A stretch of 64,000 nt of DNA from an uncultured Alphaproteobacteria bacterium (GTDB lineage: Bacteria > Pseudomonadota > Alphaproteobacteria > HIMB59 > GCA-002718135). Numbering within the stretch: the first letter of the stretch is position 1; each line of letters begins with the position of its first letter. Shown piece by piece: positions 1 through 64,000 of the stretch. Both the position numbers and the translations under genes were made by a program. The DNA lies in contig CACNNQ010000001.1 of NCBI GenBank assembly GCA_902621855.1, forward strand, positions 62,001 to 126,000, read 5' to 3'. Below the pieces are notes generated by a model, which worked only from the letters and a program-made list of their open reading frames with translations, was not told the origin of the DNA and made no database searches.

Positions 1-424
1 GTTGATATATAGGTAAACCAAATGTTGCTTCAGTAATTAATGTATCACATCTAACTAATTTAAAATTTTTACATGTTTCATCTTTTCCTACTTTATAATC
101 ACCTGTTATTACTAGACGATGATTATTTTTTTCAATTAAAATCTGAGCACTACCTAAGATATGTCCTGCAGGGTAGAGAGTAAAATCATAGTTTTTAATT
201 GAGTATTTTTGGCCATACTGAAGAGGAGTAAATTTCTTCGCACATTTATCCCCATAGCGAATTTTCATTATGTCTATTGTTTGCCTAGTAGCAATAACAT
301 GATCATGTCCAAATCGGGCATGATCTGCGTGACCATGTGTAATAATTGCTGTTTTTTTCGGTAATATTGGATCTATATGTACATTTATATCTTTGATAAA
401 TAATTGATGATTAATAAAATCCAT
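1..424 (-). CDS. Ligase-associated DNA exonuclease, metallo-beta-lactamase fold (3' part beyond window)
   Basis: Reading the minus strand from ATG at 424 gives 141 residues that run off the window edge. The metallo-beta-lactamase signature HGHADH lies at residues 30-35, preceded by an IDP segment typical of the ligase-associated exonuclease family (TIGR04122-like), and followed by a PAGHILGSAQ segment. These enzymes are predicted metal-dependent nucleases that work with an ATP-dependent DNA ligase and an Lhr-type helicase in DNA repair. The helicase and phosphoesterase partners lie immediately next door on the other strand; a ligase gene would be expected further left, outside the window. No clear ribosome binding site precedes the start. 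Confidence 0.88.
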   Translation of the reverse strand, partial: MDFINHQLFIKDINVHIDPILPKKTAIITHGHADHARFGHDHVIATRQTIDIMKIRYGDKCAKKFTPLQYGQKYSIKNYDFTLYPAGHILGSAQILIEKNNHRLVITGDYKVGKDETCKNFKLVRCDTLITEATFGLPIYQ

Positions 425-2857
425 ATGAATATAAATAAATCGAATCCCTTATTATTACACCCCCTAAACAAGTGGATGAAGAAAAAAAAATGGTCTTGGT
501 TTCCACATCAAATTGAAACATTTCGGCATGTTTGTAGTGGATCTGATGTTGTTGTATTTGCTCCAACTGGTGCTGGCAAAACATTAACAGGATTTATTAA
601 TCCAATAGATGATTTAATAAAATTAAAAAAATTTAAAGGTCTTCATACACTTTATATCTCTCCATTAAAATCTCTTGCAAACGATATTGTAAGAAATTTA
701 GAGAAACCTATTAAAGAGCTCAATTTAAATATTTCATTTCAAGTAAGAACAGGCGACACAACACCATATAAAAAACAAAAACAAAAACAAAAACCTCCTA
801 ACATTCTTATTACAACTCCAGAGTCACTTGCATTATTAAATTCTTATGAGAATGCGAAAGAATTTTTTCATAATCTAAAATATATAATTATTGATGAGAT
901 ACACACTTTTTTGGATAATAAGAGAGCTGATCTTCTAAGTTTAAATATTGAAAGATTACAAACTTTCTCTCCAAATTTACAACGAATAGGGTTGTCTGCG
1001 ACTCTCAAAAATAAACAAGATGCCAAAAAATGGCTTTGTCGCAAAAAACCAAAAATAGTTTCTTTTGAAAATTCAGTTTTACCTAAGATTAAAATTCTAG
1101 AATCAAAAGAACGTATTCCTTGGTCTGGTCATATGGCTACGTATTCTATTAATGAAATCTATAAAGAAATAATGAAATCAAAATTAACTATTATTTTTGT
1201 TAATACGAGGGCGCAAGCTGAATATATGTTTAAAAACTTATGGCTAATTAATAATAAAAAATTAAAAATTGCTGTCCACCATGGGTCATTAGAAAAAAAC
1301 TTACGTTTAAAAGTAGAAAATAATCTTAGCAAAGGATTAGTTGACTGTGTTGTTGCGACCTCTTCTTTAGAGCTTGGATTAGATTATGGAGATGTAGAAA
1401 AAATTATTCAAGTTGGAGCACCTAAAGGAATTAATAGATTATTACAGCGTGTGGGAAGATCGAATCATAATTTAAATACACCTTCAAAAGCAATTTTAGT
1501 GCCAACTAATCGTTTTGAATTTATCGAAGCAAAAGCTGCTATTGAAGAAATAAAAAAAAATAACTTAGATAAAATTGATTTGAAAGAGGGAAGTTTTGAT
1601 GTTGTAGCTCAGCACATTTTTGCAACGGCTTGTGAAGGACAATTTAATATCAATAATCTCTATTCAGAAATTATCAAAGCTTATCCATACAAAAAACTAA
1701 AACTTAATGATTTTAAACAATTGATTAATCTCATACAAGATGGTGGATATGTTTTAAAAAATTATGATCAATTTAAGAGAATCTTCCAACTGAGAGAAAA
1801 TAAAAATATTTATAAGCTAGTAAATAAAAGAGAAATACGAAAATACCGCATGAATGTTGGAACAATAATTGAAAATCCGATGTTAAAAATAAAACTTGGG
1901 ACAAAAACGTTAGGGAATATAGAAGAAGTTTTTATTCAAAATCTATCTCAAGGTGATTCATTTATATTTGCTGGTCAAGTACTAGAATTTCAATCAATGA
2001 AAAATAATTTAGTACAAGTTAAAAGAAGTAAATCTTTAATTTCAAAAATTCCATCATACTCTGGGGGAAGAATGCCCTTATCAACAAATTTAGCAAATTC
2101 AGTCAGGGCTTTATTAGCAAAAAGTAATATGTGGGATTTATATCCAGAGCAAATTACTGAATGGTTAAAAAGACAAAAAAATATATCAAAAATTCCTAAA
2201 AAAGATGAATATCTAGTGGAACAATTCCCTAGAAAAAAAAATTTTTATACTGTTATCTATACTTTTGCAGGATGGCATGCCAATCAAACACTAGGATTTT
2301 TATTACTTAGAGGATTTAAGGAATTTAACTATAAACCTCTAGGTTTTGTCGCAAATGATTATGCTATTGTTTTATGGTCTTTAAAAGAAGTTAAAGAAAT
2401 TAAAACTATTCTAAATTTAGGATTGTTAGATAAACATTTAGATAATTATCTTGAAGAAACCTCAATAGTCAAAAGATTGTTTAGAGATAATGCAATTATA
2501 TCTTGTTTAATAGAAAGAAGGTTGCCAGGAATGGAAAAAACTGGAAAGCAAGTTTTATTTAGTTCTGATCTAATTTTTACAGTTCTCAAAAAAAATGAAC
2601 CAGATCACATTCTTCTAAAATCATCATATGAAGATGCAAAAAAGAATATGATTGATTATGATAGACTTAGAGAAATCTTAAATAAAATTGATAAAAAAAT
2701 TATATTAAAGAAACTAACAAGTATCTCACCATTGGCTGTTCCAATTATTCTTGAAATAAATAGAGAAAATTTATCAAAAAAGGAAACTGATGAATATATT
2801 TTAGAGGATTTAGAAAATGAAATATTAAAAGAGGCTAATGTACTATCAATTAATTAA
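425..2857 (+). CDS. Ligase-associated DEXH-box helicase (Lhr family)
   Basis: About 810 residues. Superfamily 2 helicase motifs are all visible: APTGAGKT (about 46-53), DEIH (about 157-160), SAT (about 191-193) and QRVGRSNH (about 340-347), followed by a long Lhr-type C-terminal region. It matches the ligase-associated DEXH helicase family (TIGR04121-like), ATP-driven DNA repair helicases encoded with an exonuclease, ligase and phosphoesterase. I chose ATG 425; the frame is open further up to ATG 407 and TTG 404, which would overlap the divergent exonuclease. The 3' end overlaps the next gene by 20 nt, so the two are co-transcribed and probably translationally coupled. Confidence 0.9.
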   Translation: MNINKSNPLLLHPLNKWMKKKKWSWFPHQIETFRHVCSGSDVVVFAPTGAGKTLTGFINPIDDLIKLKKFKGLHTLYISPLKSLANDIVRNLEKPIKELNLNISFQVRTGDTTPYKKQKQKQKPPNILITTPESLALLNSYENAKEFFHNLKYIIIDEIHTFLDNKRADLLSLNIERLQTFSPNLQRIGLSATLKNKQDAKKWLCRKKPKIVSFENSVLPKIKILESKERIPWSGHMATYSINEIYKEIMKSKLTIIFVNTRAQAEYMFKNLWLINNKKLKIAVHHGSLEKNLRLKVENNLSKGLVDCVVATSSLELGLDYGDVEKIIQVGAPKGINRLLQRVGRSNHNLNTPSKAILVPTNRFEFIEAKAAIEEIKKNNLDKIDLKEGSFDVVAQHIFATACEGQFNINNLYSEIIKAYPYKKLKLNDFKQLINLIQDGGYVLKNYDQFKRIFQLRENKNIYKLVNKREIRKYRMNVGTIIENPMLKIKLGTKTLGNIEEVFIQNLSQGDSFIFAGQVLEFQSMKNNLVQVKRSKSLISKIPSYSGGRMPLSTNLANSVRALLAKSNMWDLYPEQITEWLKRQKNISKIPKKDEYLVEQFPRKKNFYTVIYTFAGWHANQTLGFLLLRGFKEFNYKPLGFVANDYAIVLWSLKEVKEIKTILNLGLLDKHLDNYLEETSIVKRLFRDNAIISCLIERRLPGMEKTGKQVLFSSDLIFTVLKKNEPDHILLKSSYEDAKKNMIDYDRLREILNKIDKKIILKKLTSISPLAVPIILEINRENLSKKETDEYILEDLENEILKEANVLSIN

Positions 2858-3500
2858 TTTTGGTAATGAAGAATTTCATGCTTATCCAAATAAATCTCTT
2901 TATTGGAAAAGACTAAATACCCTGATCGTATCAGATTTACATATTGGAAAATCGATTAGTTATGCAAAAAATAAGCAATTCTTACCTCCATATGATACCA
3001 AAGAAATATTAAACAAAATTTTTGTTAGTTTAGATATGATTAAACCAAGTAATTTAATTATAGTTGGTGATTTATTACATGATGTTTTTTCAACTTTGAG
3101 TTTAAAAGATCAAGATCATAAAAATCTTAGTCAATATATGAAAAATACTGATTTTATATGGATCAAGGGTAATCATGATAAAAATATACAAATTGAAGGT
3201 TTTAAAAATTTTACAAATTACAAAATTGATAAATTTTTATTTACACACATACCTATCGAAACATCTTTATTTCAAATTTGTGGTCACTATCATCCAAAGG
3301 TAAAAATTTCACACAGAGGAAAAACTATTTTTAAAACATCTTTTGTACATAATGAAAAAATATTCATTTTACCAAGTTTTGGAATTTTAACAGGTGGGTT
3401 GGATATCAATTCTAAGGAAATAAGCGATGTATTAGGTAAGAAAAATTTGAATATTTATCCTATAGGACAGGATAAAGTTTATAAATTATTATTAAAGTAG
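2838..3500 (+). CDS. pdeM: Ligase-associated metallophosphoesterase PdeM
   Basis: 220 residues of the calcineurin-like phosphoesterase fold. Metal-binding motifs appear in order: SDLHIGK (32-38), GDLLHD (77-82), GNHD (111-114) and GHYHP (149-153). The length and the position straight after the Lhr-type helicase match the ligase-associated DNA damage response endonuclease PdeM (TIGR04123-like). It starts inside the helicase gene with a 20-nt overlap. Its last 22 nt overlap the convergent DUF4149 gene, so its 3' end has no dedicated terminator. The family assignment is secure from motifs and context; the exact DNA substrate is not known from sequence. Confidence 0.9.
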   Translation: MYYQLINFGNEEFHAYPNKSLYWKRLNTLIVSDLHIGKSISYAKNKQFLPPYDTKEILNKIFVSLDMIKPSNLIIVGDLLHDVFSTLSLKDQDHKNLSQYMKNTDFIWIKGNHDKNIQIEGFKNFTNYKIDKFLFTHIPIETSLFQICGHYHPKVKISHRGKTIFKTSFVHNEKIFILPSFGILTGGLDINSKEISDVLGKKNLNIYPIGQDKVYKLLLK

Positions 3501-3907
3501 TTATTAATCACGATCCCAATTAAAATAATAAAATTCAATGCAAATAATAAAACTGAAAGCAAATGCATATATTTAAAATTTAAAGATGCTTTTTTATCAC
3601 CTTCTAATTCTCTATCTCTAAAATCATTAATTTTAGCTGTTAAATAATTTCTATTAATAATAAAACTCATAGCGACTATTATTAACAAAATAGAATTTAA
3701 AATATTATTTGAAATATAACAAAGGACTAAAGATAAAATGGTTATTATAAATCCAAATAAAAACATCCTAGGAAAAATTGTTCTTAACAATTTACTGCTA
3801 GCATTAGTACTTAAAGTGGCAAAGACTGAGGGTGAGACAACAGCCATAAAGAAAATCATAGATCCTATTAAGGCTGCTAATAAAAAATTAAGAGTATAAA
3901 TTATCAT
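3479..3907 (-). CDS. DUF4149 (TMEM205-like) membrane protein
   Basis: 142 residues with four hydrophobic segments, near residues 4-27, 45-63, 67-83 and 115-136, joined by a polar loop with the NDFRDRELEGD and FKYMHLLSV features typical of DUF4149/TMEM205-like proteins. These are small inner-membrane proteins of unknown function that are widespread in proteobacteria. The gene is convergent with pdeM and overlaps its end by 22 nt. A stem-loop at 3913-3938 separates it from the upstream TPR gene, so it may have its own promoter. Family recognition comes from memory of the domain pattern; the function is not inferable. Confidence 0.7.
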   Translation of the reverse strand: MIIYTLNFLLAALIGSMIFFMAVVSPSVFATLSTNASSKLLRTIFPRMFLFGFIITILSLVLCYISNNILNSILLIIVAMSFIINRNYLTAKINDFRDRELEGDKKASLNFKYMHLLSVLLFALNFIILIGIVINNYFNNNL

Positions 3908-3912
3908 AAGTT

Positions 3913-3938
3913 AAATTGCTCTTCATAGAGAGCAATTT
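3913..3938 (-). terminator. Stem-loop after the TPR gene, weak terminator
   Basis: A perfect 10-bp inverted repeat, AAATTGCTCT and AGAGCAATTT, with a 6-nt loop. It lies just beyond the stop codon of the minus-strand TPR gene. Only a short T run follows on the minus strand, so termination may be partial; the plus-strand side has TTTT. Confidence 0.5.
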
Positions 3939-3944
3939 TAATAT

Positions 3945-4409
3945 TTATGAATTATCAATTGCTGATTTTAATTTTCTATATTCCATAGAATTAGTTCCCG
4001 CTAAAGTTTCTAACTTTAACAATATTTCATTTGCTTTATTCATCTTTCCAAGTGTGATGTAAAGCTCACCTAGATATTCGTGTGCTCCTAAATGTTCAGG
4101 GTTTGCTTCTAATGCAATTTGATATGCATCGAAAGCTTTGTCTAAATTTGGCTCACTATGTTTTCTATAACTAAATCCAAGCAAATTATACACATCAGCT
4201 TTTTTATCACCAAGATCTTTACGCTTAGCTATTTTTTCAAGCAATTTGATCGATTTATCAAATTTCTTGTAATAGACTAATTCGTATGCTTTATCGTAAA
4301 GCTTAATAACTTGTTCATCTGCGGACATACTTGAGCTATTGTCGTCTGAACTTGCAGCAGCAAATACACCAGAACTAATAAATAATAATGTAAGTAATAT
4401 TCTAATCAT
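3945..4409 (-). CDS. Secreted TPR-repeat protein
   Basis: 154 residues. The N-terminus (MIRILLTLLFISSGVFAAAS) is a clear Sec signal peptide with cleavage expected near residue 18. The mature part contains tetratricopeptide-like helices, roughly residues 35-68, 70-103 and 105-138, with recognisable TPR positions such as DVYNLLGFSYRK, AFDAYQIALEANPEHLGAHEYLGELY and KMNKANEILLKLE. It is probably a periplasmic scaffold that mediates protein-protein contacts. It is first downstream of the DUF4396 gene on the same strand. No catalytic motif is present, so no specific role can be assigned. Confidence 0.8.
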   Translation of the reverse strand: MIRILLTLLFISSGVFAAASSDDNSSSMSADEQVIKLYDKAYELVYYKKFDKSIKLLEKIAKRKDLGDKKADVYNLLGFSYRKHSEPNLDKAFDAYQIALEANPEHLGAHEYLGELYITLGKMNKANEILLKLETLAGTNSMEYRKLKSAIDNS

Positions 4410-4466
4410 AAAGGTGAAATATGTGGGTTTAAACTAATTTCAATATATGTTTGTGAATTAGTTTAA

Positions 4467-4925
4467 TTAATGGCAAGCAATATTATATTTTTTTAATCTA
4501 TAATAATTATATGGCCACGGCGTTAGAAAGCCTGCGAGAAGCATTATAGGTATTACCCACCATACAAGTTTAGCACCACCCATAATGATCCAGTCAACTG
4601 CATTCATGGCTATTTCCATAGACACCATTGAAATTAAACTCATTCCTACGGCTGTTTTAAAAGCTTTGCTGATAATCATTTGTCTTGATAAAACTACAGT
4701 CTCTAAAATGATGCTAGTAATAATACCATTAATGATTGCTAGGATCATAATATAAAGAGTTGGCCAAGGAATGCCAGTTAATTGAAAATAGAGTATGGTT
4801 CCAAAATCACCAATCGAACAGCCGAGTAAACACCATAAAGTATTTTTTGCACTTCTTTTCCACGTATGTTTACATTTCCAATGAAATCTTGGTGCTGCTT
4901 TTTTTATAGTTTCAGTTACAGACAT
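4467..4925 (-). CDS. DUF4396 membrane protein
   Basis: 152 residues. It opens with a cytoplasmic HWKCKHTWKRSAKNTLWCLLGCSIGDFG stretch (split here by family knowledge into the Cys/His-rich entry and the GCSIGD turn), then has about four membrane helices and ends in PWPYNYYRLKKY. This pattern matches DUF4396, a family of uncharacterised inner-membrane proteins sometimes found near metal-handling genes. It lies 14 nt downstream of the FG-GAP protein gene on the same strand, so the two are likely one transcript. Conserved cysteines and histidines at the N-terminus could bind a metal, but that is only a guess. Confidence 0.7.
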   Translation of the reverse strand: MSVTETIKKAAPRFHWKCKHTWKRSAKNTLWCLLGCSIGDFGTILYFQLTGIPWPTLYIMILAIINGIITSIILETVVLSRQMIISKAFKTAVGMSLISMVSMEIAMNAVDWIIMGGAKLVWWVIPIMLLAGFLTPWPYNYYRLKKYNIACH

Positions 4926-4939
4926 AAATATTATATAAT

Positions 4940-6355
4940 CTAAATTCCTTGTTTATAAATAATCGTATTATTAATTTCATTAACTTTATATTCTTCTATT
5001 AGACCGTTTGTCCACCTAATTGAAACGCTATTAATTACTTCTCCCTCTCTTAAACCATAATGTGCCACTGGTTCCATTTGACATAAATATCCAGAACCAG
5101 CATCAATAGTTTTAGCGTGGTTTCTTAAATTAGTATGTAAAATAACTGTTGCCCCTCTAGCAGGAGCCCCATTCATATTTAGTGGTTTTATTCTTATATA
5201 ATCCTTATTTACATTTTTTGCTTTAAAAAGACTGAGTGGTTGTGCGCCTGATTCACCATGCGATACAAGTAATTCTAAAACTCCATCATTATCTATGTCA
5301 GCTACTGCTGCCCCAGTTCCAAGACCATCAGCTTCAAGAGCTATATTTAATTCAATTTCTTTTAATTCACCATTATCAAGTATACGAAATAATTTATTTG
5401 GCTCACCTATATTATTCATAAAAATTTCGTCATATCCATCATTATCAAAATCTGCAGCAATAACTGTTCTTATTAGACTTGGTTTTCTAAAATCTAAGGG
5501 CGACATATCAAGAAATGAATTTTCTTGTTTAACAAAGATACGATGGTACCCATTCCAATTACCTGTTACAATATCTAACTCTCCACGATATAAAAAATCA
5601 GTAAGAGCTGTGCCTCTTCCATTTTGAAAAAAATCTTGAATATTTTTTTCTCCAGCAATATCAGTAAATAAACCACTTTCATTTTTATAAAGAAAGTTTG
5701 GACCTCTTTCATTTGCAGCAAAAATATCCATTTTATTTGAAACTATATGACCTGCAACAACTGCTCTTCCTCCTGTTACTTGATCAATATTTAGTGACGG
5801 AGCAAGATCTGCTACTTCATCTTTGTCAATTTCATAAAAGCGAGTAGGACCACCATAATTAGCAACATATATACCATATTTACCTAATCCATTTCGGTCT
5901 ACGCAAACAACTGATCTACCAGCGGTTAAATTCAAATTTTCTAAATTTTTTTCTAATTCAAAATAATCTAAAATTTTGTTGTCGTTATCTAGTAATCTAT
6001 CAGAGTATTTTTTTTCACCACTATACGTATCGGTATTTAAAAAGTAAATTTCTTCAAAACCATCTTGGTCTACATCGCATGCCGATACCCCAATAGTATT
6101 TCTATCTTTGTCCATGAATAAGGAGTCTTGAATTGTATTAACTAGTTTTCCATTTTTGTAACCAAGAGCAAGATTAGAGTAACCAAAACCTGCGACAACA
6201 AATTCATAACTTCCATCTTTATCAAAGTCAGTTACTGATACCCCATAACTTAATCTATCGTTATTATTTTCAATTAAATCTGAAATATTTGTAAAAAATT
6301 CTGCCTTAGCCATACTTGATATTAATATGATAAAAATAAAAATTAATTTTTTCAT
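4940..6355 (-). CDS. Secreted FG-GAP/VCBS repeat protein with ASPIC/UnbV C-terminus
   Basis: 471 residues. A signal peptide (MKKLIFIFIILISSMAKA) is followed by a series of FG-GAP/VCBS repeats carrying calcium-binding-like loops such as DFDKDGSYEF, DVDQDGFEEIYF, DFDNDGYDEIFM and DIDNDGVLELL, which predicts a beta-propeller. The last 90 residues match the ASPIC/UnbV domain (GARGATVILHT, GSGYLCQMEPVAHYGL, VSIRWTNG). Such CRTAC1-like proteins are exported and thought to bind carbohydrate or protein partners. The gene lies between the DUF4396 gene (14 nt) and the cysteine-rich secreted protein gene (10 nt), suggesting an operon of exported proteins. The ligand is unknown. Confidence 0.85.
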   Translation of the reverse strand: MKKLIFIFIILISSMAKAEFFTNISDLIENNNDRLSYGVSVTDFDKDGSYEFVVAGFGYSNLALGYKNGKLVNTIQDSLFMDKDRNTIGVSACDVDQDGFEEIYFLNTDTYSGEKKYSDRLLDNDNKILDYFELEKNLENLNLTAGRSVVCVDRNGLGKYGIYVANYGGPTRFYEIDKDEVADLAPSLNIDQVTGGRAVVAGHIVSNKMDIFAANERGPNFLYKNESGLFTDIAGEKNIQDFFQNGRGTALTDFLYRGELDIVTGNWNGYHRIFVKQENSFLDMSPLDFRKPSLIRTVIAADFDNDGYDEIFMNNIGEPNKLFRILDNGELKEIELNIALEADGLGTGAAVADIDNDGVLELLVSHGESGAQPLSLFKAKNVNKDYIRIKPLNMNGAPARGATVILHTNLRNHAKTIDAGSGYLCQMEPVAHYGLREGEVINSVSIRWTNGLIEEYKVNEINNTIIYKQGI

Positions 6356-6365
6356 TTCAATGGTT

Positions 6366-7076
6366 TCAGTTTGCTAATCTAATAAAAATATCACCCATTC
6401 CGGAGTTAAGTTCTCCAAGGGGCGTACTGTTTCTAGCTTCACACATAGGCCCTGTTATTTGATTATTCTGTACATAATCAATATCATACGCATCACATTT
6501 TTGTGCATTGTGAAGTAATCCAATCACAAGTTTATTATCAACCGAGAAAGTATATTCTTTATTTAATTCATTTCCTTTACAAAAATAATCTCGATTAACA
6601 AGTTCGGGAAAATCATTTTTATTACATGGATTGTCAATAACAATTGTATAAATATCTTTTGATTGATCTTTAAAGTCAATTTTTATTTTTTTTGTTTCTG
6701 AATACTTCATCACATCACATAAACAAGGCCAACAACATTTATAGTATTGCCCACAAATCTTTTCATCATTTTCAGAATTAGTAAGAAAAATTTCATCTGG
6801 TTGAACATCAGGTGAAATTAATGAACCAGAAACTGCACAATACAACTTATTAAATTGTAAAAATTCTTCATACTCTAAATCTTGATCTAAAATATATTTA
6901 AAAAACCTAGGCCCTGCTGCATTTCTATTTCCATCTGGAAAAATACTTGGCCAATCTTGCACTAGTTTTGCATACAATTCTTCAGTATTTGCAAAACTAT
7001 TAGAGGTAAAAGAGAAAAATGTGAAAGTTAATATTATTTTAAAAATAAGAATTGCTTCTCTACATATTTTAATCAT
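6366..7076 (-). CDS. Cysteine-rich secreted protein of unknown function
   Basis: 236 residues that I do not recognise with confidence. The N-terminus has a long hydrophobic stretch ending in NSFANTEE, consistent with a Sec signal peptide. The mature protein has about ten cysteines, including a tight cluster CGQYYKCCWPCLCD near residue 110, so disulfides or metal binding in the periplasm are plausible. It is probably the first gene of the minus-strand group that continues into the FG-GAP protein gene 10 nt downstream. No enzyme motif is visible. An orphan exported protein working with the FG-GAP partner is the most that can be said. Confidence 0.65.
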   Translation of the reverse strand: MIKICREAILIFKIILTFTFFSFTSNSFANTEELYAKLVQDWPSIFPDGNRNAAGPRFFKYILDQDLEYEEFLQFNKLYCAVSGSLISPDVQPDEIFLTNSENDEKICGQYYKCCWPCLCDVMKYSETKKIKIDFKDQSKDIYTIVIDNPCNKNDFPELVNRDYFCKGNELNKEYTFSVDNKLVIGLLHNAQKCDAYDIDYVQNNQITGPMCEARNSTPLGELNSGMGDIFIRLAN

Positions 7077-7140
7077 GAAGTATTACATAGTTTTACATAT
7101 TAAAATGTAAATCCTCTAATTAATATTAGTTAAATATATA

Positions 7141-7965
7141 TTAAATATAATTTGAATTTCTTAGTTCATTATCCTTAGCTTCACCGGACACTAAGAAAAT
7201 GGGCCTTTCATTAAATTCATATTTAAATCCATTTGCACTTACTCTATCTGGAATCGTTCTATCAAATAAACTTGTTGAAGGCATATATCTGAGCACAATT
7301 GCTTTTCTAGGATTTTCAGAAAAATTGGCATCAGAGCTATGCAATAAATAGGTATCATGAAAAGATACATGGCCACTCTTTATTTCACAATTTACCGCTT
7401 TATTTATATCAAATGATTTTTCATCAATTTTTAGATCTAATGATCCTTTTAACTCTCCCTCTTTTTTTACTGCATCTTCTTGCAAATGAGGAAGCATACC
7501 CTCTTTATGTGACTCAGGAATAAATTGCATACAACCATTATTTTTATCAACATCAGAAATTGCAATCCATGCTGAACATGTAGCTTTTGGATTTATAGGC
7601 CAATAGGTTCCATCTTGATGCCATGGTATTTTTTTTCCTGTTTTAGCTGGTTTGTGCATAACGTGCATTCCCCAAAGAATTACATCAGGTCCTAAAAATT
7701 TTTTTATCTGTTCTACAATTTCACTATCAGTTCCAATATCTAAAAAAGACTTAGATAAATCCTCATTTACTTTATGCTTCTTATTAGTCCCACCAATAAG
7801 ATGAGGTGACGCCATTTCTTCAAGTGTCAAATCTTTATTGGTTGAAATAAATTCATCGTATGATTTACTGATTTTATTAAAAAGATTTTCTGAAAGTTTA
7901 CTTTCGGAAATAACAAAACCGTTTTGTTGGTAGTCTTTAATATTTTTCTCATTAATTTCGAGCAT
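7141..7965 (-). CDS. Phytanoyl-CoA dioxygenase (PhyH) family protein
   Basis: 274 residues of the PhyH Fe(II)/2-oxoglutarate oxygenase family. The iron ligands HxD...H are seen as WHQDGTYWP (about 136-144) and FHDTYLLHSSDANF (about 217-230), and the 2-oxoglutarate-binding arginine is likely in RKAIVLRYMP. Family members hydroxylate small molecules or lipids; the substrate cannot be read from sequence. The gene is transcribed away from the sugar ABC operon, with a shared 165-bp intergenic region holding a GntR-like palindrome, so co-regulation is possible. Confidence 0.82.
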   Translation of the reverse strand: MLEINEKNIKDYQQNGFVISESKLSENLFNKISKSYDEFISTNKDLTLEEMASPHLIGGTNKKHKVNEDLSKSFLDIGTDSEIVEQIKKFLGPDVILWGMHVMHKPAKTGKKIPWHQDGTYWPINPKATCSAWIAISDVDKNNGCMQFIPESHKEGMLPHLQEDAVKKEGELKGSLDLKIDEKSFDINKAVNCEIKSGHVSFHDTYLLHSSDANFSENPRKAIVLRYMPSTSLFDRTIPDRVSANGFKYEFNERPIFLVSGEAKDNELRNSNYI

Positions 7966-8051
7966 TTATTGATCATACTATTATCTAATCAAATTTCAAG
8001 AATCAAAATTTTTAGAGAGAAAATTTTTTCAAGAAATCGCTGAAAACAGCC

Positions 8052-8066
8052 AATTGTCCGACAATT
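8052..8066. promoter_or_regulatory. GntR-type palindromic operator
   Basis: A perfect inverted repeat AATTGTC-c-GACAATT. It fits the general GntR-family half-site pattern (GT...AC), especially FadR/FCD-type sites of the form TTGTCNGACAA. It sits 64 bp before the ATG of the sugar-binding protein gene and 87 bp before the divergent PhyH gene. A weak -35/-10 pair (CCGACA at 8058, TTAAAT or TAAATA near 8079-8086) would overlap it, consistent with repression. No regulator gene is nearby. Confidence 0.6.
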
Positions 8067-8130
8067 AAAAAAAAAACTTTTAAATACCCAAAAAATAGAT
8101 AACTTTAATTCATAATTAATGGGAGGTAAT

Positions 8131-9105
8131 ATGATTAAAAAAATTGGAGTAGTGTTAAGTCTTACTATTTCTTTTATTTTTGTAAATCTATCTGCACATG
8201 CTGAGGAATATGTAATGGTAGGTTTTTATAACGAACACCCAGTCTTCATCCCTGATCATCACTTTTTTCATGAACATGGAAAAAAACTAGGTGTTAAAAC
8301 AAGAGTTGTTGGACCGCCTGATGGCAATGTTCCACAAATGATAACAGCCTTAGAACAAGTAATAGCTTCTAATCCAGCTGGAATAGTTCTTTTGGGAGTT
8401 AATGATTCATTAAATGTTCTTGTTGATGAAGCTATGAATAAAGGTATTCCAGTTGTTACTTGGGACTCTGATATTCCAAGCAGCAGAAGAATCACGCATG
8501 TTGGAACTAACTGGGCACAGCTAGGAGATAAACTAGCTGAGGCTGCTTATGAGTCAACTGGAGGAAAAGGAAAAGCTGCAATGGTTGGCCTTGTAGGTGC
8601 AAGTCATATGGAAGCTGCTTTTGCTAACTTTAAGGCCTGGATAGCTGCAAATGCTCCAGACATGGAAGTACTACCTGTATTTGATGACGAGGCTGTTGTT
8701 GCAAAAGCACACAGTGTTACGGCCGCCCTTATTCAAAAACATCCAGACATTGCTGTAATAGCAGGTTTCAATGGAAGTTCTGGAGGAGGTATTTGTCCTG
8801 CAGTAAGAGAAGCTGGTAGGTCTGGAGATATCAAAGTAGTAATTAACGATATCCTTCCTGCGCACATGGAATGTTTAAAAGAGGGAACAGCTCAGTATAT
8901 TGTTGGACAAAAAAGACATATATTTGGACCAATCGCTCTTCAAACATTATACGACATTAACCATTCTGGAATAAGCTTTACTGATCGTGATAGCGAATTA
9001 GAAATTTTCCCAGCTCCTGACAAAATCGATACTGGATTTTTAGTTGTAACTGAGGATAATTTTTCAGACATGGACCAAATGGTTAAAAATTTAGAAAAAT
9101 TATAA
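8131..9105 (+). CDS. Sugar ABC transporter substrate-binding protein (ribose type)
   Basis: 324 residues. The ATG at 8131 is chosen over an in-frame ATG at 8119 because a strong ribosome binding site, GGGAGGT, lies at 8121-8127. A signal peptide ends near AHA-EE (residue 24). The mature part is a Peripla_BP_4/RbsB-type periplasmic binding protein: VMVGFYNEHPVF, the GIPVVTWDSD hinge-side segment, and a ribose-family GFNGSSGGG region. It captures a sugar in the periplasm and delivers it to the permease. It is the first gene of a five-gene operon and is separated from the ATPase gene by a hairpin, which likely gives it excess expression. The sugar cannot be read from sequence. Confidence 0.9.
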   Translation: MIKKIGVVLSLTISFIFVNLSAHAEEYVMVGFYNEHPVFIPDHHFFHEHGKKLGVKTRVVGPPDGNVPQMITALEQVIASNPAGIVLLGVNDSLNVLVDEAMNKGIPVVTWDSDIPSSRRITHVGTNWAQLGDKLAEAAYESTGGKGKAAMVGLVGASHMEAAFANFKAWIAANAPDMEVLPVFDDEAVVAKAHSVTAALIQKHPDIAVIAGFNGSSGGGICPAVREAGRSGDIKVVINDILPAHMECLKEGTAQYIVGQKRHIFGPIALQTLYDINHSGISFTDRDSELEIFPAPDKIDTGFLVVTEDNFSDMDQMVKNLEKL

Positions 9106-9118
9106 AATAAATATTTTT

Positions 9119-9147
9119 GAGGGTTGCAACGCAACCCTCATTTTTTT
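9119..9147 (+). terminator. Intra-operon hairpin with T tract (attenuator)
   Basis: A 9-bp perfect stem GAGGGTTGC / GCAACCCTC with an AAC loop, followed by A and seven T residues. It has the form of an intrinsic terminator but lies inside the operon, ending 3 nt before the ATPase start codon. Such hairpins behind binding-protein genes typically stabilise the upstream message and reduce transporter gene expression. Confidence 0.8.
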
Positions 9148-9150
9148 AAA

Positions 9151-10635
9151 ATGTTATTAGAAGCAAAAAAAATTAGTAAAAAATTCCCAGGTGTTCAGGC
9201 ATTAAAAGACGTAGACTTTAATTTAAAAGCTGGAGAGGTTCATGCAATTATTGGAGAAAATGGTGCTGGCAAAAGCACATTGATGCACATTTTATCTGGT
9301 ATTTATGAGCACGACAGTGGTGAGTTTTATATAAACAACAAACTTACAAAACTTAACTCATTTCAAAAAGCTAAAAAAAATGGTATTTCAATCGTATTCC
9401 AAGAAAGAAGTTTATTTCCTAACTTATCAATTGAAGAGAATATTTTTGGTGCATCGCCACCTAAAAATAAAAATATATTTTTCCAAATTGATTGGACTAA
9501 TCTTTCTAAAAAAGCGCAAGAATATTTAGATCAACTCAATATGACAATTAACAAAAAGGTTTTAGTAGGAGAACTTTCTGTTGCAAGACAGCAAATGATT
9601 GAAATAGCTAAAGCTATATCTAATGATTTTAAAATATTAATTTTAGACGAGCCGACAGCTTCAATTACTTTACAGGAAACTGAAGTTTTATTTGAATTAA
9701 TAAATGAGTTTAAAAAAGAAGGTAGAAGCATAATTTATATATCACACAGACTGAAAGAAATAAAAAAAATTGCTGATAGAGTTTCAGTTCTGAAAGATGG
9801 AGAATATGTCGGAACTTTTAACTCCCCTGATGTAGATATAGATTTTCTAGTAAATAAAATGCTCGGCAGAAGTTTAGAAAATAAAAAATTCAATGATATA
9901 AGTTCATCTGAAGATGAAATAGTCCTAAGTTTAAGAAATTTTAATGGTCATGGATTTAAAGATATAAATTTAGATTTATTTAAAGGTGAAATTCTAACTC
10001 TGACTGGCTTAAGTGGCGCAGGTAGAACAGAGCTAGCATATGCAATATTTGGATATGTTCCTGCCTTAAATGGACAAATAAAAATTTACAACAAAGACTC
10101 CAAAATCAATCATCCAAAAGATGCTATTGCAAATGGCATTGGTTATCTTTCTGAAAATAGAAAAGAGCTAGGTCTATTCATTGGAATGGAATATAGAGAA
10201 AATATTGAATCAAACAACCTTGATAAATTTACCAAAAATTATATCATTAATTGGGGTAAGAGAGATAAAGTTTCAAATGAGTTGAAAGATAAATTTGATA
10301 TTAAAATACCACATATCCAACAGTTAGTTTTAAATTTAAGCGGAGGCAATCAGCAAAAAGTAAGTATTTCAAAATGGATATATGCAAATTTAAATATTTT
10401 AATTGTTGATGAACCAACAATAGGTGTTGATGTAGGTGCAAAATTTGCAATATATAAAATTTTAAAAGAAATAACTAATAATGGGGTTAGTGTTTTAATG
10501 ATAAGCTCAGATATAAATGAAACACTTAATATAAGTGATAGAATTTTAGTGATGTTTGATGGTAAAATTAACGGAGAATTAAAATCAGATGAAGCAAATG
10601 AAGAAAAAATTCTCAAAATGGCATCAGGATTATAA
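9151..10635 (+). CDS. Sugar ABC transporter ATP-binding protein (RbsA/MglA type, two ABC domains)
   Basis: 494 residues with two ATPase domains. The first has Walker A GENGAGKST (35-43), LSVARQQMIEIAKA as signature and LILDEPTAS as Walker B. The second has a degenerate P-loop (GLSGAGRTE) but a good LSGGNQQKVSISKW signature and LIVDEPTIGVDVGA, the usual arrangement in RbsA/XylG/MglA. I start at ATG 9151; an upstream TTG in frame lies inside the terminator-like hairpin. No Shine-Dalgarno sequence is apparent, so translation may be weak. The stop overlaps the permease start (TAATG). It powers import of the sugar bound by the upstream binding protein. Confidence 0.92.
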   Translation: MLLEAKKISKKFPGVQALKDVDFNLKAGEVHAIIGENGAGKSTLMHILSGIYEHDSGEFYINNKLTKLNSFQKAKKNGISIVFQERSLFPNLSIEENIFGASPPKNKNIFFQIDWTNLSKKAQEYLDQLNMTINKKVLVGELSVARQQMIEIAKAISNDFKILILDEPTASITLQETEVLFELINEFKKEGRSIIYISHRLKEIKKIADRVSVLKDGEYVGTFNSPDVDIDFLVNKMLGRSLENKKFNDISSSEDEIVLSLRNFNGHGFKDINLDLFKGEILTLTGLSGAGRTELAYAIFGYVPALNGQIKIYNKDSKINHPKDAIANGIGYLSENRKELGLFIGMEYRENIESNNLDKFTKNYIINWGKRDKVSNELKDKFDIKIPHIQQLVLNLSGGNQQKVSISKWIYANLNILIVDEPTIGVDVGAKFAIYKILKEITNNGVSVLMISSDINETLNISDRILVMFDGKINGELKSDEANEEKILKMASGL

Positions 10636-11579
10636 TGAATAATATTTTAAAAATTATTATCTCAAATAGAACAATTTTTCTTCTTGTTCTCATGTTTGTT
10701 TTTTCAATTATAGCGACAATATTTTTAGGTTCAAAATTTGCAAGTTTAGCTAATTTAAAAGCTGTGATACTTGGGCAAACATCCATAGCAATAATGACTA
10801 TAGGTATGATGGCATTATTAATAAGTGGTGTGTTCGACTTGTCGGTAGGATCAATATTTGCTTTAGGATCAGTTTTTTGTGGCTATTTAATTAAAAGTGT
10901 TGGATTGCCCTATCCAATTGCTATGATTTTAGCATTATGTGGCTGCGGTCTTCTAGGAGCAGTCAATGCATTTATTATTACAAAAATGCATGTAAATGCG
11001 TTGATAACAACCTTAGCGACAATGGGTATTTTTAAAGGGTTAGCGATCATCATAGGTGGAGCAGGTATTATGGGCCTTCCAAAAGAATTTATATATTTTG
11101 GAAGAACTGATTTTTTAGGAGTCCCATCTCCAATTTGGTACTTCTTAATTATACTTGTTGTCTTTTCATATCTTTTTAGCAATGTTGCATATTTTAGAAA
11201 ATATTATTTTGTTGGTGGAAATGAAAAAGCTGCCACACTTTCTGGGATTAGTGTAAATCACATTCGTTTTACAGGATATATTTTGTCTGGATTACTAGCA
11301 GGTTTTGGAGGAGTTTTACATGCATCAAGACTTGGAGCTTCTATACCCTTAGCAGGTAGTGGTTTAGAACTTCAAGTCATTGCTGCCGCAGTTGTTGGAG
11401 GAGCAAGTTTAGTGGGTGGCAAAGGTACTATTTTTGGCGGCGTCTTAGGAGCAATGTTTTTGGCATTGGTATTTAACGTTTTTGTAATTACTGGTGTATC
11501 AGCATATTGGATACCAGTAGTAAATGGTGCCATTCTTATATTAGCAGTTTATTTTCATGTTGTATTTAAAAAGGAATAA
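10635..11579 (+). CDS. Sugar ABC transporter permease (RbsC type)
   Basis: 314 residues, largely hydrophobic, with about eight to ten membrane helices. The family motif region AAAVVGGASLVGGKGTIFGGVLGA near residues 250-275 (quoted in part: GGASLVGGKGTIFGG) and ISGVFDLSVGSIFALG near 60-75 are typical of BPD_transp_2 RbsC/XylH permeases. Only one permease gene is present, so the channel is probably a homodimer, as in ribose and xylose transporters. It starts on the stop codon of the ATPase gene and ends directly against the dehydrogenase gene, indicating tight co-translation. Confidence 0.92.
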   Translation: MNNILKIIISNRTIFLLVLMFVFSIIATIFLGSKFASLANLKAVILGQTSIAIMTIGMMALLISGVFDLSVGSIFALGSVFCGYLIKSVGLPYPIAMILALCGCGLLGAVNAFIITKMHVNALITTLATMGIFKGLAIIIGGAGIMGLPKEFIYFGRTDFLGVPSPIWYFLIILVVFSYLFSNVAYFRKYYFVGGNEKAATLSGISVNHIRFTGYILSGLLAGFGGVLHASRLGASIPLAGSGLELQVIAAAVVGGASLVGGKGTIFGGVLGAMFLALVFNVFVITGVSAYWIPVVNGAILILAVYFHVVFKKE

Positions 11580-12344
11580 ATGACATCGATTTACAAAAGT
11601 CTTGAAAATAAAATCGTTATCATAACTGGCGGTTCCCAAGGTATAGGAAAATCAATGGTATCTGAATTTGTTAAGCAAAAAAGTAAAGTATATTTTCTTG
11701 ATATTGATAAAGAAGGAGCATTGAAACTAATAGATGAATTAGAAAAACAAAATTTGAAAAAACCATTTTTTTATGAATGTAATATTACGAATTTTAAGGA
11801 GTTAACCTCAGTTATTGAAAAAATTGGGGAAGAGAATGGTGTAATTGATGTACTTATTAATAATGCTGCAAATGATCAAAGACATAAAATTCAAGATGTT
11901 GATGAAAAATTATGGAAAGATAGAATAGATATAAATTTATCTCATTCATTTTTTGCAATTAAATCCTCCATTCCTTACTTAAAAAAATCAAAATCAGCCT
12001 CTGTCATAAATTTTAGTTCTATTAATTGGGTTATTGGATCAAAAGATACGATTGTTTATCAAGCAGCAAAATCAGCAGTATTTGGATTAACGAAAGGTTT
12101 TGCAAGAGAACTTGGCGAATATCGTATTAGAGTTAACGCCATAGTGCCGGGATGGATAATAACTGAACGTCAATTAGAACTTTGGCTCACACCAGAGTTA
12201 GATAAATGGCGATCTGAACAACAATCTTTACCAGATAAAGTATATCCAGATGATGTAGCAAAATTAGCTCTTTTTTTGGGATCTAATGATAGTAAAATGA
12301 TTACTGCTCAATTTCACAAAATTGATGGTGGGTGGATGAATTAA
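11580..12344 (+). CDS. Short-chain dehydrogenase, D-xylose/aldose 1-dehydrogenase-like
   Basis: 254 residues of the classical SDR family. The cofactor motif TGGSQGIG is at 16-23, NNAA at 94-97, and the Ser-Tyr-Lys triad at about Ser147, Tyr160 and Lys164 (YQAAK). From memory, its pattern (NDxRHK near 98-103, the RQ...W.TPE segment, and the IDGGW end) resembles Caulobacter D-xylose 1-dehydrogenase of the Weimberg pathway and related aldose dehydrogenases. It probably oxidises an imported sugar at C1 to a lactone using NAD(P). It directly follows the permease gene and overlaps the next start by 1 nt. No lactonase or sugar-acid dehydratase is in the window, so the pathway is incomplete here. Confidence 0.82.
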   Translation: MTSIYKSLENKIVIITGGSQGIGKSMVSEFVKQKSKVYFLDIDKEGALKLIDELEKQNLKKPFFYECNITNFKELTSVIEKIGEENGVIDVLINNAANDQRHKIQDVDEKLWKDRIDINLSHSFFAIKSSIPYLKKSKSASVINFSSINWVIGSKDTIVYQAAKSAVFGLTKGFARELGEYRIRVNAIVPGWIITERQLELWLTPELDKWRSEQQSLPDKVYPDDVAKLALFLGSNDSKMITAQFHKIDGGWMN

Positions 12345-13189
12345 TGAAAAAAAAATACAAACGAGTTTATTCAATTAGTTTAGAGCCTGGGTATAGAAAC
12401 TATACTGTAAGGGATTTAATTGAAAATAAAGGTAAGAAACAACTAACGCAAATTCATGTTGCAACTCCAGAAGAAGCAAAAGCTGCGGAAGAAGCTGGTA
12501 TTGATTTACTTTTAGTAAGAGTGTGTCCAGAATTACATGAGATTAGAAAAGCAGCCCCAAAAACTTTTATTACTGTTTCGGTACCTTTTATTAAATACTC
12601 ATCAAAGGAAGAAATTGTTAAAGACTCTCTTGAAATTATTGATATGGGATTTGATTCAATAACTTGTGGTTCATGGAATTTAGATTTTATGAAATATTTG
12701 AATGGTTTTAAAATTCCTTTTCAAGGTCACGCAGGACTTGTGCCAAGACGATCTACTTGGATTGGAGGTATGAAAGCTTATGCAAAAAATGCAGAAGAAG
12801 CTATTCAACTATTTAAAGATATTAAAGATATTGAAGATACAGGTGCTTGGGGAGTTGAGGTAGAATGTGTGCCTGAAGAAGTTCTTGGCGAAATTTCCAA
12901 AAATACTTCACTCGTAACTATATCAATTGGTTCTGGTAAAAAATCAGATGTACAATTTTTATTCTCTGAAGATATTCTAGGAAGCAGTAGTATTCCTCTA
13001 CCTAGACATGCAAAGCAATATAGAAATTTCAAAAAATATTATGACAAAATGCAAAAAGAACGAATAGAAGCCTTTAAAGAATTTAAAAATGATGTTTCAA
13101 AAAAATCATTTCCATCTAAAAAACATGTTATTGGTATTGATGCTAAAGAACTATCTAATTTGAAAAAATATCTAAAAGATTATGATTGA
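12344..13189 (+). CDS. PanB-fold (ketopantoate hydroxymethyltransferase-like) protein lacking the metal ligands
   Basis: 281 residues, starting at ATG 12344 on the dehydrogenase stop (TAATG). The barrel aligns with PanB: VPFIKY (80-85), GHAGLVP (128-134), GGMKAY (141-146), VECVPEE (172-178) and ISIGSG (193-198). Against E. coli PanB recalled from memory, GDS reads RVC, so Asp45 becomes Val60 and Ser46 Cys61. Asp84 aligns with Ser79, Lys112 with Ser105 and Glu114 with Thr107, while His136 (His129) and Glu181 (Glu174) remain. About 20 residues after the GDS loop are deleted. It is therefore unlikely to make ketopantoate. Its place behind a sugar dehydrogenase suggests a sugar-acid role, perhaps an aldolase-like step; that is inference. 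Confidence 0.72.
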   Translation: MKKKYKRVYSISLEPGYRNYTVRDLIENKGKKQLTQIHVATPEEAKAAEEAGIDLLLVRVCPELHEIRKAAPKTFITVSVPFIKYSSKEEIVKDSLEIIDMGFDSITCGSWNLDFMKYLNGFKIPFQGHAGLVPRRSTWIGGMKAYAKNAEEAIQLFKDIKDIEDTGAWGVEVECVPEEVLGEISKNTSLVTISIGSGKKSDVQFLFSEDILGSSSIPLPRHAKQYRNFKKYYDKMQKERIEAFKEFKNDVSKKSFPSKKHVIGIDAKELSNLKKYLKDYD

Positions 13190-13254
13190 ACACATTCTAC
13201 AATTTGTTTAATTATTGATTAGAACTATATTTACTCTATACATTGAAAGGTATT

Positions 13255-13329
13255 TGGGGCGTCGCCAAGCGGTAAGGCACCGGTTTTTGGAGTCGGCATT
13301 CGTAGGTTCGAATCCTACCGCCCCAGCCA
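13255..13329 (+). tRNA. tRNA-Gln (anticodon UUG)
   Basis: A complete 75-nt cloverleaf with CCA encoded at 13327-13329. The acceptor stem TGGGGCG pairs with CGCCCCA, the D stem is GCC/GGC, the anticodon stem CCGGT/GTCGG carries loop TTTTGGA with anticodon TTG, and the T arm is GTAGG-TTCGAAT-CCTAC. Confidence 0.95.
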
Positions 13330-13358
13330 AATATAAGCTAATATACATTTAGAAATAG

Positions 13359-13922
13359 CTAGTATTTAAAAAAAATATTTTCAATTAATGTTATAGATTT
13401 ATTGAAATGATCTACAAGCGTCTGAAGTAAATTTATGTTAAATTTTTCATCTTGCTCAATCCCCCAGATATATTTTTTTTTTATCCATCCACTATAATCA
13501 TTATTGATTATTTTACATTTATCAACTTTACATTTAGAAATAAGTACAACTGCTCCTTTTTCTATTTCTCCAATTTTTTTACTTTCAATACTATTGAAAA
13601 TAATAACTTTTTTTTCGCTTTCACTTACTACAACACCATATCTTTCAGCTCTAATTAAACTTTTATGAACCCATCCGATGTTATCTTTAAAATCAATTAT
13701 TTTTCTCCAATCTTCAAATTCATCTATTATTTTTATAGGGAAATTAGCTACGTTATATACTAGAATAATCGGATAGTTTTTACTTGGACCGACTCTTAGG
13801 TTTGATTCATCTGACTTAAGAGAGACATACCTGGGTAGTTTTAAGCCGGTTTCAACACCAATATTATTTCCGTATCCAAATGATGTTAATAAAATAAATG
13901 ATAAAAAAATTAAGAGCCTCAT
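13359..13922 (-). CDS. Exported SH3-domain protein
   Basis: 187 residues from the ATG at 13922, chosen because it gives a clean signal peptide (MRLLIFLSFILLTSFGYG); an upstream ATG at 13943 adds seven residues. The mature part has two bacterial SH3-like (SH3b) segments. The first shows LKSDESNLRVGPSKNYP and a GWVHKSLI end (residues 30-90). The second covers about 95-155 and ends GWIKKKYIWGIE. This is the common alphaproteobacterial periplasmic SH3 protein, thought to bind cell wall or protein ligands. It is convergent with tRNA-Gln and adjoins the tRNA-Arg insertion. No enzymatic domain is present. Confidence 0.82.
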   Translation of the reverse strand: MRLLIFLSFILLTSFGYGNNIGVETGLKLPRYVSLKSDESNLRVGPSKNYPIILVYNVANFPIKIIDEFEDWRKIIDFKDNIGWVHKSLIRAERYGVVVSESEKKVIIFNSIESKKIGEIEKGAVVLISKCKVDKCKIINNDYSGWIKKKYIWGIEQDEKFNINLLQTLVDHFNKSITLIENIFFKY

Positions 13923-13976
13923 TTTATATTCATAAAGTAGCACACTTTGACATTAAAGTGTATAATATCATTTAAT

Positions 13977-14021
13977 GCGCCCGTAGCTCAATTGGATAGA
14001 GCGTATGACTACGGATCATAA
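13977..14021 (+). repeat. Truncated tRNA-Arg 5' half (left attachment-site copy)
   Basis: These 45 nt match the first 45 nt of the intact tRNA-Arg at 16400 with one difference: C at 13982 where the intact gene has T. The last 39 nt (13983-14021) are identical. The copy stops just after the anticodon stem and then diverges, so it cannot fold into a tRNA. Its C6 would pair perfectly with the 3' acceptor strand of the intact gene, suggesting this is the original 5' half displaced by the insertion. Confidence 0.85.
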
Positions 14022-14205
14022 TTATACGATTACTCTAGACTTTGATCTACTTGTCATAACTACCAAGAATGTTTTAATTTCTTAACTTTTTTCATTTTTC
14101 TTTTATCAGGAATACTATTCGTTTGGAAACTTGGTGGTACCATGGTGGTACCATGCAATAGGGACGTATTATGAAACTAACAAATAAAATAGTTGAACAA
14201 CATAT
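14022..14205. other. Left end of the insertion, no intact gene
   Basis: Apart from the GGTGGTACCAT tandem repeat at 14133-14155 and the 12-codon frame at 14171-14209, I see no gene or RNA here. The sequence directly after the tRNA fragment does not match the tRNA 3' half. Confidence 0.6.
14133..14155. repeat. Tandem 11-bp repeat, left copy (GGTGGTACCAT x2 + G)
   Basis: Two head-to-tail units at 14133-14143 and 14144-14154 plus G. The same 23 bp recur exactly at 16329-16351. Each unit contains the self-complementary octamer TGGTACCA. The position 112 bp inside the left tRNA fragment fits a recombinase or excisionase binding site. Confidence 0.8.
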
Positions 14206-14209
14206 TTAA
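14171..14209 (+). pseudogene. Possible integrase start remnant (12 codons)
   Basis: ATG at 14171 opens MKLTNKIVEQHI and then stops. An MKLT(D/N)-type beginning directly inside an attachment site is reminiscent of tyrosine integrase genes, but twelve codons are too few to be sure. It overlaps the end of the convergent 593-codon gene by 4 nt. It may simply be chance. Confidence 0.25.
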
Positions 14210-15987
14210 AAGCTACATATCTCTTTTTTAACAATCTTCCATTGACCATCTAACTTGCCAGTTTTTTTATTACACCAATTATTTTTAAAAGGAAAAACTA
14301 AGAAAAGATAATCTTTATTATTTTGATTTATTTTACCAAAATATAAATTTTTGTCTAAATTAGAAGGTAATTTATCCTTTGATTTTACTTTTTCTCCACT
14401 TAATCTTAGAATATGGGTAAGTAGTTTATAATCATCTTCATTATAATTCTCAAATTCTTGTAATTGCCAGGTGAATTTCTTTAGATCAATTATTTTATTA
14501 AAATTGGTTATTCTACTTAAAGAACTCTCTGAGCTTTCTAATAGTAAATTTGCATAAATATAAAATTTATTTTTACCCAAAGCGATGAAAGATGGATTAT
14601 TTGTATTATCCCATTGTCTATTAGTTGTTTTTTTATTTCCTCCACCAACTATTTTAAAAACATTATTAGTTTTTTGAATAATATAGAGTCCACGTGGGTA
14701 TGCCTTTTCATCATCTTTAACAATAATAGAAAGGATATATTTATTATTTTCTATATCATTAATTTTTATAGCAGGATTTTTATTAAATATGTCAATTTGA
14801 GAATTTATTATTCCTTTTTTAGATAAAAAACATTGAGTATTTAATCCCATATGCTGACTATTTGCTTCTTCTAGAAAAGACAAAGGAAAATATTTTGATA
14901 GTTTTGTTACATTTTCATGATTTGGAAAACGTGAAGCATAAGCATAAAACCAAAGCATACGGCTACCATATCCATTTATTACTTGATTATAATAAGTTAA
15001 ATCTTTCCAATTTTGAGTGCGACCCTCTTGTCCAATTAATTCTTTAGCATAGTTGAACATTAAATTTTTATCTGACAATGCATCAGCAAAGAATTTTACG
15101 GCATCATGAATATTTTTATTATTTTTTTTTGATTTATAGGAATAAAGATCATAACCTTGAATATAATACGCTTCAGCTATTCCAATTATATCATTTAAAT
15201 TATGAGCATAATACTTCCAAGAATGTGACCCTCGCACCGCTTCTTTCCATAATGCTCCATCTTTTTTTAAATCATCAATTATAAATTTATAATATTTAGA
15301 ACCATCAATAAAATCGTTATTATTGTTTTTTAATATTGAATAAAGAGTTTTTACTTGAATACCTGAAGAAGTATGATTTTGACATCCACCGTGCTCTTTT
15401 TTTTCTATGAATTTATCATTATGTATACATTGTTTAGTATTCATAGTTTTATGAGATCTATAGGGCTTATATACTTTATCTATCCATTTTAATATTTTAT
15501 CAAAATCACTACTATTAATTTGATTATTAATTTTTAAAACAGACAAAGAATATAAAATAATATCTAAATTATCTTTTGTATTCAAAAGCGTGTTCATAAA
15601 GTAAACATCATTTTTATTCTTAGTTTTTGTCATATAATTATTTTTTGCTAAATGCAAAATTGCTTCTTTAATATTTTTTGCATCTAAATCACTTTGAGTT
15701 TGATAATATTTTGACATGTATGAAAAAAGACTGAATGGAATAAAATTCCATTCTTTTATATTTTCATCATCTGTGTTTTTTGGAATCTTCTTATTTAAAA
15801 ATTGATTAATAGAAATTGTATTTTTGTTTCTAGATACACAAAGGCTTTTAATTATTTCTTTATTATTTATTTCACTAAACCTTTCATCAATTGATGGAAC
15901 TAATTTATATGGTTTATTAATTATATAATCATCAGCATATAATTTTAGTGAAAAAAAAATAATTAATAAATAAAAGATATTTTTCAT
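14206..15987 (-). CDS. Exported protein, possible alginate-lyase-like (alpha/alpha toroid) enzyme
   Basis: 593 residues and the only large gene of the insertion. The N-terminus (MKNIFYLLIIFFSLKLYA) is a signal peptide. Residues about 95-390 are helical, with segments recalling alginate-lyase domains (PF05426-like): NHTSSGIQVKTLYSIL, the RGSHSWKYYAHNLNDIIG region, AYYIQGYDLYSYKS, DAVKFFADAL and RMLWFYAYASRFP. This would make it a periplasmic or secreted polysaccharide lyase. The C-terminal 200 residues look beta-rich and match nothing I recognise. The fold assignment rests on weak pattern resemblance; it could be another toroid-fold protein. AT-rich composition is like its neighbours. Confidence 0.45.
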   Translation of the reverse strand: MKNIFYLLIIFFSLKLYADDYIINKPYKLVPSIDERFSEINNKEIIKSLCVSRNKNTISINQFLNKKIPKNTDDENIKEWNFIPFSLFSYMSKYYQTQSDLDAKNIKEAILHLAKNNYMTKTKNKNDVYFMNTLLNTKDNLDIILYSLSVLKINNQINSSDFDKILKWIDKVYKPYRSHKTMNTKQCIHNDKFIEKKEHGGCQNHTSSGIQVKTLYSILKNNNNDFIDGSKYYKFIIDDLKKDGALWKEAVRGSHSWKYYAHNLNDIIGIAEAYYIQGYDLYSYKSKKNNKNIHDAVKFFADALSDKNLMFNYAKELIGQEGRTQNWKDLTYYNQVINGYGSRMLWFYAYASRFPNHENVTKLSKYFPLSFLEEANSQHMGLNTQCFLSKKGIINSQIDIFNKNPAIKINDIENNKYILSIIVKDDEKAYPRGLYIIQKTNNVFKIVGGGNKKTTNRQWDNTNNPSFIALGKNKFYIYANLLLESSESSLSRITNFNKIIDLKKFTWQLQEFENYNEDDYKLLTHILRLSGEKVKSKDKLPSNLDKNLYFGKINQNNKDYLFLVFPFKNNWCNKKTGKLDGQWKIVKKEICSF

Positions 15988-16013
15988 TAAATAACTTTTA
16001 GAACAAAAAAAAA

Positions 16014-16166
16014 TTAAATTATTATTACAAAATTGTAGTTATATATTTTACCAACAATAAAAAGTCCTGTTGAAACGGAAAACACTATTCCAATAGCATA
16101 AATTAAAGTCCCTATTCCTACTTCACTAAGCTCTAGAGAAGTTCTAATTAAAGCAAAATTTATCAC
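16014..16166 (-). CDS. Small hydrophobic ORF, possible gene remnant
   Basis: GTG at 16166 opens a 50-codon frame. It contains one long or two short membrane segments (GIGTLIYAIGIVFSVSTGLF), and the frame is blocked upstream by TAA. The amino-acid composition looks like a real membrane protein, but there is no ribosome binding site and no ATG. It could be the 3' end of a decayed membrane-protein gene or a small membrane peptide of the element. Confidence 0.3.
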   Translation of the reverse strand: MINFALIRTSLELSEVGIGTLIYAIGIVFSVSTGLFIVGKIYNYNFVIII

Positions 16167-16328
16167 TATTGCAAAGAGTATTTAGTGAACACTCTACTAA
16201 ACATTCTTCATATTTAAATTTAAATAGGTTCACTGTCTTAACCTATTAATTTATCCCATCACTAACTAAAGAAATTGTTCAGTTCTAATAAGTGTAAAAT
16301 TAATTGAAATATGTTAAAATAAATAAAT

Positions 16329-16351
16329 GGTGGTACCATGGTGGTACCATG
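16329..16351. repeat. Tandem 11-bp repeat, right copy (GGTGGTACCAT x2 + G)
   Basis: Units at 16329-16339 and 16340-16350 plus G, identical to 14133-14155 and in the same orientation. It ends 48 bp before the intact tRNA-Arg. The matching copies near both ends of the insertion suggest a shared function in its movement. Confidence 0.8.
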
Positions 16352-16399
16352 AACATTGTATGTTCAATAGTAAGTTGATAAAAGGTTGAAAAATAAGAA

Positions 16400-16476
16400 G
16401 CGCCTGTAGCTCAATTGGATAGAGCGTATGACTACGGATCATAAGGTTAGGAGTTCGACTCTTCTCGGGCGCGCCA
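16400..16476 (+). tRNA. tRNA-Arg (anticodon ACG), intact copy
   Basis: A complete 77-nt cloverleaf with CCA encoded at 16474-16476. The acceptor stem GCGCCTG/CGGGCGC has one T-G wobble, the D stem is GCTC/GAGC, the anticodon stem TATGA/TCATA has loop CTACGGA, and the T arm is AGGAG-TTCGACT-CTTCT. Its first 45 nt are duplicated at 13977. Confidence 0.95.
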
Positions 16477-16501
16477 ATTAAGTAATTAAAAATTTTAAGT
16501 T

Positions 16502-17530
16502 ATGATAAAAAATTTCACTTCAAATAATATCAATAAAGATAAAAAACTTTTGTTTAGCTTTGTTAATGCTGAATTAAAAGAAACAAAAACAAGATGCAAT
16601 ATTTATCAAGGCAACTTTTATTTGGATAGTTTTGCTTATTTTTTGATTAATGAAGATTTTAAATCATTTGATAACTTATATGTTAGAGATAAAAACCTCA
16701 ATTTTGAACACTTTTTTTCAAAGGTTTTTTTTAATAATTTTAAAAAAAAATTAGACAATTTTAAAGAATTTAAAAATATTTTTGTTTTAGGATCTAATGC
16801 AGGTAATAATTATTATTCTAATCTTTTGCAATTTCTACCTAGAATTTTTTTTATAAAAGAAAAAAATATTCGCATTGCTATTCATCGTAACTCATCTTTA
16901 AAATTTAGAGAATTTATAAAGAATGTTCTTAATGAAAAAAGTATAAAGTGTTCATTTGTATATTTAGATGATGGTTTTTATAAATTTAAAAATTGTTCTA
17001 TGCCTCAATTTTTTAGTTTAACACAAAGTATAAAAATTTTACAAAAAGTAATCAAAGTGAAAAATTTTAAATCTCCTGATACTAAAATTTACGTTTCACG
17101 GGCGAGTGCATCTTATAGAAAAATTATAAATGAGGCAGATATTCTGCCCATTCTTAGAAGTAAAGGATATAAAGTTATTAATCCTGAACTATATACTATA
17201 GATGAGCAAATTAGAATATTTTCTCAAGCCGATAAAATTATTTCACCACATGGTTCAAATCTTTCAAACATAATATTTTGTAAACCAGGTACTGAAATTC
17301 TTGAAATTTTACCTACATTAAATAAAATGTCTGACTCTTTATTTGAAGATAAATTCAGAAATATTGCAAGAATAAATAAACTTAATTACCATAGGATCAT
17401 TTCTGATTCTGTAAACATTGATAATCATTCTGAAGTCACCAAAATGTATATCCAAAATAAAACACTTTATGAAAGTAATTATTATAAAAATTTAATAGTT
17501 AAAGTTTCTGATATAAAAAATTTAATTTAA
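16502..17530 (+). CDS. Glycosyltransferase family 61 protein
   Basis: 342 residues. The C-terminal half has the GT61 (DUF563, PF04577) pattern: KIYVSRASASYRKIINE (about 199-215), then ADILPILRSKGYKVINPE, then SQADKIISPHGSNLSNIIF (about 244-262) with the PHG motif, and KPGTEILEI. Such enzymes transfer sugars onto surface polysaccharide or LPS in bacteria; donor and acceptor are unknown. The start lies 25 nt after tRNA-Arg, so read-through from the tRNA promoter is possible. Its last 9 nt overlap the convergent sppA-like gene. No other polysaccharide genes are adjacent, so it is an isolated GT. Confidence 0.85.
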   Translation: MIKNFTSNNINKDKKLLFSFVNAELKETKTRCNIYQGNFYLDSFAYFLINEDFKSFDNLYVRDKNLNFEHFFSKVFFNNFKKKLDNFKEFKNIFVLGSNAGNNYYSNLLQFLPRIFFIKEKNIRIAIHRNSSLKFREFIKNVLNEKSIKCSFVYLDDGFYKFKNCSMPQFFSLTQSIKILQKVIKVKNFKSPDTKIYVSRASASYRKIINEADILPILRSKGYKVINPELYTIDEQIRIFSQADKIISPHGSNLSNIIFCKPGTEILEILPTLNKMSDSLFEDKFRNIARINKLNYHRIISDSVNIDNHSEVTKMYIQNKTLYESNYYKNLIVKVSDIKNLI

Positions 17531-18535
17531 ATAACAGTTATTTAAAAAATTTGGAGATAAAGCAAGGATGGAGATACTTATTTTTTTACAAAGATAAAAA
17601 TTGTTTAAATTAAAAAAGTTCGCAAAATATGTGCTAATTATACTGTCACTATTTTTGATTCCTAATATTTTATAATCTTTGTAACTATTTTCTTTTATTA
17701 TTTTTTTTAATAAAAGATCAAAATCTATTACTTCATCAATCAAAAAATTTTCTTTTGCTTGATTACTATTAAAAATTAATGCTCCTATATCCTCTCTTAA
17801 TGTTGCGTATTCTATCTTTCTACTTTTAGATACTTTAGATAAAAAATCGTCGTAAATATCTTCAATTAAATTTTGAAGATGATTAATTTCTTTTTTCGTA
17901 GGTTTCCTAAAAGGATTATATAAATCTTTTGAGTATCCAGCATTCTGGTCATAAATTTTTATTCCTCCTGTAGTTTCTATATTTTGACCTAATAAATTTT
18001 TAGAAATGGAAATTGGCCCATCATAAAAATACCAGCTAGGTCCACTTACGCCGATACTGCCTACAAGAGAACCATAATTAGCAAATATTTTATCACCAGC
18101 TGTTGCTACCCAATATCCTCCAGATGCTAATATCTGGTCACTATAAAAAAATATTTTTATATCTTTACTAATTTTAAAATTAGTAATTAATTTTTCTAAT
18201 TTATCAGTAGCTCCAACTGTTCCACCTGGTGAATTAATTTTAAAAATTACAACTTTTGGATCTACTTCTTCTAATTTTTTCAAATATTCTTTAACTGATA
18301 TTGGATCTATAACATTTAAAAAACTTCCAACTAATGAACTATTTATATTTTCAAGAATTGGACCATTTATTTCTATGGTAGCAATTATATTGTTAGAATT
18401 TTTATCACCATCTTTTAATTCAAAAAAATCTTTTTGATTTGGCAATATTGAAAAGAAAAGACCTAAAACTATGAGAAAAATTGTAATACCAAACAACAAT
18501 CCAAGAGTTTTAAAAAATATGTTCAGAAATGCCAT
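17522..18535 (-). CDS. sppA: Signal peptide peptidase SppA-type serine protease (S49)
   Basis: 337 residues. An N-terminal membrane anchor (about 8-30) is followed by one S49 protease domain. The nucleophile is Ser138 in LASGGYWVA, INSPGGTV (100-107) forms the oxyanion side, and the GYSKDLYNPFR segment (200-210) carries the likely general-base Lys203. Enzymes of this type degrade cleaved signal peptides in the inner membrane. The single-domain length fits the short SppA class rather than the double-domain E. coli form. It is divergent from groES, and the 3' end overlaps the GT61 gene by 9 nt. Confidence 0.88.
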   Translation of the reverse strand: MAFLNIFFKTLGLLFGITIFLIVLGLFFSILPNQKDFFELKDGDKNSNNIIATIEINGPILENINSSLVGSFLNVIDPISVKEYLKKLEEVDPKVVIFKINSPGGTVGATDKLEKLITNFKISKDIKIFFYSDQILASGGYWVATAGDKIFANYGSLVGSIGVSGPSWYFYDGPISISKNLLGQNIETTGGIKIYDQNAGYSKDLYNPFRKPTKKEINHLQNLIEDIYDDFLSKVSKSRKIEYATLREDIGALIFNSNQAKENFLIDEVIDFDLLLKKIIKENSYKDYKILGIKNSDSIISTYFANFFNLNNFYLCKKISISILALSPNFLNNCYLN

Positions 18536-18587
18536 TTTATAGAAATAACATAAATTTCAATTTTTTTAAAAATTCTTTATTTTTTAC

Positions 18588-18616
18588 TTGAAAGCAATTT
18601 ATTAATGATTACATCA
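18588..18616 (+). promoter_or_regulatory. Candidate groESL promoter (heat-shock or housekeeping)
   Basis: CTTGAAA at 18587-18593 resembles the -35 of RpoH promoters. A -10-like ACATCA follows at 18611-18616 after a 17-nt spacer. It lies just upstream of and abutting the CIRCE element. The match is modest and the transcription start is not determinable by eye. Confidence 0.4.
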
Positions 18617-18643
18617 TTAGCACTCTTATAATAAGAGTGCTAA
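18617..18643. promoter_or_regulatory. CIRCE operator (HrcA binding site)
   Basis: TTAGCACTC at 18617-18625 and GAGTGCTAA at 18635-18643 form the perfect 9-bp inverted repeat with a 9-nt spacer that defines CIRCE. It is 43 bp upstream of groES and indicates repression by HrcA, which is not encoded in this window. Confidence 0.97.
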
Positions 18644-18685
18644 ATAATTATAGTTATTTTTCAATAACTTAAATGAAGAGGATAT

Positions 18686-18988
18686 ATGAAATTTAGACCA
18701 CTACACGACAGAGTCTTGGTAAAAAGAGTGGACTCTGATCAGAAAACAGCCGGAGGTATAATTATACCTGATACTGCTCAGGAAAAACCAATGGAAGGTG
18801 AAGTATTAGAAATTGGCTCTGGTGCTCGTGATGAAACAGGAAAATTAGTCCCATTAGATGTAAAAAAAGGTGATAAAATACTTTTTGGTAAATGGTCTGG
18901 TACTGAAGTCAAAATGAATGGCGAGGATTATCTTATTATGAAAGAGTCAGACATAATGGGGATAATTACATCGGGTAAAAAAAAATAA
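18686..18988 (+). CDS. groES: Co-chaperonin GroES
   Basis: 100 residues, the usual Cpn10 length. It opens with the hallmark [15 protein letters not shown] and carries the mobile loop around [17 protein letters not shown] (residues 20-36), then [24 protein letters not shown] in the barrel (24 residues in the protein, quoted here only by its ends GKLV and GTEV). It caps the GroEL ring and is needed for ATP-driven folding. CIRCE control upstream and groEL 29 nt downstream make a standard groESL operon. An AGAGG ribosome binding site precedes the ATG. Confidence 0.97.
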
Positions 18989-19005
18989 TAAATATTTATA
19001 AATAA

Positions 19006-20685
<1,680 letters not shown>

Positions 20686-20713
20686 CCAATCAATAAATTT
20701 TTTTAAATAAAGG

Positions 20714-20739
20714 GGGCAATTTAATTGCCCTTTTTTTTT
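20714..20739 (+). terminator. Rho-independent terminator of groESL
   Basis: A perfect 7-bp stem GGGCAAT / ATTGCCC with loop TTA, followed by nine T residues. It lies between the convergent groEL and glutathione peroxidase genes and its T tract touches the stop codon of the latter. Confidence 0.9.
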
Positions 20740-21274
20740 AAATTAAACGATCAATCTGAGATGTAATTTTCAAGCTATCAGGTTTTGTCATAGAAGACCA
20801 AGATTTAATAAGCTGACCATTTCTATCAAATAAATATTTGTAAAAATTCCACTTTGGTTTTTCATTATATTCTTCCTCAATCCATGCATAAATTGGATGA
20901 ACGTTGTTTCCTTTTACATTCATTGGTGATGAAGTAACAAAACCTACCCCATAGTTAACTAAGCATATTTGTTTAATATCCTCAGTATCAAAATACTCTT
21001 GATTAAAGGAATTACTCGTAGTTGCAATTATTGTTAAATCGCTATTTCTATAGTTTAAAAATAAATTTTGGAGATTGGCATATTGTGGAGTAAAACCACA
21101 TCTTGAAGCTGTATTCACTATTAAAATTGGCTTACCTTCAAACTTATCTAAATTTACTTGATTACCGTCTATATCTTCGAATGAAAAATCGTACAAATTC
21201 ACTATTTCATTAGCTAATAACGTATTCTTTAAGTTGAGCATAATCAAAAAAACAAGTAAAAATTTAATTTTCAT
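20738..21274 (-). CDS. Exported glutathione peroxidase family protein (thiol peroxidase)
   Basis: 178 residues from ATG 21274, which gives a signal peptide (MKIKFLLVFLIMLNL...LLANE); the frame is open to 21310 but would then overlap mscS. The GPx fold is clear. Peroxidatic Cys59 lies in NTASRCGFTPQY, followed by the SFNQEYF region carrying the usual Gln position, and the conserved WNFYKYLFD. Bacterial Cys-type members reduce peroxides, usually with thioredoxin rather than glutathione. The signal sequence points to a periplasmic enzyme. It is convergent with groEL and divergent from mscS. Confidence 0.85.
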   Translation of the reverse strand: MKIKFLLVFLIMLNLKNTLLANEIVNLYDFSFEDIDGNQVNLDKFEGKPILIVNTASRCGFTPQYANLQNLFLNYRNSDLTIIATTSNSFNQEYFDTEDIKQICLVNYGVGFVTSSPMNVKGNNVHPIYAWIEEEYNEKPKWNFYKYLFDRNGQLIKSWSSMTKPDSLKITSQIDRLI

Positions 21275-21300
21275 GTTAGTGAGTATTAAATATATCGCAT

Positions 21301-22434
21301 ATGGAATCATTCAATACCTTCACTGACCTTTTTTTAGATGTTTGGAATAATGGTGTTTTTGGGATAAATGCTACTGATATCATAGTTAGTCTTGTAATTT
21401 TCCTATTTTTCTATTTACTGAGAAGACTTATAGCAAGGTTTATTCTTAATCGATTATCAAAGATTGTTTCAAGAACTTCTAATCAAATAGACGATGCTGT
21501 AATTGAAGTACTTGATGGACCATTAAAATTTTTCCCTGTCGTTATTGGTTTTTTTATAGCTTCGTCTTATTTAGATATATCTGATAATAATCAAGATTTT
21601 TTAGATTTACTAAACAGATCTTTAATTACAATCTTTATATTTTGGTTGCTTCATCAATTAATTATACCATTTTCATTTGTAATAAAAAACTTTGAATCAA
21701 AAATCTCAAAACCATTAGTAGATTGGACACTGAAAGGTTTAAAAATTTTGGTAATTGTTCTTGGAGCTGTTGCTATTCTAGAATTATGGGGAATAAGAGT
21801 TGGTCCAGTGATTGCAGGATTAGGTTTGTTTGGTGTAGCAGTTGCGCTTGGTGCTCAGGATTTATTTAAAAATTTAATTAGTGGTATTATGATATTAATG
21901 GAAAAAAGATTTACTGTAGGAGATGTAATATTAGTTTCTGGAGAAGTTGAAGGAGTTGTTGAACAGATTGGGTTTAGGTCTACACTTGTTAGAAGATTTG
22001 ATTCTACACCTGTGATGGTTCCAAATTATAAATTTGCAGAACAATCAGTTACTAATTATACAAGAAGACACCACAGACGTATCAGATGGTTAATTGGCCT
22101 TGAGTACAAAACCACAATAGATCAATTAAAAAATATAAGAGATGATATAAACAATTTAATTAATAAAAATGATAATTTTGCAAAAAATGAAAATGCTGGT
22201 TTCTATGTTCGAATTGATAGTTTTTCTAGCAGCTCAATTGATATGCTAGTTCAAGCATTTACTGTAACGAATGATTGGGCTCAATATTTACAAATTAAAG
22301 AAGATCTTGCAGTACAAATTATCAATATTGTTGAAAAAAATAGAGCTGCTTTTGCATTTCCAAGTCAATCATTATATGTTGAAAGTATTCCAAATGATAA
22401 TATAGAAATTTTTAATTCTATAAAAAAGAAATAA
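21301..22434 (+). CDS. MscS-family mechanosensitive channel
   Basis: 377 residues. Three to four membrane segments (about 20-40, 75-95, 105-120, 140-165) precede the pore helix, with its Gly/Ala-rich packing face (GLGLFGVAVALGAQDLFKN, about 176-194). The cytoplasmic beta domain then starts at EKRFTVGDVILVSGEVEG and carries the MVPNYKFAEQSVTNYTR motif. It opens under membrane tension to release solutes during osmotic downshock. It is followed 3 nt later by the AI-2E family transporter gene, so the two are co-transcribed. The start is 26 bp from the divergent peroxidase start, leaving little room for separate promoters. Confidence 0.92.
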   Translation: MESFNTFTDLFLDVWNNGVFGINATDIIVSLVIFLFFYLLRRLIARFILNRLSKIVSRTSNQIDDAVIEVLDGPLKFFPVVIGFFIASSYLDISDNNQDFLDLLNRSLITIFIFWLLHQLIIPFSFVIKNFESKISKPLVDWTLKGLKILVIVLGAVAILELWGIRVGPVIAGLGLFGVAVALGAQDLFKNLISGIMILMEKRFTVGDVILVSGEVEGVVEQIGFRSTLVRRFDSTPVMVPNYKFAEQSVTNYTRRHHRRIRWLIGLEYKTTIDQLKNIRDDINNLINKNDNFAKNENAGFYVRIDSFSSSSIDMLVQAFTVTNDWAQYLQIKEDLAVQIINIVEKNRAAFAFPSQSLYVESIPNDNIEIFNSIKKK

Positions 22435-22437
22435 ATT

Positions 22438-23442
22438 ATGAATGAAAGTAATAGAGTAATATCAGGATCGTTGTTTATACTGGCAAGTATAGCTGTCGCA
22501 TTTATTTTAAATTTTTCTCAACCTATAATGGTGCCTTTTGTTTTAGCTTTATTGTTAAGAATATTAATAGATCCCATTATAGATTTTCAAACCATCAACC
22601 TTAGAGTTCATAGATTCATCGCAGTGTTTGTGAGTATTTGTCTGATTGTATTATTATTTTCAATTATTGTTCCTTTTATAGTATCATCTGTTGCAACTTT
22701 TTTAGAATCTGCTGAAGATTATAATCAAAAAGTAATTTTATTAATTGAAGCTGCTATAACTAAACTTCAGGAGTTTGATGTTAACATTGATAGAGAAACA
22801 ATAAGAAATACAATTTTAGATTTGCCAATTACGAACTGGGCTACAACTATATTAAGTAATAGTGCTAATTTTATTTCAAAATTTTTACTTGTTGTAATTA
22901 TTACCCTTTTTTTACTGTTAGGAACTCCGCCCAAAAATACTTCAGACGAATGGAATGATATAATAAGATTAATAAAAAAATACATATTTACTAAATTTTT
23001 AACTTCAGCTGTAACTGGAATTTCTGCAGGGTTAATTTATTGGCTACTTGGGCTAGAATTAGCATTTATATTTGGTTCCTTAACCTTCATCTTAAATTTT
23101 ATACCCGTAATTGGTTCAATTATAGCAGTTTTACTACCTCTGCCCATAGCATTTTTACAGTATAGCGACCCCACTTTATTTATTTTAGTTATTATTCTGC
23201 CAACAATCATTCACCAATTAGTTGGAAATTTTATAGAACCAAAAATTTTTGGTGAAAGTTTTGGTTTGCATCCAATTACTATTCTCTTATCTTTAATTTT
23301 TTGGGGAATGATTTGGGGTTTTATAGGAATATTGTTAGCCGCACCTTTAACAGCTATAATTAGAATTTCATTTGAAAGATTCCAAACAACAAAACAAATT
23401 GCAAGACTATTAGAAGGAAAAATTCATTTAAAAGAAAACTAA
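22438..23442 (+). CDS. AI-2E family transporter (PerM/TqsA-like)
   Basis: 334 residues with about seven to eight membrane helices. The N-terminal pair (SLFILASIAVAFILNFSQPIM), the central soluble-looking stretch 85-125, and the C-terminal FILNFIPVIGSIIAVLLPLP and HPITILLSLIFWGMIWGFIG segments are typical of the AI-2E exporter (PF01594) family. Members export small molecules or ions; very few export AI-2 itself. It lies 3 nt after the mscS stop and overlaps the convergent recX by 4 nt. Its actual substrate is unknown. Confidence 0.88.
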   Translation: MNESNRVISGSLFILASIAVAFILNFSQPIMVPFVLALLLRILIDPIIDFQTINLRVHRFIAVFVSICLIVLLFSIIVPFIVSSVATFLESAEDYNQKVILLIEAAITKLQEFDVNIDRETIRNTILDLPITNWATTILSNSANFISKFLLVVIITLFLLLGTPPKNTSDEWNDIIRLIKKYIFTKFLTSAVTGISAGLIYWLLGLELAFIFGSLTFILNFIPVIGSIIAVLLPLPIAFLQYSDPTLFILVIILPTIIHQLVGNFIEPKIFGESFGLHPITILLSLIFWGMIWGFIGILLAAPLTAIIRISFERFQTTKQIARLLEGKIHLKEN

Positions 23443-23924
23443 CCTAATATTTTTTTACAAATATCATAACTAAATCCTGCTCTTGCCATTTTAGCTAATT
23501 TTTTTTCGTAAATTTCATTTTTTTCTAGCAATCTTTTTTTTTTTACAAATATTTTTGCTGAATCTAATTCCCAATCATTGTTATTATTTTCCATTAAATT
23601 TAAATTTTTTTGGATTTGAGTTTTATCAATCCCCTTTTTAATTAAGTAATTAGAAATAAAATTTTTTGATTTACCTAACTTTGATAAAGATAGGATTTTA
23701 ATAGAACTATATCTATCATCATCTATAAATTTATTTTTTTCTAAATTTATTATTACACTATCGATTATATTTACCAGTTTGGATTTTTCAAAATTCGTTA
23801 TTTTTAACCTAAATATTTTTCTTTTAAGCACATTGATTAGATTTCTTTTAGAAGAATCATATTTACTTAGATAATCAATAGCGTATTTTAAAAGCTTTTT
23901 TTCGTCCACTAAATTAATATACAA
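23439..23924 (-). CDS. recX: RecX family regulatory protein
   Basis: 161 residues, highly charged and helical. It shows RecX three-helix repeats: LLKYAIDYLSKYDSSKRNL (10-28), FIDDDRYSSIKILSLSKLGKS (86-106, with the conserved D-x-x-Y/F), and IDKTQIQKNL, WELDSAKIFVKKK. RecX binds RecA and limits filament growth. No recA is seen here. The sequence is divergent and AT-driven (Lys/Asn/Ile rich), but the D-D-x-R-Y and alternating K/R motifs fit. It is convergent with the AI-2E transporter gene (4-nt overlap) and divergent from the ABC-2 permease gene. Confidence 0.78.
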   Translation of the reverse strand: MYINLVDEKKLLKYAIDYLSKYDSSKRNLINVLKRKIFRLKITNFEKSKLVNIIDSVIINLEKNKFIDDDRYSSIKILSLSKLGKSKNFISNYLIKKGIDKTQIQKNLNLMENNNNDWELDSAKIFVKKKRLLEKNEIYEKKLAKMARAGFSYDICKKILG

Positions 23925-23957
23925 ATAATTTAAATATATTAAAAGTAATCTTCTAAT

Positions 23958-24728
23958 ATGTTTTATTATAATTATCTTTGTTTTTTTACATTAATTAAAA
24001 AAGAAGTCTTTAGGTTTTTAAAGGTTGGAATTCAAACGGTAATTGGACCAGCTATTAGCTCTTTACTATTTCTAGCTGTTTTTAGTTTAGCCTTAGGTAG
24101 ATCTGTAAATTCTATAAATGGTATTGATCTTCCTTATTTTATTGCCCCTGGTTTAATAATGATGACTATGTTACAGAACTCATTTGCTAATTCAGCATCA
24201 AGTATTGGTCAATCAAAATTTCAAGGAAATATTGTAGACATATTAATGGCACCATTAAACAATGTTGAACTAGCATTTGGTTTTATTATTGGCTCTATTT
24301 GTAGAGGTATTGTATGCGGTATAGTAACAACCTTTGGGGTAATGATATTCGTTCCTCTTAATATTCACTCTTATACTGCATTATTATTTTTTACATTAAT
24401 GGGTTGCACAATGATGGGAACATTGGGGACAATTGTTGGTATTTGGGCAGACAAATGGGATCAACAACAAGGTATTACCAACTTTATTGTTTTACCTCTA
24501 ACTTTTTTATCAGGAACATTTTATTCAATTTCGAGACTTCCTGAGTTTTGGCAGATTGTTTCCTCATTTAATCCATTCTTCTATAATATTGATGGATTTA
24601 GATATGCTTTTACCGGTATTTCTGACAGCTCATTAATCCAAGGATCAATCTTCTTAATAATTATTAATATTATATTAATTTTATTATGTTATTTTATGTT
24701 TCACAAAGGATATAAAATTAAGTTTTAA
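23958..24728 (+). CDS. ABC-2 type transporter permease
   Basis: 256 residues with six predicted membrane helices. The ABC2_membrane pattern is present: KEVFRFLKV entry helix, PYFIAPGLIMMTMLQNSFAN in the core, a MAPLNNVELAFGFIIGS coupling-helix region, and LPLTFLSGTFYSISRLPEFWQ near the C-terminus. It resembles the YadH-type permease common in alphaproteobacteria. A partner ATPase (YadG type) would be needed but is not next to it. The gene sits 2 bp upstream of argD in the same direction. The transported substrate is unknown. Confidence 0.85.
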   Translation: MFYYNYLCFFTLIKKEVFRFLKVGIQTVIGPAISSLLFLAVFSLALGRSVNSINGIDLPYFIAPGLIMMTMLQNSFANSASSIGQSKFQGNIVDILMAPLNNVELAFGFIIGSICRGIVCGIVTTFGVMIFVPLNIHSYTALLFFTLMGCTMMGTLGTIVGIWADKWDQQQGITNFIVLPLTFLSGTFYSISRLPEFWQIVSSFNPFFYNIDGFRYAFTGISDSSLIQGSIFLIIINIILILLCYFMFHKGYKIKF

Positions 24729-24730
24729 AT

Positions 24731-25906
24731 ATGGTTAGTAAAACTGTGTCAAATGTTATGCCAACTTATGGTATTAAAAATCTTGAATTTGTAAAAGGTA
24801 AAGGATGTTACTTATACTCTAGTCAAAATAAAAGATATTTAGATTTTGCAAGTGGAATTGCTGTAAACTCTCTTGGTCATTGCCATCCTAAACTTATAGA
24901 GGCACTTAATAAGCAATCAAAACAAGTCTGGCATGTTTCAAACTTATATAAAATAAAAAAACAAGAGCAATTTGCAAAGTTACTTTGTAAAAATTCTTTT
25001 GCAGACAAAGTTTTTTTTACTAATTCTGGAACTGAATCTATTGAATGTGGAATTAAAATAATTAGAGGATATCATTCATATCACAAGACAAAAAAAACAG
25101 AAATTATCACCTTTGATGGTGCTTTTCATGGTAGAACTTATGGAGCGCTTTCAGCTCAAAAAAACAAAAAATACTCTAATGGCTTTGGTCCTATGCTTAA
25201 AGGCTTTAAACAAATTGAATTTAATAATGAAAAAAAATTAATATCAGCAATAAATAAAAAAACAGCTGGTATTATAATTGAACCAATTCAAGGAGAAGGA
25301 GGTATTCGTCCTGCAAATCTAAATTTTTTAAAATTATTAAGAAAGATTTGTAACGAAAAGAAAATCTTACTTTTTTTTGATGAAGTTCAGTGTGGATTTG
25401 GAAGATCTGGTAAATTATTTTCATATGAATGGGCAAAAATCAAACCTGATATTATGTCTGTAGCAAAAGGTATTGGATCGGGTTTTCCACTTGGAGCTTG
25501 CATGTCAACAAACAAAGCATGTATTGCAATGACAAAAGGTAGTCATGGATCAACCTATGGTGGTAACCCGTTAGCCATGAGTGTAGGTTTAGAAGTTTTA
25601 AAAATTATTTCTAATAAAACATTTCTTAAAAAAGTTGATAAAACAGCTAGATACTTCTGGAAAAATTTAAAAAAATTAGAGAATACATCTAATATCATTT
25701 CAGAGGTAAGAGGCGCAGGACTTTTATTAGGAATTAAAACAAATATTAGCAACATTGATTTTTCTGAAAAACTTAAAAAAAATAAATTACTTAATGTACC
25801 GGCTGCAGATAATACAGTAAGATTAGCTCCACCACTTATTGTATCTTATAAAGAGATTGATAAATCTATTACAATAATTAAAAAAAGTATGAAAGAACTA
25901 TCTTAA
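24731..25906 (+). CDS. argD: Acetylornithine aminotransferase
   Basis: 391 residues of the class III PLP aminotransferase family. Visible features are TNSGTESIECGIK (PLP phosphate region, about 97-109), FHGRTYGALSAQ (about 135-146), FDEVQCGFGRSG (about 217-228) and the PLP lysine at about 246 in VAKGIGSGFPLGA. ArgD converts N-acetylglutamate semialdehyde to N-acetylornithine and can act in lysine synthesis. The argD stop overlaps the argF start by one base, making an arginine operon. The substrate call follows from this context as well as similarity. Confidence 0.93.
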   Translation: MVSKTVSNVMPTYGIKNLEFVKGKGCYLYSSQNKRYLDFASGIAVNSLGHCHPKLIEALNKQSKQVWHVSNLYKIKKQEQFAKLLCKNSFADKVFFTNSGTESIECGIKIIRGYHSYHKTKKTEIITFDGAFHGRTYGALSAQKNKKYSNGFGPMLKGFKQIEFNNEKKLISAINKKTAGIIIEPIQGEGGIRPANLNFLKLLRKICNEKKILLFFDEVQCGFGRSGKLFSYEWAKIKPDIMSVAKGIGSGFPLGACMSTNKACIAMTKGSHGSTYGGNPLAMSVGLEVLKIISNKTFLKKVDKTARYFWKNLKKLENTSNIISEVRGAGLLLGIKTNISNIDFSEKLKKNKLLNVPAADNTVRLAPPLIVSYKEIDKSITIIKKSMKELS

Positions 25907-26802
25907 TGAAACATTTTATAGATATTAATAATTTAAAAAAAAAAGAAATTGATGAAATAATTTCACTTGCTAAAAAAATAAAAAAAAATCCAAAAAAATA
26001 TTCCTCATTTTGTAAAGATAAAACTCTTGGTTTAATTTTTGAAAAGCAGTCACTAAGAACAAGATTAAGCTTCAATGTAGGAATGCAAAAATTAGGGGGA
26101 TCTGTTTTAGAACTCCAAAGTAAAGATATTGGCTTTGATAATAAAAGAGAAAAAGCGGAAGATGTTCTTAATGTATTAAGCCAATATATTGATTGTTTGA
26201 TGATAAGAAATAATAATCACAGACAAATAGTAAATTTATCCAAAGAAAATATTCTTCCTATAATAAATGGTCTAACTGAATATAGTCATCCATGTCAAAT
26301 ACTTGGAGACTTTTTAACTCTTCAAGAAAAGTTTAAAAACTATAAAAATTTAAAAATTGCATGGATTGGTGATTATAATAATGTTTTGCGCTCCCTTATT
26401 CATTTGCAAAATATTTATAACTTTAAACTTAATGTTGTTGTGCCTAATCAAATATTTAAATATTATAAAAATGAATTTTTGAAATCTAAAAATAAAAATT
26501 TGAAACATTATTATGACCCAATTTCAGGCTCAGATAAATCAAATTGTATAATGACTGATGTCTGGGTTTCTATGGGTGAAAAAGGAAATAATAAGAAAAA
26601 ATATTTTAAAAATTTTAGTGTAAATAGAAATATTATAAGTAAAGCTGCAAAAAATGTAATCTTTATGCATTGTTTACCTGCTAAAAGAGGTCAAGAAGTA
26701 ACATCAGACGTTTTAGATGGAAAAAACTCTGTAGTACTAATGCAAGCAAAAAATAGAATGTATATTCAACAAGCTATATTAATTTATGTACTTAAAAAAT
26801 AA
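25906..26802 (+). CDS. argF: Ornithine carbamoyltransferase
   Basis: 298 residues. The carbamoyl phosphate motif reads SLRTRLSF (about 48-55; usually STRTR, so Ser-Leu replaces Ser-Thr here). HPCQILGDF appears at about 126-134 and the ornithine-side HCLPAKRGQEV at about 252-262. It makes citrulline from ornithine and carbamoyl phosphate. The start overlaps the argD stop by one base and the end overlaps the downstream lipoprotein gene by 17 nt. The Thr to Leu change in the phosphate-binding motif is unusual and worth an alignment check; all other motifs are intact. Confidence 0.93.
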   Translation: MKHFIDINNLKKKEIDEIISLAKKIKKNPKKYSSFCKDKTLGLIFEKQSLRTRLSFNVGMQKLGGSVLELQSKDIGFDNKREKAEDVLNVLSQYIDCLMIRNNNHRQIVNLSKENILPIINGLTEYSHPCQILGDFLTLQEKFKNYKNLKIAWIGDYNNVLRSLIHLQNIYNFKLNVVVPNQIFKYYKNEFLKSKNKNLKHYYDPISGSDKSNCIMTDVWVSMGEKGNNKKKYFKNFSVNRNIISKAAKNVIFMHCLPAKRGQEVTSDVLDGKNSVVLMQAKNRMYIQQAILIYVLKK

Positions 26803-27358
26803 TTTAATTGTAATTTTATTTTTTGTTATATCTTGTCAGCCAGTTGAAATATTAAAACCAGTTGAAATTGATATTTCAAATTTTGAAAAAATATCAATAA
26901 ATACAAAAAAAATAGAGATTAATACAAAGTATAACCCAGTTTTTGCAAAAAATAATATCGAGGATCAAATTCAGAATCCGCCAATTGATATAATGATTGA
27001 ATGGAATAAAGAAAATATTATAAAATTGGGTAATGAAAATAAATTAGTAATAAATATTTTAGATGCATCTATAATTAAAAATGAAATTGAAAATATTGGT
27101 GCTAAAAAATATGAAGAAAAAACAATATTTAAATATGAATTATTTTTTTTAGTTGAGTATGAGCTTTATGATAATAGTGGTTTCTTAAAAGCTAATACAA
27201 CTGTAGAAACTTCAAGATCCACAACATCTCACAAATATATTTCTTTAAATGAAACTGAAATAATTATTAATGATTTGTTATATCTAAGTTTGCAAGATTA
27301 TATTAATGAAACAAAAAACCAATTATCAATTTATATGGGAAATTATTTAAGTATTTAG
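26786..27358 (+). CDS. Conserved alphaproteobacterial-type lipoprotein, function unknown
   Basis: 190 residues. The N-terminus (MYLKNNLIVILFFVISCQP) is a lipoprotein signal with lipobox VISC, so the mature protein begins at Cys17 and is membrane anchored. The body has no recognised catalytic motif; it contains an alternating beta-like segment (FKYELFFLVEYELYDNSG) and an ARTxxETSRS-like TTVETSRSTTSHKY stretch. It seems to match a set of uncharacterised alphaproteobacterial lipoproteins. It overlaps argF by 17 nt and the convergent trkH by 4 nt. Confidence 0.65.
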   Translation: MYLKNNLIVILFFVISCQPVEILKPVEIDISNFEKISINTKKIEINTKYNPVFAKNNIEDQIQNPPIDIMIEWNKENIIKLGNENKLVINILDASIIKNEIENIGAKKYEEKTIFKYELFFLVEYELYDNSGFLKANTTVETSRSTTSHKYISLNETEIIINDLLYLSLQDYINETKNQLSIYMGNYLSI

Positions 27359-28803
27359 CTTCTCCAAAAATTCACTGATAATAGAACTAATACTGTAAAG
27401 ATTTCCAGTCTTCCAATTATCATTGTAAGAGATAATATCCATTTGGCACCATTATCTAACAAAAAATAATTTCCATTAGGTCCAATCATTTGACCTAAAC
27501 CTGGGCCAACATTTGAGATAGCGGAAGCAGCTGCTGAAAATGCCGTTAAGAAATCTAAATTGAATAAACTTAAACTAACAGCTGATAGAATAAATAGAAA
27601 TATATACATAAAGAAAAAACCCATTATGGAGTTATATGTATTTTCATTAACTGTTTTACCATTAAATCGCATAACTAAGACCGCATGAGGTTGAGTGAGT
27701 TTTCTTATTTGGGTAATTGCACCTCTAAACAAAATTTGTAATCTGAATATTTTAATTCCACCAGTCGTAGATCCAGCACATCCACCAACAAACATAATTA
27801 TCATCATTATTACAATTCCAAAACTTCCCCAATTAGAAAAATTACTACTGGTGTAGCCAGTCCCAGTTAAAATAGAAGTAATATTGAATAAAGCAATTCT
27901 AAAAGCAGAAATAATATCTAGAGATTGATTAGTAGTTAGCCAAATTGTCGTTAACAAAATAATTATAAATAAAATTAGAAAGAATAATTTTATTTGATCA
28001 TCTTTAAAAATTAATTTTTTTTGATTATGTATAAATTGCAAATACAAGACAAATGGTAAACTTCCTACCAACATAAAAATAATACTTATACTTTCTACTT
28101 TAAAGGAATTAAAATATGAAAATGATTCATTATAATTAGAAAATCCACCAGTTGAAATTGTAGTCATTGCATGAATGATTGAATCAAAACCTTTCATTCC
28201 ATTTACAAAATACAAAAAGGCACAAATAATTGTTAAAGATATATAAAGTAGAAATAATTCAATTACAAATCGGTTTACTTTAGGAATTGTTTTTTCGTAA
28301 GGATCATCATGTTCCATGTGTAATAGCTGCATTCCGCCAATTTGTAAAGTTGGCAATATAGCCATTGCAAGAACGATAATTCCTATTCCTCCAAACCATT
28401 GCAGTAGAGATCTCCAAATCAATATACCCTCTGATAAGTTTTCTAAATTATTAATAACAGTTGCACCAGTTGTTGTGATTCCACTTACAGACTCAAAAAA
28501 AGCATCTGTATATGTAAGTGAAGATGATGAATACACGAATGGAATGGCGCCAAAAAGGGAGATTACTAACCAAGATGAAATTGTTAATAAAAATGCCTGC
28601 CTAATTCCAAGCTTAATATTTTTTTTTCTAAATGAAAAATATAAAATTATACCAATAAAAAATGTGATTAAGCTTGAATAAAAAAATTGCAACCAATCAT
28701 AATTACCATAATACAGATCAAAGAACATTGGTATCAGCATTGCTACTGATTCAATACATATTAATATCCCAATTATATTTAATATTGACCTAAAGTCTCT
28801 CAT
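27355..28803 (-). CDS. trkH: Potassium uptake protein TrkH/KtrB family
   Basis: 482 residues with about ten membrane helices arranged as four membrane-pore-membrane repeats. Selectivity-filter glycines are seen in GITTTGATV, TISTGGFSNYN, LTGTGYTSS and SNVGPGLG. It imports K+ (or Na+/K+) driven by the membrane potential and normally needs a TrkA-type regulatory subunit, which is not in this window. It lies 12 nt downstream of apaG on the same strand. The pattern matches TrkH rather than KtrB in length. Confidence 0.93.
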   Translation of the reverse strand: MRDFRSILNIIGILICIESVAMLIPMFFDLYYGNYDWLQFFYSSLITFFIGIILYFSFRKKNIKLGIRQAFLLTISSWLVISLFGAIPFVYSSSSLTYTDAFFESVSGITTTGATVINNLENLSEGILIWRSLLQWFGGIGIIVLAMAILPTLQIGGMQLLHMEHDDPYEKTIPKVNRFVIELFLLYISLTIICAFLYFVNGMKGFDSIIHAMTTISTGGFSNYNESFSYFNSFKVESISIIFMLVGSLPFVLYLQFIHNQKKLIFKDDQIKLFFLILFIIILLTTIWLTTNQSLDIISAFRIALFNITSILTGTGYTSSNFSNWGSFGIVIMMIIMFVGGCAGSTTGGIKIFRLQILFRGAITQIRKLTQPHAVLVMRFNGKTVNENTYNSIMGFFFMYIFLFILSAVSLSLFNLDFLTAFSAAASAISNVGPGLGQMIGPNGNYFLLDNGAKWILSLTMIIGRLEIFTVLVLLSVNFWRS

Positions 28804-28815
28804 TGTTTTTGTAAA

Positions 28816-29208
28816 TTAATTTAATCTATTATTTTCAGATGGTGTATCTAATGAAAACTGAGGTATTTGAACATCAAAAGTATTTCCATTATCACTTTGC
28901 ATCTCATAACTTCCTTCCATAAACCCTGATGATGTAGTTAATGGAGTGCCACTTGTATATTCAAATTTTTCACCAGGGTTTAATATTGGCTGCTCTCCCA
29001 CAACTCCTTTACCTCTTACTTCTTGAAGTGTGCCATTAGCATCAATAATTTTCCAGTGTCTATTCACTAGTTGTACTTTTTCATTGCCTTGATTATCAAT
29101 TGTCACTTTATACGCCCATACATAATGTTGATCTTCAGGTTCAGATTGATCTTCAAGATAATAAGGCTTAACAGTAATATTTATTTTTTTTGTAGTTTTA
29201 GAATACAT
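28816..29208 (-). CDS. apaG: ApaG domain protein
   Basis: 130 residues, the usual ApaG size. It has the family's fibronectin-like fold markers: INITVKPYYLEDQS (9-22), YVWAYKVTIDNQG, LVNRHWKIID (about 47-56), GKGVVGEQPILNPGEKFEYTSG (about 62-83, GVVGEQP being the hallmark), and a C-terminal GFMEGSYEMQ. ApaG proteins have been linked to cobalt resistance and protein interactions; the biochemical role is unsettled. It is followed by trkH after 12 nt and preceded by the OmpA-type gene after 39 nt. Confidence 0.93.
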   Translation of the reverse strand: MYSKTTKKINITVKPYYLEDQSEPEDQHYVWAYKVTIDNQGNEKVQLVNRHWKIIDANGTLQEVRGKGVVGEQPILNPGEKFEYTSGTPLTTSSGFMEGSYEMQSDNGNTFDVQIPQFSLDTPSENNRLN

Positions 29209-29247
29209 TGAAAAAGCTCAATATACCAAAATATTTATAAACAAAAG

Positions 29248-30156
29248 TTAATTTGTTTTTTTTATTTCTACTCTTCTATTTGCGGGCTGTTTAGTGTCAT
29301 CTGGCGTATTTACAGCTAAGGATTCCTCACCTTTACCTAAAATTTTAATACTACTTTGATTTATTCCATAATTAATTAAAATTTCTTTTACAACCTCTGC
29401 TCTTTTGATTGATAATGATAAATTATATTTATTTGTTCCTTTAGTATCAGTATGTCCAACAACAAGATATTCATTAATAACACTTTCATAATTATTTAAA
29501 AATTTTTTTATTTTATCTTTACTAACTTCAGATAAATTGAATTGATCAAAATCAAAATAAATTATTTGCATTAATTCTTTATTTTCATTTTTAGTCACAA
29601 TTGTTACTTCATCTTTTATTTCATTTTCTAAATTATTATCTTTGTTATTTGAAGTTTCCTGCTCATTTTCCTGAGTAGATATTTTTCCATAAATATTATG
29701 CATAGCTTTTAAGAAATCATTCTTGCAATTATTAATATCCCATGTTTGCCAATTTTCCTCCTGTTGTTCTGACCAGCAATCTAATGACGAAATAGCTCTT
29801 GCTAAATTAAAAGGATCTATACTTTTGGCATCTTTATAAATTGTCATAAGGTTGTCATATGCAATTTTTATTTCATTGATATTTTCTTCTGGAATTTTCC
29901 AATATGAAATTTCTTCTGGATATATTTCATCAGTTTTTAAACTCTTGAGAGCTTTTTCAGAATATAATTTTGCAGAATTCCAATCGTGCATTTCTTCTGC
30001 CTCGAAACTAGCTCTTTTTTTGTATTCATTTAGTAAGTGTTCTTGAAAGTTCTTTGGTTCTTTATTTTCCATTGTAGATAGTTGTTTATAACTAGCTGAA
30101 CAACCGCCTAAAAAAATTAGTAAAGAGATAATGGGTAGTAATAATTTAAATTTCAT
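29248..30156 (-). CDS. OmpA-family lipoprotein
   Basis: 302 residues. A lipoprotein signal (LLIFLGGCSAS, Cys19) starts the protein. A helical middle part of about 30-165 carries EKALKSLKTDEIYPEEISYW and DPFNLARAISSLDCW. The C-terminal OmpA peptidoglycan-binding domain (about 195-302) shows IIYFDFDQFNLS, VVGHTDTKGTNKYNLSLSIKRA and GKGEESLAVNTPDDTKQPANRRVEI, including the conserved NRRVEI end. It tethers the outer membrane to peptidoglycan. The middle domain resembles the peptidoglycan-associated lipoproteins of alphaproteobacteria but is not Pal itself. Confidence 0.85.
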   Translation of the reverse strand: MKFKLLLPIISLLIFLGGCSASYKQLSTMENKEPKNFQEHLLNEYKKRASFEAEEMHDWNSAKLYSEKALKSLKTDEIYPEEISYWKIPEENINEIKIAYDNLMTIYKDAKSIDPFNLARAISSLDCWSEQQEENWQTWDINNCKNDFLKAMHNIYGKISTQENEQETSNNKDNNLENEIKDEVTIVTKNENKELMQIIYFDFDQFNLSEVSKDKIKKFLNNYESVINEYLVVGHTDTKGTNKYNLSLSIKRAEVVKEILINYGINQSSIKILGKGEESLAVNTPDDTKQPANRRVEIKKTN

Positions 30157-30307
30157 AGATTACAAATACCAAAATTTGCTGTCAAAACTAAGACGAAATT
30201 TTGACCTAATTAAGGTCCACCATTTTTTTTACATCGCCTACATTTTATCATTGCAGAGTATTTAAAGATTAAATACAGAAATAGCATATTAATTTAAGGA
30301 GTTTATA

Positions 30308-31639
30308 ATGATTAAACATTCTACGTCGGTGGATCAATCAGATAGAAAGGTTCCCTACAATTTAAGACAGAGTGGTCCTACACCAGTCCAAATGCTTATT
30401 TCAACCAGAGTGAGAAAATCACCTTATTGGCATTTGTCAATGGAGGCGGGATGTTGGAGAGCAACAGTTTATAATAGAATTTATCATCCAAGAGGTTACG
30501 TAAAGCCTGAAGATGGTGGAGCAATGGTTGAGTATGAGGCAATTAAAAACCATGTTACTATGTGGAATGTTGCTGTCGAAAGACAAATTCAGGTTAAAGG
30601 TCCTGATGCTGAGGCATTTGTTGATTATGTCATAACTAGAGATGCTACTAAAATATCTCCAATGAGAGGAAGATATGTTATTCTTTGTAATCAATATGGC
30701 GGTGTTTTAAATGACCCTATTCTTCTAAGAATTTCAAAGGACGAGTTTTGGTTTTCATTATCTGACTCAGATATTGGTCTTTATTTACAGGGTGTAAATC
30801 ATGATAATAGGTTTAATGTTCATATTGATGAAATTGATGTAAGCCCAGTTCAAATTCAAGGACCTAAAGCGCATGCTTTGATGAATGATTTAATAGGTGA
30901 TCAAGTTAAAGTTGATGAAATGCCATTCTATGGACTTGCTGCTGCTAAAGTAGGTGGAAGAGATTGTATAATTTCTCAAACAGGTTTCTCTGGAGAGGCT
31001 GGATTTGAAATTTATTTATATGAGTCTACTAAGTATGCTGATGATATGTGGAATGCTGTTTTAGAAGCAGGAAAAAAACACAATCTTATGGTTATAGCTC
31101 CGGCTCATCATCGAAGAATCCAAGCAGGAATTCTATCTTGGGGTCAAGACATGGATAATCAGCATAATCCTTTTCAATGTAATTTAGGCTATCAAGTATC
31201 TCTATCTGGTAAAGGTGAGTGGAATAAAACTTCTGATTATGTTGGTAAGACTGTTCTTGAAAAGATGAAGGCAGATTTAAAAGATGGAAAAAAACCATAC
31301 AAGCTTCAGTTAGTTGGATTAAGCTTAGGTGGAAAACCTATCGAAGAATATGCTCCTGATTTTTGGCTTGTTTCAGAAGATGGCAATGAGCCTTGTGGGT
31401 TCATAACATCTCCTTGGTATCATCCTGAGCAAGGAAGAAACATTGCTATGGGCTATGTACCATTTGATGGAACTCTAAATAAAAATGGTTTTCCTATTGG
31501 AAATTTTGGTCGTAAATTCAAGGTTCATCTACCTAATCAATATGCAGATACACCTGGTGTGCCAGTGGATGCAGAAGTTGTGCCAATCCCTTTTACTGAA
31601 TCACACAACGCAAATACTAGAGAAGTAGTAGATAAATAA
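30308..31639 (+). CDS. GcvT/DmdA-like tetrahydrofolate-dependent methyltransferase
   Basis: 443 residues, longer than true DmdA (about 370). Motifs include HVTMWNVAVERQIQVKGPDAEAFVDYVITRD (75-105, quoted by its ends HVTMWNVAVERQIQ and VDYVITRD), the DPILLRISKDEFWFSLSDSD region, QIQGPKA, SQTGFSGEAGFEIYL and APAHHRRIQAGILSWGQDMD. The family transfers a methyl or methylene group to THF, as in the GcvT and DMSP-demethylase families. The sequence lacks specific markers I can tie to DMSP, so the donor is open. A good AAGGAG ribosome binding site precedes the ATG. It ends in a strong terminator and lies 0.7 kb before the dimethylglycine dehydrogenase-like gene, so the two probably share a physiology. 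Confidence 0.85.
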   Translation: MIKHSTSVDQSDRKVPYNLRQSGPTPVQMLISTRVRKSPYWHLSMEAGCWRATVYNRIYHPRGYVKPEDGGAMVEYEAIKNHVTMWNVAVERQIQVKGPDAEAFVDYVITRDATKISPMRGRYVILCNQYGGVLNDPILLRISKDEFWFSLSDSDIGLYLQGVNHDNRFNVHIDEIDVSPVQIQGPKAHALMNDLIGDQVKVDEMPFYGLAAAKVGGRDCIISQTGFSGEAGFEIYLYESTKYADDMWNAVLEAGKKHNLMVIAPAHHRRIQAGILSWGQDMDNQHNPFQCNLGYQVSLSGKGEWNKTSDYVGKTVLEKMKADLKDGKKPYKLQLVGLSLGGKPIEEYAPDFWLVSEDGNEPCGFITSPWYHPEQGRNIAMGYVPFDGTLNKNGFPIGNFGRKFKVHLPNQYADTPGVPVDAEVVPIPFTESHNANTREVVDK

Positions 31640-31647
31640 AATATTTT

Positions 31648-31678
31648 AAGAAGCTCTATTTAATTAATAGAGCTTCTT
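31648..31678. terminator. Bidirectional terminator between methyltransferase and DsbA-like gene
   Basis: A 13-bp perfect stem AAGAAGCTCTATT / AATAGAGCTTCTT with a 5-nt loop TAATT, with T/A tracts on both sides. It lies between convergent genes and serves both. Confidence 0.88.
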
Positions 31679-32298
31679 TATTTTAATAAAGCTTTTATTC
31701 TATTAATAGAGATATAACCAACAACAAGTTCTTCATTAACAAAAAAAGTAGGAGTACCTCGAGCACCTGATCCATTAGCTAAAAAAGAACTAAGTCTAAC
31801 AACGTTATTAACTTCATCTTTTGTCATATCGATATTTAATTTAGCATCATTCAACTCAAGATTTTCAATTATTTGTTTTAGTTTTGCATTATTTAAATTT
31901 CCCTCAACTTCAAATAACGCATTATGAAAATCAATACCCTTGTTCTGCATATTGGCAGCCACTACCATATTTGCTAGTAATTTAGATGAATCACTTAAAA
32001 TTGGATGTTGCAGGAAAACTATCCTTGTATCCTCTCTTTCGTTTGCAATTTGAAGCAATTCAGGATGGACTTTTTTACAGTATCCACAAAAATAATCCAT
32101 GAATTCAATAATAGTATTTTTCGCATTTTCATCACCAATTTGAACAATTCCTTCCTCAGGAATAACATCTAATATTTTTAGATGAAAAGGCTTAGACTCA
32201 TCAAAAAATAATTCTTTAAGAGTCATTTCTGCCTTAATAGGAAGACAAATAAACGCACTCATTATAACCACCAAAATTATTTTTTTGAAGTATCTCAT
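31678..32298 (-). CDS. DsbA-family thiol:disulfide oxidoreductase
   Basis: 206 residues with an N-terminal signal (MRYFKKIILVVIMSAFICLPIKA). The thioredoxin-fold active site CGYC lies in MDYFCGYCKKVHPELLQ (about 67-83), and the cis-proline loop GTPTFFVNEELVVGY is at about 178-192, as in Com1/BdbD-like DsbA proteins. It probably introduces or repairs disulfides in exported proteins. It is convergent with the methyltransferase gene, from which it is separated by a bidirectional terminator. Exported cysteine-rich clients exist in this window, for example the protein at 6366-7076, but a link is speculative. Confidence 0.9.
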   Translation of the reverse strand: MRYFKKIILVVIMSAFICLPIKAEMTLKELFFDESKPFHLKILDVIPEEGIVQIGDENAKNTIIEFMDYFCGYCKKVHPELLQIANEREDTRIVFLQHPILSDSSKLLANMVVAANMQNKGIDFHNALFEVEGNLNNAKLKQIIENLELNDAKLNIDMTKDEVNNVVRLSSFLANGSGARGTPTFFVNEELVVGYISINRIKALLK

Positions 32299-32352
32299 GA
32301 TTGACCCACCTTATTTAATATGATTAATGAAGTACAGTATTAAATAGTAATA

Positions 32353-34788
32353 ATGAAATCAAAGTCAAAAGTAGTTGTAATAGGTGGAGGTGCTGTAGGA
32401 GTTAGTACACTTTATCATTTAGCCAAAAAAGGTTGGTCAGATGTAGTTTTGGTGGAAAGAAAGGAATTAACTTCTGGATCTACATGGCACGCTGCTGGGT
32501 TACTTCCATTATTCAATATGAGTTATTCAGTAGGTCAATTGCACAAATACGCCGTCAAACTTTACAAAACTCTTGAAGAAGAAACGGGACAAAAAGTTGG
32601 GTTTAGTGTTGTTTCTAATATTCGTCTAGCAACTACTCAAGATAGAATGGATGAGTATTATCAATATTCAGGAGTTGCAAAAACGATAGGTGTAGATGTT
32701 AAATTTTTAACTCCTGAACAAGTAAAAGAAATTTGGCCACTTTGTAATACAGATGGATTAATAGGTGCAATTCAGCATCCTGAAGATGGATACATTCAAC
32801 CAGCTGATCTAACTCAAGCTTTAGCAAAAGGAGCTAGAGACAAAGGTGCAGAAATTTATAGAAATACTTCTGTAACTGGTATTAAAAAAAATAAAGATGA
32901 TTTATGGATTGTAGAAACAGATAAAGGATCTATTGAATGTGAGCATGTAGTATCTTGTAGTGGTAATTTTGCGAGACAGACAGGAAAGATGGTAGGACTT
33001 GATATTCCAGTAATACCTGTTGAACATCAATACATAGTGACTGATGATCATCCTGAAATATTAAAAAGAAAAGAACAAGGACTTCCCGAAATGGGAGTTT
33101 TAAGAGATTCTGATAGTTCTTGGTACATGCGAGAAGAAAGAGGAGGATTGATTTTAGGTCCCTATGAAAAAGGAGCTCCCGTTTGCTATGTTGATGGACC
33201 TGATAAAGAATCTGAATTCGAATTATTTCAAGAAGATCTAGAGCGTTTAGAACCTCACATTGAATCAGCAATGCACCGAGTTCCTATTTTTGGAGAAGTT
33301 GGAGTTAAGAAAGTCTATAATGGTGCTATTTGTTATACACCAGATGGAAGTCCAATTGTTGGACCGGCATGGGGACTAAAAAATTTCTGGTTAAATGAAG
33401 GTCATAGTTTTGGAATTACTGCAGCTGGTGGAGCTGGATGGCAAATTGCTGAGTGGATAGTAGACGGTGAACCTACAATTGATATGTTAGGAGTAGATCC
33501 CAGAAGATTTGGTGATTATGCAACTGAAGCATATTTAATTAAAAAGAATGAAGAAGCTTACGCGAACGTCTTTACAGTACACTATCCTGACGAGGAAAGG
33601 GAAGAGGGACGTCCATTAAGACAAGCTCCTTGTTATGATAGATTAAATAATCTTGGTGCAGTTTTTGGTCAAAAGTTTGGTTGGGAGCGCGCTAACTGGT
33701 TTGCACCCTCAAAAGAATTGCAAAAAGATGATTGGTCATTTAGAAGATCAAAATGGTTTGAGCATGTTGGCAACGAATGCTTAAATGTTCAAGATAATGC
33801 TGGTCTTCTAGATATGACTGCCTTTGCTAAATGTCGGATTTCAGGACCTTGTGCAGAAGAATTTCTAGACTACTTAGTTGCAAACAAAATACCTAAAAAA
33901 ATTGGAAGAGTTAATCTTTGTCATGCATTAAATACTGCTGGAGGAGTTCACTCAGAATTCACAATTGCGAAAGAAAAAGAAAATTCGTTTTATTTAGTTT
34001 CAGCAGGAGCATTTCAACGATTAGATCATGATTGGATTCATAAATGGATGCCCAAAGATGGGACAGTAACTTATGAAAATCTAACTAATAGTATGGGTGT
34101 TCTTGTTTTAGCAGGACCTAAATCAAGAGATATTCTTTCCAAAATTACTAAGACTGATTTATCTAATGAAAATTTCCCATGGTTATCATCAAAAAAAATC
34201 AATGTTGGTTTAGCCCCTAGTATTGCTATGCGAATGAATTTTGTTGGAGAACTAGGGTGGGAATTACATCATCCAATTGAATATCAAAACCACATTTTTG
34301 ATAAATTGATGGAAGCAGGAAAAGATCATGGACTTAAACCATTTGGTATTAGAGCAATGGAAAGCTTACGTGTTGAAAAAACCTATAAATTGGTTGGAAC
34401 CGAAATGTCTATAGAATATGCAGCTTTTGAGTCCGGATTAGATAGATTTGTACATTTAAACAAAGGGAATTTTATTGGAAGAGATTCTCTTGTTAAATGG
34501 CAGCAAAATGGTTTTAAAAACAAAATGGTAACTTTAGAAGTTCATGATGTTGAAGATGCAGATGCTTTGGGTAATAATCCTATTTATAATAATGGAAAAG
34601 TTATAGGTCGTGCGACAGGAGGTAACTATGGTTTTAGAGTGAAAAAATCATTAGCTATTGGTATGGTGGAACCTCAATTTTCAGACGTCGGTCAAAAATT
34701 AGAAATGGATATATTAGATAAAAAATACAATGTAACTGTTATAGAAGATAGTCCTTATGATCCTAAAAATGAAAAACTAAAAAAATAA
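32353..34788 (+). CDS. Dimethylglycine/sarcosine dehydrogenase-type FAD-GcvT fusion enzyme
   Basis: 811 residues in two parts. The N-terminal DAO-type FAD domain has [10 protein letters not shown] (7-16) and [11 protein letters not shown] (42-52), where His46 is the expected covalent FAD site. The C-terminal GcvT-like THF domain starts near 400 and shows [18 protein letters not shown] and [12 protein letters not shown]. This layout is that of dimethylglycine dehydrogenase and sarcosine dehydrogenase: oxidise an N-methyl group, hand the C1 unit to THF and the electrons to ETF. etfB, etfA and ETF-QO follow, matching that electron route. Which methylamine is oxidised (dimethylglycine or a relative) cannot be fixed by eye. 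Confidence 0.88.
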
Positions 34789-34793
34789 ATAGC

Positions 34794-35543
34794 ATGAAGT
34801 TACTTGTCACCGTAAAAAGAGTTATAGATTATAATGTTCAAATCAGGGTTAAAGCTGATGGTTCTGGAGTTGAAAAAGATAATGTAAAAATGTCTATGAA
34901 TCCTCCTGATGAAAACGCGGTAGAGGAAGCTCTACGAATAAAAGAAGCTGGTAACGCAGACGAGATTATAATTCTTTCTGTAGGTAATGATAAAGCTCAA
35001 GAAACTATACGAACTGCATTAGCAATGGGAGCCGATAGGGGTATACATATTAAAACAGACAATGATTTAGAGCCTCTAGCTATTTCTAAAATAATTTCTA
35101 AAGTTGCTGAAGAAGAAAAACCATCAATTATTTTAATGGGAAAACAAGCAATTGATGATGACTCTAATCAAACCGGTCAAATGACATCTGCTTTACTTAA
35201 TTGGCCTCAGGCTACATTTGCGTCTAAAATTGAAATTGAGGGGCAAAGTGCAATAGTTACTAGAGAGATTGATGAAGGCTTGGAAAGAATAAAGGTTTCT
35301 ATACCATTTGTAGCATCATGTGATCTGCGACTTAATGAACCTAGATATGCCTCTTTACCAAATATAATGAAAGCAAAGAAAAAACCAATTGACACAAAAG
35401 ATGCATCTTCACTTGGTATAAATATAGAACCTAGGATTGAACAAATAAAAGTAGAAGAACCACCTATCAGACAAAAAGGAATTATGGTAAGTGATGTTGC
35501 TGAACTGGTTCAAAAACTTAAACATGAGGCAAAAGTTATATGA
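34794..35543 (+). CDS. etfB: Electron transfer flavoprotein subunit beta
   Basis: 249 residues with the ETF-beta fold. Recognisable segments are [20 protein letters not shown] (1-20), the [18 protein letters not shown] stretch, [17 protein letters not shown] (about 112-128, AMP binding) and the [12 protein letters not shown] tail motif. With ETF-alpha it forms the soluble electron carrier from flavin dehydrogenases to ETF-quinone oxidoreductase. It lies 5 nt after the dehydrogenase gene and its end overlaps etfA by 4 nt. No clear ribosome binding site precedes it, so translation probably depends on coupling. Confidence 0.95.
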
Positions 35544-36493
35544 CAATATTAGTATTAGCAGAACATAATAATATAGATATCAAACCATCAACATTAAATA
35601 CTATATCTGCAGCATCGCAAATAGACCAAGATATACATGTTTTAGTAACAGGCTATGAATGTGAAGAGTTAGCTAAAAATATCTCTAAATGTGAAAAAGT
35701 TTCAAAAGTATATTTAGCAAATAATGAAAAACTTAAAAACCCAATTGCTGAAAATATTGAGCCTATTGTTGTATCTTTGGCTAATAATTATTCCCACATA
35801 ATGGCACCTGCGACAACATTTGGAAAAAATATTTTTCCTAGAATTGCTGTTAAACTAGATATTGCACAAGTTAGTGATGTTATAAAAATAATAAGTTCCG
35901 ATACATTTATGAGGCCTATTTACGCTGGTAACGCTATTGCTACAGTTAAATCAAATGACAAGATTAAAGTATTAACGGTAAGACCAACATCGTTTGAGCC
36001 TGTAGAAACTAGTGGTGGAAAAGAACAGATCGAAAATATTTCTTTTGATAATGATAGTGGCAGTGTTGAATTTATAGATAGAGAAGAATCTCAATCTGAA
36101 AGACCAGAATTAAGTACTGCTCGAGTTGTGATATCCGGTGGCAGAGGGTTACAAAGCGCTGAAAATTTTAAACTTTTAAATGAAATAGCAGATAAGCTTA
36201 ATGCGGCAGTTGGCGCTTCTCGTGCTGCTGTAGATGCTGGTTATGTTTCAAATGATTATCAAGTTGGGCAAACTGGTAAAGTAGTTGTTCCTGATTTGTA
36301 TATTGCTGTCGGAATATCTGGTGCAATACAGCATTTAGCAGGTATGAAAGAAAGCAAGGTAATTGTTGCAATCAATAAAGATGAAGAAGCGCCGATATTT
36401 AATGTTGCTGATTATGGATTAAATGCTGACTTATTTGAAGCACTGCCTCAATTATCTTCTGAACTAGATAAATTAAATACTATTCAACAATAA
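35540..36493 (+). CDS. etfA: Electron transfer flavoprotein subunit alpha
   Basis: 317 residues. The N-terminal domain begins [11 protein letters not shown]. The C-terminal FAD domain shows [38 protein letters not shown] (quoted by its ends), [20 protein letters not shown] and [20 protein letters not shown] (302 region), the standard FAD-binding set. It pairs with EtfB to shuttle electrons to ETF-QO. It overlaps etfB by ATGA and precedes ETF-QO by 22 nt, so the three genes form one transcript with the dehydrogenase. Confidence 0.96.
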
Positions 36494-36515
36494 ATTAATT
36501 TATTACAATAAATAA

Positions 36516-38144
36516 ATGGAAGTAGAACGCGAGTCAATGGAATATGATGTTGTGGTAGTAGGTGCTGGTCCATCAGGCCTTTCAACTGCAATTAAACTAA
36601 AACAGCTGAACCCAGAAATTAATGTTTGTGTATTAGAAAAGGGATCAGAGGTTGGGGCCCATATTTTAAGTGGTAATGTCTTTGAAACAAGAGCACTCGA
36701 TGAACTAATACCTGATTGGAGAAGTAAAGACTCACCAATTAAAACTAAAGTAACAAAAGAAAAGTTTTTATTCTTATCTAAGAAAAGCTCGTTAAATTGG
36801 CCTACATGGCTCCTTCCTAGTGTTCAAAAAAACCATAAGAATTATATCATTAGTCTTGCAAATTTATGTAGATGGCTTGCAAGTGAGGCTGAAAGTTTAG
36901 GGGTAGAAATTTTTCCAGGATTTGCAGCATCTAAAATATTATATTCAGACGATGATAATGTAATTGGTGTTCAAACTGGTGATATGGGTATTGATAAAGA
37001 TGGTAACAAAAAAGATAGTTTTGAACCAGGTATTAATATTAACGCTAAAGTAACGGTATTCGCTGAAGGTTGCAGAGGTCATTTAGGTAAAGAATTAATT
37101 AAAAAATATAATTTATCGAAAGATAAGTCACCACAACAATACGGAATTGGGTTTAAAGAAATTTGGGAAGCAGATGAAAGTCAGCATGAAGAAGGTCTTG
37201 TCATGCATACTGCAGGATGGCCATTAGATAATGCAACTTATGGCGGCAGTTTTTGTTATCATGCAGAAAATAAACAAATATTTTTAGGTTACGTAATCGG
37301 TCTTGATTATAAAAATCCTTATTTATCGCCTTATGATGAATTTCAAAAATTTAAAACTCACCCAGCAATTAAGAAAATTCTAACTAATGGAAAACGTATC
37401 GCTTATGGAGCAAGAGCACTTATTGAAGGCGGAATTCAAAGTTTACCTAAAATGTATATGCCAGGCGGATTACTAATTGGATGCGATGCAGGTACTTTAA
37501 ATATGCCAAAGATTAAAGGTTCACATACTGCAATGAAAAGTGGAATCATAGCTGCTGAAACAATTAACGATTATTTAAGTAAATCTGTACCTCTTGCAGC
37601 ATATGAAGATAAATTTAAACGTTCATGGATTTATAAAGAATTGTTTGCTGCAAGGAACGTGAAACCTAGTTTTAATTGGGGACTAATACCTGCAATAATA
37701 TTTACAGGAATTGATCAAATAATATTTAGAGGCAAACTTCCTTTTACACTAAAACACAAACATGCTGATCATGAAGCTTTAAAATTAGCAAAAGATTCAA
37801 AAAAAATAGATTATCCAAAATATGATGGAATTTTTACTTTTGATAAAACCAGTTCTGTTTATTTGACTGGAACTAACCATGAAGCCGATCAGCCAGTGCA
37901 TTTGCAATTAAAGGATAAGGAATTACCAATAAAATTTACTTTAAATGCATATGATGAGCCATCTCAAAGATATTGTCCTGCTGGTGTATATGAGATTGAT
38001 AAGACAGATATTCAAAATCCCAAATTTGTAATTAATGCTCAAAATTGTATTCATTGTAAAACATGTGATATTAAAGAGCCATCACAAAACATAAATTGGG
38101 TTGTGCCTGAAGGCAGCGGGGGACCAAATTATGCAAATATGTAA
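36516..38144 (+). CDS. etfD: Electron transfer flavoprotein-ubiquinone oxidoreductase
   Basis: 542 residues. The FAD motif VVVVGAGPSGLSTAI starts near residue 11. The C-terminal [4Fe-4S] cysteines are Cys487 (RYCPAGVY) and Cys511, Cys514 and Cys517 (NCIHCKTCDIK), followed by the conserved NWVVPEGSGGPNYANM end. The start is taken at 36516 because the ERESMEYDVVVVG leader is typical of alphaproteobacterial ETF-QO. The membrane-associated enzyme passes electrons from reduced ETF to quinone. Its direct linkage to a methylamine dehydrogenase gives a complete electron path from substrate to respiratory chain. Confidence 0.95.
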   Translation: MEVERESMEYDVVVVGAGPSGLSTAIKLKQLNPEINVCVLEKGSEVGAHILSGNVFETRALDELIPDWRSKDSPIKTKVTKEKFLFLSKKSSLNWPTWLLPSVQKNHKNYIISLANLCRWLASEAESLGVEIFPGFAASKILYSDDDNVIGVQTGDMGIDKDGNKKDSFEPGININAKVTVFAEGCRGHLGKELIKKYNLSKDKSPQQYGIGFKEIWEADESQHEEGLVMHTAGWPLDNATYGGSFCYHAENKQIFLGYVIGLDYKNPYLSPYDEFQKFKTHPAIKKILTNGKRIAYGARALIEGGIQSLPKMYMPGGLLIGCDAGTLNMPKIKGSHTAMKSGIIAAETINDYLSKSVPLAAYEDKFKRSWIYKELFAARNVKPSFNWGLIPAIIFTGIDQIIFRGKLPFTLKHKHADHEALKLAKDSKKIDYPKYDGIFTFDKTSSVYLTGTNHEADQPVHLQLKDKELPIKFTLNAYDEPSQRYCPAGVYEIDKTDIQNPKFVINAQNCIHCKTCDIKEPSQNINWVVPEGSGGPNYANM

Positions 38145-38187
38145 TATTTTTGAAAATACTTATTATTTAAATTAATTCATTTTGATT

Positions 38188-39021
38188 ATGAATAAAGATA
38201 AAATTGTATTTACTTTTGCAACAGCGGAAGTAAATTTTATTGGTCAATTATTTATTAAAATTACTGAACTATTAACAGGAAAATTAAAATTAAAAAAATT
38301 ATATGACGAATATTTATCTGAAAATAGACCTCCTGAACTTTTTTGGGATGATGCAGTAGATAAATTAAAACTTACTTTAATAACTAATTTTCAAGATGGT
38401 AGTTATATTCCTAAAACTGGAAAATTAATTGTTATTGCAAATCATGCCTTTGGAGTTGCCGATGGTGTATCTATATGCTCAGCTATTTCAAAAGTAAGGC
38501 AAGATTATAAAATGGTTACTCATAAGGTTTTAAGACAAGCAGAGGCAGTAAAAGATAAAATATTACCAATAGATTTTAATGAAACTAAAGAAGCTTTATT
38601 GACAAATATTAGTACTCGAAAAGAAGCTGAAAAGGTTTTACATAACGAGGGTGTTCTTGTTCTTTTTCCATCAGGTAGAATTGCAACAAAACAAAATTTT
38701 AAAAAGTTTACAAAAGCTGACGATGGTGAATGGAAACAATGGGTTTCCAAACTAATTCTTAAGACCAAAAGTCCTGTTTTACCAATTTTTTTTGATGGTC
38801 AAAATAGTCAGCTCTATCATATAGCAAATAAAATTGGACAAACATTTAGATACTCTTTATGCATGTATGAACTTAGAAGAAAGATAGGTGATGAAATTTA
38901 TATGTATTTTGGTTCACTTATACCTTTCGAAAAACTTGAAAAAATTGGAGATATTAAACAAATCACTCGATATTTAAGAAAAACAACATATTCTTTAGAT
39001 CCACAATATAATAATAATTAA
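38188..39021 (+). CDS. Lysophospholipid acyltransferase family protein (PlsC-like)
   Basis: 277 residues from ATG 38188; an in-frame TTG lies 6 nt upstream. The acyltransferase block I reads NHAFGVADG (about 86-94) and a downstream FPSGRIATKQNF (about 160-171) fits block III, where the sequence positions the phosphate-binding Gly-Arg. The spacing resembles the OlsB/hemolysin-like (COG3176-type) acyltransferases more than classic PlsC. It probably acylates a lipid intermediate in the inner membrane. It follows ETF-QO by about 40 bp and precedes a small membrane coiled-coil gene. The substrate is unknown. Confidence 0.78.
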   Translation: MNKDKIVFTFATAEVNFIGQLFIKITELLTGKLKLKKLYDEYLSENRPPELFWDDAVDKLKLTLITNFQDGSYIPKTGKLIVIANHAFGVADGVSICSAISKVRQDYKMVTHKVLRQAEAVKDKILPIDFNETKEALLTNISTRKEAEKVLHNEGVLVLFPSGRIATKQNFKKFTKADDGEWKQWVSKLILKTKSPVLPIFFDGQNSQLYHIANKIGQTFRYSLCMYELRRKIGDEIYMYFGSLIPFEKLEKIGDIKQITRYLRKTTYSLDPQYNNN

Positions 39022-39059
39022 ATATTTATTTTTTATTTTTGTCGATTTATAGAGCTCAT

Positions 39060-39731
39060 ATGACAGGGTTTGTTGGATTACAAGCAAGGAGAAGAAGAAG
39101 AAATAGAATTTACTTTCTTTTTATAATTATATTTTTTTTTATTTTAGTTTTTTATTTACCAACAGTAGATTTTTCAACAGAAGAAAATGAATTGCCTAAC
39201 GATATATTACCCAATTCAATTGATGATAAGTCAAGTTTAATATCCGAAATTGAGGAATTAAAATTAGAAGTATTTCAAAAGGATCAGAGAATAAAATTTA
39301 GAGATAATCAAATTAGTGACCTTACAAGTCAACTTAAAGATATAAAACAATCATTAACTTCGCTTGAAATCGAATATAATAAAACAGCTGGTAACTTTTC
39401 TATACTGGAAGATAGCTTATCAGAAAATAGTTCAGAGAGTTTAAATGAAATAAAAAAACTAAATGATAAAATAAAAGAATTAAATGTTTTAATACAAAAT
39501 TATAAAGAGCAAATAACAAATTTAAAACAAGAAGTTAATGATGCAATTTCTGCTGAAGATTATCAAAATATAAATATTGAAAATTCAATACTAAAAAATG
39601 AAATTAAGTTGATTAAAGATAAAAATTTTGAAACTGAAAGTATTTTAAAGGAACTACAAAATACAATAGAGGAAAAGCAAAAAGAAATAGATAAACTTTT
39701 ATATTTAAAAGATTTAAGTCACCATGGATAA
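39060..39731 (+). CDS. Single-pass membrane protein with long coiled coil
   Basis: 223 residues from ATG 39060; a TTG at 39039 would add seven. A basic cluster (RRRRRN) is followed by one membrane helix (about 18-36), which gives an N-in topology. The rest, about 60-220, is a heptad-rich coiled coil (EIEELKLEVFQKDQ, EIKKLNDKIKELN, EIKLIKDKNFETESILKEL) that should project into the periplasm. I do not recognise the family. Its end abuts the convergent nuclease gene (39732) without spacing. Such architecture suits a scaffold or tether in the envelope, but nothing more can be concluded. Confidence 0.7.
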   Translation: MTGFVGLQARRRRRNRIYFLFIIIFFFILVFYLPTVDFSTEENELPNDILPNSIDDKSSLISEIEELKLEVFQKDQRIKFRDNQISDLTSQLKDIKQSLTSLEIEYNKTAGNFSILEDSLSENSSESLNEIKKLNDKIKELNVLIQNYKEQITNLKQEVNDAISAEDYQNINIENSILKNEIKLIKDKNFETESILKELQNTIEEKQKEIDKLLYLKDLSHHG

Positions 39732-40214
39732 TTATTTATTTTTTTTTCTAAATAAATAAGGCTCTTCAAAATCTCCAATCCAAATACCCTTCTTATTTCG
39801 TTTTGCTTCCTCTTCTTCTTCAACATAATCGTTTGAATAATATCGATAAGCTATTGCCCATCCATTAAGAACCATTTCACTATTTAAATCTAAATTATCT
39901 TTGTAACAGACTCCAATAAATCTATTATATCTATCCTTACCTTGTGTTATGCATTCAATTTTATTATTACCAATTAATTCCTTTAAGAACTTTGCTGATT
40001 CAATACCACAATTCCAGACTTCACTATTTTTATTGCATATTTGATTTGTTTCAGGGGCATCAATAGCATGCAGTCTTATTTTATTTTTATTAATGTGTAT
40101 AGTATCACCATCAATTACTTTTGCTTTTCCTAATATAGTCTTACTAGATGATACTGTGCTTAAAGAAATTAAGATAAGAAATAAATTAAATATTAAGATT
40201 TTTACTACCATCAA
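39732..40214 (-). CDS. Exported thermonuclease (SNase-like)
   Basis: 160 residues with a signal peptide (VKILIFNLFLILISLSTVSS). The staphylococcal-nuclease fold is shown by GKAKVIDGDTIHI (catalytic Asp, about 28-40), KIRLHAIDAPETNQ (Arg/Glu region, 44-57), and GKDRYNRFIGVC (93-104, second catalytic Arg). It is expected to cut DNA and RNA in the periplasm or medium and may be a nutrient-scavenging enzyme. It overlaps the end of soxG by 29 nt and is thus the last gene of the metF-fhs-soxBDAG operon, although its role there is unclear. Confidence 0.88.
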   Translation of the reverse strand: MMVVKILIFNLFLILISLSTVSSSKTILGKAKVIDGDTIHINKNKIRLHAIDAPETNQICNKNSEVWNCGIESAKFLKELIGNNKIECITQGKDRYNRFIGVCYKDNLDLNSEMVLNGWAIAYRYYSNDYVEEEEEAKRNKKGIWIGDFEEPYLFRKKNK

Positions 40215-40761
40215 CTAATAAATCATAAACATATTTTGCATGCGATCTGTTTAAATGTAAATCTAGTGAAGTCTCTCCTTTATCAGTATTATTTCTGATA
40301 AAAAGTACTGGAATTTTTATAAATATAGTTTGAGCTACAGAAAAATTAGTTTCCAAAATTTTTTCTAAGTTGGCTACAAGAAATTTAGAAAGTAAAATAA
40401 ATACCTTTTCACCTTCAAGTCGTAAAACAGTTTTATTAAATGAAACATCAGTTATTGCTGTTTTTTCTGGATTAAGTTTAGATTCTAATAGAGAAATAAT
40501 TTCATCTTTCTCATTTTCTGGTGTTTCGACTAACCATTCATTAGGACCAAGCCAAAAAATACTAATATTATTATTAAAAATTCTTACATTTGGCTCAATT
40601 GGTAAAACCAGGTTTAATACTGAGCCTATATTTTTCATAAATTCTTTATCTGAACTTTTACCTCGTATATTTATTTTACCTGATAGAGCTTTTTCTTCTA
40701 TTGTTACTCCATTGTAATTTTTTTTATTTATATTCAAAACATTACTGTAAGTTAAACTCAT
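40186..40761 (-). CDS. soxG: Sarcosine oxidase gamma subunit
   Basis: 191 residues matching the small SoxG subunit of heterotetrameric sarcosine oxidase. It has the GcvT-related N-terminal pattern: NVRIFNNNISIFWLGPNEWLVETP (about 62-85, quoted by its ends VRIFNN and GPNEWLVETP), TDVSFNKTVLRLEG and the DLHLNRSHAKYVYDLLVDG end. It overlaps soxA by four bases (ATGA) and the nuclease gene by 29 nt. It completes the set needed for an active SoxBDAG enzyme. The similarity is moderate, but the position is diagnostic. Confidence 0.88.
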   Translation of the reverse strand: MSLTYSNVLNINKKNYNGVTIEEKALSGKINIRGKSSDKEFMKNIGSVLNLVLPIEPNVRIFNNNISIFWLGPNEWLVETPENEKDEIISLLESKLNPEKTAITDVSFNKTVLRLEGEKVFILLSKFLVANLEKILETNFSVAQTIFIKIPVLFIRNNTDKGETSLDLHLNRSHAKYVYDLLVDGSKNLNI

Positions 40762-43748
40762 TGATTAACCCTTTGATTCTCAGGATCAATAAATATTGGA
40801 CTAGTTATTTCTACTTCAATATTTTCATTTTCCATTGGTGCAATTAAAACACTTCCTTTTTTTTCAAGACCACCTTTGATTAAAGCTAAAGCAAAAGAGC
40901 TTTTTAAATTAGGTGAATAATAACTAGAGGTCACGTGACCAACCATTTTCATAGGAAGGGCAGTTATTTCTTCAACCAATTGAGATCCTTCTTCAAGAAC
41001 CTTATTTGGATCTTTAGTTCTTAATCCAACTAATTGTTTCCTATCTTTTTTAATAGTATCACTTCTATATAATGCCCTTTTACCAATAAAATCATATTTC
41101 TTCTTACTAACGATCCAGTCCATATCCAGATCTACTGGTGTCACTGATCCATCTGTTTCTTGACCAACAATAATAAATCCTTTTTCAGCACGAAGTACAT
41201 GCATCGCTTCAGTACCATATGGAGTAATATTAAATTCCTTACCTTTATCTATAAAAAGTTCCCAAAGATTTTTAGCATAGCCAGATGGCACATTTATTTC
41301 ATAACACATTTCCCCAGTAAAACTTATACGCATGACTCTACATTTTATTCCGTTAATATTAATATTCTTAAAACTCATATGAGGAAAATTTTCTTTTGAA
41401 AAATCAAAATCTGGAACTAGTTTTTGCATTAATTTTTTTGAATTTGGGCCATTTAAGCTTATCGTTCCATAATTTTCTGTTACGGATGTTAAATATACTT
41501 CTAACTCTGGCCATTCTGTTTGCAACCAATCTTCTAATTTTGACATTACTGATGCCGCATTTCCTGTAGTTGTTGACATAAGATAGTGATACTCATCCAA
41601 TCTAGTTGTTACACCATCATCAATAACCATTCCATCGTCACCTAACATCACACCATATCGACATTTTCCAATTTCTAATTTTGACCATGAATTTGTGTAA
41701 ACTCTATTTAAAAATTCACTTACATCTCTACCCTTAATATCTATTTTACCAAGAGTTGATGCATCTAATATTCCTAGACTATCTCTAGTTGCTTTTACCT
41801 CTCTATTTAAAGCAGATTGAAAACTTTCATTCTTTTGAGGATAATACCAGGCTCTTTTCCATTGGCCTACGTCCTCAAATAAAGCTTTATTATCAATATG
41901 CCATTGATGCATTGGGCTTGTTCTCTCTAAATCAAAAAATTCTTTAACATGACGCCCAGCAATTGCTCCAAATGTAACTGGTTTATAGGGTAAACGAAAT
42001 GTTGTTGTACCTAATTCAGAGATTTCAGTATTTGTTAACTCTGATATTATTCCAAGTGCATTGACATTACTGGTCTTGCCTTGATCAGTTGCCATTCCTG
42101 TAGTTGTATATCGTTTGACATGTTCAATGGATTGAAAACCCTCTTTTAAAGCTAGTTTAATATCTTTTGCTGTTACATCGTTTTGAAAATCTACAAACAT
42201 TTTTGTTCTTGAGATACTGTTCTTTGATGTAATCCAAACATTTTCGTGTTTGCCATGCTGCACATTATCTGATTTGTAATTTACTTCACCAAGTTCATTT
42301 TGCTGATTATCATTTAAATATTTATATGTATCTTCTTCAGTTTTTATTAATATTTCATTTAAATTATAGTCACCATTGCAACTGCCAACACACAATGTAT
42401 CTTGATAAACTTCATTAGGAATAAAACTTCCATCTACATCTCTAAATTTGAGTTTTCCTTTTGATTGAGTAAATAAATGAACAGTAGGAGTCCAACCACC
42501 AGCAATTGCTAAAAGATCACATTTAATATTAATAGAAGATTTTTGATTATTGTTTTCAGTTTTTATTTTTCTTAATTTAACTTCTCTAATTTTTAATCTT
42601 CCAACAGTATCACTAATTTCATAACCTTTTAGTATAGTAATACCTAATTTATTTGCTTTTTTAGGGTAATATCCATCACTACCATCTCTTGTATCGACAA
42701 TAGCCTCTACTTTTATACCTTGTTCAAAAAAATTTATTGCAGTTTCATAGGCACTATCATTGTTTGTAAAAAAAACTAAATTTTTTCCAGGTGCAACTCC
42801 ATACTTATTTAAGTATTTTTTCGCACTGTTAGAAAGCATAATACCAGGCCTATCATTATTGTTAAAAATTATTGGTCGTTCAATTGCTCCAGTTGCTAGA
42901 ATAACTTTTTTAGATCTAATTTTCCAAACTCTTTCTCTGATATCATTTTTTTTATTTAAACCTTTTTCGGGATCAATTTCTTGTACTGCTAATAATAAAT
43001 TATAATTCAAGTATGCAAAACAAGTCGTATTTTTAACTATTTTTACATTTGAATTTTTAGAAAGTTTATCAACGATTTTATTTTTCCATTCATCGATTGG
43101 TAAATTATTAATTTTAATGTCTTGATTTTTTGTAGATAAAATTTCACCCCCTAGATCTTCTTCTTGTTCAATTAGTAATACCTTATAATTTTTATTCGCT
43201 GCAATTTCTGCTGAAATTAATCCACTTACTCCTGCTCCAATAACTAGAACATCACAATGATAATGAAAATGTTCGTATTTGTGGGGATCATCTTTTTTTG
43301 GAGATTTACCAAGTCCTGCAGCATGTCTTATAAAAAACTCATATGCCTTCCAAAACTTTGGTGGCCACATAAAGGTCTTGTAATAGAACCCTGCAGGAAA
43401 AAATGGTGATAGTAAATCATTTATAGCGCCTGCATCAAATTTCACTGAAGGCCAATTATTTTGACTAAAAGCTTTTAACCCCTCATATATCTGGACTTCA
43501 GTCACTCTTCTATTAGGTTCGGTATATTCTTTAGTCTCAAGCTGAACTATTCCATTAGGTTCTTCACTACCTGCGGTATAAATACCCCTCGGTCGATGAT
43601 ATTTAAAACTTCTTCCTACTAAGTGAACGTCATTTGCAAGAAGTGCTGAAGCTAGGGTGTCACCTTCAAATCCAAAATATTCTTTATTATCAAAATAAAA
43701 CCTAACAGACTTATTATTTTCGAGATTTTTATTATTTTTGTATCGCAT
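40758..43748 (-). CDS. soxA: Sarcosine oxidase alpha subunit
   Basis: 996 residues, the full SoxA size. It begins with a 2Fe-2S-like SoxA N-terminal domain (RGIYTAGSEEPNG near 53-65). An NAD-binding pyridine nucleotide domain follows (VLVIGAGVSGLISA near 169-182). The C-terminal third is the GcvT-like THF domain with MKLVPDF-type and GMVIDDGVTTR sequences. It pairs with SoxB, SoxD and SoxG to oxidise sarcosine to glycine, with the methyl passed to THF as methylene-THF. It lies in order soxB-soxD-soxA-soxG, with 8 nt to soxD. There is no frame interruption. Confidence 0.94.
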   Translation of the reverse strand: MRYKNNKNLENNKSVRFYFDNKEYFGFEGDTLASALLANDVHLVGRSFKYHRPRGIYTAGSEEPNGIVQLETKEYTEPNRRVTEVQIYEGLKAFSQNNWPSVKFDAGAINDLLSPFFPAGFYYKTFMWPPKFWKAYEFFIRHAAGLGKSPKKDDPHKYEHFHYHCDVLVIGAGVSGLISAEIAANKNYKVLLIEQEEDLGGEILSTKNQDIKINNLPIDEWKNKIVDKLSKNSNVKIVKNTTCFAYLNYNLLLAVQEIDPEKGLNKKNDIRERVWKIRSKKVILATGAIERPIIFNNNDRPGIMLSNSAKKYLNKYGVAPGKNLVFFTNNDSAYETAINFFEQGIKVEAIVDTRDGSDGYYPKKANKLGITILKGYEISDTVGRLKIREVKLRKIKTENNNQKSSINIKCDLLAIAGGWTPTVHLFTQSKGKLKFRDVDGSFIPNEVYQDTLCVGSCNGDYNLNEILIKTEEDTYKYLNDNQQNELGEVNYKSDNVQHGKHENVWITSKNSISRTKMFVDFQNDVTAKDIKLALKEGFQSIEHVKRYTTTGMATDQGKTSNVNALGIISELTNTEISELGTTTFRLPYKPVTFGAIAGRHVKEFFDLERTSPMHQWHIDNKALFEDVGQWKRAWYYPQKNESFQSALNREVKATRDSLGILDASTLGKIDIKGRDVSEFLNRVYTNSWSKLEIGKCRYGVMLGDDGMVIDDGVTTRLDEYHYLMSTTTGNAASVMSKLEDWLQTEWPELEVYLTSVTENYGTISLNGPNSKKLMQKLVPDFDFSKENFPHMSFKNININGIKCRVMRISFTGEMCYEINVPSGYAKNLWELFIDKGKEFNITPYGTEAMHVLRAEKGFIIVGQETDGSVTPVDLDMDWIVSKKKYDFIGKRALYRSDTIKKDRKQLVGLRTKDPNKVLEEGSQLVEEITALPMKMVGHVTSSYYSPNLKSSFALALIKGGLEKKGSVLIAPMENENIEVEITSPIFIDPENQRVNQ

Positions 43749-43756
43749 CTTTATTT

Positions 43757-44113
43757 TTAAAATCTATCTTTTTTTGATGTTGATAAATTCCCTGATCCAA
43801 TACTTGGCTCACCTGAAGGAGTAGCTGGAATATTTGCTTTTAATTTAGGAGGAGCTTTTCCCATCTTATATACTGCTAGAATTTCATCGGTTGAGGTATT
43901 TCTTGCTAAATTAAACCATTGTCTGCATCCATATTCATGGTTCCATCTTTCATAATGAATTCCTTTTTCGTTCTTTCGCAAGAATAAATATTCTGCCCAT
44001 TGATCATCAGAGAGTTCAGGAGGATTTTTTGGTCTTGCAATATGAGCCTCACCTCCGCAAGAAAATTCAGCTTGATCTCTCTCTCCACAGTATGGGCAAT
44101 TTATTAAAAACAT
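43757..44113 (-). CDS. soxD: Sarcosine oxidase delta subunit
   Basis: 118 residues. It opens with the zinc-binding CPYCG motif (Cys6, Cys9), followed by CGGEAH (Cys19, His24) and EYGCRQWFNLARNT (Cys63 region), the pattern typical of SoxD. The AEYLFLRKNEKGIHYERW stretch is also family-conserved. It stabilises the SoxABDG complex. The gene lies 3 nt after soxB and 8 nt before soxA, giving a compact operon. Confidence 0.93.
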   Translation of the reverse strand: MFLINCPYCGERDQAEFSCGGEAHIARPKNPPELSDDQWAEYLFLRKNEKGIHYERWNHEYGCRQWFNLARNTSTDEILAVYKMGKAPPKLKANIPATPSGEPSIGSGNLSTSKKDRF

Positions 44114-44116
44114 GAT

Positions 44117-45376
44117 TTAATGTGCTACGGCAGCTGCACCATGTTCATCAACTAATTCACCGCTAGAAAATCTATTTATTGTAAAAGGGGCATTTAATTC
44201 ATGAGCTTGATCATTAGCTATAGTGTGAGCAAATACCCAACCAGAACCTGGTGTTGCTTTGAAACCACCTGTTCCCCAACCACAATTAAAATATAGTCCG
44301 TTTATGTGAGTTTTACTGATAATGGGGCTTGCATCAGGACATATATCTACAATCCCCCCCCAATGACGAAGCATTTTCATTCTAGAAAATATTGGAAACA
44401 ATTCAACGATCGCCATTAAAGTATCTTCAACAATGTTAAAGCCACCTCTTTGAGTATATGATGTATATCCGTCTGTTCCAGCACCAATAACTAATTCTCC
44501 TTTATCTGATTGAGATATATAAGCATGAATTGTATTGGACATTACTACAGTGTCAATAACTGGTTTTACTGGTTCTGAAACTAGAGCTTGCAATGGCTTA
44601 CTCTCTAAAGGTAATTTAATTCCAGCCATATTGGCAATAACACTGGTATGACCTGCAGCAGCTATTCCAATTTTATTTGAATTAATAGTTCCTTTTGTTG
44701 TTTCAATACCAGTTACATTTCCATTTTTTACATTAATACCAGTTACTTCACAATTTTGAATTATATCAACCCCCATCTCATCAGCTCCTCTTGCATAACC
44801 CCATGCAACAGCATCATGTCTTGCAGTTCCTGCTCTTCTTTGTAGTGTTGCTCCTAAAACAGGATATCTAATGTTTGGTGAAGTATTTATTATTGGACAA
44901 AATTCTTTTACTTTCTTTGTATCAAGCCATTCACAATCAATATCATTTAGTCTGTTTGCATGCCACCGTCTTTTTAATTCTCTTACATCATGAAGATTAT
45001 GAGCAACATTCAAAACTCCTCTTTGGGAAAACATTACGTTGTAATTTAATTCTTGAGACATACCTTCCCAAAGTTTTAATGCATGCTCGTATAAAGCTGC
45101 ACTTTGATCCCATAAATAGTTTGATCTAATTATAGTGGTATTTCGCCCTGTATTCCCTCCACCTATCCAACCTTTTTCAATTACTGCAATATTATTAATT
45201 CCATGGTTTTTTGCTAAATAGTATGCAGTAGTTAAACCGTGTCCACCACCACCGACTATTATTGCATCATAACTTTTTTTTGGTTCAGGACTATTCCATG
45301 TCTTTTGCCAATTCTCATGATTATTTAAAGCGTTTCTAGCAATAGAAAGAAATGAGTATTTATTATTATTAAACAT
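44117..45376 (-). CDS. soxB: Sarcosine oxidase beta subunit
   Basis: 419 residues of the DAO-type flavoenzyme family. The FAD motif [18 protein letters not shown] is at 38-55. The segment [16 protein letters not shown] (181-196) includes His187, the likely covalent FMN attachment site by analogy to other SoxB proteins. The [13 protein letters not shown] stretch (about 383-395) is also typical. SoxB holds the active site where sarcosine is demethylated. It starts 20 nt after fhs and is followed by soxD. The complete complex plus fhs argues that the methyl group is dissimilated for energy. Confidence 0.95.
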
Positions 45377-45396
45377 TATAACTCTTTATAGCAGTT

Positions 45397-47070
45397 TTAA
45401 AAAAGACCTTCAATTTCTCCATGGTCATTTAGCTTTATCGAATTTGCCGCAGGAACACTTGGTAGACCCGGCATGGTCATAATATCACCGCAAACAACTA
45501 CTATAAATTCCGCTCCTGATGATAATCTTACCTCTCTAATAGGTAAAACGTGGCCAGTGGGGGCACCTTTTAAATTAGGGTCAGTTGAAAAACTATATTG
45601 AGTCTTTGCAATGCAAACAGGTAATTTGCCAAATCCTTTAGTTTCAAAATCTTTCAATTGTTGACGTACTTTCGTGTCTGCCACAACTTCACTTGCGTGA
45701 TAAATCTCTTGTGCAATTTTTTCTATTTTTTTGAATAGAGTTAAATCATCTTCATATAAAAATTTAAATGTATTTTTGTTTTCTTCACAAATATCTATTA
45801 CATTTTGAGCTAATTCAGTTGCACCATCACCACCATCGGACCAGTGAGTACACATAGAAGCCTTGACTCCTTGAGTTGAACAAAAACTTAGAACTGCATC
45901 TACTTCATCTTTTGAATCTGTAATAAAATGATTAATAGCAACAGTTACTGGTAATCCAAATTTTCTAACATTATTAATATGTCTTTCTAAATTTACTAAA
46001 CCTTTTTTAAGAGCATTTACATTTTCATTTTTTAAATTTTCTTTTGAAACATTGCCATGCATTTTTAGTGCTCTAATTGTAGCTACCAAAACTACACAAT
46101 CAGGTTTTAAATTTGATTTTCTACATTTTATATCAAGGAATTTTTCTGCTCCTAGATCAGCTCCAAAGCCTGCTTCAGTTACAACGTAATCACTTAATTT
46201 TAAACTAGCTTTAGTTGCAATTACAGAATTGCAACCATGAGCAATATTTGCAAATGGCCCACCATGAATTATAGCAGGGTTATTTTCTAACGTTTGTGTT
46301 ATGTTGGGTCTAATGGCATCTTTTAATAATACTGTCATTGGACCTTGTGCCCTTAAATCTTTTGCATAAATAGCTTTTTTGTCTCGTGTATAAGCGATAG
46401 TTATATTTCCAATTCTCTGTTCAAGATCTTTTAAATCTTTTGCTAAGCAGAAAATTGCCATTATCTCCGATGCAACAGTAATATCAAAACCATCTTGTCT
46501 AGGATAACCATTTGCAACTCCTCCTAAATCAACAACTATAGATCTAAGCGATCTATCATTCATATCCATTACTCTCTTCCAAACAACCCTTCTAACATCA
46601 ATATTTAATTTATTTCCCCAGTAGATATGATTATCAATTAATGCAGAAAGTAAATTATGAGCAGATGTAATTGCATGAAAGTCTCCAGTAAAATGTAAAT
46701 TAATTTGCTCCATTGGAACTACTTGAGCATAGCCTCCACCAGCTGCACCACCTTTCATACCGAATGATGGTCCAAGACTTGGCTCTCTTAAACAAACTAT
46801 TGATTTCTTTCCTAGTTTATTAAGACCATCGCTTAATCCAACAGAAGTTGTTGTTTTACCTTCTCCTGCTGGTGTTGGAGTTATTGCTGAGACTAGAACA
46901 AGTTTACCATCTTTATTTTTATTAAGTGACTCTATGTACTCCAAGTTTATTTTTGCTATGTGGCGACCCATAGGACTGAAGGCTTCAGGTGTGTCTGGTA
47001 CATCAAGCCCTTTTAGAATTTCACTAATAGGTTTCATTTTAGCTTTTCTTGCTATTTCAATATCTGACAT
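45397..47070 (-). CDS. fhs: Formate-tetrahydrofolate ligase
   Basis: 557 residues, the standard size. The P-loop TPAGEGKTT is at 66-74, and a second hallmark is [14 protein letters not shown] (about 270-283). [12 protein letters not shown] and [17 protein letters not shown] near the C-terminus are conserved. Fhs interconverts formate and formyl-THF with ATP. In a methylamine-degrading operon it can run toward ATP formation. No folD or purU lies in the window, so the links between methylene-THF and formyl-THF must be elsewhere. It is upstream of soxB by 20 nt and downstream of metF by 93 nt. Confidence 0.95.
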
Positions 47071-47163
47071 GAGACTCCTTAAATATTAGATTCTTAATTT
47101 ATAAATTAACTTAAAAATCAAACAACTTTTGTTTCATTAAAATATAAAAAAATTGTGAAGAAT

Positions 47164-48057
47164 CTAATTTAACTCGAATTTCTGTTTATTATTATAAGTA
47201 AAATCTGAGTTATTAAATTGATTTAACCACTCTGATGTTTTTTTCATACCACCAAACGCATAGAAGTGTATTTTTTCAAGTTTAGAGTCTTTGTTTATTT
47301 CGCTATGTTCAGCAAGATCATAAATTAATTTATCAGGAGTGCTCAATGTTGCAAGTTTAGTTAAGTTAAAAGCCTGTTTTGTAATAAATCTTAAAGAATT
47401 TCCAATACCGCAAGACCTTGCATAATTTACTAATGTTTTAATAGAGGCAGGACCTGGTATCCCAGCATGGATTGGTAATTTATTTCCAATTTTTACTAAG
47501 TGTTTTTCCCAGTCGATTAAAGATTTTGCTTCAAAAAAAAATTGTGTTGCTAAATACATTTTAAAATCAACATTTTTTGCAAAATCATTCTTCTGTTTAA
47601 TTGCTAAATCTAAATTTTCATTTGAAATATCTGGACTTCCTTCGGGATGCCCAGCCACACCTACAAATTGATAATTATATTTTGAAAGAAAATCTGTTTT
47701 TAAGACATCAATTGAGGAAGAAATTTCGCCAGCTTGATTTCCACCACCACCAATAATTAACATTTTTGAACACCCAGATTCATTTGCAAGTTCACCAATA
47801 TATTTTTCTAAGCCATTTTTATTTACAATAGTTCTCGCAGGCAAATGAGGTATAACCTCATAACCCTCTAATTTTAATTTTTTTGCTGTTCTAATAACAT
47901 TTTTTGAATTTTCATCTGGTAAATAAGTTATATAAACGTCATGATTTTTATTAAGAAATTCAGAAAAGCTTCCATATTTTTCGTAAATATTTGGAGTTGT
48001 TTCTATAGAATAACTATTGAGAAACTTTTTAATAGTATTAATGGTTTTTTTAGACAT
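47164..48057 (-). CDS. metF: Methylenetetrahydrofolate reductase family protein
   Basis: 297 residues of the MTHFR TIM barrel. Family positions are visible as YITYLPDENSKNVIRTAK (N-terminal strand), HLPARTI (about 74-80), LIIGGGGNQAGEISSS (about 98-113), GVAGHPEGSPD (about 132-142, GxxxPEG motif), ATQFFFEA (about 169-176) and PIHAGIPGPASI (about 195-206). It could connect methylene-THF to methyl-THF, or run in reverse during methyl oxidation. It is the first gene of the minus-strand operon that continues into fhs and sox, and 33 bp divergent from trhO. The sequence is shorter and more divergent than standard MetF, as in sox-linked relatives. Confidence 0.87.
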   Translation of the reverse strand: MSKKTINTIKKFLNSYSIETTPNIYEKYGSFSEFLNKNHDVYITYLPDENSKNVIRTAKKLKLEGYEVIPHLPARTIVNKNGLEKYIGELANESGCSKMLIIGGGGNQAGEISSSIDVLKTDFLSKYNYQFVGVAGHPEGSPDISNENLDLAIKQKNDFAKNVDFKMYLATQFFFEAKSLIDWEKHLVKIGNKLPIHAGIPGPASIKTLVNYARSCGIGNSLRFITKQAFNLTKLATLSTPDKLIYDLAEHSEINKDSKLEKIHFYAFGGMKKTSEWLNQFNNSDFTYNNKQKFELN

Positions 48058-48090
48058 AAATTTTTAAAGTTTTTTATATTAATTAGATAA

Positions 48091-49026
48091 ATGAACAACA
48101 AGTACTTTACTATAATTACTTTTTATCAATTCAAAATAATTAAAGATAAAAATGATATCATTACTAAACTTAAAGATTTTTGTAAATTTAATAAGATAAA
48201 AGGTACAATATTGATTGCTGATGAAGGCATTAATGGAACAATAGCTGGCTTAGAAAAAAACATAAATTCTTTCATTCTATATCTCGAAAATTTTAGTTTT
48301 GAGAAACTTAATCTTAAACGATCAAAATATAAATATATGCCTTTTCAAAAACTTAAAATTAGAAATAAAAATGAAATAGTCACACTCAGAACCAAATTTG
48401 CTGATCCTACAAAAATATCTGGAAAAAAAGTTAAATACAATGAATGGAATCAACTAATTAAAGACAAAGATACTATTGTGATTGATGTAAGAAATGAATT
48501 TGAGGTTAAAATAGGATCTTTTGAAGGGGCAATTAATCCAAAAACTAAAAGTTTCACTGACTTTAAATCTTTTGTTCAAAAAAAACTAAATAAGTCAAAA
48601 TACAAAAAAATAGCAATGTTTTGCACTGGAGGTATCAGGTGTGAAAAGGCTTCATCATATATGATGATGAAAGGTTTTAAAAATGTTGCTCAGTTAGAGG
48701 GAGGTATACTAAAGTATTTAGAAAAAACTCCAAAAAAAGATTCAATGTGGAATGGTGAATGTTTCGTATTTGATGGAAGAGTATCTTTGAAAAATGAATT
48801 AAAAGATGGAACTTACAAACTTTGTCATGCTTGTCGGTTCCCCATTAGTAATAAAGATACTTATAATAAATATTATAAACCAGGTTTATCTTGTCATAAT
48901 TGTTTCGATAAAACATCTGAAGAAAAGAAAAAAAACTTACTTGAAAGAAATAAACAAATTAAACTTGATAAAAAAAGAGGAAATTATAACCGTTTTATTA
49001 AGCAGTCAATTTCTGATTATGAATAA
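48091..49026 (+). CDS. trhO: tRNA uridine hydroxylase TrhO (rhodanese domain)
   Basis: 311 residues. An N-terminal UPF0176 domain (KGTILIADEGINGTIAG near 36-52) precedes a rhodanese domain. DVRNEFEVKIGSFEGAI (about 132-148) and the catalytic loop MFCTGGIRCEKAS (about 174-186, Cys near 176) are clear, and a C-terminal Cys4 zinc-like segment (CHACRFPI, CHNCFD) completes the family layout. TrhO hydroxylates uridine 34 of certain tRNAs. It is divergent from metF and followed by rpmG. The sequence has no visible defect. Confidence 0.92.
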   Translation: MNNKYFTIITFYQFKIIKDKNDIITKLKDFCKFNKIKGTILIADEGINGTIAGLEKNINSFILYLENFSFEKLNLKRSKYKYMPFQKLKIRNKNEIVTLRTKFADPTKISGKKVKYNEWNQLIKDKDTIVIDVRNEFEVKIGSFEGAINPKTKSFTDFKSFVQKKLNKSKYKKIAMFCTGGIRCEKASSYMMMKGFKNVAQLEGGILKYLEKTPKKDSMWNGECFVFDGRVSLKNELKDGTYKLCHACRFPISNKDTYNKYYKPGLSCHNCFDKTSEEKKKNLLERNKQIKLDKKRGNYNRFIKQSISDYE

Positions 49027-49067
49027 ATAATACTTTATTTCATTTAATTATTCTGTATAGACACCTC

Positions 49068-49262
49068 ATGGCAAAAAAAACTTCGTTCGCTCTTAAACAA
49101 CTAGTACCTGAAGAAAATCCAAAAACAGGAACTAAGTATATTGTAAGAAAACCGACAAAAGGATTGAAAGTTGCTGAAAAGCTTCGAATGAAAAAATATG
49201 ATCCTGTGTTAAAAAAACACGTTTGGTTCGTAGAGAAAAAAATGCCTCCTCATAGTAAATAA
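49068..49262 (+). CDS. rpmG: 50S ribosomal protein L33
   Basis: 64 residues. The core TGTKYIVRKPTK and KLRMKKYDPVLKKHVWFVEKK match L33, with MKKYDP and KHV as signature residues. The zinc-binding cysteines of C+ forms are absent, so it is a C-minus paralogue. The protein is a few residues longer at each end than a usual L33. It lies alone between trhO and the photolyase gene. Confidence is slightly lowered because of the extensions. Confidence 0.85.
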   Translation: MAKKTSFALKQLVPEENPKTGTKYIVRKPTKGLKVAEKLRMKKYDPVLKKHVWFVEKKMPPHSK

Positions 49263-49308
49263 TAGATTTACCTCTTTAATTTATTCTAAATTAACATAAT
49301 TTAAACTC

Positions 49309-50730
49309 ATGGTAGCCACTTATGGAATTCATTGGTTTAGACAAGATTTGCGATTACAACAAAATCCATCTTTATTGTCACTTTCAAAAAAAGTTGATCA
49401 GATAATTCCTATTTTTATTTTTGATTTAAATCAAAGAATTGGATCCACATCCAAATGGTGGTTAGAAAGATCCTTAATTAGTTTATATGACTCAATACAA
49501 AAACATAATGGCAAACTAAATATATTTGCTGGTGATCCAGAGAAAATTATACCTTCAATACTAAAGAATTCGAATGTTAAATATGTATCCTGGAATAGAC
49601 TATATGATCCATATTCAATTAAAAGAGATACTAAAATTAAATCTATAGTTACTTCATCTAAAATAGAATGCGACTCGCACAATGGATATCTTTTAAATGA
49701 ACCTTGGAATATTAAAAATAAAAGTGGAACCTTTTTTAAAGTATTTACTCCTTACTGGCGACATTGTGATGAACTACTAAAATTAAAAGATATTAAATTT
49801 AAAAATACAAAAATAAGCTACGCCAATTCAAAATTTAAAAATGAAATAACTATACAAGATTTAAATCTAACAAACAAAAAAGAGCAATGGATCAAAAAAA
49901 TTGAAAAATATTGGATACCTGGTGAAAGTAATGCAAAATCACAATTAAAAAAATATATTTCGCAAAAAGCAAATAACTATTCAGTTGGAAGAGATAGACC
50001 CGATAAAGATTTAACTTCAAAATTATCACCTTATCTTCATTTCGGAGAAATATCTGCTTTAGAAGTTTATGATACCATAAATATTGAAAAAAAAATTGAT
50101 CCCGAAAATAAAAAAAAATTTCTTGCAGAACTTGGTTGGAGAGATTTTTCTTATAATCTTTTATTTCATTATCCAGCTATGACTCATAAACCAATACAAA
50201 GTAAATTTAATAAATTTCCATGGATTAAAAGTGCTAAAAATTTATCATTATGGCATAATGGTAAAACTGGTATTCCAATTGTTGATGCTGGAATGAGACA
50301 ACTATATAAAACAGGCTGGATGCATAATAGAGTAAGAATGATTGTAGGCTCGTTTCTAACAAAAAATTTATTGTTACACTGGAAAAATGGAGAAGAGTGG
50401 TTTTTTGATACTTTAGTTGATGCTGACGTTGGGTCTAATTCTGCAGGTTGGCAATGGATCTCTGGTTGTGGTGCTGATGCAAGTCCATATTTTAGAATTT
50501 TTAATCCAATATTGCAGGGTCAAAAATTTGATCCAGATGGTGATTATGTAAAAGAATTTGTTCCTGAGTTGAATAATATTCCAAAAAAATATATTCATAA
50601 TCCTTGGGAGATGTCTATGGAGGATCAAAAGAAATATAATTTTGAGATTGGTATTTCATATCCAGCTCCAATTGTAGATTTAAAAGAAACAAGAAATAGA
50701 GCACTATCAGCGTTTAAAACTATTAGTTGA
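49309..50730 (+). CDS. phrB: Deoxyribodipyrimidine photolyase (class I)
   Basis: 473 residues. The N-terminal photolyase domain begins YGIHWFRQDLRLQQNPSL (about 4-21), and the FAD-binding region is clear: GRDRPDKDLTSKLSPYLHFGEIS, ELGWRDFSYNLLFHYP, DAGMRQLYKTGWMHNRVRM, and the GWQWISGCGADASPYFRIFNP stretch (about 381-401), which holds the Trp/Arg residues of the catalytic site. It repairs cyclobutane pyrimidine dimers using light. It leads a set of four lipid- and photo-stress-type genes. The ATG is preceded by no strong ribosome binding site. A cryptochrome-like role is unlikely given the intact motifs. Confidence 0.93.
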   Translation: MVATYGIHWFRQDLRLQQNPSLLSLSKKVDQIIPIFIFDLNQRIGSTSKWWLERSLISLYDSIQKHNGKLNIFAGDPEKIIPSILKNSNVKYVSWNRLYDPYSIKRDTKIKSIVTSSKIECDSHNGYLLNEPWNIKNKSGTFFKVFTPYWRHCDELLKLKDIKFKNTKISYANSKFKNEITIQDLNLTNKKEQWIKKIEKYWIPGESNAKSQLKKYISQKANNYSVGRDRPDKDLTSKLSPYLHFGEISALEVYDTINIEKKIDPENKKKFLAELGWRDFSYNLLFHYPAMTHKPIQSKFNKFPWIKSAKNLSLWHNGKTGIPIVDAGMRQLYKTGWMHNRVRMIVGSFLTKNLLLHWKNGEEWFFDTLVDADVGSNSAGWQWISGCGADASPYFRIFNPILQGQKFDPDGDYVKEFVPELNNIPKKYIHNPWEMSMEDQKKYNFEIGISYPAPIVDLKETRNRALSAFKTIS

Positions 50731-50731
50731 T

Positions 50732-52027
50732 GTGAGAGAAAAAATAGCAATCATTGGTTCTGGTATTTCAGGAATAAGTGCAGCTTACCTTTTATCTTCT
50801 AAATATGATGTTTATTTATTTGAAAAAAATAATAGATTGGGTGGACATACAAGAACTATCTATGTTGAAGAATCAGCAAAGACAATCCCAGTCGATACAG
50901 GGTTTATTGTATTCAATGAAAATAATTATCCAGATTTAACAAATTTTTTCAAATTACTTGATGTGAAATGTAAAAATTCAGATATGTCTTTTGCCGTCTC
51001 AAATCAAGATCCTCAAATTGAATATAGTGGCAAAAATATATTTTCTCTTTTTGCTAATTTTAGAAATGTGTTTTCTTTTAATTTTTTTAAAATGTTATTT
51101 GAAATAAGAAAACTTTATTTATTATGTAATAGCTTGAATGTTAGTGATTTAGAGCAAACTAAAACTTTAAATGATTTTTTAAAAACTAATAATTTTTCAA
51201 CATACCTAATAAATTATCATATTCTACCCATGATATCATCTATATGGTCAAGCAATATAAGTGATGTAAAAAATTTTCCCTTAATAACATTCATTAATTT
51301 TTTTAAAAATCATGCTTTATTTAATTTAAAAAAAAGACCTCAATGGAAATATGTAGAAGGCGGTAGTAACGAATATATAAAAAAAATTATTAATAAAAAT
51401 ATTTTTAAGTATGAAATAAATTTCAAAATTAAAAAAATTATTAGAGAAAATAATAAAATTAAAATAAAAGATGAGAAAAATAATATATTAGAATTTCATA
51501 AGGTAATATTCGCAACTCATGCAAATCAAGTATTGGATATTTTGGAAAAACCAACAGAAGAAGAAGTAAAAATATTTTCACAATTTAAATATTCAACTAA
51601 TTCAGCAATACTTCACTCCGATCACTCTTTAATGCCTAAATCAAAATTTGCTTGGTCAAGTTGGAATTTTTTAAATAGGACATCATCTTCTAAATTTACT
51701 TTAACTTATTGGATGAATTTCTTGCAAAAATTACCAACTAAACAAAATTATTTTGTAACTGTTAATCCATATAAAAAACCTAAAAAAATAATTAACGAAA
51801 CATCATTTAATCATCCAATATATACTACCGATACTATTTTAGCTCAAAAAAATGTTATGGAAATCCAAGGAAAGAATAATACTTTTTTCTGTGGAGCTTA
51901 CCTTGGATATGGTTTTCATGAAGACGGCATTCAATCATCTTCTTATATTTGTAAATTATTACATTGTGATTTACCTTGGAAGAGAGAGAAAAATTTTTAT
52001 AATAGATTGCAAATTAATTTTAAATGA
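50732..52027 (+). CDS. COG2907-type FAD-dependent oxidoreductase
   Basis: 431 residues starting at GTG 50732, one base after the photolyase stop. The FAD dinucleotide fold is KIAIIGSGISGISAAYLLSS (residues 4-23), with the RLGGHTRTI motif at about 37-45 and a C-terminal GAYLGYGFHEDGIQSS stretch. The set COG2907-DUF1365-Cfa-DUF2878 is common in proteobacteria. In Rhodobacter similar genes belong to the RpoE/ChrR response to singlet oxygen and to modified-fatty-acid formation. It probably oxidises or desaturates a fatty acyl or related lipid. No RpoE/ChrR is in the window. Confidence 0.85.
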   Translation: MREKIAIIGSGISGISAAYLLSSKYDVYLFEKNNRLGGHTRTIYVEESAKTIPVDTGFIVFNENNYPDLTNFFKLLDVKCKNSDMSFAVSNQDPQIEYSGKNIFSLFANFRNVFSFNFFKMLFEIRKLYLLCNSLNVSDLEQTKTLNDFLKTNNFSTYLINYHILPMISSIWSSNISDVKNFPLITFINFFKNHALFNLKKRPQWKYVEGGSNEYIKKIINKNIFKYEINFKIKKIIRENNKIKIKDEKNNILEFHKVIFATHANQVLDILEKPTEEEVKIFSQFKYSTNSAILHSDHSLMPKSKFAWSSWNFLNRTSSSKFTLTYWMNFLQKLPTKQNYFVTVNPYKKPKKIINETSFNHPIYTTDTILAQKNVMEIQGKNNTFFCGAYLGYGFHEDGIQSSSYICKLLHCDLPWKREKNFYNRLQINFK

Positions 52028-52797
52028 TTTCTCAAATTCTATTATCTAGCATTATTCATAAAAGATTTATTCCATTTAAACACACATTGAAATATGAGGT
52101 GCCAAGTCTTTTTATTAATTTGGATAATCTTGATCAATTAAGTAAAAACTATAAACTTTTTTCATTAAACTCTTTTAATCTTTTTTCTATTTATGAAAAA
52201 GATCATGGATATAGAGACAAAAGGTCAATAAAGACATTCGTAAAAGACTCCCTCTCTAAATTTAATATTAAATATAAACATCTTAATATAATGATATTAT
52301 GTTTTCCAAGAATATTGGGGTATGTATTTGATCCCTTATCAATTATATATTGTTATGATGATAAAAAATTAATATCTATTTTCTATGAAGTCAAAAATAC
52401 GACTAATGAACAACATACCTATATTTTTAAAGGAAATGTAAATTTTGAAGATTTTAAATTATCTCATGAATGTGCAAAGCAGTTTTATGTATCTCCATTC
52501 ATAGAAATGGAGGCAAATTATAAATTTTTTAATCGAATGCAAAAAGATAAAATAAATATTAACATTGATCTTTATGATAAAAATAATAAAAAAGTTCTAA
52601 CAGCTACTCAGCATGGCAAATTTATAGATTTTAACTCAAAAAATATGTTTAAATTTTTATATTATAATCCACTTTTAGGCTTCAAGGTAATGGCTGGAAT
52701 TCTTTATGAGGCTCTAAAAATAATTTACAAAGGTGGTAAATATTATCCACGAAATAAAAAGCCAAATGATACAGTAAGTTTTGAAGGTAATTTTTAA
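52024..52797 (+). CDS. DUF1365 domain protein
   Basis: 257 residues. DUF1365 features include SIIHKRFIPFKHTLKYEVPS (9-28), the DHGYRDKRSI loop (about 61-70), CFPRILGYVFDPLSIIYCYD (about 94-113) and EVKNTTNEQHTYIF (about 120-133). Function is unproven. It is regularly found between COG2907 flavoproteins and cyclopropane fatty acid synthases and is proposed to act on acyl chains. It overlaps the upstream gene by four bases and ends directly before cfa, indicating coupled translation. Confidence 0.88.
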   Translation: MISQILLSSIIHKRFIPFKHTLKYEVPSLFINLDNLDQLSKNYKLFSLNSFNLFSIYEKDHGYRDKRSIKTFVKDSLSKFNIKYKHLNIMILCFPRILGYVFDPLSIIYCYDDKKLISIFYEVKNTTNEQHTYIFKGNVNFEDFKLSHECAKQFYVSPFIEMEANYKFFNRMQKDKININIDLYDKNNKKVLTATQHGKFIDFNSKNMFKFLYYNPLLGFKVMAGILYEALKIIYKGGKYYPRNKKPNDTVSFEGNF

Positions 52798-53991
52798 ATG
52801 AATTTTTTTAAAACAAATTTTGATAAAACTGTCAAAAAATTATTAGTAAACTTTTTATCTAAAATTCGATATGGAAAACTAACAGTTCAATTTCCAACTG
52901 GCGAGGAGAGAGTTTTTATCGGAAAAGAGGAGGATATATCTGCAAATATAAAAATTCATAATTATAATTTTTTAAATTTAATTTTTAAAAAAGGTTCTGT
53001 AGGTTTTGCAGAAGCCTATATGAATGGTTACTTTTCAAGCAACGATTTAACTAATTTGTTACTACTTTCTCACAAAAATGAAAGGTTTTTTTTACAAAGT
53101 ATAAATACTAATCTTTTTTTTGCTACTTTTGCCAAATTAAAGCATTTTTTAAATAATAATTCAAAATCACAGAGTAAAAAAAATATTAAATATCATTATG
53201 ATTTAGGAAACAATTTTTACGAAAAGTGGTTAGATAAAACCATGACCTATTCTTCTGCTCTTTTTGATAATAAGAATACTAATTTGTCGGATGCACAATT
53301 TAACAAATATAGAAAAATTGCTGATACTTTATCATTAGACTCAAATTCTAAAACTTTAGAAATTGGTTGTGGATGGGGTGGTTTTTCGTCATTTGTAGCG
53401 AAAAATTACAATTGTTCAGTTGATGCTATAACTATTTCTAAGGAACAATACGAATATGCTTCTGAAAAAATTCAAAATGAAGGTTTGTCTGAAAAAGTAT
53501 CAGTTATATTCAGAGATTATAGGGATATTAAAAAAAAATATTCAAATATTGTTTCAATTGAAATGTTTGAAGCAGTTGGGAAGAAATACTGGCATAATTA
53601 CTTTGATACAATCCGCAATTCTCTTTACGATAGTGGAGTGGCTGCACTACAGGTTATAACAATTGATGAAAAAAAGGCTAAAGTTTATCAAAACAGACCA
53701 GATTTTATTCAACAATATATATTCCCAGGTGGAATGCTCCCAACTAAAAAACAATTTGAATATTCAGCAAGACAAGTTGGTTTAAAATGTAATGAAAATT
53801 TAAGCTTTGGCGGTTCTTACGCGAAAACACTTAAAATGTGGAACAAACAATTTCAAAAATCGTGGAATGATTTATCAAAGTTCGGCTTTGATATTAAATT
53901 TAAAAGAATGTGGGAATTTTATTTATCTTATTGTGAAACGGGATTTTCTAATAGCTCAACAGATGTTTCACATTTTCTTATTCAAAAATAG
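52798..53991 (+). CDS. cfa: Cyclopropane-fatty-acyl-phospholipid synthase family protein
   Basis: 397 residues. The SAM-binding motif LEIGCGWGGFSSFVAK lies near 186-201. The family block YHYDLGNNFYEKWLDKTMTYSSALF is at about 130-155 (quoted by its ends YHYDLGNNF and TMTYSSALF), and the C-terminal QQYIFPGGMLPT (about 308-319) is present. It methylates membrane acyl chains; the exact product (cyclopropane or 10-methyl type) depends on partner enzymes. It follows DUF1365 without a gap, and DUF2878 is 2 nt downstream. In Rhodobacter, related genes respond to photo-oxidative stress. Confidence 0.92.
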   Translation: MNFFKTNFDKTVKKLLVNFLSKIRYGKLTVQFPTGEERVFIGKEEDISANIKIHNYNFLNLIFKKGSVGFAEAYMNGYFSSNDLTNLLLLSHKNERFFLQSINTNLFFATFAKLKHFLNNNSKSQSKKNIKYHYDLGNNFYEKWLDKTMTYSSALFDNKNTNLSDAQFNKYRKIADTLSLDSNSKTLEIGCGWGGFSSFVAKNYNCSVDAITISKEQYEYASEKIQNEGLSEKVSVIFRDYRDIKKKYSNIVSIEMFEAVGKKYWHNYFDTIRNSLYDSGVAALQVITIDEKKAKVYQNRPDFIQQYIFPGGMLPTKKQFEYSARQVGLKCNENLSFGGSYAKTLKMWNKQFQKSWNDLSKFGFDIKFKRMWEFYLSYCETGFSNSSTDVSHFLIQK

Positions 53992-53993
53992 AT

Positions 53994-54506
53994 ATGCAAA
54001 AACTAAAAATATTTTTAGTCTTAACTGGTTATCAAATAACATGGTTAGCTTGTGTATTTGGTGAAAAAAACTTTTCTTTTCCTATGCTTGGTTTGTGGGT
54101 TGGAATTATTTTCTTTGTAACTTATTTCTATTTTAATAATAATAAACAAAAATTTATTCAAACATCACTTTTGATTTCAGTCCCAGGTTATATGTTTGAT
54201 TCATTGATGGTTTATTTTCAAATATATGAATTTGAAAGCATTATTAAATTTGGTACTTTGCCGATATGGATGATTATTTTGTGGTTAAGTTTTAGCATTC
54301 TCTTTGATGAAATCCTTATTTTTCTTAAAAATTATAAAATTTTGGGAATTATTTTAAGTGGTATATTAGGTCCCTTAACATATTATCTTGGAGAGCCTAT
54401 TGGTGTTTTAAGTATATATTACTTACATATTTTTATTATCTTAATGATTGTATTTTGGATGATCTTAATGTTTTATTATTTGAATTTTGTAATAAAAATA
54501 AATTAG
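53994..54506 (+). CDS. DUF2878 membrane protein
   Basis: 170 residues with five hydrophobic segments. DUF2878 features include ITWLACVFG near the N-terminus, SLLISVPGYMFDSLMVYFQIYEF (quoted in part: PGYMFDSLM), PIWMIILWLSFSI and a GPLTYYLGEPIGVLSI motif. It is a small inner-membrane protein of unknown function, regularly placed downstream of the cfa gene in this cluster. It begins 2 nt after the cfa stop and ends 5 nt before the convergent trcR gene. It may help present lipid substrates, but that is only context. Confidence 0.85.
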   Translation: MQKLKIFLVLTGYQITWLACVFGEKNFSFPMLGLWVGIIFFVTYFYFNNNKQKFIQTSLLISVPGYMFDSLMVYFQIYEFESIIKFGTLPIWMIILWLSFSILFDEILIFLKNYKILGIILSGILGPLTYYLGEPIGVLSIYYLHIFIILMIVFWMILMFYYLNFVIKIN

Positions 54507-54511
54507 CTTAC

Positions 54512-55045
54512 TTAATCTACTTTTTTTGTTCTGGTTCTATTCAAAGTTCTTTCGAGATCTTTATATGTGCACAAACCAACATCCATTGGACTTTTTGTTT
54601 CAAGAACAGCTTCTCTATAAGTCCCATTTCTAATTGCATCTACTGTATTTTTTGTTGAACTTGTAAGTTTTGCTATTTGGGAGCTACTTAGTTCTGTGGG
54701 ATATCTTTTTATTAACCACAAAATTGCATATGGCTTTTCTTGTCTCAAAGAAAGTGGAGTGTATTTTGTATCTTTTTTTCTTGGTGGTAGATCCTCAATT
54801 ATCGAAGATTTAATAAGTTTAAGATTAGCAGATTCGTCTTTTTCACATCTTTCTATTTCTTCTTTAGTAAGTTGATTATTATCAATTGGATCGTATCCTC
54901 TCATTCCAACTGCTACCTCACCATCGGCTATTCCTTGTATCTCCAGTTCATGCAAACCACAAAATTCTGCAATTTGTTTAAAACTTAATGCAGTATTTTC
55001 AACAAGCCATATTGCTGTAGCTTTTGGCATTAGTGGATATTTCAT
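54512..55045 (-). CDS. TrcR/DUF1013 cell-cycle transcriptional regulator
   Basis: 177 residues. The opening MPKATAIWLVENTALSF and the helix-turn-helix-like FKQIAEFCGLHELEIQGIADGEVA (quoted by parts) match the alphaproteobacterial DUF1013/TrcR family. The GMRGYDPI, LPPRKKDTKYTPLSLRQEKP and AILWLIKRYP segments are conserved, and a second HTH-like SSSQIAKLTSSTKNTVDAI follows. In Caulobacter TrcR takes part in cell-cycle transcription. The family is almost limited to alphaproteobacteria and thus helps place the organism. It is convergent with DUF2878 and divergent from the DUF1192 gene. Confidence 0.92.
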   Translation of the reverse strand: MKYPLMPKATAIWLVENTALSFKQIAEFCGLHELEIQGIADGEVAVGMRGYDPIDNNQLTKEEIERCEKDESANLKLIKSSIIEDLPPRKKDTKYTPLSLRQEKPYAILWLIKRYPTELSSSQIAKLTSSTKNTVDAIRNGTYREAVLETKSPMDVGLCTYKDLERTLNRTRTKKVD

Positions 55046-55098
55046 ATTTTAACTCTTATAATATAATATAATAATATAGATATAAAATAATAGTTTTT

Positions 55099-55284
55099 AT
55101 GAGTGATTTTTTTGAAGTAGATGAAAAACATAAAAAAATTAAAATACTTAATTTAGACGAGTTTAGTATTGAAGACTTAAATAATTACATTGAAGAATTA
55201 AATAAAGAGATTTTAAGAGTTAAATCTGAGTTACAAAAAAAGAATAATGTAAGAAAAGAGGCAGAAGATTTTTTTAAAAATTAA
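55099..55284 (+). CDS. DUF1192 small coiled-coil protein
   Basis: 61 residues. The DLNNYIEELNKEILRVKSEL heptad region (about 29-48) and a preceding LDEFSIEDL fit DUF1192, a short alphaproteobacterial family that is usually near trcR or its neighbours. It is likely a structural or regulatory coiled-coil protein. The gene ends exactly where the convergent rpmE gene begins (55285), with no spacer. The function of the family is unknown. Confidence 0.82.
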   Translation: MSDFFEVDEKHKKIKILNLDEFSIEDLNNYIEELNKEILRVKSELQKKNNVRKEAEDFFKN

Positions 55285-55509
55285 TTATTTTAATTTTAAT
55301 CCTTTAAAACGTTTCTGAAATCTTGCTACTTGTCCCTCAGTTTCATTCAGAGATGATTTACCCCCAGTCCAAGCTGGATGGGATTTAGGATCAATATCTA
55401 ATTTTAGTGTATCTGATTCTTTACCCCATGTAGAACGTGTTTTAAAAGTTGAGCCATCAGTCATTACAACGTTTATTTCATGATAATCTGGGTGCAGCTT
55501 TTTTTTCAT
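55285..55509 (-). CDS. rpmE: 50S ribosomal protein L31
   Basis: 74 residues. L31 signature stretches are [45 protein letters not shown] (HPAWTG hallmark) and [13 protein letters not shown]. It lacks the CxxC zinc cysteines, so it is a C-minus version. The gene is downstream of suhB on the same strand (24 nt gap) and abuts the DUF1192 gene end to end. Confidence 0.95.
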
Positions 55510-55533
55510 AAAAGTCTTATATAAAATAACTTA

Positions 55534-56310
55534 CTAAAGTAAAGATAGTTTTTCTTCTAATTCTAAATGAATTTTACTATTACTTGCCAAAATTTCCCGT
55601 GTTTCAATTGACCATTTATCACCATTAATTTTAGATACTTTGCCACCAGCTTCTTTGACCAACAAAACACCAGCAGATATATCCCATAAATTTATATCTT
55701 TTTCCCAGAAGCCATCAAGTTTTCCTCCAGCAACATATGCAAGATCTAAACCTGCTGAACCTAATCTTCTTATACCAGCAGTCGCTTTAAGAATTTCATC
55801 AATTTCTGATAAATAATTTTTGTAAATTCTTTTCCCAAATGGCAAGCCAGTACCTATAAGGCATTCTGATAATAGAGACCGATTAGAAACTCTTAATCTT
55901 CTATCATTGCACCATGATCCTTTACCTTTTGAAGACCAAAAAAACTCATTTAAAATTGGATTATAAATAATACCATCAGTAACTTCATCATTAGTAATTT
56001 TTGCTATAACAATACTAACATGTGGTATTCCATGAATAAAATTTGAGGTACCATCTATTGGATCAATGACAATTTTATTTTCATCTCCTTTTAATTCTCC
56101 AAACTCTTCTGAAATATAAGTGTAGTTAGGGTAGTAATACTTTAATGTTTCTAACAGATTTTTTTCAACTTTTAAGTCTGCATTTGTTACAAAATCACCA
56201 ATACTTTTTGAGTGAATTTGAAGATTTTCGACTTCTCCAAAATCCCTTATTAATAATTTACCTGCTTTTTTTGCAGCTTTTTCAAAAATATTAATCGTTG
56301 GAGGCTGCAT
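55534..56310 (-). CDS. suhB: Inositol monophosphatase family protein (SuhB-like)
   Basis: 258 residues. Metal-binding motifs are DFVTNADLKVEK (39-50), EEFGE (68-72), IDPIDGTSNFIHG (82-94) and LWDISAGVLLVKEAGG (about 202-217), all intact. The family dephosphorylates inositol monophosphates or related sugars, and SuhB also aids rRNA transcription in proteobacteria. It starts on the last base of efp (1-nt overlap) and precedes rpmE, so it is in a translation-related operon, an arrangement frequent in alphaproteobacteria. Confidence 0.92.
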   Translation of the reverse strand: MQPPTINIFEKAAKKAGKLLIRDFGEVENLQIHSKSIGDFVTNADLKVEKNLLETLKYYYPNYTYISEEFGELKGDENKIVIDPIDGTSNFIHGIPHVSIVIAKITNDEVTDGIIYNPILNEFFWSSKGKGSWCNDRRLRVSNRSLLSECLIGTGLPFGKRIYKNYLSEIDEILKATAGIRRLGSAGLDLAYVAGGKLDGFWEKDINLWDISAGVLLVKEAGGKVSKINGDKWSIETREILASNSKIHLELEEKLSLL

Positions 56311-56879
56311 TAATTTTTTGCTTTTTCAATATAGCTACCATCATAAGTACTGACAACAATTTCATCATTTGTAGAAATAAATTGAGGAACGGTAGTTTTA
56401 ATTCCTCTTTCTAATGTAGCAGGTTTGTATGAAGAAGCTGCTGTTTGACCTTTAACTACACCTTCTGTTTCAACAACTTTTAATTTTATACTATCTGGCA
56501 GTATTAAACCGACAGCCTTTTCATTATAAAACTGCAAGTTTACATCATCATTTTCTATAAGAAACTTAGATTGATCATTTGCAATTATGTCTGAACCTAA
56601 TTCTATTTGTTCATAAGTTTGTTTATCCATAAAAATATAATTTTGACCATCGTAATATAAATATTGAAATTCTTTCTCATCTAATATTGCTCTTTCAATT
56701 GACTCAGATGATCTAAATCTTGTGTTAGTTTTTGTGCCTTCTTTAATTTCTTTAAGCTCAACTTGAATGTATGCCCCACCTTTACCTGGTTGTGTATGTT
56801 GAGTTTTTAAAACTCTCCATAATTTGTTATCAATTTCAAGAATGTTACCTATTTTAATTTCATTGCCATCAATTTTCAT
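56310..56879 (-). CDS. efp: Elongation factor P
   Basis: 189 residues with three OB-like domains. The loop TQHTQPGKGGAYIQV (residues 26-40) carries the lysine (Lys33) that is usually modified, with a PGKGGA context. The C-terminal VVETEGVVKGQTAASSYKPATLE and a terminal GxYIEKAKN are typical. EF-P relieves ribosome stalling at polyproline. No EpmA/EarP partner is in the window, so its modification state is unknown. It overlaps suhB by a single base and follows the small unknown gene by 15 nt. Confidence 0.96.
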   Translation of the reverse strand: MKIDGNEIKIGNILEIDNKLWRVLKTQHTQPGKGGAYIQVELKEIKEGTKTNTRFRSSESIERAILDEKEFQYLYYDGQNYIFMDKQTYEQIELGSDIIANDQSKFLIENDDVNLQFYNEKAVGLILPDSIKLKVVETEGVVKGQTAASSYKPATLERGIKTTVPQFISTNDEIVVSTYDGSYIEKAKN

Positions 56880-56894
56880 ATTTGAATAATTTAA

Positions 56895-57260
56895 TTATTT
56901 TTTTGTAAGTCTTACTACATCAAAACCAGGATTTAATAAAACTTTATTTTTTTTTGCTATTTGATTTATCTTATCTAAAATGACTTTGTTTGATCTTAGT
57001 TTTAAATAATCGATATCTTCTTCTAAAATTAAAATTGATAAACCATAATCAGTTCCACCATCAACATAGAACTTAATATTGTATTTATTATATTTCTTTT
57101 TTATTATTTGAATAAAGGATCTTAACCATTCTATTCCAAATCCAGTAATTAAATAGTTTTTAATAAAAATTATTAAAATATCTTTTTTTTTAATTTTTAC
57201 CTTAATTATTTCTTCAACTTCTGAATATGTACTAATAGCAAAACATTTTTTTGTTATCAC
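56895..57260 (-). CDS. Small conserved protein between efp and gap, function unknown
   Basis: 121 residues, not recognised with certainty. The pattern of alternating hydrophobic strands followed by a YVDGGTDYGLSILILEEDIDYLKLRSNKVI segment (about 63-92, quoted by parts YVDGGTDYGLSI and DIDYLKLRS) and IAKKNKVLLNPGFD recalls a small alphaproteobacterial hypothetical protein next to glycolytic genes. The fold could be a degenerate alpha/beta type. It overlaps gap by 1 nt, suggesting co-expression with gap and efp. No active-site motif is visible. Confidence 0.55.
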   Translation of the reverse strand: MITKKCFAISTYSEVEEIIKVKIKKKDILIIFIKNYLITGFGIEWLRSFIQIIKKKYNKYNIKFYVDGGTDYGLSILILEEDIDYLKLRSNKVILDKINQIAKKNKVLLNPGFDVVRLTKK

Positions 57261-58264
57261 TATATAAATTTTCTTAAATCAAGTGTCGTATCTATCATCC
57301 TATTTGAAAATCCCCATTCGTTATCATACCAAGATAATACTCTGCAGAATTTATCCTTTACAACTTGTGTTTGACTCATATCAAATACGGAACTACTAGA
57401 ATTATGATTAAAATCAATTGAAACAAGAGGTAATGAATTTGTGGTTAATACTCCTTTTAATTTTTTAGTTTTTGATGCTTGAATAACTATTGAATTAATT
57501 TTTTCTGGGCTAGTTTTTTTCTTACTTACAAATGTAAGATCTATAAGTGATACATTAGGAGTAGGTACTCGAATAGCTGTTCCATCTAGTTTACCTTTTA
57601 ATTTTGGTAACACTAAACTCAAAGCCTTTGCCGCTCCAGTAGAAGTCGGTATCATTGACTCAGCTGCAGCCCTTGCTCTTCTAAAGTCAGAATGGGTTTG
57701 ATCTACAGTTCTTTGATCACCCGTGTAACTGTGAATTGTTGTCATGAAACCACTTTCAATTCCTAAATTTTCATCAAGAACCATAGCTAAAGGAGCAAGA
57801 CAGTTAGTAGTGCAAGATCCGTTTGAAATTACGTTATGATTTTTTTTAATGGTATCGTTATTCACACCTTGAACAATTGTGGCATCTACATTTGAAGCTG
57901 GAGCTGAAATGATAACTTTTTTTGCTCCTGCATTTAAATGAGAAATCGCCTTTTCTTTTGAAGTAAAAACACCACTACATTCAAGAACAACATCTACCTT
58001 GAGTGATTTCCAAGGAAGGTTATTTGGATCTCTTGTGGAATAAAAATTAATTTTATGTTTACCAATTTTTAATCCATTTTTGATTGAACTAATCTCATCT
58101 TTAAGAATACCGTGTACACTGTCATATTTAAGTAAGTGAGCACTGCTCTCAACACTTCCAAGTTCATTAATAGCTACAATATTAATATCTTTAGGATTTT
58201 TTTCTAACAAAGCTCTTAAAACAAGTTTTCCAATTCTTCCAAATCCATTTATTGCAACTTTCAT
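57260..58264 (-). CDS. gap: Glyceraldehyde-3-phosphate dehydrogenase
   Basis: 334 residues. The NAD-binding start is VAINGFGRIGKLVLRAL (residues 3-19), followed by the catalytic SNGSCTTNCLAPLA (about 145-158, active Cys and following Cys) and HSYTGDQRTVDQ and WYDNEWGFSNRM at the C-terminus. It interconverts glyceraldehyde-3-phosphate and 1,3-bisphosphoglycerate. The residue after AIN is Glu rather than the usual Asp at the NAD-discriminating position, a small change. It sits 11 nt after tkt and overlaps the small unknown gene by 1 nt. Confidence 0.97.
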   Translation of the reverse strand: MKVAINGFGRIGKLVLRALLEKNPKDINIVAINELGSVESSAHLLKYDSVHGILKDEISSIKNGLKIGKHKINFYSTRDPNNLPWKSLKVDVVLECSGVFTSKEKAISHLNAGAKKVIISAPASNVDATIVQGVNNDTIKKNHNVISNGSCTTNCLAPLAMVLDENLGIESGFMTTIHSYTGDQRTVDQTHSDFRRARAAAESMIPTSTGAAKALSLVLPKLKGKLDGTAIRVPTPNVSLIDLTFVSKKKTSPEKINSIVIQASKTKKLKGVLTTNSLPLVSIDFNHNSSSSVFDMSQTQVVKDKFCRVLSWYDNEWGFSNRMIDTTLDLRKFI

Positions 58265-58275
58265 ATTTCTCCTTT

Positions 58276-60252
58276 TTATAAAGTTTTAATTATTTTTTCA
58301 ATTAAGTAATCATCTGTTATCTTAAAGTGCTCATATAAATCTTTGTATGGACCACTTTCGCCAAAAGTTGACATACCAACAAAATTTCCATTTTTAATAT
58401 ATTTTTCCCAACCATTTATTATTCCAGCCTCAATAGCAAAAATAGGTTTATTTCCTAAAATTTCATTTTTATAACCATCATCATTTTTCTCAAACAATTC
58501 AAATGAGGACATACTTACAACTCTTACCTTTAAATTATTGTTTTCAAAAAGTTTATTTGATGCAGAGCAAGCAATCTCAACTTCAGAACCAGAAGATAAA
58601 ATTGTTGCATCATATTCTTTAAAATCTCTAATTCTATAAGCGCCTTTATTTACAAGATTTTCTTTTCGATTATCTTTTTGTAACATTGGTAGATTTTGTC
58701 TTGTTAAAACTAAAATTGTTGGTCCAGTATTGTTTATTGCACATTCCCATGCTTCTATAGTTTCAATAATATCGCAAGGTCTTATGACTGTTAAATTTGG
58801 TATAGATCTTAAAGATGCAAGATGTTCAACTGGTTGATGGGTTGGTCCATCTTCTCCTAATCCAATTGAATCATGTGTCATTACATAAATAACTGGTACA
58901 TTCATAATAGCTGATAACCTAATTGAAGGTCTGCAATAATCGGTGAATACTAAAAATGTTCCTCCATATGGAATTAAACCTTTATGCAAAGCAATGCCAT
59001 TCATTATCCCAGCCATTCCATGTTCTCTGATGCCGTAATGAATATAATTTCCATTAAAATTATCAGATGTAATTACATTCATATCTTTTGCCTTAGTGTT
59101 ATTTGAACCAGTAAGATCAGCAGATCCACCAATAAGATTTTTTTGATAGTTTGATATTAAATTTAACGTTAGCTCACTCGATTTTCTTGAAGCACAATTT
59201 GTTTTGTCATTAAAATGCTCAGATTTTAATTCACTAAGTTTTTCTGGAATTTGATGATCAATTTTTTGATCAAAACTATCTTTAAAATTTTTACTTTCAA
59301 TTAATTCTTTGTTTTTTGATAACCATGAATTTCTTGATTCTTCATTTCTTTTATAGAAACTTCTCCACTCACGTATTAAGTCATCTGGAATTTCAAACGG
59401 CGAATAATTCCATTCTAATTTTTTTCTCGTTAAACTAATTTCATCTTCACCAAGAGGTGAGCCATGTGATGAAGCTGAACCCTCTTTGTTAGGAGATCCG
59501 AAACCAATTTTAGTTTTACAAGATATAATTGTTGGAGCATCACTTTTTTTTGCTTGAATTATAGCTTGATCAATTTCCTCATATTTATGACCATCTATTT
59601 CAATTATATTCCAATTATAAGCTTCAAATCTTTTTTTCACATTGTCTGAAACTGAGAGATCTGTTGATCCATCTATTGAAATAGAGTTATTATCGAAAAA
59701 CATAATAAGTTTATTTAATTTCAAATGTCCTGCGAGACTACACACTTCATGACTTAAACCTTCCATTAAACATCCATCTCCAGCAAAAACATAAGTGTAA
59801 TGATCAAATACTTCTTTTCCATAATTATTTGATAATTTTTTTTCCGCTAGCGCCATTCCAACTGCATTTGCTAAACCTTGAGACAAAGGTCCAGTAGTTG
59901 TTTCTATCCCTTCTGCACTTCCGTATTCTGGGTGACCTGCAGTTTTATTATGTAATTGTCTGAAATTTTTAATTTGATTAATATCAATGTCTTTATATCC
60001 TGTTAGATATAAACAAGAGTACAAAAGCATTGAGCCATGCCCATTTGAAATAATTAATCTATCTCTATCAATCCAGCCCGGATCATTTGGATCAAACTTT
60101 AAATGATTTTTATAGAGAACTGTTGCGATGTCAGCCATACCCATAGGCATACCAGGATGACCAGATTTTGCTTTTTCCACTGCATCCATTGATAAAAATC
60201 TAATACAATTTGATAATTGCCTTAGATTGTTGATATTATTTAAATTATTCAA
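58276..60252 (-). CDS. tkt: Transketolase
   Basis: 658 residues, standard size. The thiamine diphosphate motif GDGCLMEGLSHEV ... FFDNN (about 152-186) is intact, plus the N-terminal SGHPGMPMG (about 31-39) and the C-terminal FLVFTDYCRPSIRLSAIM and HDSIGLGEDGPTHQPVEHL (about 460-478) of the pyrimidine domain. It moves two-carbon units in the pentose phosphate pathway and could help sugar use here. It lies upstream of gap (11-nt gap) in a glycolytic/pentose operon. The 85-bp gap to the divergent DUF4164-like gene likely holds both promoters. Confidence 0.97.
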   Translation of the reverse strand: MNNLNNINNLRQLSNCIRFLSMDAVEKAKSGHPGMPMGMADIATVLYKNHLKFDPNDPGWIDRDRLIISNGHGSMLLYSCLYLTGYKDIDINQIKNFRQLHNKTAGHPEYGSAEGIETTTGPLSQGLANAVGMALAEKKLSNNYGKEVFDHYTYVFAGDGCLMEGLSHEVCSLAGHLKLNKLIMFFDNNSISIDGSTDLSVSDNVKKRFEAYNWNIIEIDGHKYEEIDQAIIQAKKSDAPTIISCKTKIGFGSPNKEGSASSHGSPLGEDEISLTRKKLEWNYSPFEIPDDLIREWRSFYKRNEESRNSWLSKNKELIESKNFKDSFDQKIDHQIPEKLSELKSEHFNDKTNCASRKSSELTLNLISNYQKNLIGGSADLTGSNNTKAKDMNVITSDNFNGNYIHYGIREHGMAGIMNGIALHKGLIPYGGTFLVFTDYCRPSIRLSAIMNVPVIYVMTHDSIGLGEDGPTHQPVEHLASLRSIPNLTVIRPCDIIETIEAWECAINNTGPTILVLTRQNLPMLQKDNRKENLVNKGAYRIRDFKEYDATILSSGSEVEIACSASNKLFENNNLKVRVVSMSSFELFEKNDDGYKNEILGNKPIFAIEAGIINGWEKYIKNGNFVGMSTFGESGPYKDLYEHFKITDDYLIEKIIKTL

Positions 60253-60337
60253 ATACTTACCTTTATGGTTGATATAAAATTATTTAATATGGGTTCATTA
60301 CAGTGACAATTATAAAATTACAAACTATAAAATTATA

Positions 60338-60526
60338 ATGGAAATACAAAAAAAAATTACAGTTCTAAGCGAAAACTTAAATAATCTAAGATCAGCTTTA
60401 GAAGATTTCATGGATCATCATATTTCCAAAAAAGAAAAAATTAAAAATCTTGAAAATGAAATTAAAAATTTACGAAAACAAATGTCCGAGTATATTGATG
60501 AATTGGAACTTCTAATTAAGAAATAA
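60338..60526 (+). CDS. Small coiled-coil protein, DUF4164-like
   Basis: 62 residues that are almost entirely one coiled coil, for example KITVLSENLNNLRSAL and KIKNLENEIKNLRKQMSEYI. Placement just upstream of zapA and a cyclo-ligase matches the alphaproteobacterial DUF4164 gene. It may assist FtsZ-ring assembly with ZapA, but function is unproven. It ends 2 nt before zapA, in the same operon. No other motif can be seen in so short a protein. Confidence 0.6.
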   Translation: MEIQKKITVLSENLNNLRSALEDFMDHHISKKEKIKNLENEIKNLRKQMSEYIDELELLIKK

Positions 60527-60528
60527 CT

Positions 60529-60948
60529 ATGCCTTTTTATAAGTCAAAAATTTTAAACAGAGAAATATCATTAGAATATGAAAAAAAAGATGAAAAAAAA
60601 ATAATAGACTCAATAAATTTAATTAATGAAAAAATTGATGATAAATTACAAAATCCAAAATATTCTAATGGAAAAATAAGTGATACTATATTGTTATCAC
60701 TTCTCTCCATTGAGCTTCAAGCAGAGCTTTCAGAAAAATTAAATATAGAAAGAAGTTCAGAAGTAAATGAAGCCAAGAATGAAGAATATCTGAAGAACAA
60801 TTTAGAACTTAAAGACAAAATACTAAAACTACAAAAAGAAAAAAAAATTTTAGAAAATGAAAAATTAAAATTAGATCAAGAATTTGATGAAATAAATAAA
60901 AAAGTAGAGGGTTTAATTGATATAATAAAGAATTCTTATTATGAATAA
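60529..60948 (+). CDS. zapA: Cell division protein ZapA-like
   Basis: 139 residues. The N-terminal 60 residues fit the ZapA globular head (KILNREISLEYEKKDEKKIIDSINLINEKIDDKL), and the rest is a long C-terminal coiled coil (about 80-130), longer than the compact E. coli form. ZapA binds and bundles FtsZ at the septum. The match is weak at sequence level; the location between DUF4164-like and 5-formyl-THF cyclo-ligase genes supports it. It overlaps the cyclo-ligase start by 8 nt. Confidence 0.7.
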   Translation: MPFYKSKILNREISLEYEKKDEKKIIDSINLINEKIDDKLQNPKYSNGKISDTILLSLLSIELQAELSEKLNIERSSEVNEAKNEEYLKNNLELKDKILKLQKEKKILENEKLKLDQEFDEINKKVEGLIDIIKNSYYE

Positions 60949-61522
60949 TATTAAAGATGAAAAATCAATTATCAGAAAAAAACAAAAAATTATAAGAGAT
61001 AAGATTTTTAATAACAAACCATCTCATTTTGATATATCTTTGTTTAATGAATTTTTTGAAAAAATTAACTTTCAAGAAATCAATATAGTATCAAGTTTTA
61101 TTTCTATAAATTCTGAGATAAATACAAGAGAGCTTAATAATCTTATCTTTATTAAAAATAAAATTTTATGTCTTCCTGTAATTGAGAAAAAAAATAGTCA
61201 TTTAATCTTTAAACAATTTAAGAGTGAAGAGAATTTTGTAAAAGGACATATGAATATATCAGAGCCTCAAAATAATAATAAAATTTTAAATCCTGAATTA
61301 ATTTTTGTACCTTGTTTAGCTTTTGATCATAAAGGAAATAGATTAGGTTATGGAGGAGGTTATTATGACAGGACTTTTGCTTATTTAAATAAAATTAATC
61401 ACAAATTCATCTCTGTTGCATATGCATATGAAGAACAAAAGTTAGATTATATACCCATAGACAAATTTGATTTTAAAGTGGATTATGTTATTACTGAAAA
61501 AAATTTATATAGTTTTCAATGA
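60941..61522 (+). CDS. ygfA: 5-formyltetrahydrofolate cyclo-ligase
   Basis: 193 residues. The family C-terminal motif VPCLAFDHKGNRLGYGGGYYDRTFA (about 126-150; GYGGGYYDR is the hallmark) and an N-terminal KSIIRKKQKIIRDK lysine-rich start are clear. It removes 5-formyl-THF by conversion to methenyl-THF and so fits the C1-folate traffic of this genome. Starts 8 nt inside zapA and ends overlapping the next gene by 4 nt. The 6S RNA often found before this gene in related bacteria has no space here. Confidence 0.92.
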   Translation: MNNIKDEKSIIRKKQKIIRDKIFNNKPSHFDISLFNEFFEKINFQEINIVSSFISINSEINTRELNNLIFIKNKILCLPVIEKKNSHLIFKQFKSEENFVKGHMNISEPQNNNKILNPELIFVPCLAFDHKGNRLGYGGGYYDRTFAYLNKINHKFISVAYAYEEQKLDYIPIDKFDFKVDYVITEKNLYSFQ

Positions 61523-62310
61523 AAATTCTTTTTATAGGTGATATTGTCGGTAAGGCGTCACGAAAAAAAATTAAAGAAATTATCCCAACACTCAAATCTA
61601 AATATAATACAGACATGATTATTGCTAATGGTGAGAATGCTACTTCTGGTTATGGACTTTCAAAAAAGGATGCAGAAGAATTATTTTCTTATGGATTGGA
61701 TCTAATTACACTTGGGAATCATGCATGGGATCAAAGAGATATGCTTTCTTATATTGAAGAAAATCCAAAAATAATCAGAGCTTTGAACTATCCTGATGGG
61801 GTTCCTGGAAAAGGATATTATAAGCTTGAACTTTTAAATGGAAAAAAAATTATAGTAGTACAAGTAATGCTCAGATTATTTATGAATTTATCATTAGATG
61901 ATCCCTTTAAGGGCATAATTGAATTTCTTCAAAAAGAGAAGTTAGGCAGTACATGTGATGCGATAATTATTGATATGCATGGTGAAGCAACTTCTGAAAA
62001 AAAGGCATTTGGATATTATGTTGATGGAAAAGTTACAGCAGTTTTAGGCACACATACTCATGTGCCAACGGCAGACAGTGTTATTTTACCTAAAGGTACA
62101 GCTTATCAAACAGATGTTGGGATGTCAGGTGATTATAATTCAATAATTGGTTTTGATATAAATAATCCAATACATGGATTTGTTAAGGGGTACAGGGCAG
62201 AAGGTAGATTTACACCTGCTACTGAAAACATAACAGTATGCGGGGCTTTAATAGAGATTGATACTAATACTGGTTTAGCTAAAAATATCACCCCAATTCA
62301 AGAGACATAA
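61519..62310 (+). CDS. YmdB-like metallophosphoesterase (TIGR00282 family)
   Basis: 263 residues. Metal-binding motifs are FIGDIVGKASRK (5-16), ANGENAT (36-42), TLGNHAWD (65-72) and GTHTHVPTADS (about 177-187). The family members act as 2',3'-cyclic nucleotide phosphodiesterases in some bacteria. The ATGA overlap with ygfA (4 nt) marks it as part of the zapA operon. It is followed by 79 bp of non-coding DNA and then yebC. Confidence 0.92.
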   Translation: MKILFIGDIVGKASRKKIKEIIPTLKSKYNTDMIIANGENATSGYGLSKKDAEELFSYGLDLITLGNHAWDQRDMLSYIEENPKIIRALNYPDGVPGKGYYKLELLNGKKIIVVQVMLRLFMNLSLDDPFKGIIEFLQKEKLGSTCDAIIIDMHGEATSEKKAFGYYVDGKVTAVLGTHTHVPTADSVILPKGTAYQTDVGMSGDYNSIIGFDINNPIHGFVKGYRAEGRFTPATENITVCGALIEIDTNTGLAKNITPIQET

Positions 62311-62389
62311 TTTACATATATTAGACACATTTACCTAATATTTTATATCTTTACTAACATCGGATTAAATATTTATAAATCTAATCGAA

Positions 62390-63142
62390 ATGGCAGGGCA
62401 CTCGAAATTTAAAAATATTATGCACCGGAAAGGTGCTCAAGATAAAAAAAGAGCAAAAGTTTTCTCAAGACTTGGAAGAGAAATTTCTGTTGCTGTCAAA
62501 GTAGGAGGTGAAGATATTGAGAGTAATATTAGATTAAGATCTGCAATTACGTCGGCCAAGTCACTTAATATGCCAAAAGATAATATTGAGAGAGCAATAA
62601 AAAAAGGTAAAGGAAATGACCCGGATACTAATTATGAAGAAGTAAGATATGAAGGTTATGGACCTGATGGAGTAGCTATAATAGTAGAAGCTCTTACAAA
62701 TAACAAAAATCGTACCGCATCTGAAATCAGATCTACATTCAGTAAGTATGGAGGTAATCTTGGAGAGATCGGAAGTGTAAGTTTTGGTTTTGAAAGATTA
62801 GGGAATATTTCCTTAAATAGAAATTTAGTAAAAGAAGAAGATTTATTTGATTTTCTTTTAGAAAATGAAACCGACGATTATGATGTAAATGATGACGAGT
62901 ATATAATTTACTGTGATCAAAATAAACTTCATCAATTAAATGATAAAATCATTAAAACATATGGTCAAACTAATTATTCAAATCTTATATGGAAAAGTAA
63001 AAACTCTGTTAACATAGATAAAGAAACTGCAGATAAATTGTTTAAATTATTAGAAATATTAGAAGATAATGATGATGTTCAAGGCGTTTCATCTAACTTT
63101 GAAGTTGACGAAAACGTAATGTCATCCTTAACATCTCAATGA
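62390..63142 (+). CDS. yebC: YebC/PmpR family transcriptional regulator
   Basis: 250 residues, usual YebC length. The opening MAGHSKFKNIMHRKGAQDKK is nearly invariant in the family, and PKDNIERAIKKGKG (about 64-77) plus the YEGYGPDGVAIIVEALTDN-like stretch (about 86-104, with TNN here) and GGNLGEIGSVSFGFER (about 124-139) are conserved. YebC proteins bind DNA and ribosome-related targets and modulate expression. In alphaproteobacteria yebC is usually followed by ruvCAB; here a short nuclease gene and tolQ follow. Confidence 0.95.
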   Translation: MAGHSKFKNIMHRKGAQDKKRAKVFSRLGREISVAVKVGGEDIESNIRLRSAITSAKSLNMPKDNIERAIKKGKGNDPDTNYEEVRYEGYGPDGVAIIVEALTNNKNRTASEIRSTFSKYGGNLGEIGSVSFGFERLGNISLNRNLVKEEDLFDFLLENETDDYDVNDDEYIIYCDQNKLHQLNDKIIKTYGQTNYSNLIWKSKNSVNIDKETADKLFKLLEILEDNDDVQGVSSNFEVDENVMSSLTSQ

Positions 63143-63152
63143 AAGGTAAAGA

Positions 63153-63446
63153 ATGCCAGATAAAGCTTGGAAAAAAAGAGAAAGAGACGTAGCAAACTAT
63201 TTCAATGGAAAAAGAACACCTTTGAGTGGCGGTAATGGGAAAGTCACTCGAGCAGATGTAATCCATGAAAATTTATTTATTGAATGTAAATTGAGAGCGA
63301 AACATACTGCGATATCATTATGGGATGATACAGCTAAATTAGCAAAAGAAGAAGGCAAAACACCTGTAATAGCTTTATGTGAAAAAAATAGACCTGGTTT
63401 TTGGGTTATGGTTCACAGTAGCGACTTAGAAAAAATAAAGAAGTAA
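63153..63446 (+). CDS. Small PD-(D/E)XK nuclease-like protein
   Basis: 97 residues. A PD-(D/E)XK-type site is visible: Asp35 in TRADVIHEN, then Glu44-Cys-Lys46 in LFIECKLR. KKRERDVANYF (7-17) supplies the expected N-terminal helix with Glu10, and the GGNGKVTRAD and GFWVMVHSSDLEK regions look like phage or chromosomal small endonuclease/resolvase-like proteins. It lies 10 nt after yebC and 3 nt before tolQ, the place of ruvCAB in many relatives. A Holliday-junction or branched-DNA role is an attractive guess without proof. Confidence 0.7.
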   Translation: MPDKAWKKRERDVANYFNGKRTPLSGGNGKVTRADVIHENLFIECKLRAKHTAISLWDDTAKLAKEEGKTPVIALCEKNRPGFWVMVHSSDLEKIKK

Positions 63447-63449
63447 TTT

Positions 63450-64000
63450 ATGTCGGATATTAGTAATATAGATATTGTTAGCGAAGCCCCGGACTTTTCT
63501 ATGTTTGGTTTGTTCATGCAAGCAGATATCGTTGTTAAGTCAGTAATAATTGTTTTAATTCTGGCGTCACTATACTCATGGAATGTGATAGTTAGTAAAA
63601 TTTTAAGAATGAGACAATTAAAAAAATTGGAGAGAGAATTTGAAGATATATTTTGGTCTGGCAATTCTTTTGAGGATCTATACGAAACATTGAATTTCAA
63701 TAAATCTGATCCTAAATCAAAAATTTTTTGTGCTGCAATACTAGAGTGGAAAAAAAGTAAGTCTCAATTTGATCAAAGTTCAAATTTGAATTTACTTAAA
63801 GATAGAATGCAAAGATCAATGACTGTCATTTTTAATAAAGAAAGTGAAAATGTAGAGAAGAATTTAACTTTTTTAGCAACAGCTGGATCTACCGCTCCTT
63901 TTATTGGTTTGTTTGGAACAGTTTGGGGAATAATGAATAGTTTTAAATCAATTGCTATCGCTCAAAACACTAATTTAGCTGTTGTTGCTCCTGGAATAGC
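63450..64000 (+). CDS. tolQ: TolQ (partial, continues beyond window)
   Basis: 183 codons of the N-terminal and central part. One membrane helix near residues 31-50 (VVKSVIIVLILASLYSW) is followed by a cytoplasmic domain and the MotA/TolQ/ExbB motif FLATAGSTAPFIGLFGTVWGIMNSFKSI at about 147-174 (quoted by parts: ATAGSTAPFIGLFGTVWGIM). TolQ forms the proton channel of the Tol-Pal system that maintains the outer membrane during division. It starts 3 nt after the nuclease gene, so expression is probably linked to it; tolR and others should follow. Confidence 0.95.
   Translation, partial: MSDISNIDIVSEAPDFSMFGLFMQADIVVKSVIIVLILASLYSWNVIVSKILRMRQLKKLEREFEDIFWSGNSFEDLYETLNFNKSDPKSKIFCAAILEWKKSKSQFDQSSNLNLLKDRMQRSMTVIFNKESENVEKNLTFLATAGSTAPFIGLFGTVWGIMNSFKSIAIAQNTNLAVVAPGI

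Follow-up and report, generated by a model that had tools for sequence, protein, structure and literature searches.

A PanB-fold protein family lacking the metal and keto-acid site of PanB, often encoded beside oxygenases: a tentative candidate for one-carbon capture

The protein considered here is encoded in a plus-strand operon within the window, the term used for the whole 64,000-nt stretch of DNA that was analysed. It is referred to as PANL, a name given here to the low-scoring kind of PF02548 protein. The features relevant to its context are as follows.

7141..7965, minus strand: PhyH-family Fe(II)/2-oxoglutarate dioxygenase, divergent from the PANL operon; candidate oxygenase partner, its membership of the system being presumptive
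7966..8118, no strand: divergent intergenic region of 153 bases between PhyH and the operon; presumably a control region common to both
8119..9105, plus strand: periplasmic sugar-binding protein (Peripla_BP_4)
9124..10635, plus strand: sugar-type ABC ATPase with two ABC domains, RbsA-like
10635..11579, plus strand: sugar-type ABC permease (BPD_transp_2)
11580..12344, plus strand: SDR dehydrogenase, nearest to D-xylose 1-dehydrogenase (score below the cut-off of that family)
12344..13189, plus strand: PANL, PanB-fold protein without the metal and keto-acid site of PanB
45397..47070, minus strand: formate-tetrahydrofolate ligase (FTHFS), a folate one-carbon (C1) sink outside the operon

The stop of the SDR gene and the start of the PANL gene overlap by one base, and PhyH lies 4.4 kb from PANL. 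Just downstream of the operon, on the opposite strand, an Alginate_lyase-family protein (67.3 bits) is encoded at 14206–15987. A 236-aa protein without a Pfam match at 1e-5 is encoded at 6366–7076, between PhyH and an FG-GAP/UnbV protein.

PF02548 is the only Pfam family matched by the window PANL (search at E 0.001); both its score, judged by the Pfam gathering score, and its fold place it in that family. No match to the KDPG, DHDPS or HpcH aldolase families was found at the same threshold. On TIGR00222, the model of PanB (KPHMT, EC 2.1.2.11, PDB 1m3u), the window PANL scores 99.8 bits, under the equivalog cut-off of 207.55 bits, and the PANL of R. johnstonii is likewise under it at 105.2 bits. 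A search of about 5.8 billion proteins returned 1343 relatives at E 1e-3 or better, 120 of them among the matches listed. Identity to the PEP mutase/isocitrate lyase superfamily (methylisocitrate lyase, PEP mutase) is at most 15 % among the matches listed, and PANL further differs from that superfamily in having no counterparts of the PanB metal ligands. Across this genome and 60 relatives, PF02548 scores form two populations, one of at least 248.9 bits and one of at most 150.5 bits, with a clean gap between them; this genome contributes one true PanB, at 266.1 bits, to the first and two PANL to the second. In a tree of 53 proteins, the 40 PANL and the 13 PanB separate with a support of 100/100, and the window PANL is placed outside PanB.

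Residues were compared in 141 PANL and 42 PanB sequences, with two high-scoring deviants from genomes G068 and G064 counted among the latter. Asp84, Lys112 and Glu114 of PanB are absent from all 141 PANL, whereas PanB keeps Asp84 and Glu114 in 40 of 42 sequences each and Lys112 in all 42. Asp45 is absent from 140 of the 141 PANL, its column containing Asp in one sequence and Glu in three. In the window PANL, Ser79 and Thr107 occupy the positions of Asp84 and Glu114, and the Asp45 loop, which follows strand 2, is deleted. The lost residues are those that hold Mg2+ and the keto acid in PanB. The PanB catalytic residues Glu181 and His136 are retained as Glu174 and His129 in the window protein and throughout PANL. 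Six polar residues are invariant in the family (His129, Glu172, Glu174, Asp202, Asp210 and His222; 141/141), and Lys29 and Glu44 are each present in 139 of 141. Two of these, Glu172 and His222, are novelties relative to PanB, which has Leu or Val at the former position in 40 of 42 sequences and Phe at the latter in all 42. The window PANL fits the resulting definition of the clade: Glu172-x-Glu174, His222 after Pro-Arg, no Asp84 and no Glu114.

An acidic residue lies within six residues of the loop after strand 2, in the old Asp45 area, in 124 of the 141 PANL; the other 17, including several rhizobial moc-operon proteins, have none. This acid is not a universal ligand because it is missing from those 17, and a shifted alignment restoring Asp45 was rejected on the same count. 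The metal site may have been relocated within PANL. Separately, a third kind of PF02548 protein is possible. Proteins encoded around 5983 of L219 (G068) and around 6001 of L220 (G064), the two deviants, score 298.9 and 295.5 bits on PF02548; they carry Ser/Ala, Gln and Glu at the positions of Asp84, Glu114 and Glu172, and keep Phe at 222 as well as Lys112.

The family is recorded publicly as the vitamin B5 enzyme PanB but appears to do another job. Besides its true PanB, the window genome has PanC. Nine of the 21 genomes behind the fetched loci contain PANL without a high-scoring PF02548 gene; PanC is below cut-off or absent in six of these (G061, G062, G066, G069, G073 and G074) and present in three (G067, G070 and G077), while ten of the remaining 12 have PanC and two (G079 and G080) lack it, all of these PanB and PanC absences being soft because several of the genomes are MAGs or single-cell assemblies. 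That PANL is a divergent PanB making ketopantoate would agree with the automatic annotation and with the three PANL-only genomes that have PanC. It is nevertheless extremely improbable in view of the genome's own PanB and PanC, the lack of PanC in six of the nine PANL-only genomes, the missing PanB signature residues and the separate clade, and pantothenate synthesis was rejected as the role of PANL. The evidence points to a widespread family for which the PanB annotation is mistaken. Where PANL is counted as PanB, metabolic models and predictions of pantothenate synthesis for rhizobia and marine bacteria would be in error.

A sequence-only reading of the window gene had described a PanB scaffold without metal ligands, an observation confirmed across the family by the residue comparison. 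It had also proposed that the protein does not serve pantothenate synthesis and probably catalyses a new reaction, which the separate true PanB, the clade and the PanC distribution support. It had allowed that a true alignment might restore the ligands or that the protein might make ketopantoate as the only PanB of the genome; Asp84 and Glu114 are absent from every PANL examined, the acid of the Asp45 area is not general, and the genome has a true PanB apart from PANL.

The neighbourhood of PANL was surveyed beyond this genome. In a scan of reference genomes 95 relatives were confirmed, and 80 loci were retained, with Alpha-, Beta- and Gammaproteobacteria in most records. Dereplication at 80 % identity left 47 PANL genes, which have 162 proteins encoded within 2 kb; 150 of these were scanned, and 12 short or doubtful ORFs were excluded. 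PhyH was the most frequent Pfam family (15), ahead of FA_desaturase (9), which includes the MocD type, and FA_hydroxylase (7), all three being oxygen-activating iron enzymes; Reductase_C, the C-terminal domain of ferredoxin reductases, occurred four times. Among 142 proteins located more than 6 kb away at the same loci, all four families fall outside the top 25. The last entries of that top 25 have two members, so each of the four occurs at most twice at this distance. Over 100 loci, copies were also counted in bins of 0–2, 2–4, 4–6 and 6–9 kb: 13, 0, 0 and 0 for the main FA_hydroxylase profile; 3, 4, 2 and 0 for a second, more distant FA_hydroxylase profile; 17, 8, 0 and 1 for FA_desaturase; and 27, 7, 8 and 3 for PhyH. 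Genes of the MR family (7, 7, 2 and 2) and luciferase-like monooxygenases (10, 4, 3 and 2) likewise become fewer with distance. SDR genes do not thin out, and ABC ATPase genes are sparser close to PANL.

For the final counts, the same profiles were run on all six-frame stretches within 4 kb. PhyH, FA_desaturase or FA_hydroxylase is found at 72 of 129 PANL loci compared with 3 of 41 true-PanB loci (Fisher p 1.5e-8, relatedness of loci ignored), a comparison that uses profiles derived from PANL neighbourhoods and phylogenetically non-independent loci; without two repeated loci the count is 71 of 127. Broken down by set, such an oxygenase accompanies PANL at 29 of 82 reference-genome and own loci, 17 of 18 loci of relatives, 17 of 20 phylum-survey loci and 9 of 9 fetched plasmid loci. 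The phylum survey covered 398 genomes of the same phylum, 18 of which, this genome included, have PANL at E 1e-40. Outside a broad clade of Alpha-, Beta- and Gammaproteobacteria (loci L015–L083) the association holds at 52 of 60 loci, compared with 20 of 69 inside it. Of the 57 PANL loci without an oxygenase within 4 kb, 49 belong to the broad clade, and 19 of those 49 have less than 4 kb of sequence on one side. The misses outside the clade are L006, L013, L014, L158, L181, L183, L184 and the window, the PhyH of which is just beyond the limit.

Other families were also counted within 4 kb. A small Rieske ferredoxin is present at 31 of 129 PANL loci and none of 41 PanB loci, a MR-family gene at 16 and 1, and a luciferase-like monooxygenase at 13 and 0, respectively. 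As MR-family and luciferase-like genes are enriched too, the partners of PANL are not solely demethylase candidates. SDR genes (24/129 PANL and 8/41 PanB loci) and ABC ATPase genes (22/129 and 5/41) are no denser near PANL than at 6–9 kb, and sugar-transporter linkage was for this reason rejected as the main, defining context.

Annotated rhizobial operons place PANL within a specific gene order. On plasmid pA of Rhizobium etli CIAT 652, mocD, mocEa and mocFa are followed by PANL, annotated as 'probable ketopantoate hydroxymethyltransferase'. On pRL11 of R. johnstonii 3841 (RL_RS32895 to RL_RS32880) the order is fatty acid desaturase, MocE ferredoxin, FAD oxidoreductase and PANL, and desaturase, ferredoxin, oxidoreductase and PANL also follow one another in S. 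meliloti ml59 pSymB, Sinorhizobium sp. B11 and R. indicum; in these four strains a divergent LacI regulator precedes the operon. The survey genomes repeatedly show the order FA_desaturase, small Rieske ferredoxin, (ferredoxin reductase) and PANL. In Mesorhizobium amorphae and on two Bradyrhizobium plasmids, PANL is followed by a sterol desaturase, a small 2Fe-2S/Rieske protein and a FAD oxidoreductase, with a TIM-barrel gene inserted before the oxidoreductase in the Bradyrhizobium plasmids. Two of these sterol desaturases were tested, and both proved to be FA_hydroxylase proteins. The only such gene after PANL in Alisedimentitalea is a sterol desaturase.

The second PANL of this genome (8064–8894 of L084, minus strand; L084 1–17001 is C5:82000–99000 of the genome) lies in a moc-like island with a Rieske ferredoxin, a ferredoxin reductase, a desaturase-like protein, FA_hydroxylase, a sugar ABC transporter and two PhyH genes; the ferredoxin scores 134.8 bits on the MocE model, for which the cut-off is 136.15. 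By eye, Gfo/Idh-like oxidoreductases are also present in the island. Compared with the mocDEF rhizopine operon, in which PANL comes next after mocFa (R. etli) or after the counterparts of the moc genes (R. johnstonii, S. meliloti), the second PANL thus has a similar gene set around it, whereas PhyH takes the place of MocD, MocE and MocF in the window operon. MocDEF takes off the O-methyl group of its substrate. The title of Bahar et al. 1998 names a ferredoxin oxygenase complex. According to PMC10107442 and PMC3538637 (section 9), moc genes including mocDEF are needed for the catabolism of rhizopine, an O-methyl inosamine. A search of open papers found no role for the fourth gene after mocDEF and no function for PANL proteins. 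Frequent oxygenase neighbours, the mocDEF set included, suggest that PANL acts in a step of oxidative catabolism that has gone unrecognised, possibly a demethylation.

PanB transfers a hydroxymethyl group to and from tetrahydrofolate, and oxidative demethylation yields formaldehyde. PANL is predicted, tentatively and at somewhat less than an even chance, to take a hydroxymethyl or formaldehyde unit made by an oxygenase that demethylates or hydroxylates an imported sugar, probably onto tetrahydrofolate. This prediction builds on the fold, the residue losses and gains, the clade and the genomic partnership with oxygenase families. On this view, the half of PanB responsible for binding and enolising ketoisovalerate with Mg2+ would be gone from PANL, and residues that could serve the C1 and proton-transfer half, the equivalents of His136 and Glu181, would remain. 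In the window, the ABC transporter may import a methylated or otherwise substituted sugar and the PhyH dioxygenase may hydroxylate its methyl group; PANL would then transfer the hydroxymethyl group or formaldehyde onto tetrahydrofolate to form methylene-tetrahydrofolate, the C1 unit of which would presumably be burned by the folate pathway of the genome. Oxidation of what is left of the sugar would fall to the SDR. A bolder version of this reading is somewhat doubtful: that PANL is the long-missing enzyme loading formaldehyde onto tetrahydrofolate, a PanB barrel without the metal and keto-acid site that keeps the hydroxymethyl-transfer half and acts as fourth component of oxygenase-based demethylation systems, whether of mocDEF, FA_hydroxylase or PhyH type. 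Its hosts would span Alpha-, Beta- and Gammaproteobacteria and include both rhizobia and marine bacteria with small genomes.

Published work bears on this chemistry. According to PMC7610986, E. coli PanB also acts as a tetrahydrofolate-free metal aldolase with formaldehyde. PMC7073904 describes the spontaneous reaction of formaldehyde with tetrahydrofolate as too slow for an effective assimilation route and considers PanB as one of two E. coli enzymes that might catalyse it promiscuously; E. coli PanB is an unlikely catalyst in that test because the strain built for it had the same growth phenotype. PANL would be a concrete candidate catalyst for this step. In PMC4433239, a region of Filomicrobium sp. 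Y with a methanesulfonate monooxygenase, which makes formaldehyde, is given GcvT and a 909-nt 'PanB' as C1 genes. A length of 909 nt is shared by the PANL gene of another Filomicrobium record (L055), the match to the published gene being by length alone. Among the 129 PANL loci a GcvT homologue lies within 4 kb at two, both in one genome; GcvT was rejected as a regular neighbour, and the Filomicrobium arrangement is thus not general. Ten GCV_T genes of this genome exceed the cut-off, including three that lie in the window. The encoded window proteins (30308–31639, 32353–34788 and 40758–43748) form, with FTHFS at 45397–47070, a folate-linked C1 region. The formaldehyde-activating enzyme Fae (PF08714) was found in none of the nine genomes searched, this one included, and the window PANL does not match PF08714. 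The job predicted for PANL, an enzyme-catalysed attachment of formaldehyde to a pterin carrier, would be analogous to that of Fae, to which the family is unrelated.

Other activities have to be weighed against C1 capture, above all an aldolase function in pathways of sugar oxidation, in which 2-keto-3-deoxy sugar acids or a similar retro-aldol substrate would be cleaved. Aldol chemistry is within the capability of the PanB fold, and E. coli PanB accepts C4 and C5 aldoses with 2-oxo acids (PMC7610986). Dehydratase-family genes are found near PANL (IlvD/EDD in L004 and L012, MR family in L005), and L005 combines an ABC transporter, an alcohol dehydrogenase, a SMP-30 lactonase and a MR protein with no other aldolase seen by eye in 12 kb. 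MR-family genes are often sugar-acid dehydratases, and their enrichment near PANL, where they are denser within 4 kb than beyond, keeps this activity under consideration. Glu181, presumably the base that enolises ketoisovalerate in PanB, is retained, which suits an aldolase equally. Against it stand the universal or near-universal loss of the metal and keto-acid residues, and the presence of other cleavage enzymes in some of the sugar clusters themselves: L004 encodes a DHDPS-family protein, L011 a PfkB kinase and a KDPG aldolase, and L007 a FAA hydrolase with an amidohydrolase and a FMN dehydrogenase. Moreover, no dehydratase or sugar-acid step adjoins PANL in the annotated rhizobial moc operons, and SDR and ABC ATPase genes are not concentrated around it. 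A predicted sugar-acid aldolase activity is thus unlikely, outweighed by the oxygenase linkage. The sequence-only reading had raised such an aldol step as a possibility from the transporter and dehydrogenase beside the window gene and had suggested a profile search for a clade always adjoining sugar transporters; a separate clade with the same losses emerged and a new reaction is supported, but sugar transporters are not its defining neighbours and the aldol step is not the best reading.

Two further alternatives keep PANL within an oxygenase system. PANL may be an enzyme with a relocated putative metal site (Glu172, Glu174 and His129, perhaps with His222 and Glu44) that performs a lyase, hydrolase or isomerase step, not C1 transfer, on the hydroxylated product of the oxygenase. 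The universal presence of Glu172 and His222 in PANL and their rarity or absence in PanB agree with this, as does the position of two Glu two residues apart on one strand, which could both face the barrel interior, and the diversity of the oxygenases suits a shared follow-up step. The known PanB-fold relatives act on 2-oxo acids, however, and no 2-oxo acid substrate is common to the PANL neighbourhoods; this alternative is doubtful. Alternatively, PANL may have a non-catalytic or accessory role in the oxygenase system, acting in assembly, product binding or regulation. This would fit a gene encoded directly with those for ferredoxin and reductase and an active site that is partly dismantled compared with PanB, but the invariance of six polar residues and near-invariance of Lys29 and Glu44 are enzyme-like, and such a role is improbable.

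Several individual loci show further arrangements. Upstream of 8950 in L063 a gene resembles, by eye, a BoxB-type epoxidase, with PANL directly downstream, and at about 9870–10940 in L080 a gene that by eye looks like one for a cobalamin-independent methionine synthase-like protein adjoins PANL. L019 is a MAG contig, for which the record name Bordetella parapertussis is doubtful. In L147, L149, L151 and L152, PANL occurs as a tandem pair with PhyH on both flanks and a BNR-repeat protein; a transporter and a DHDPS-like gene were also seen nearby by eye.
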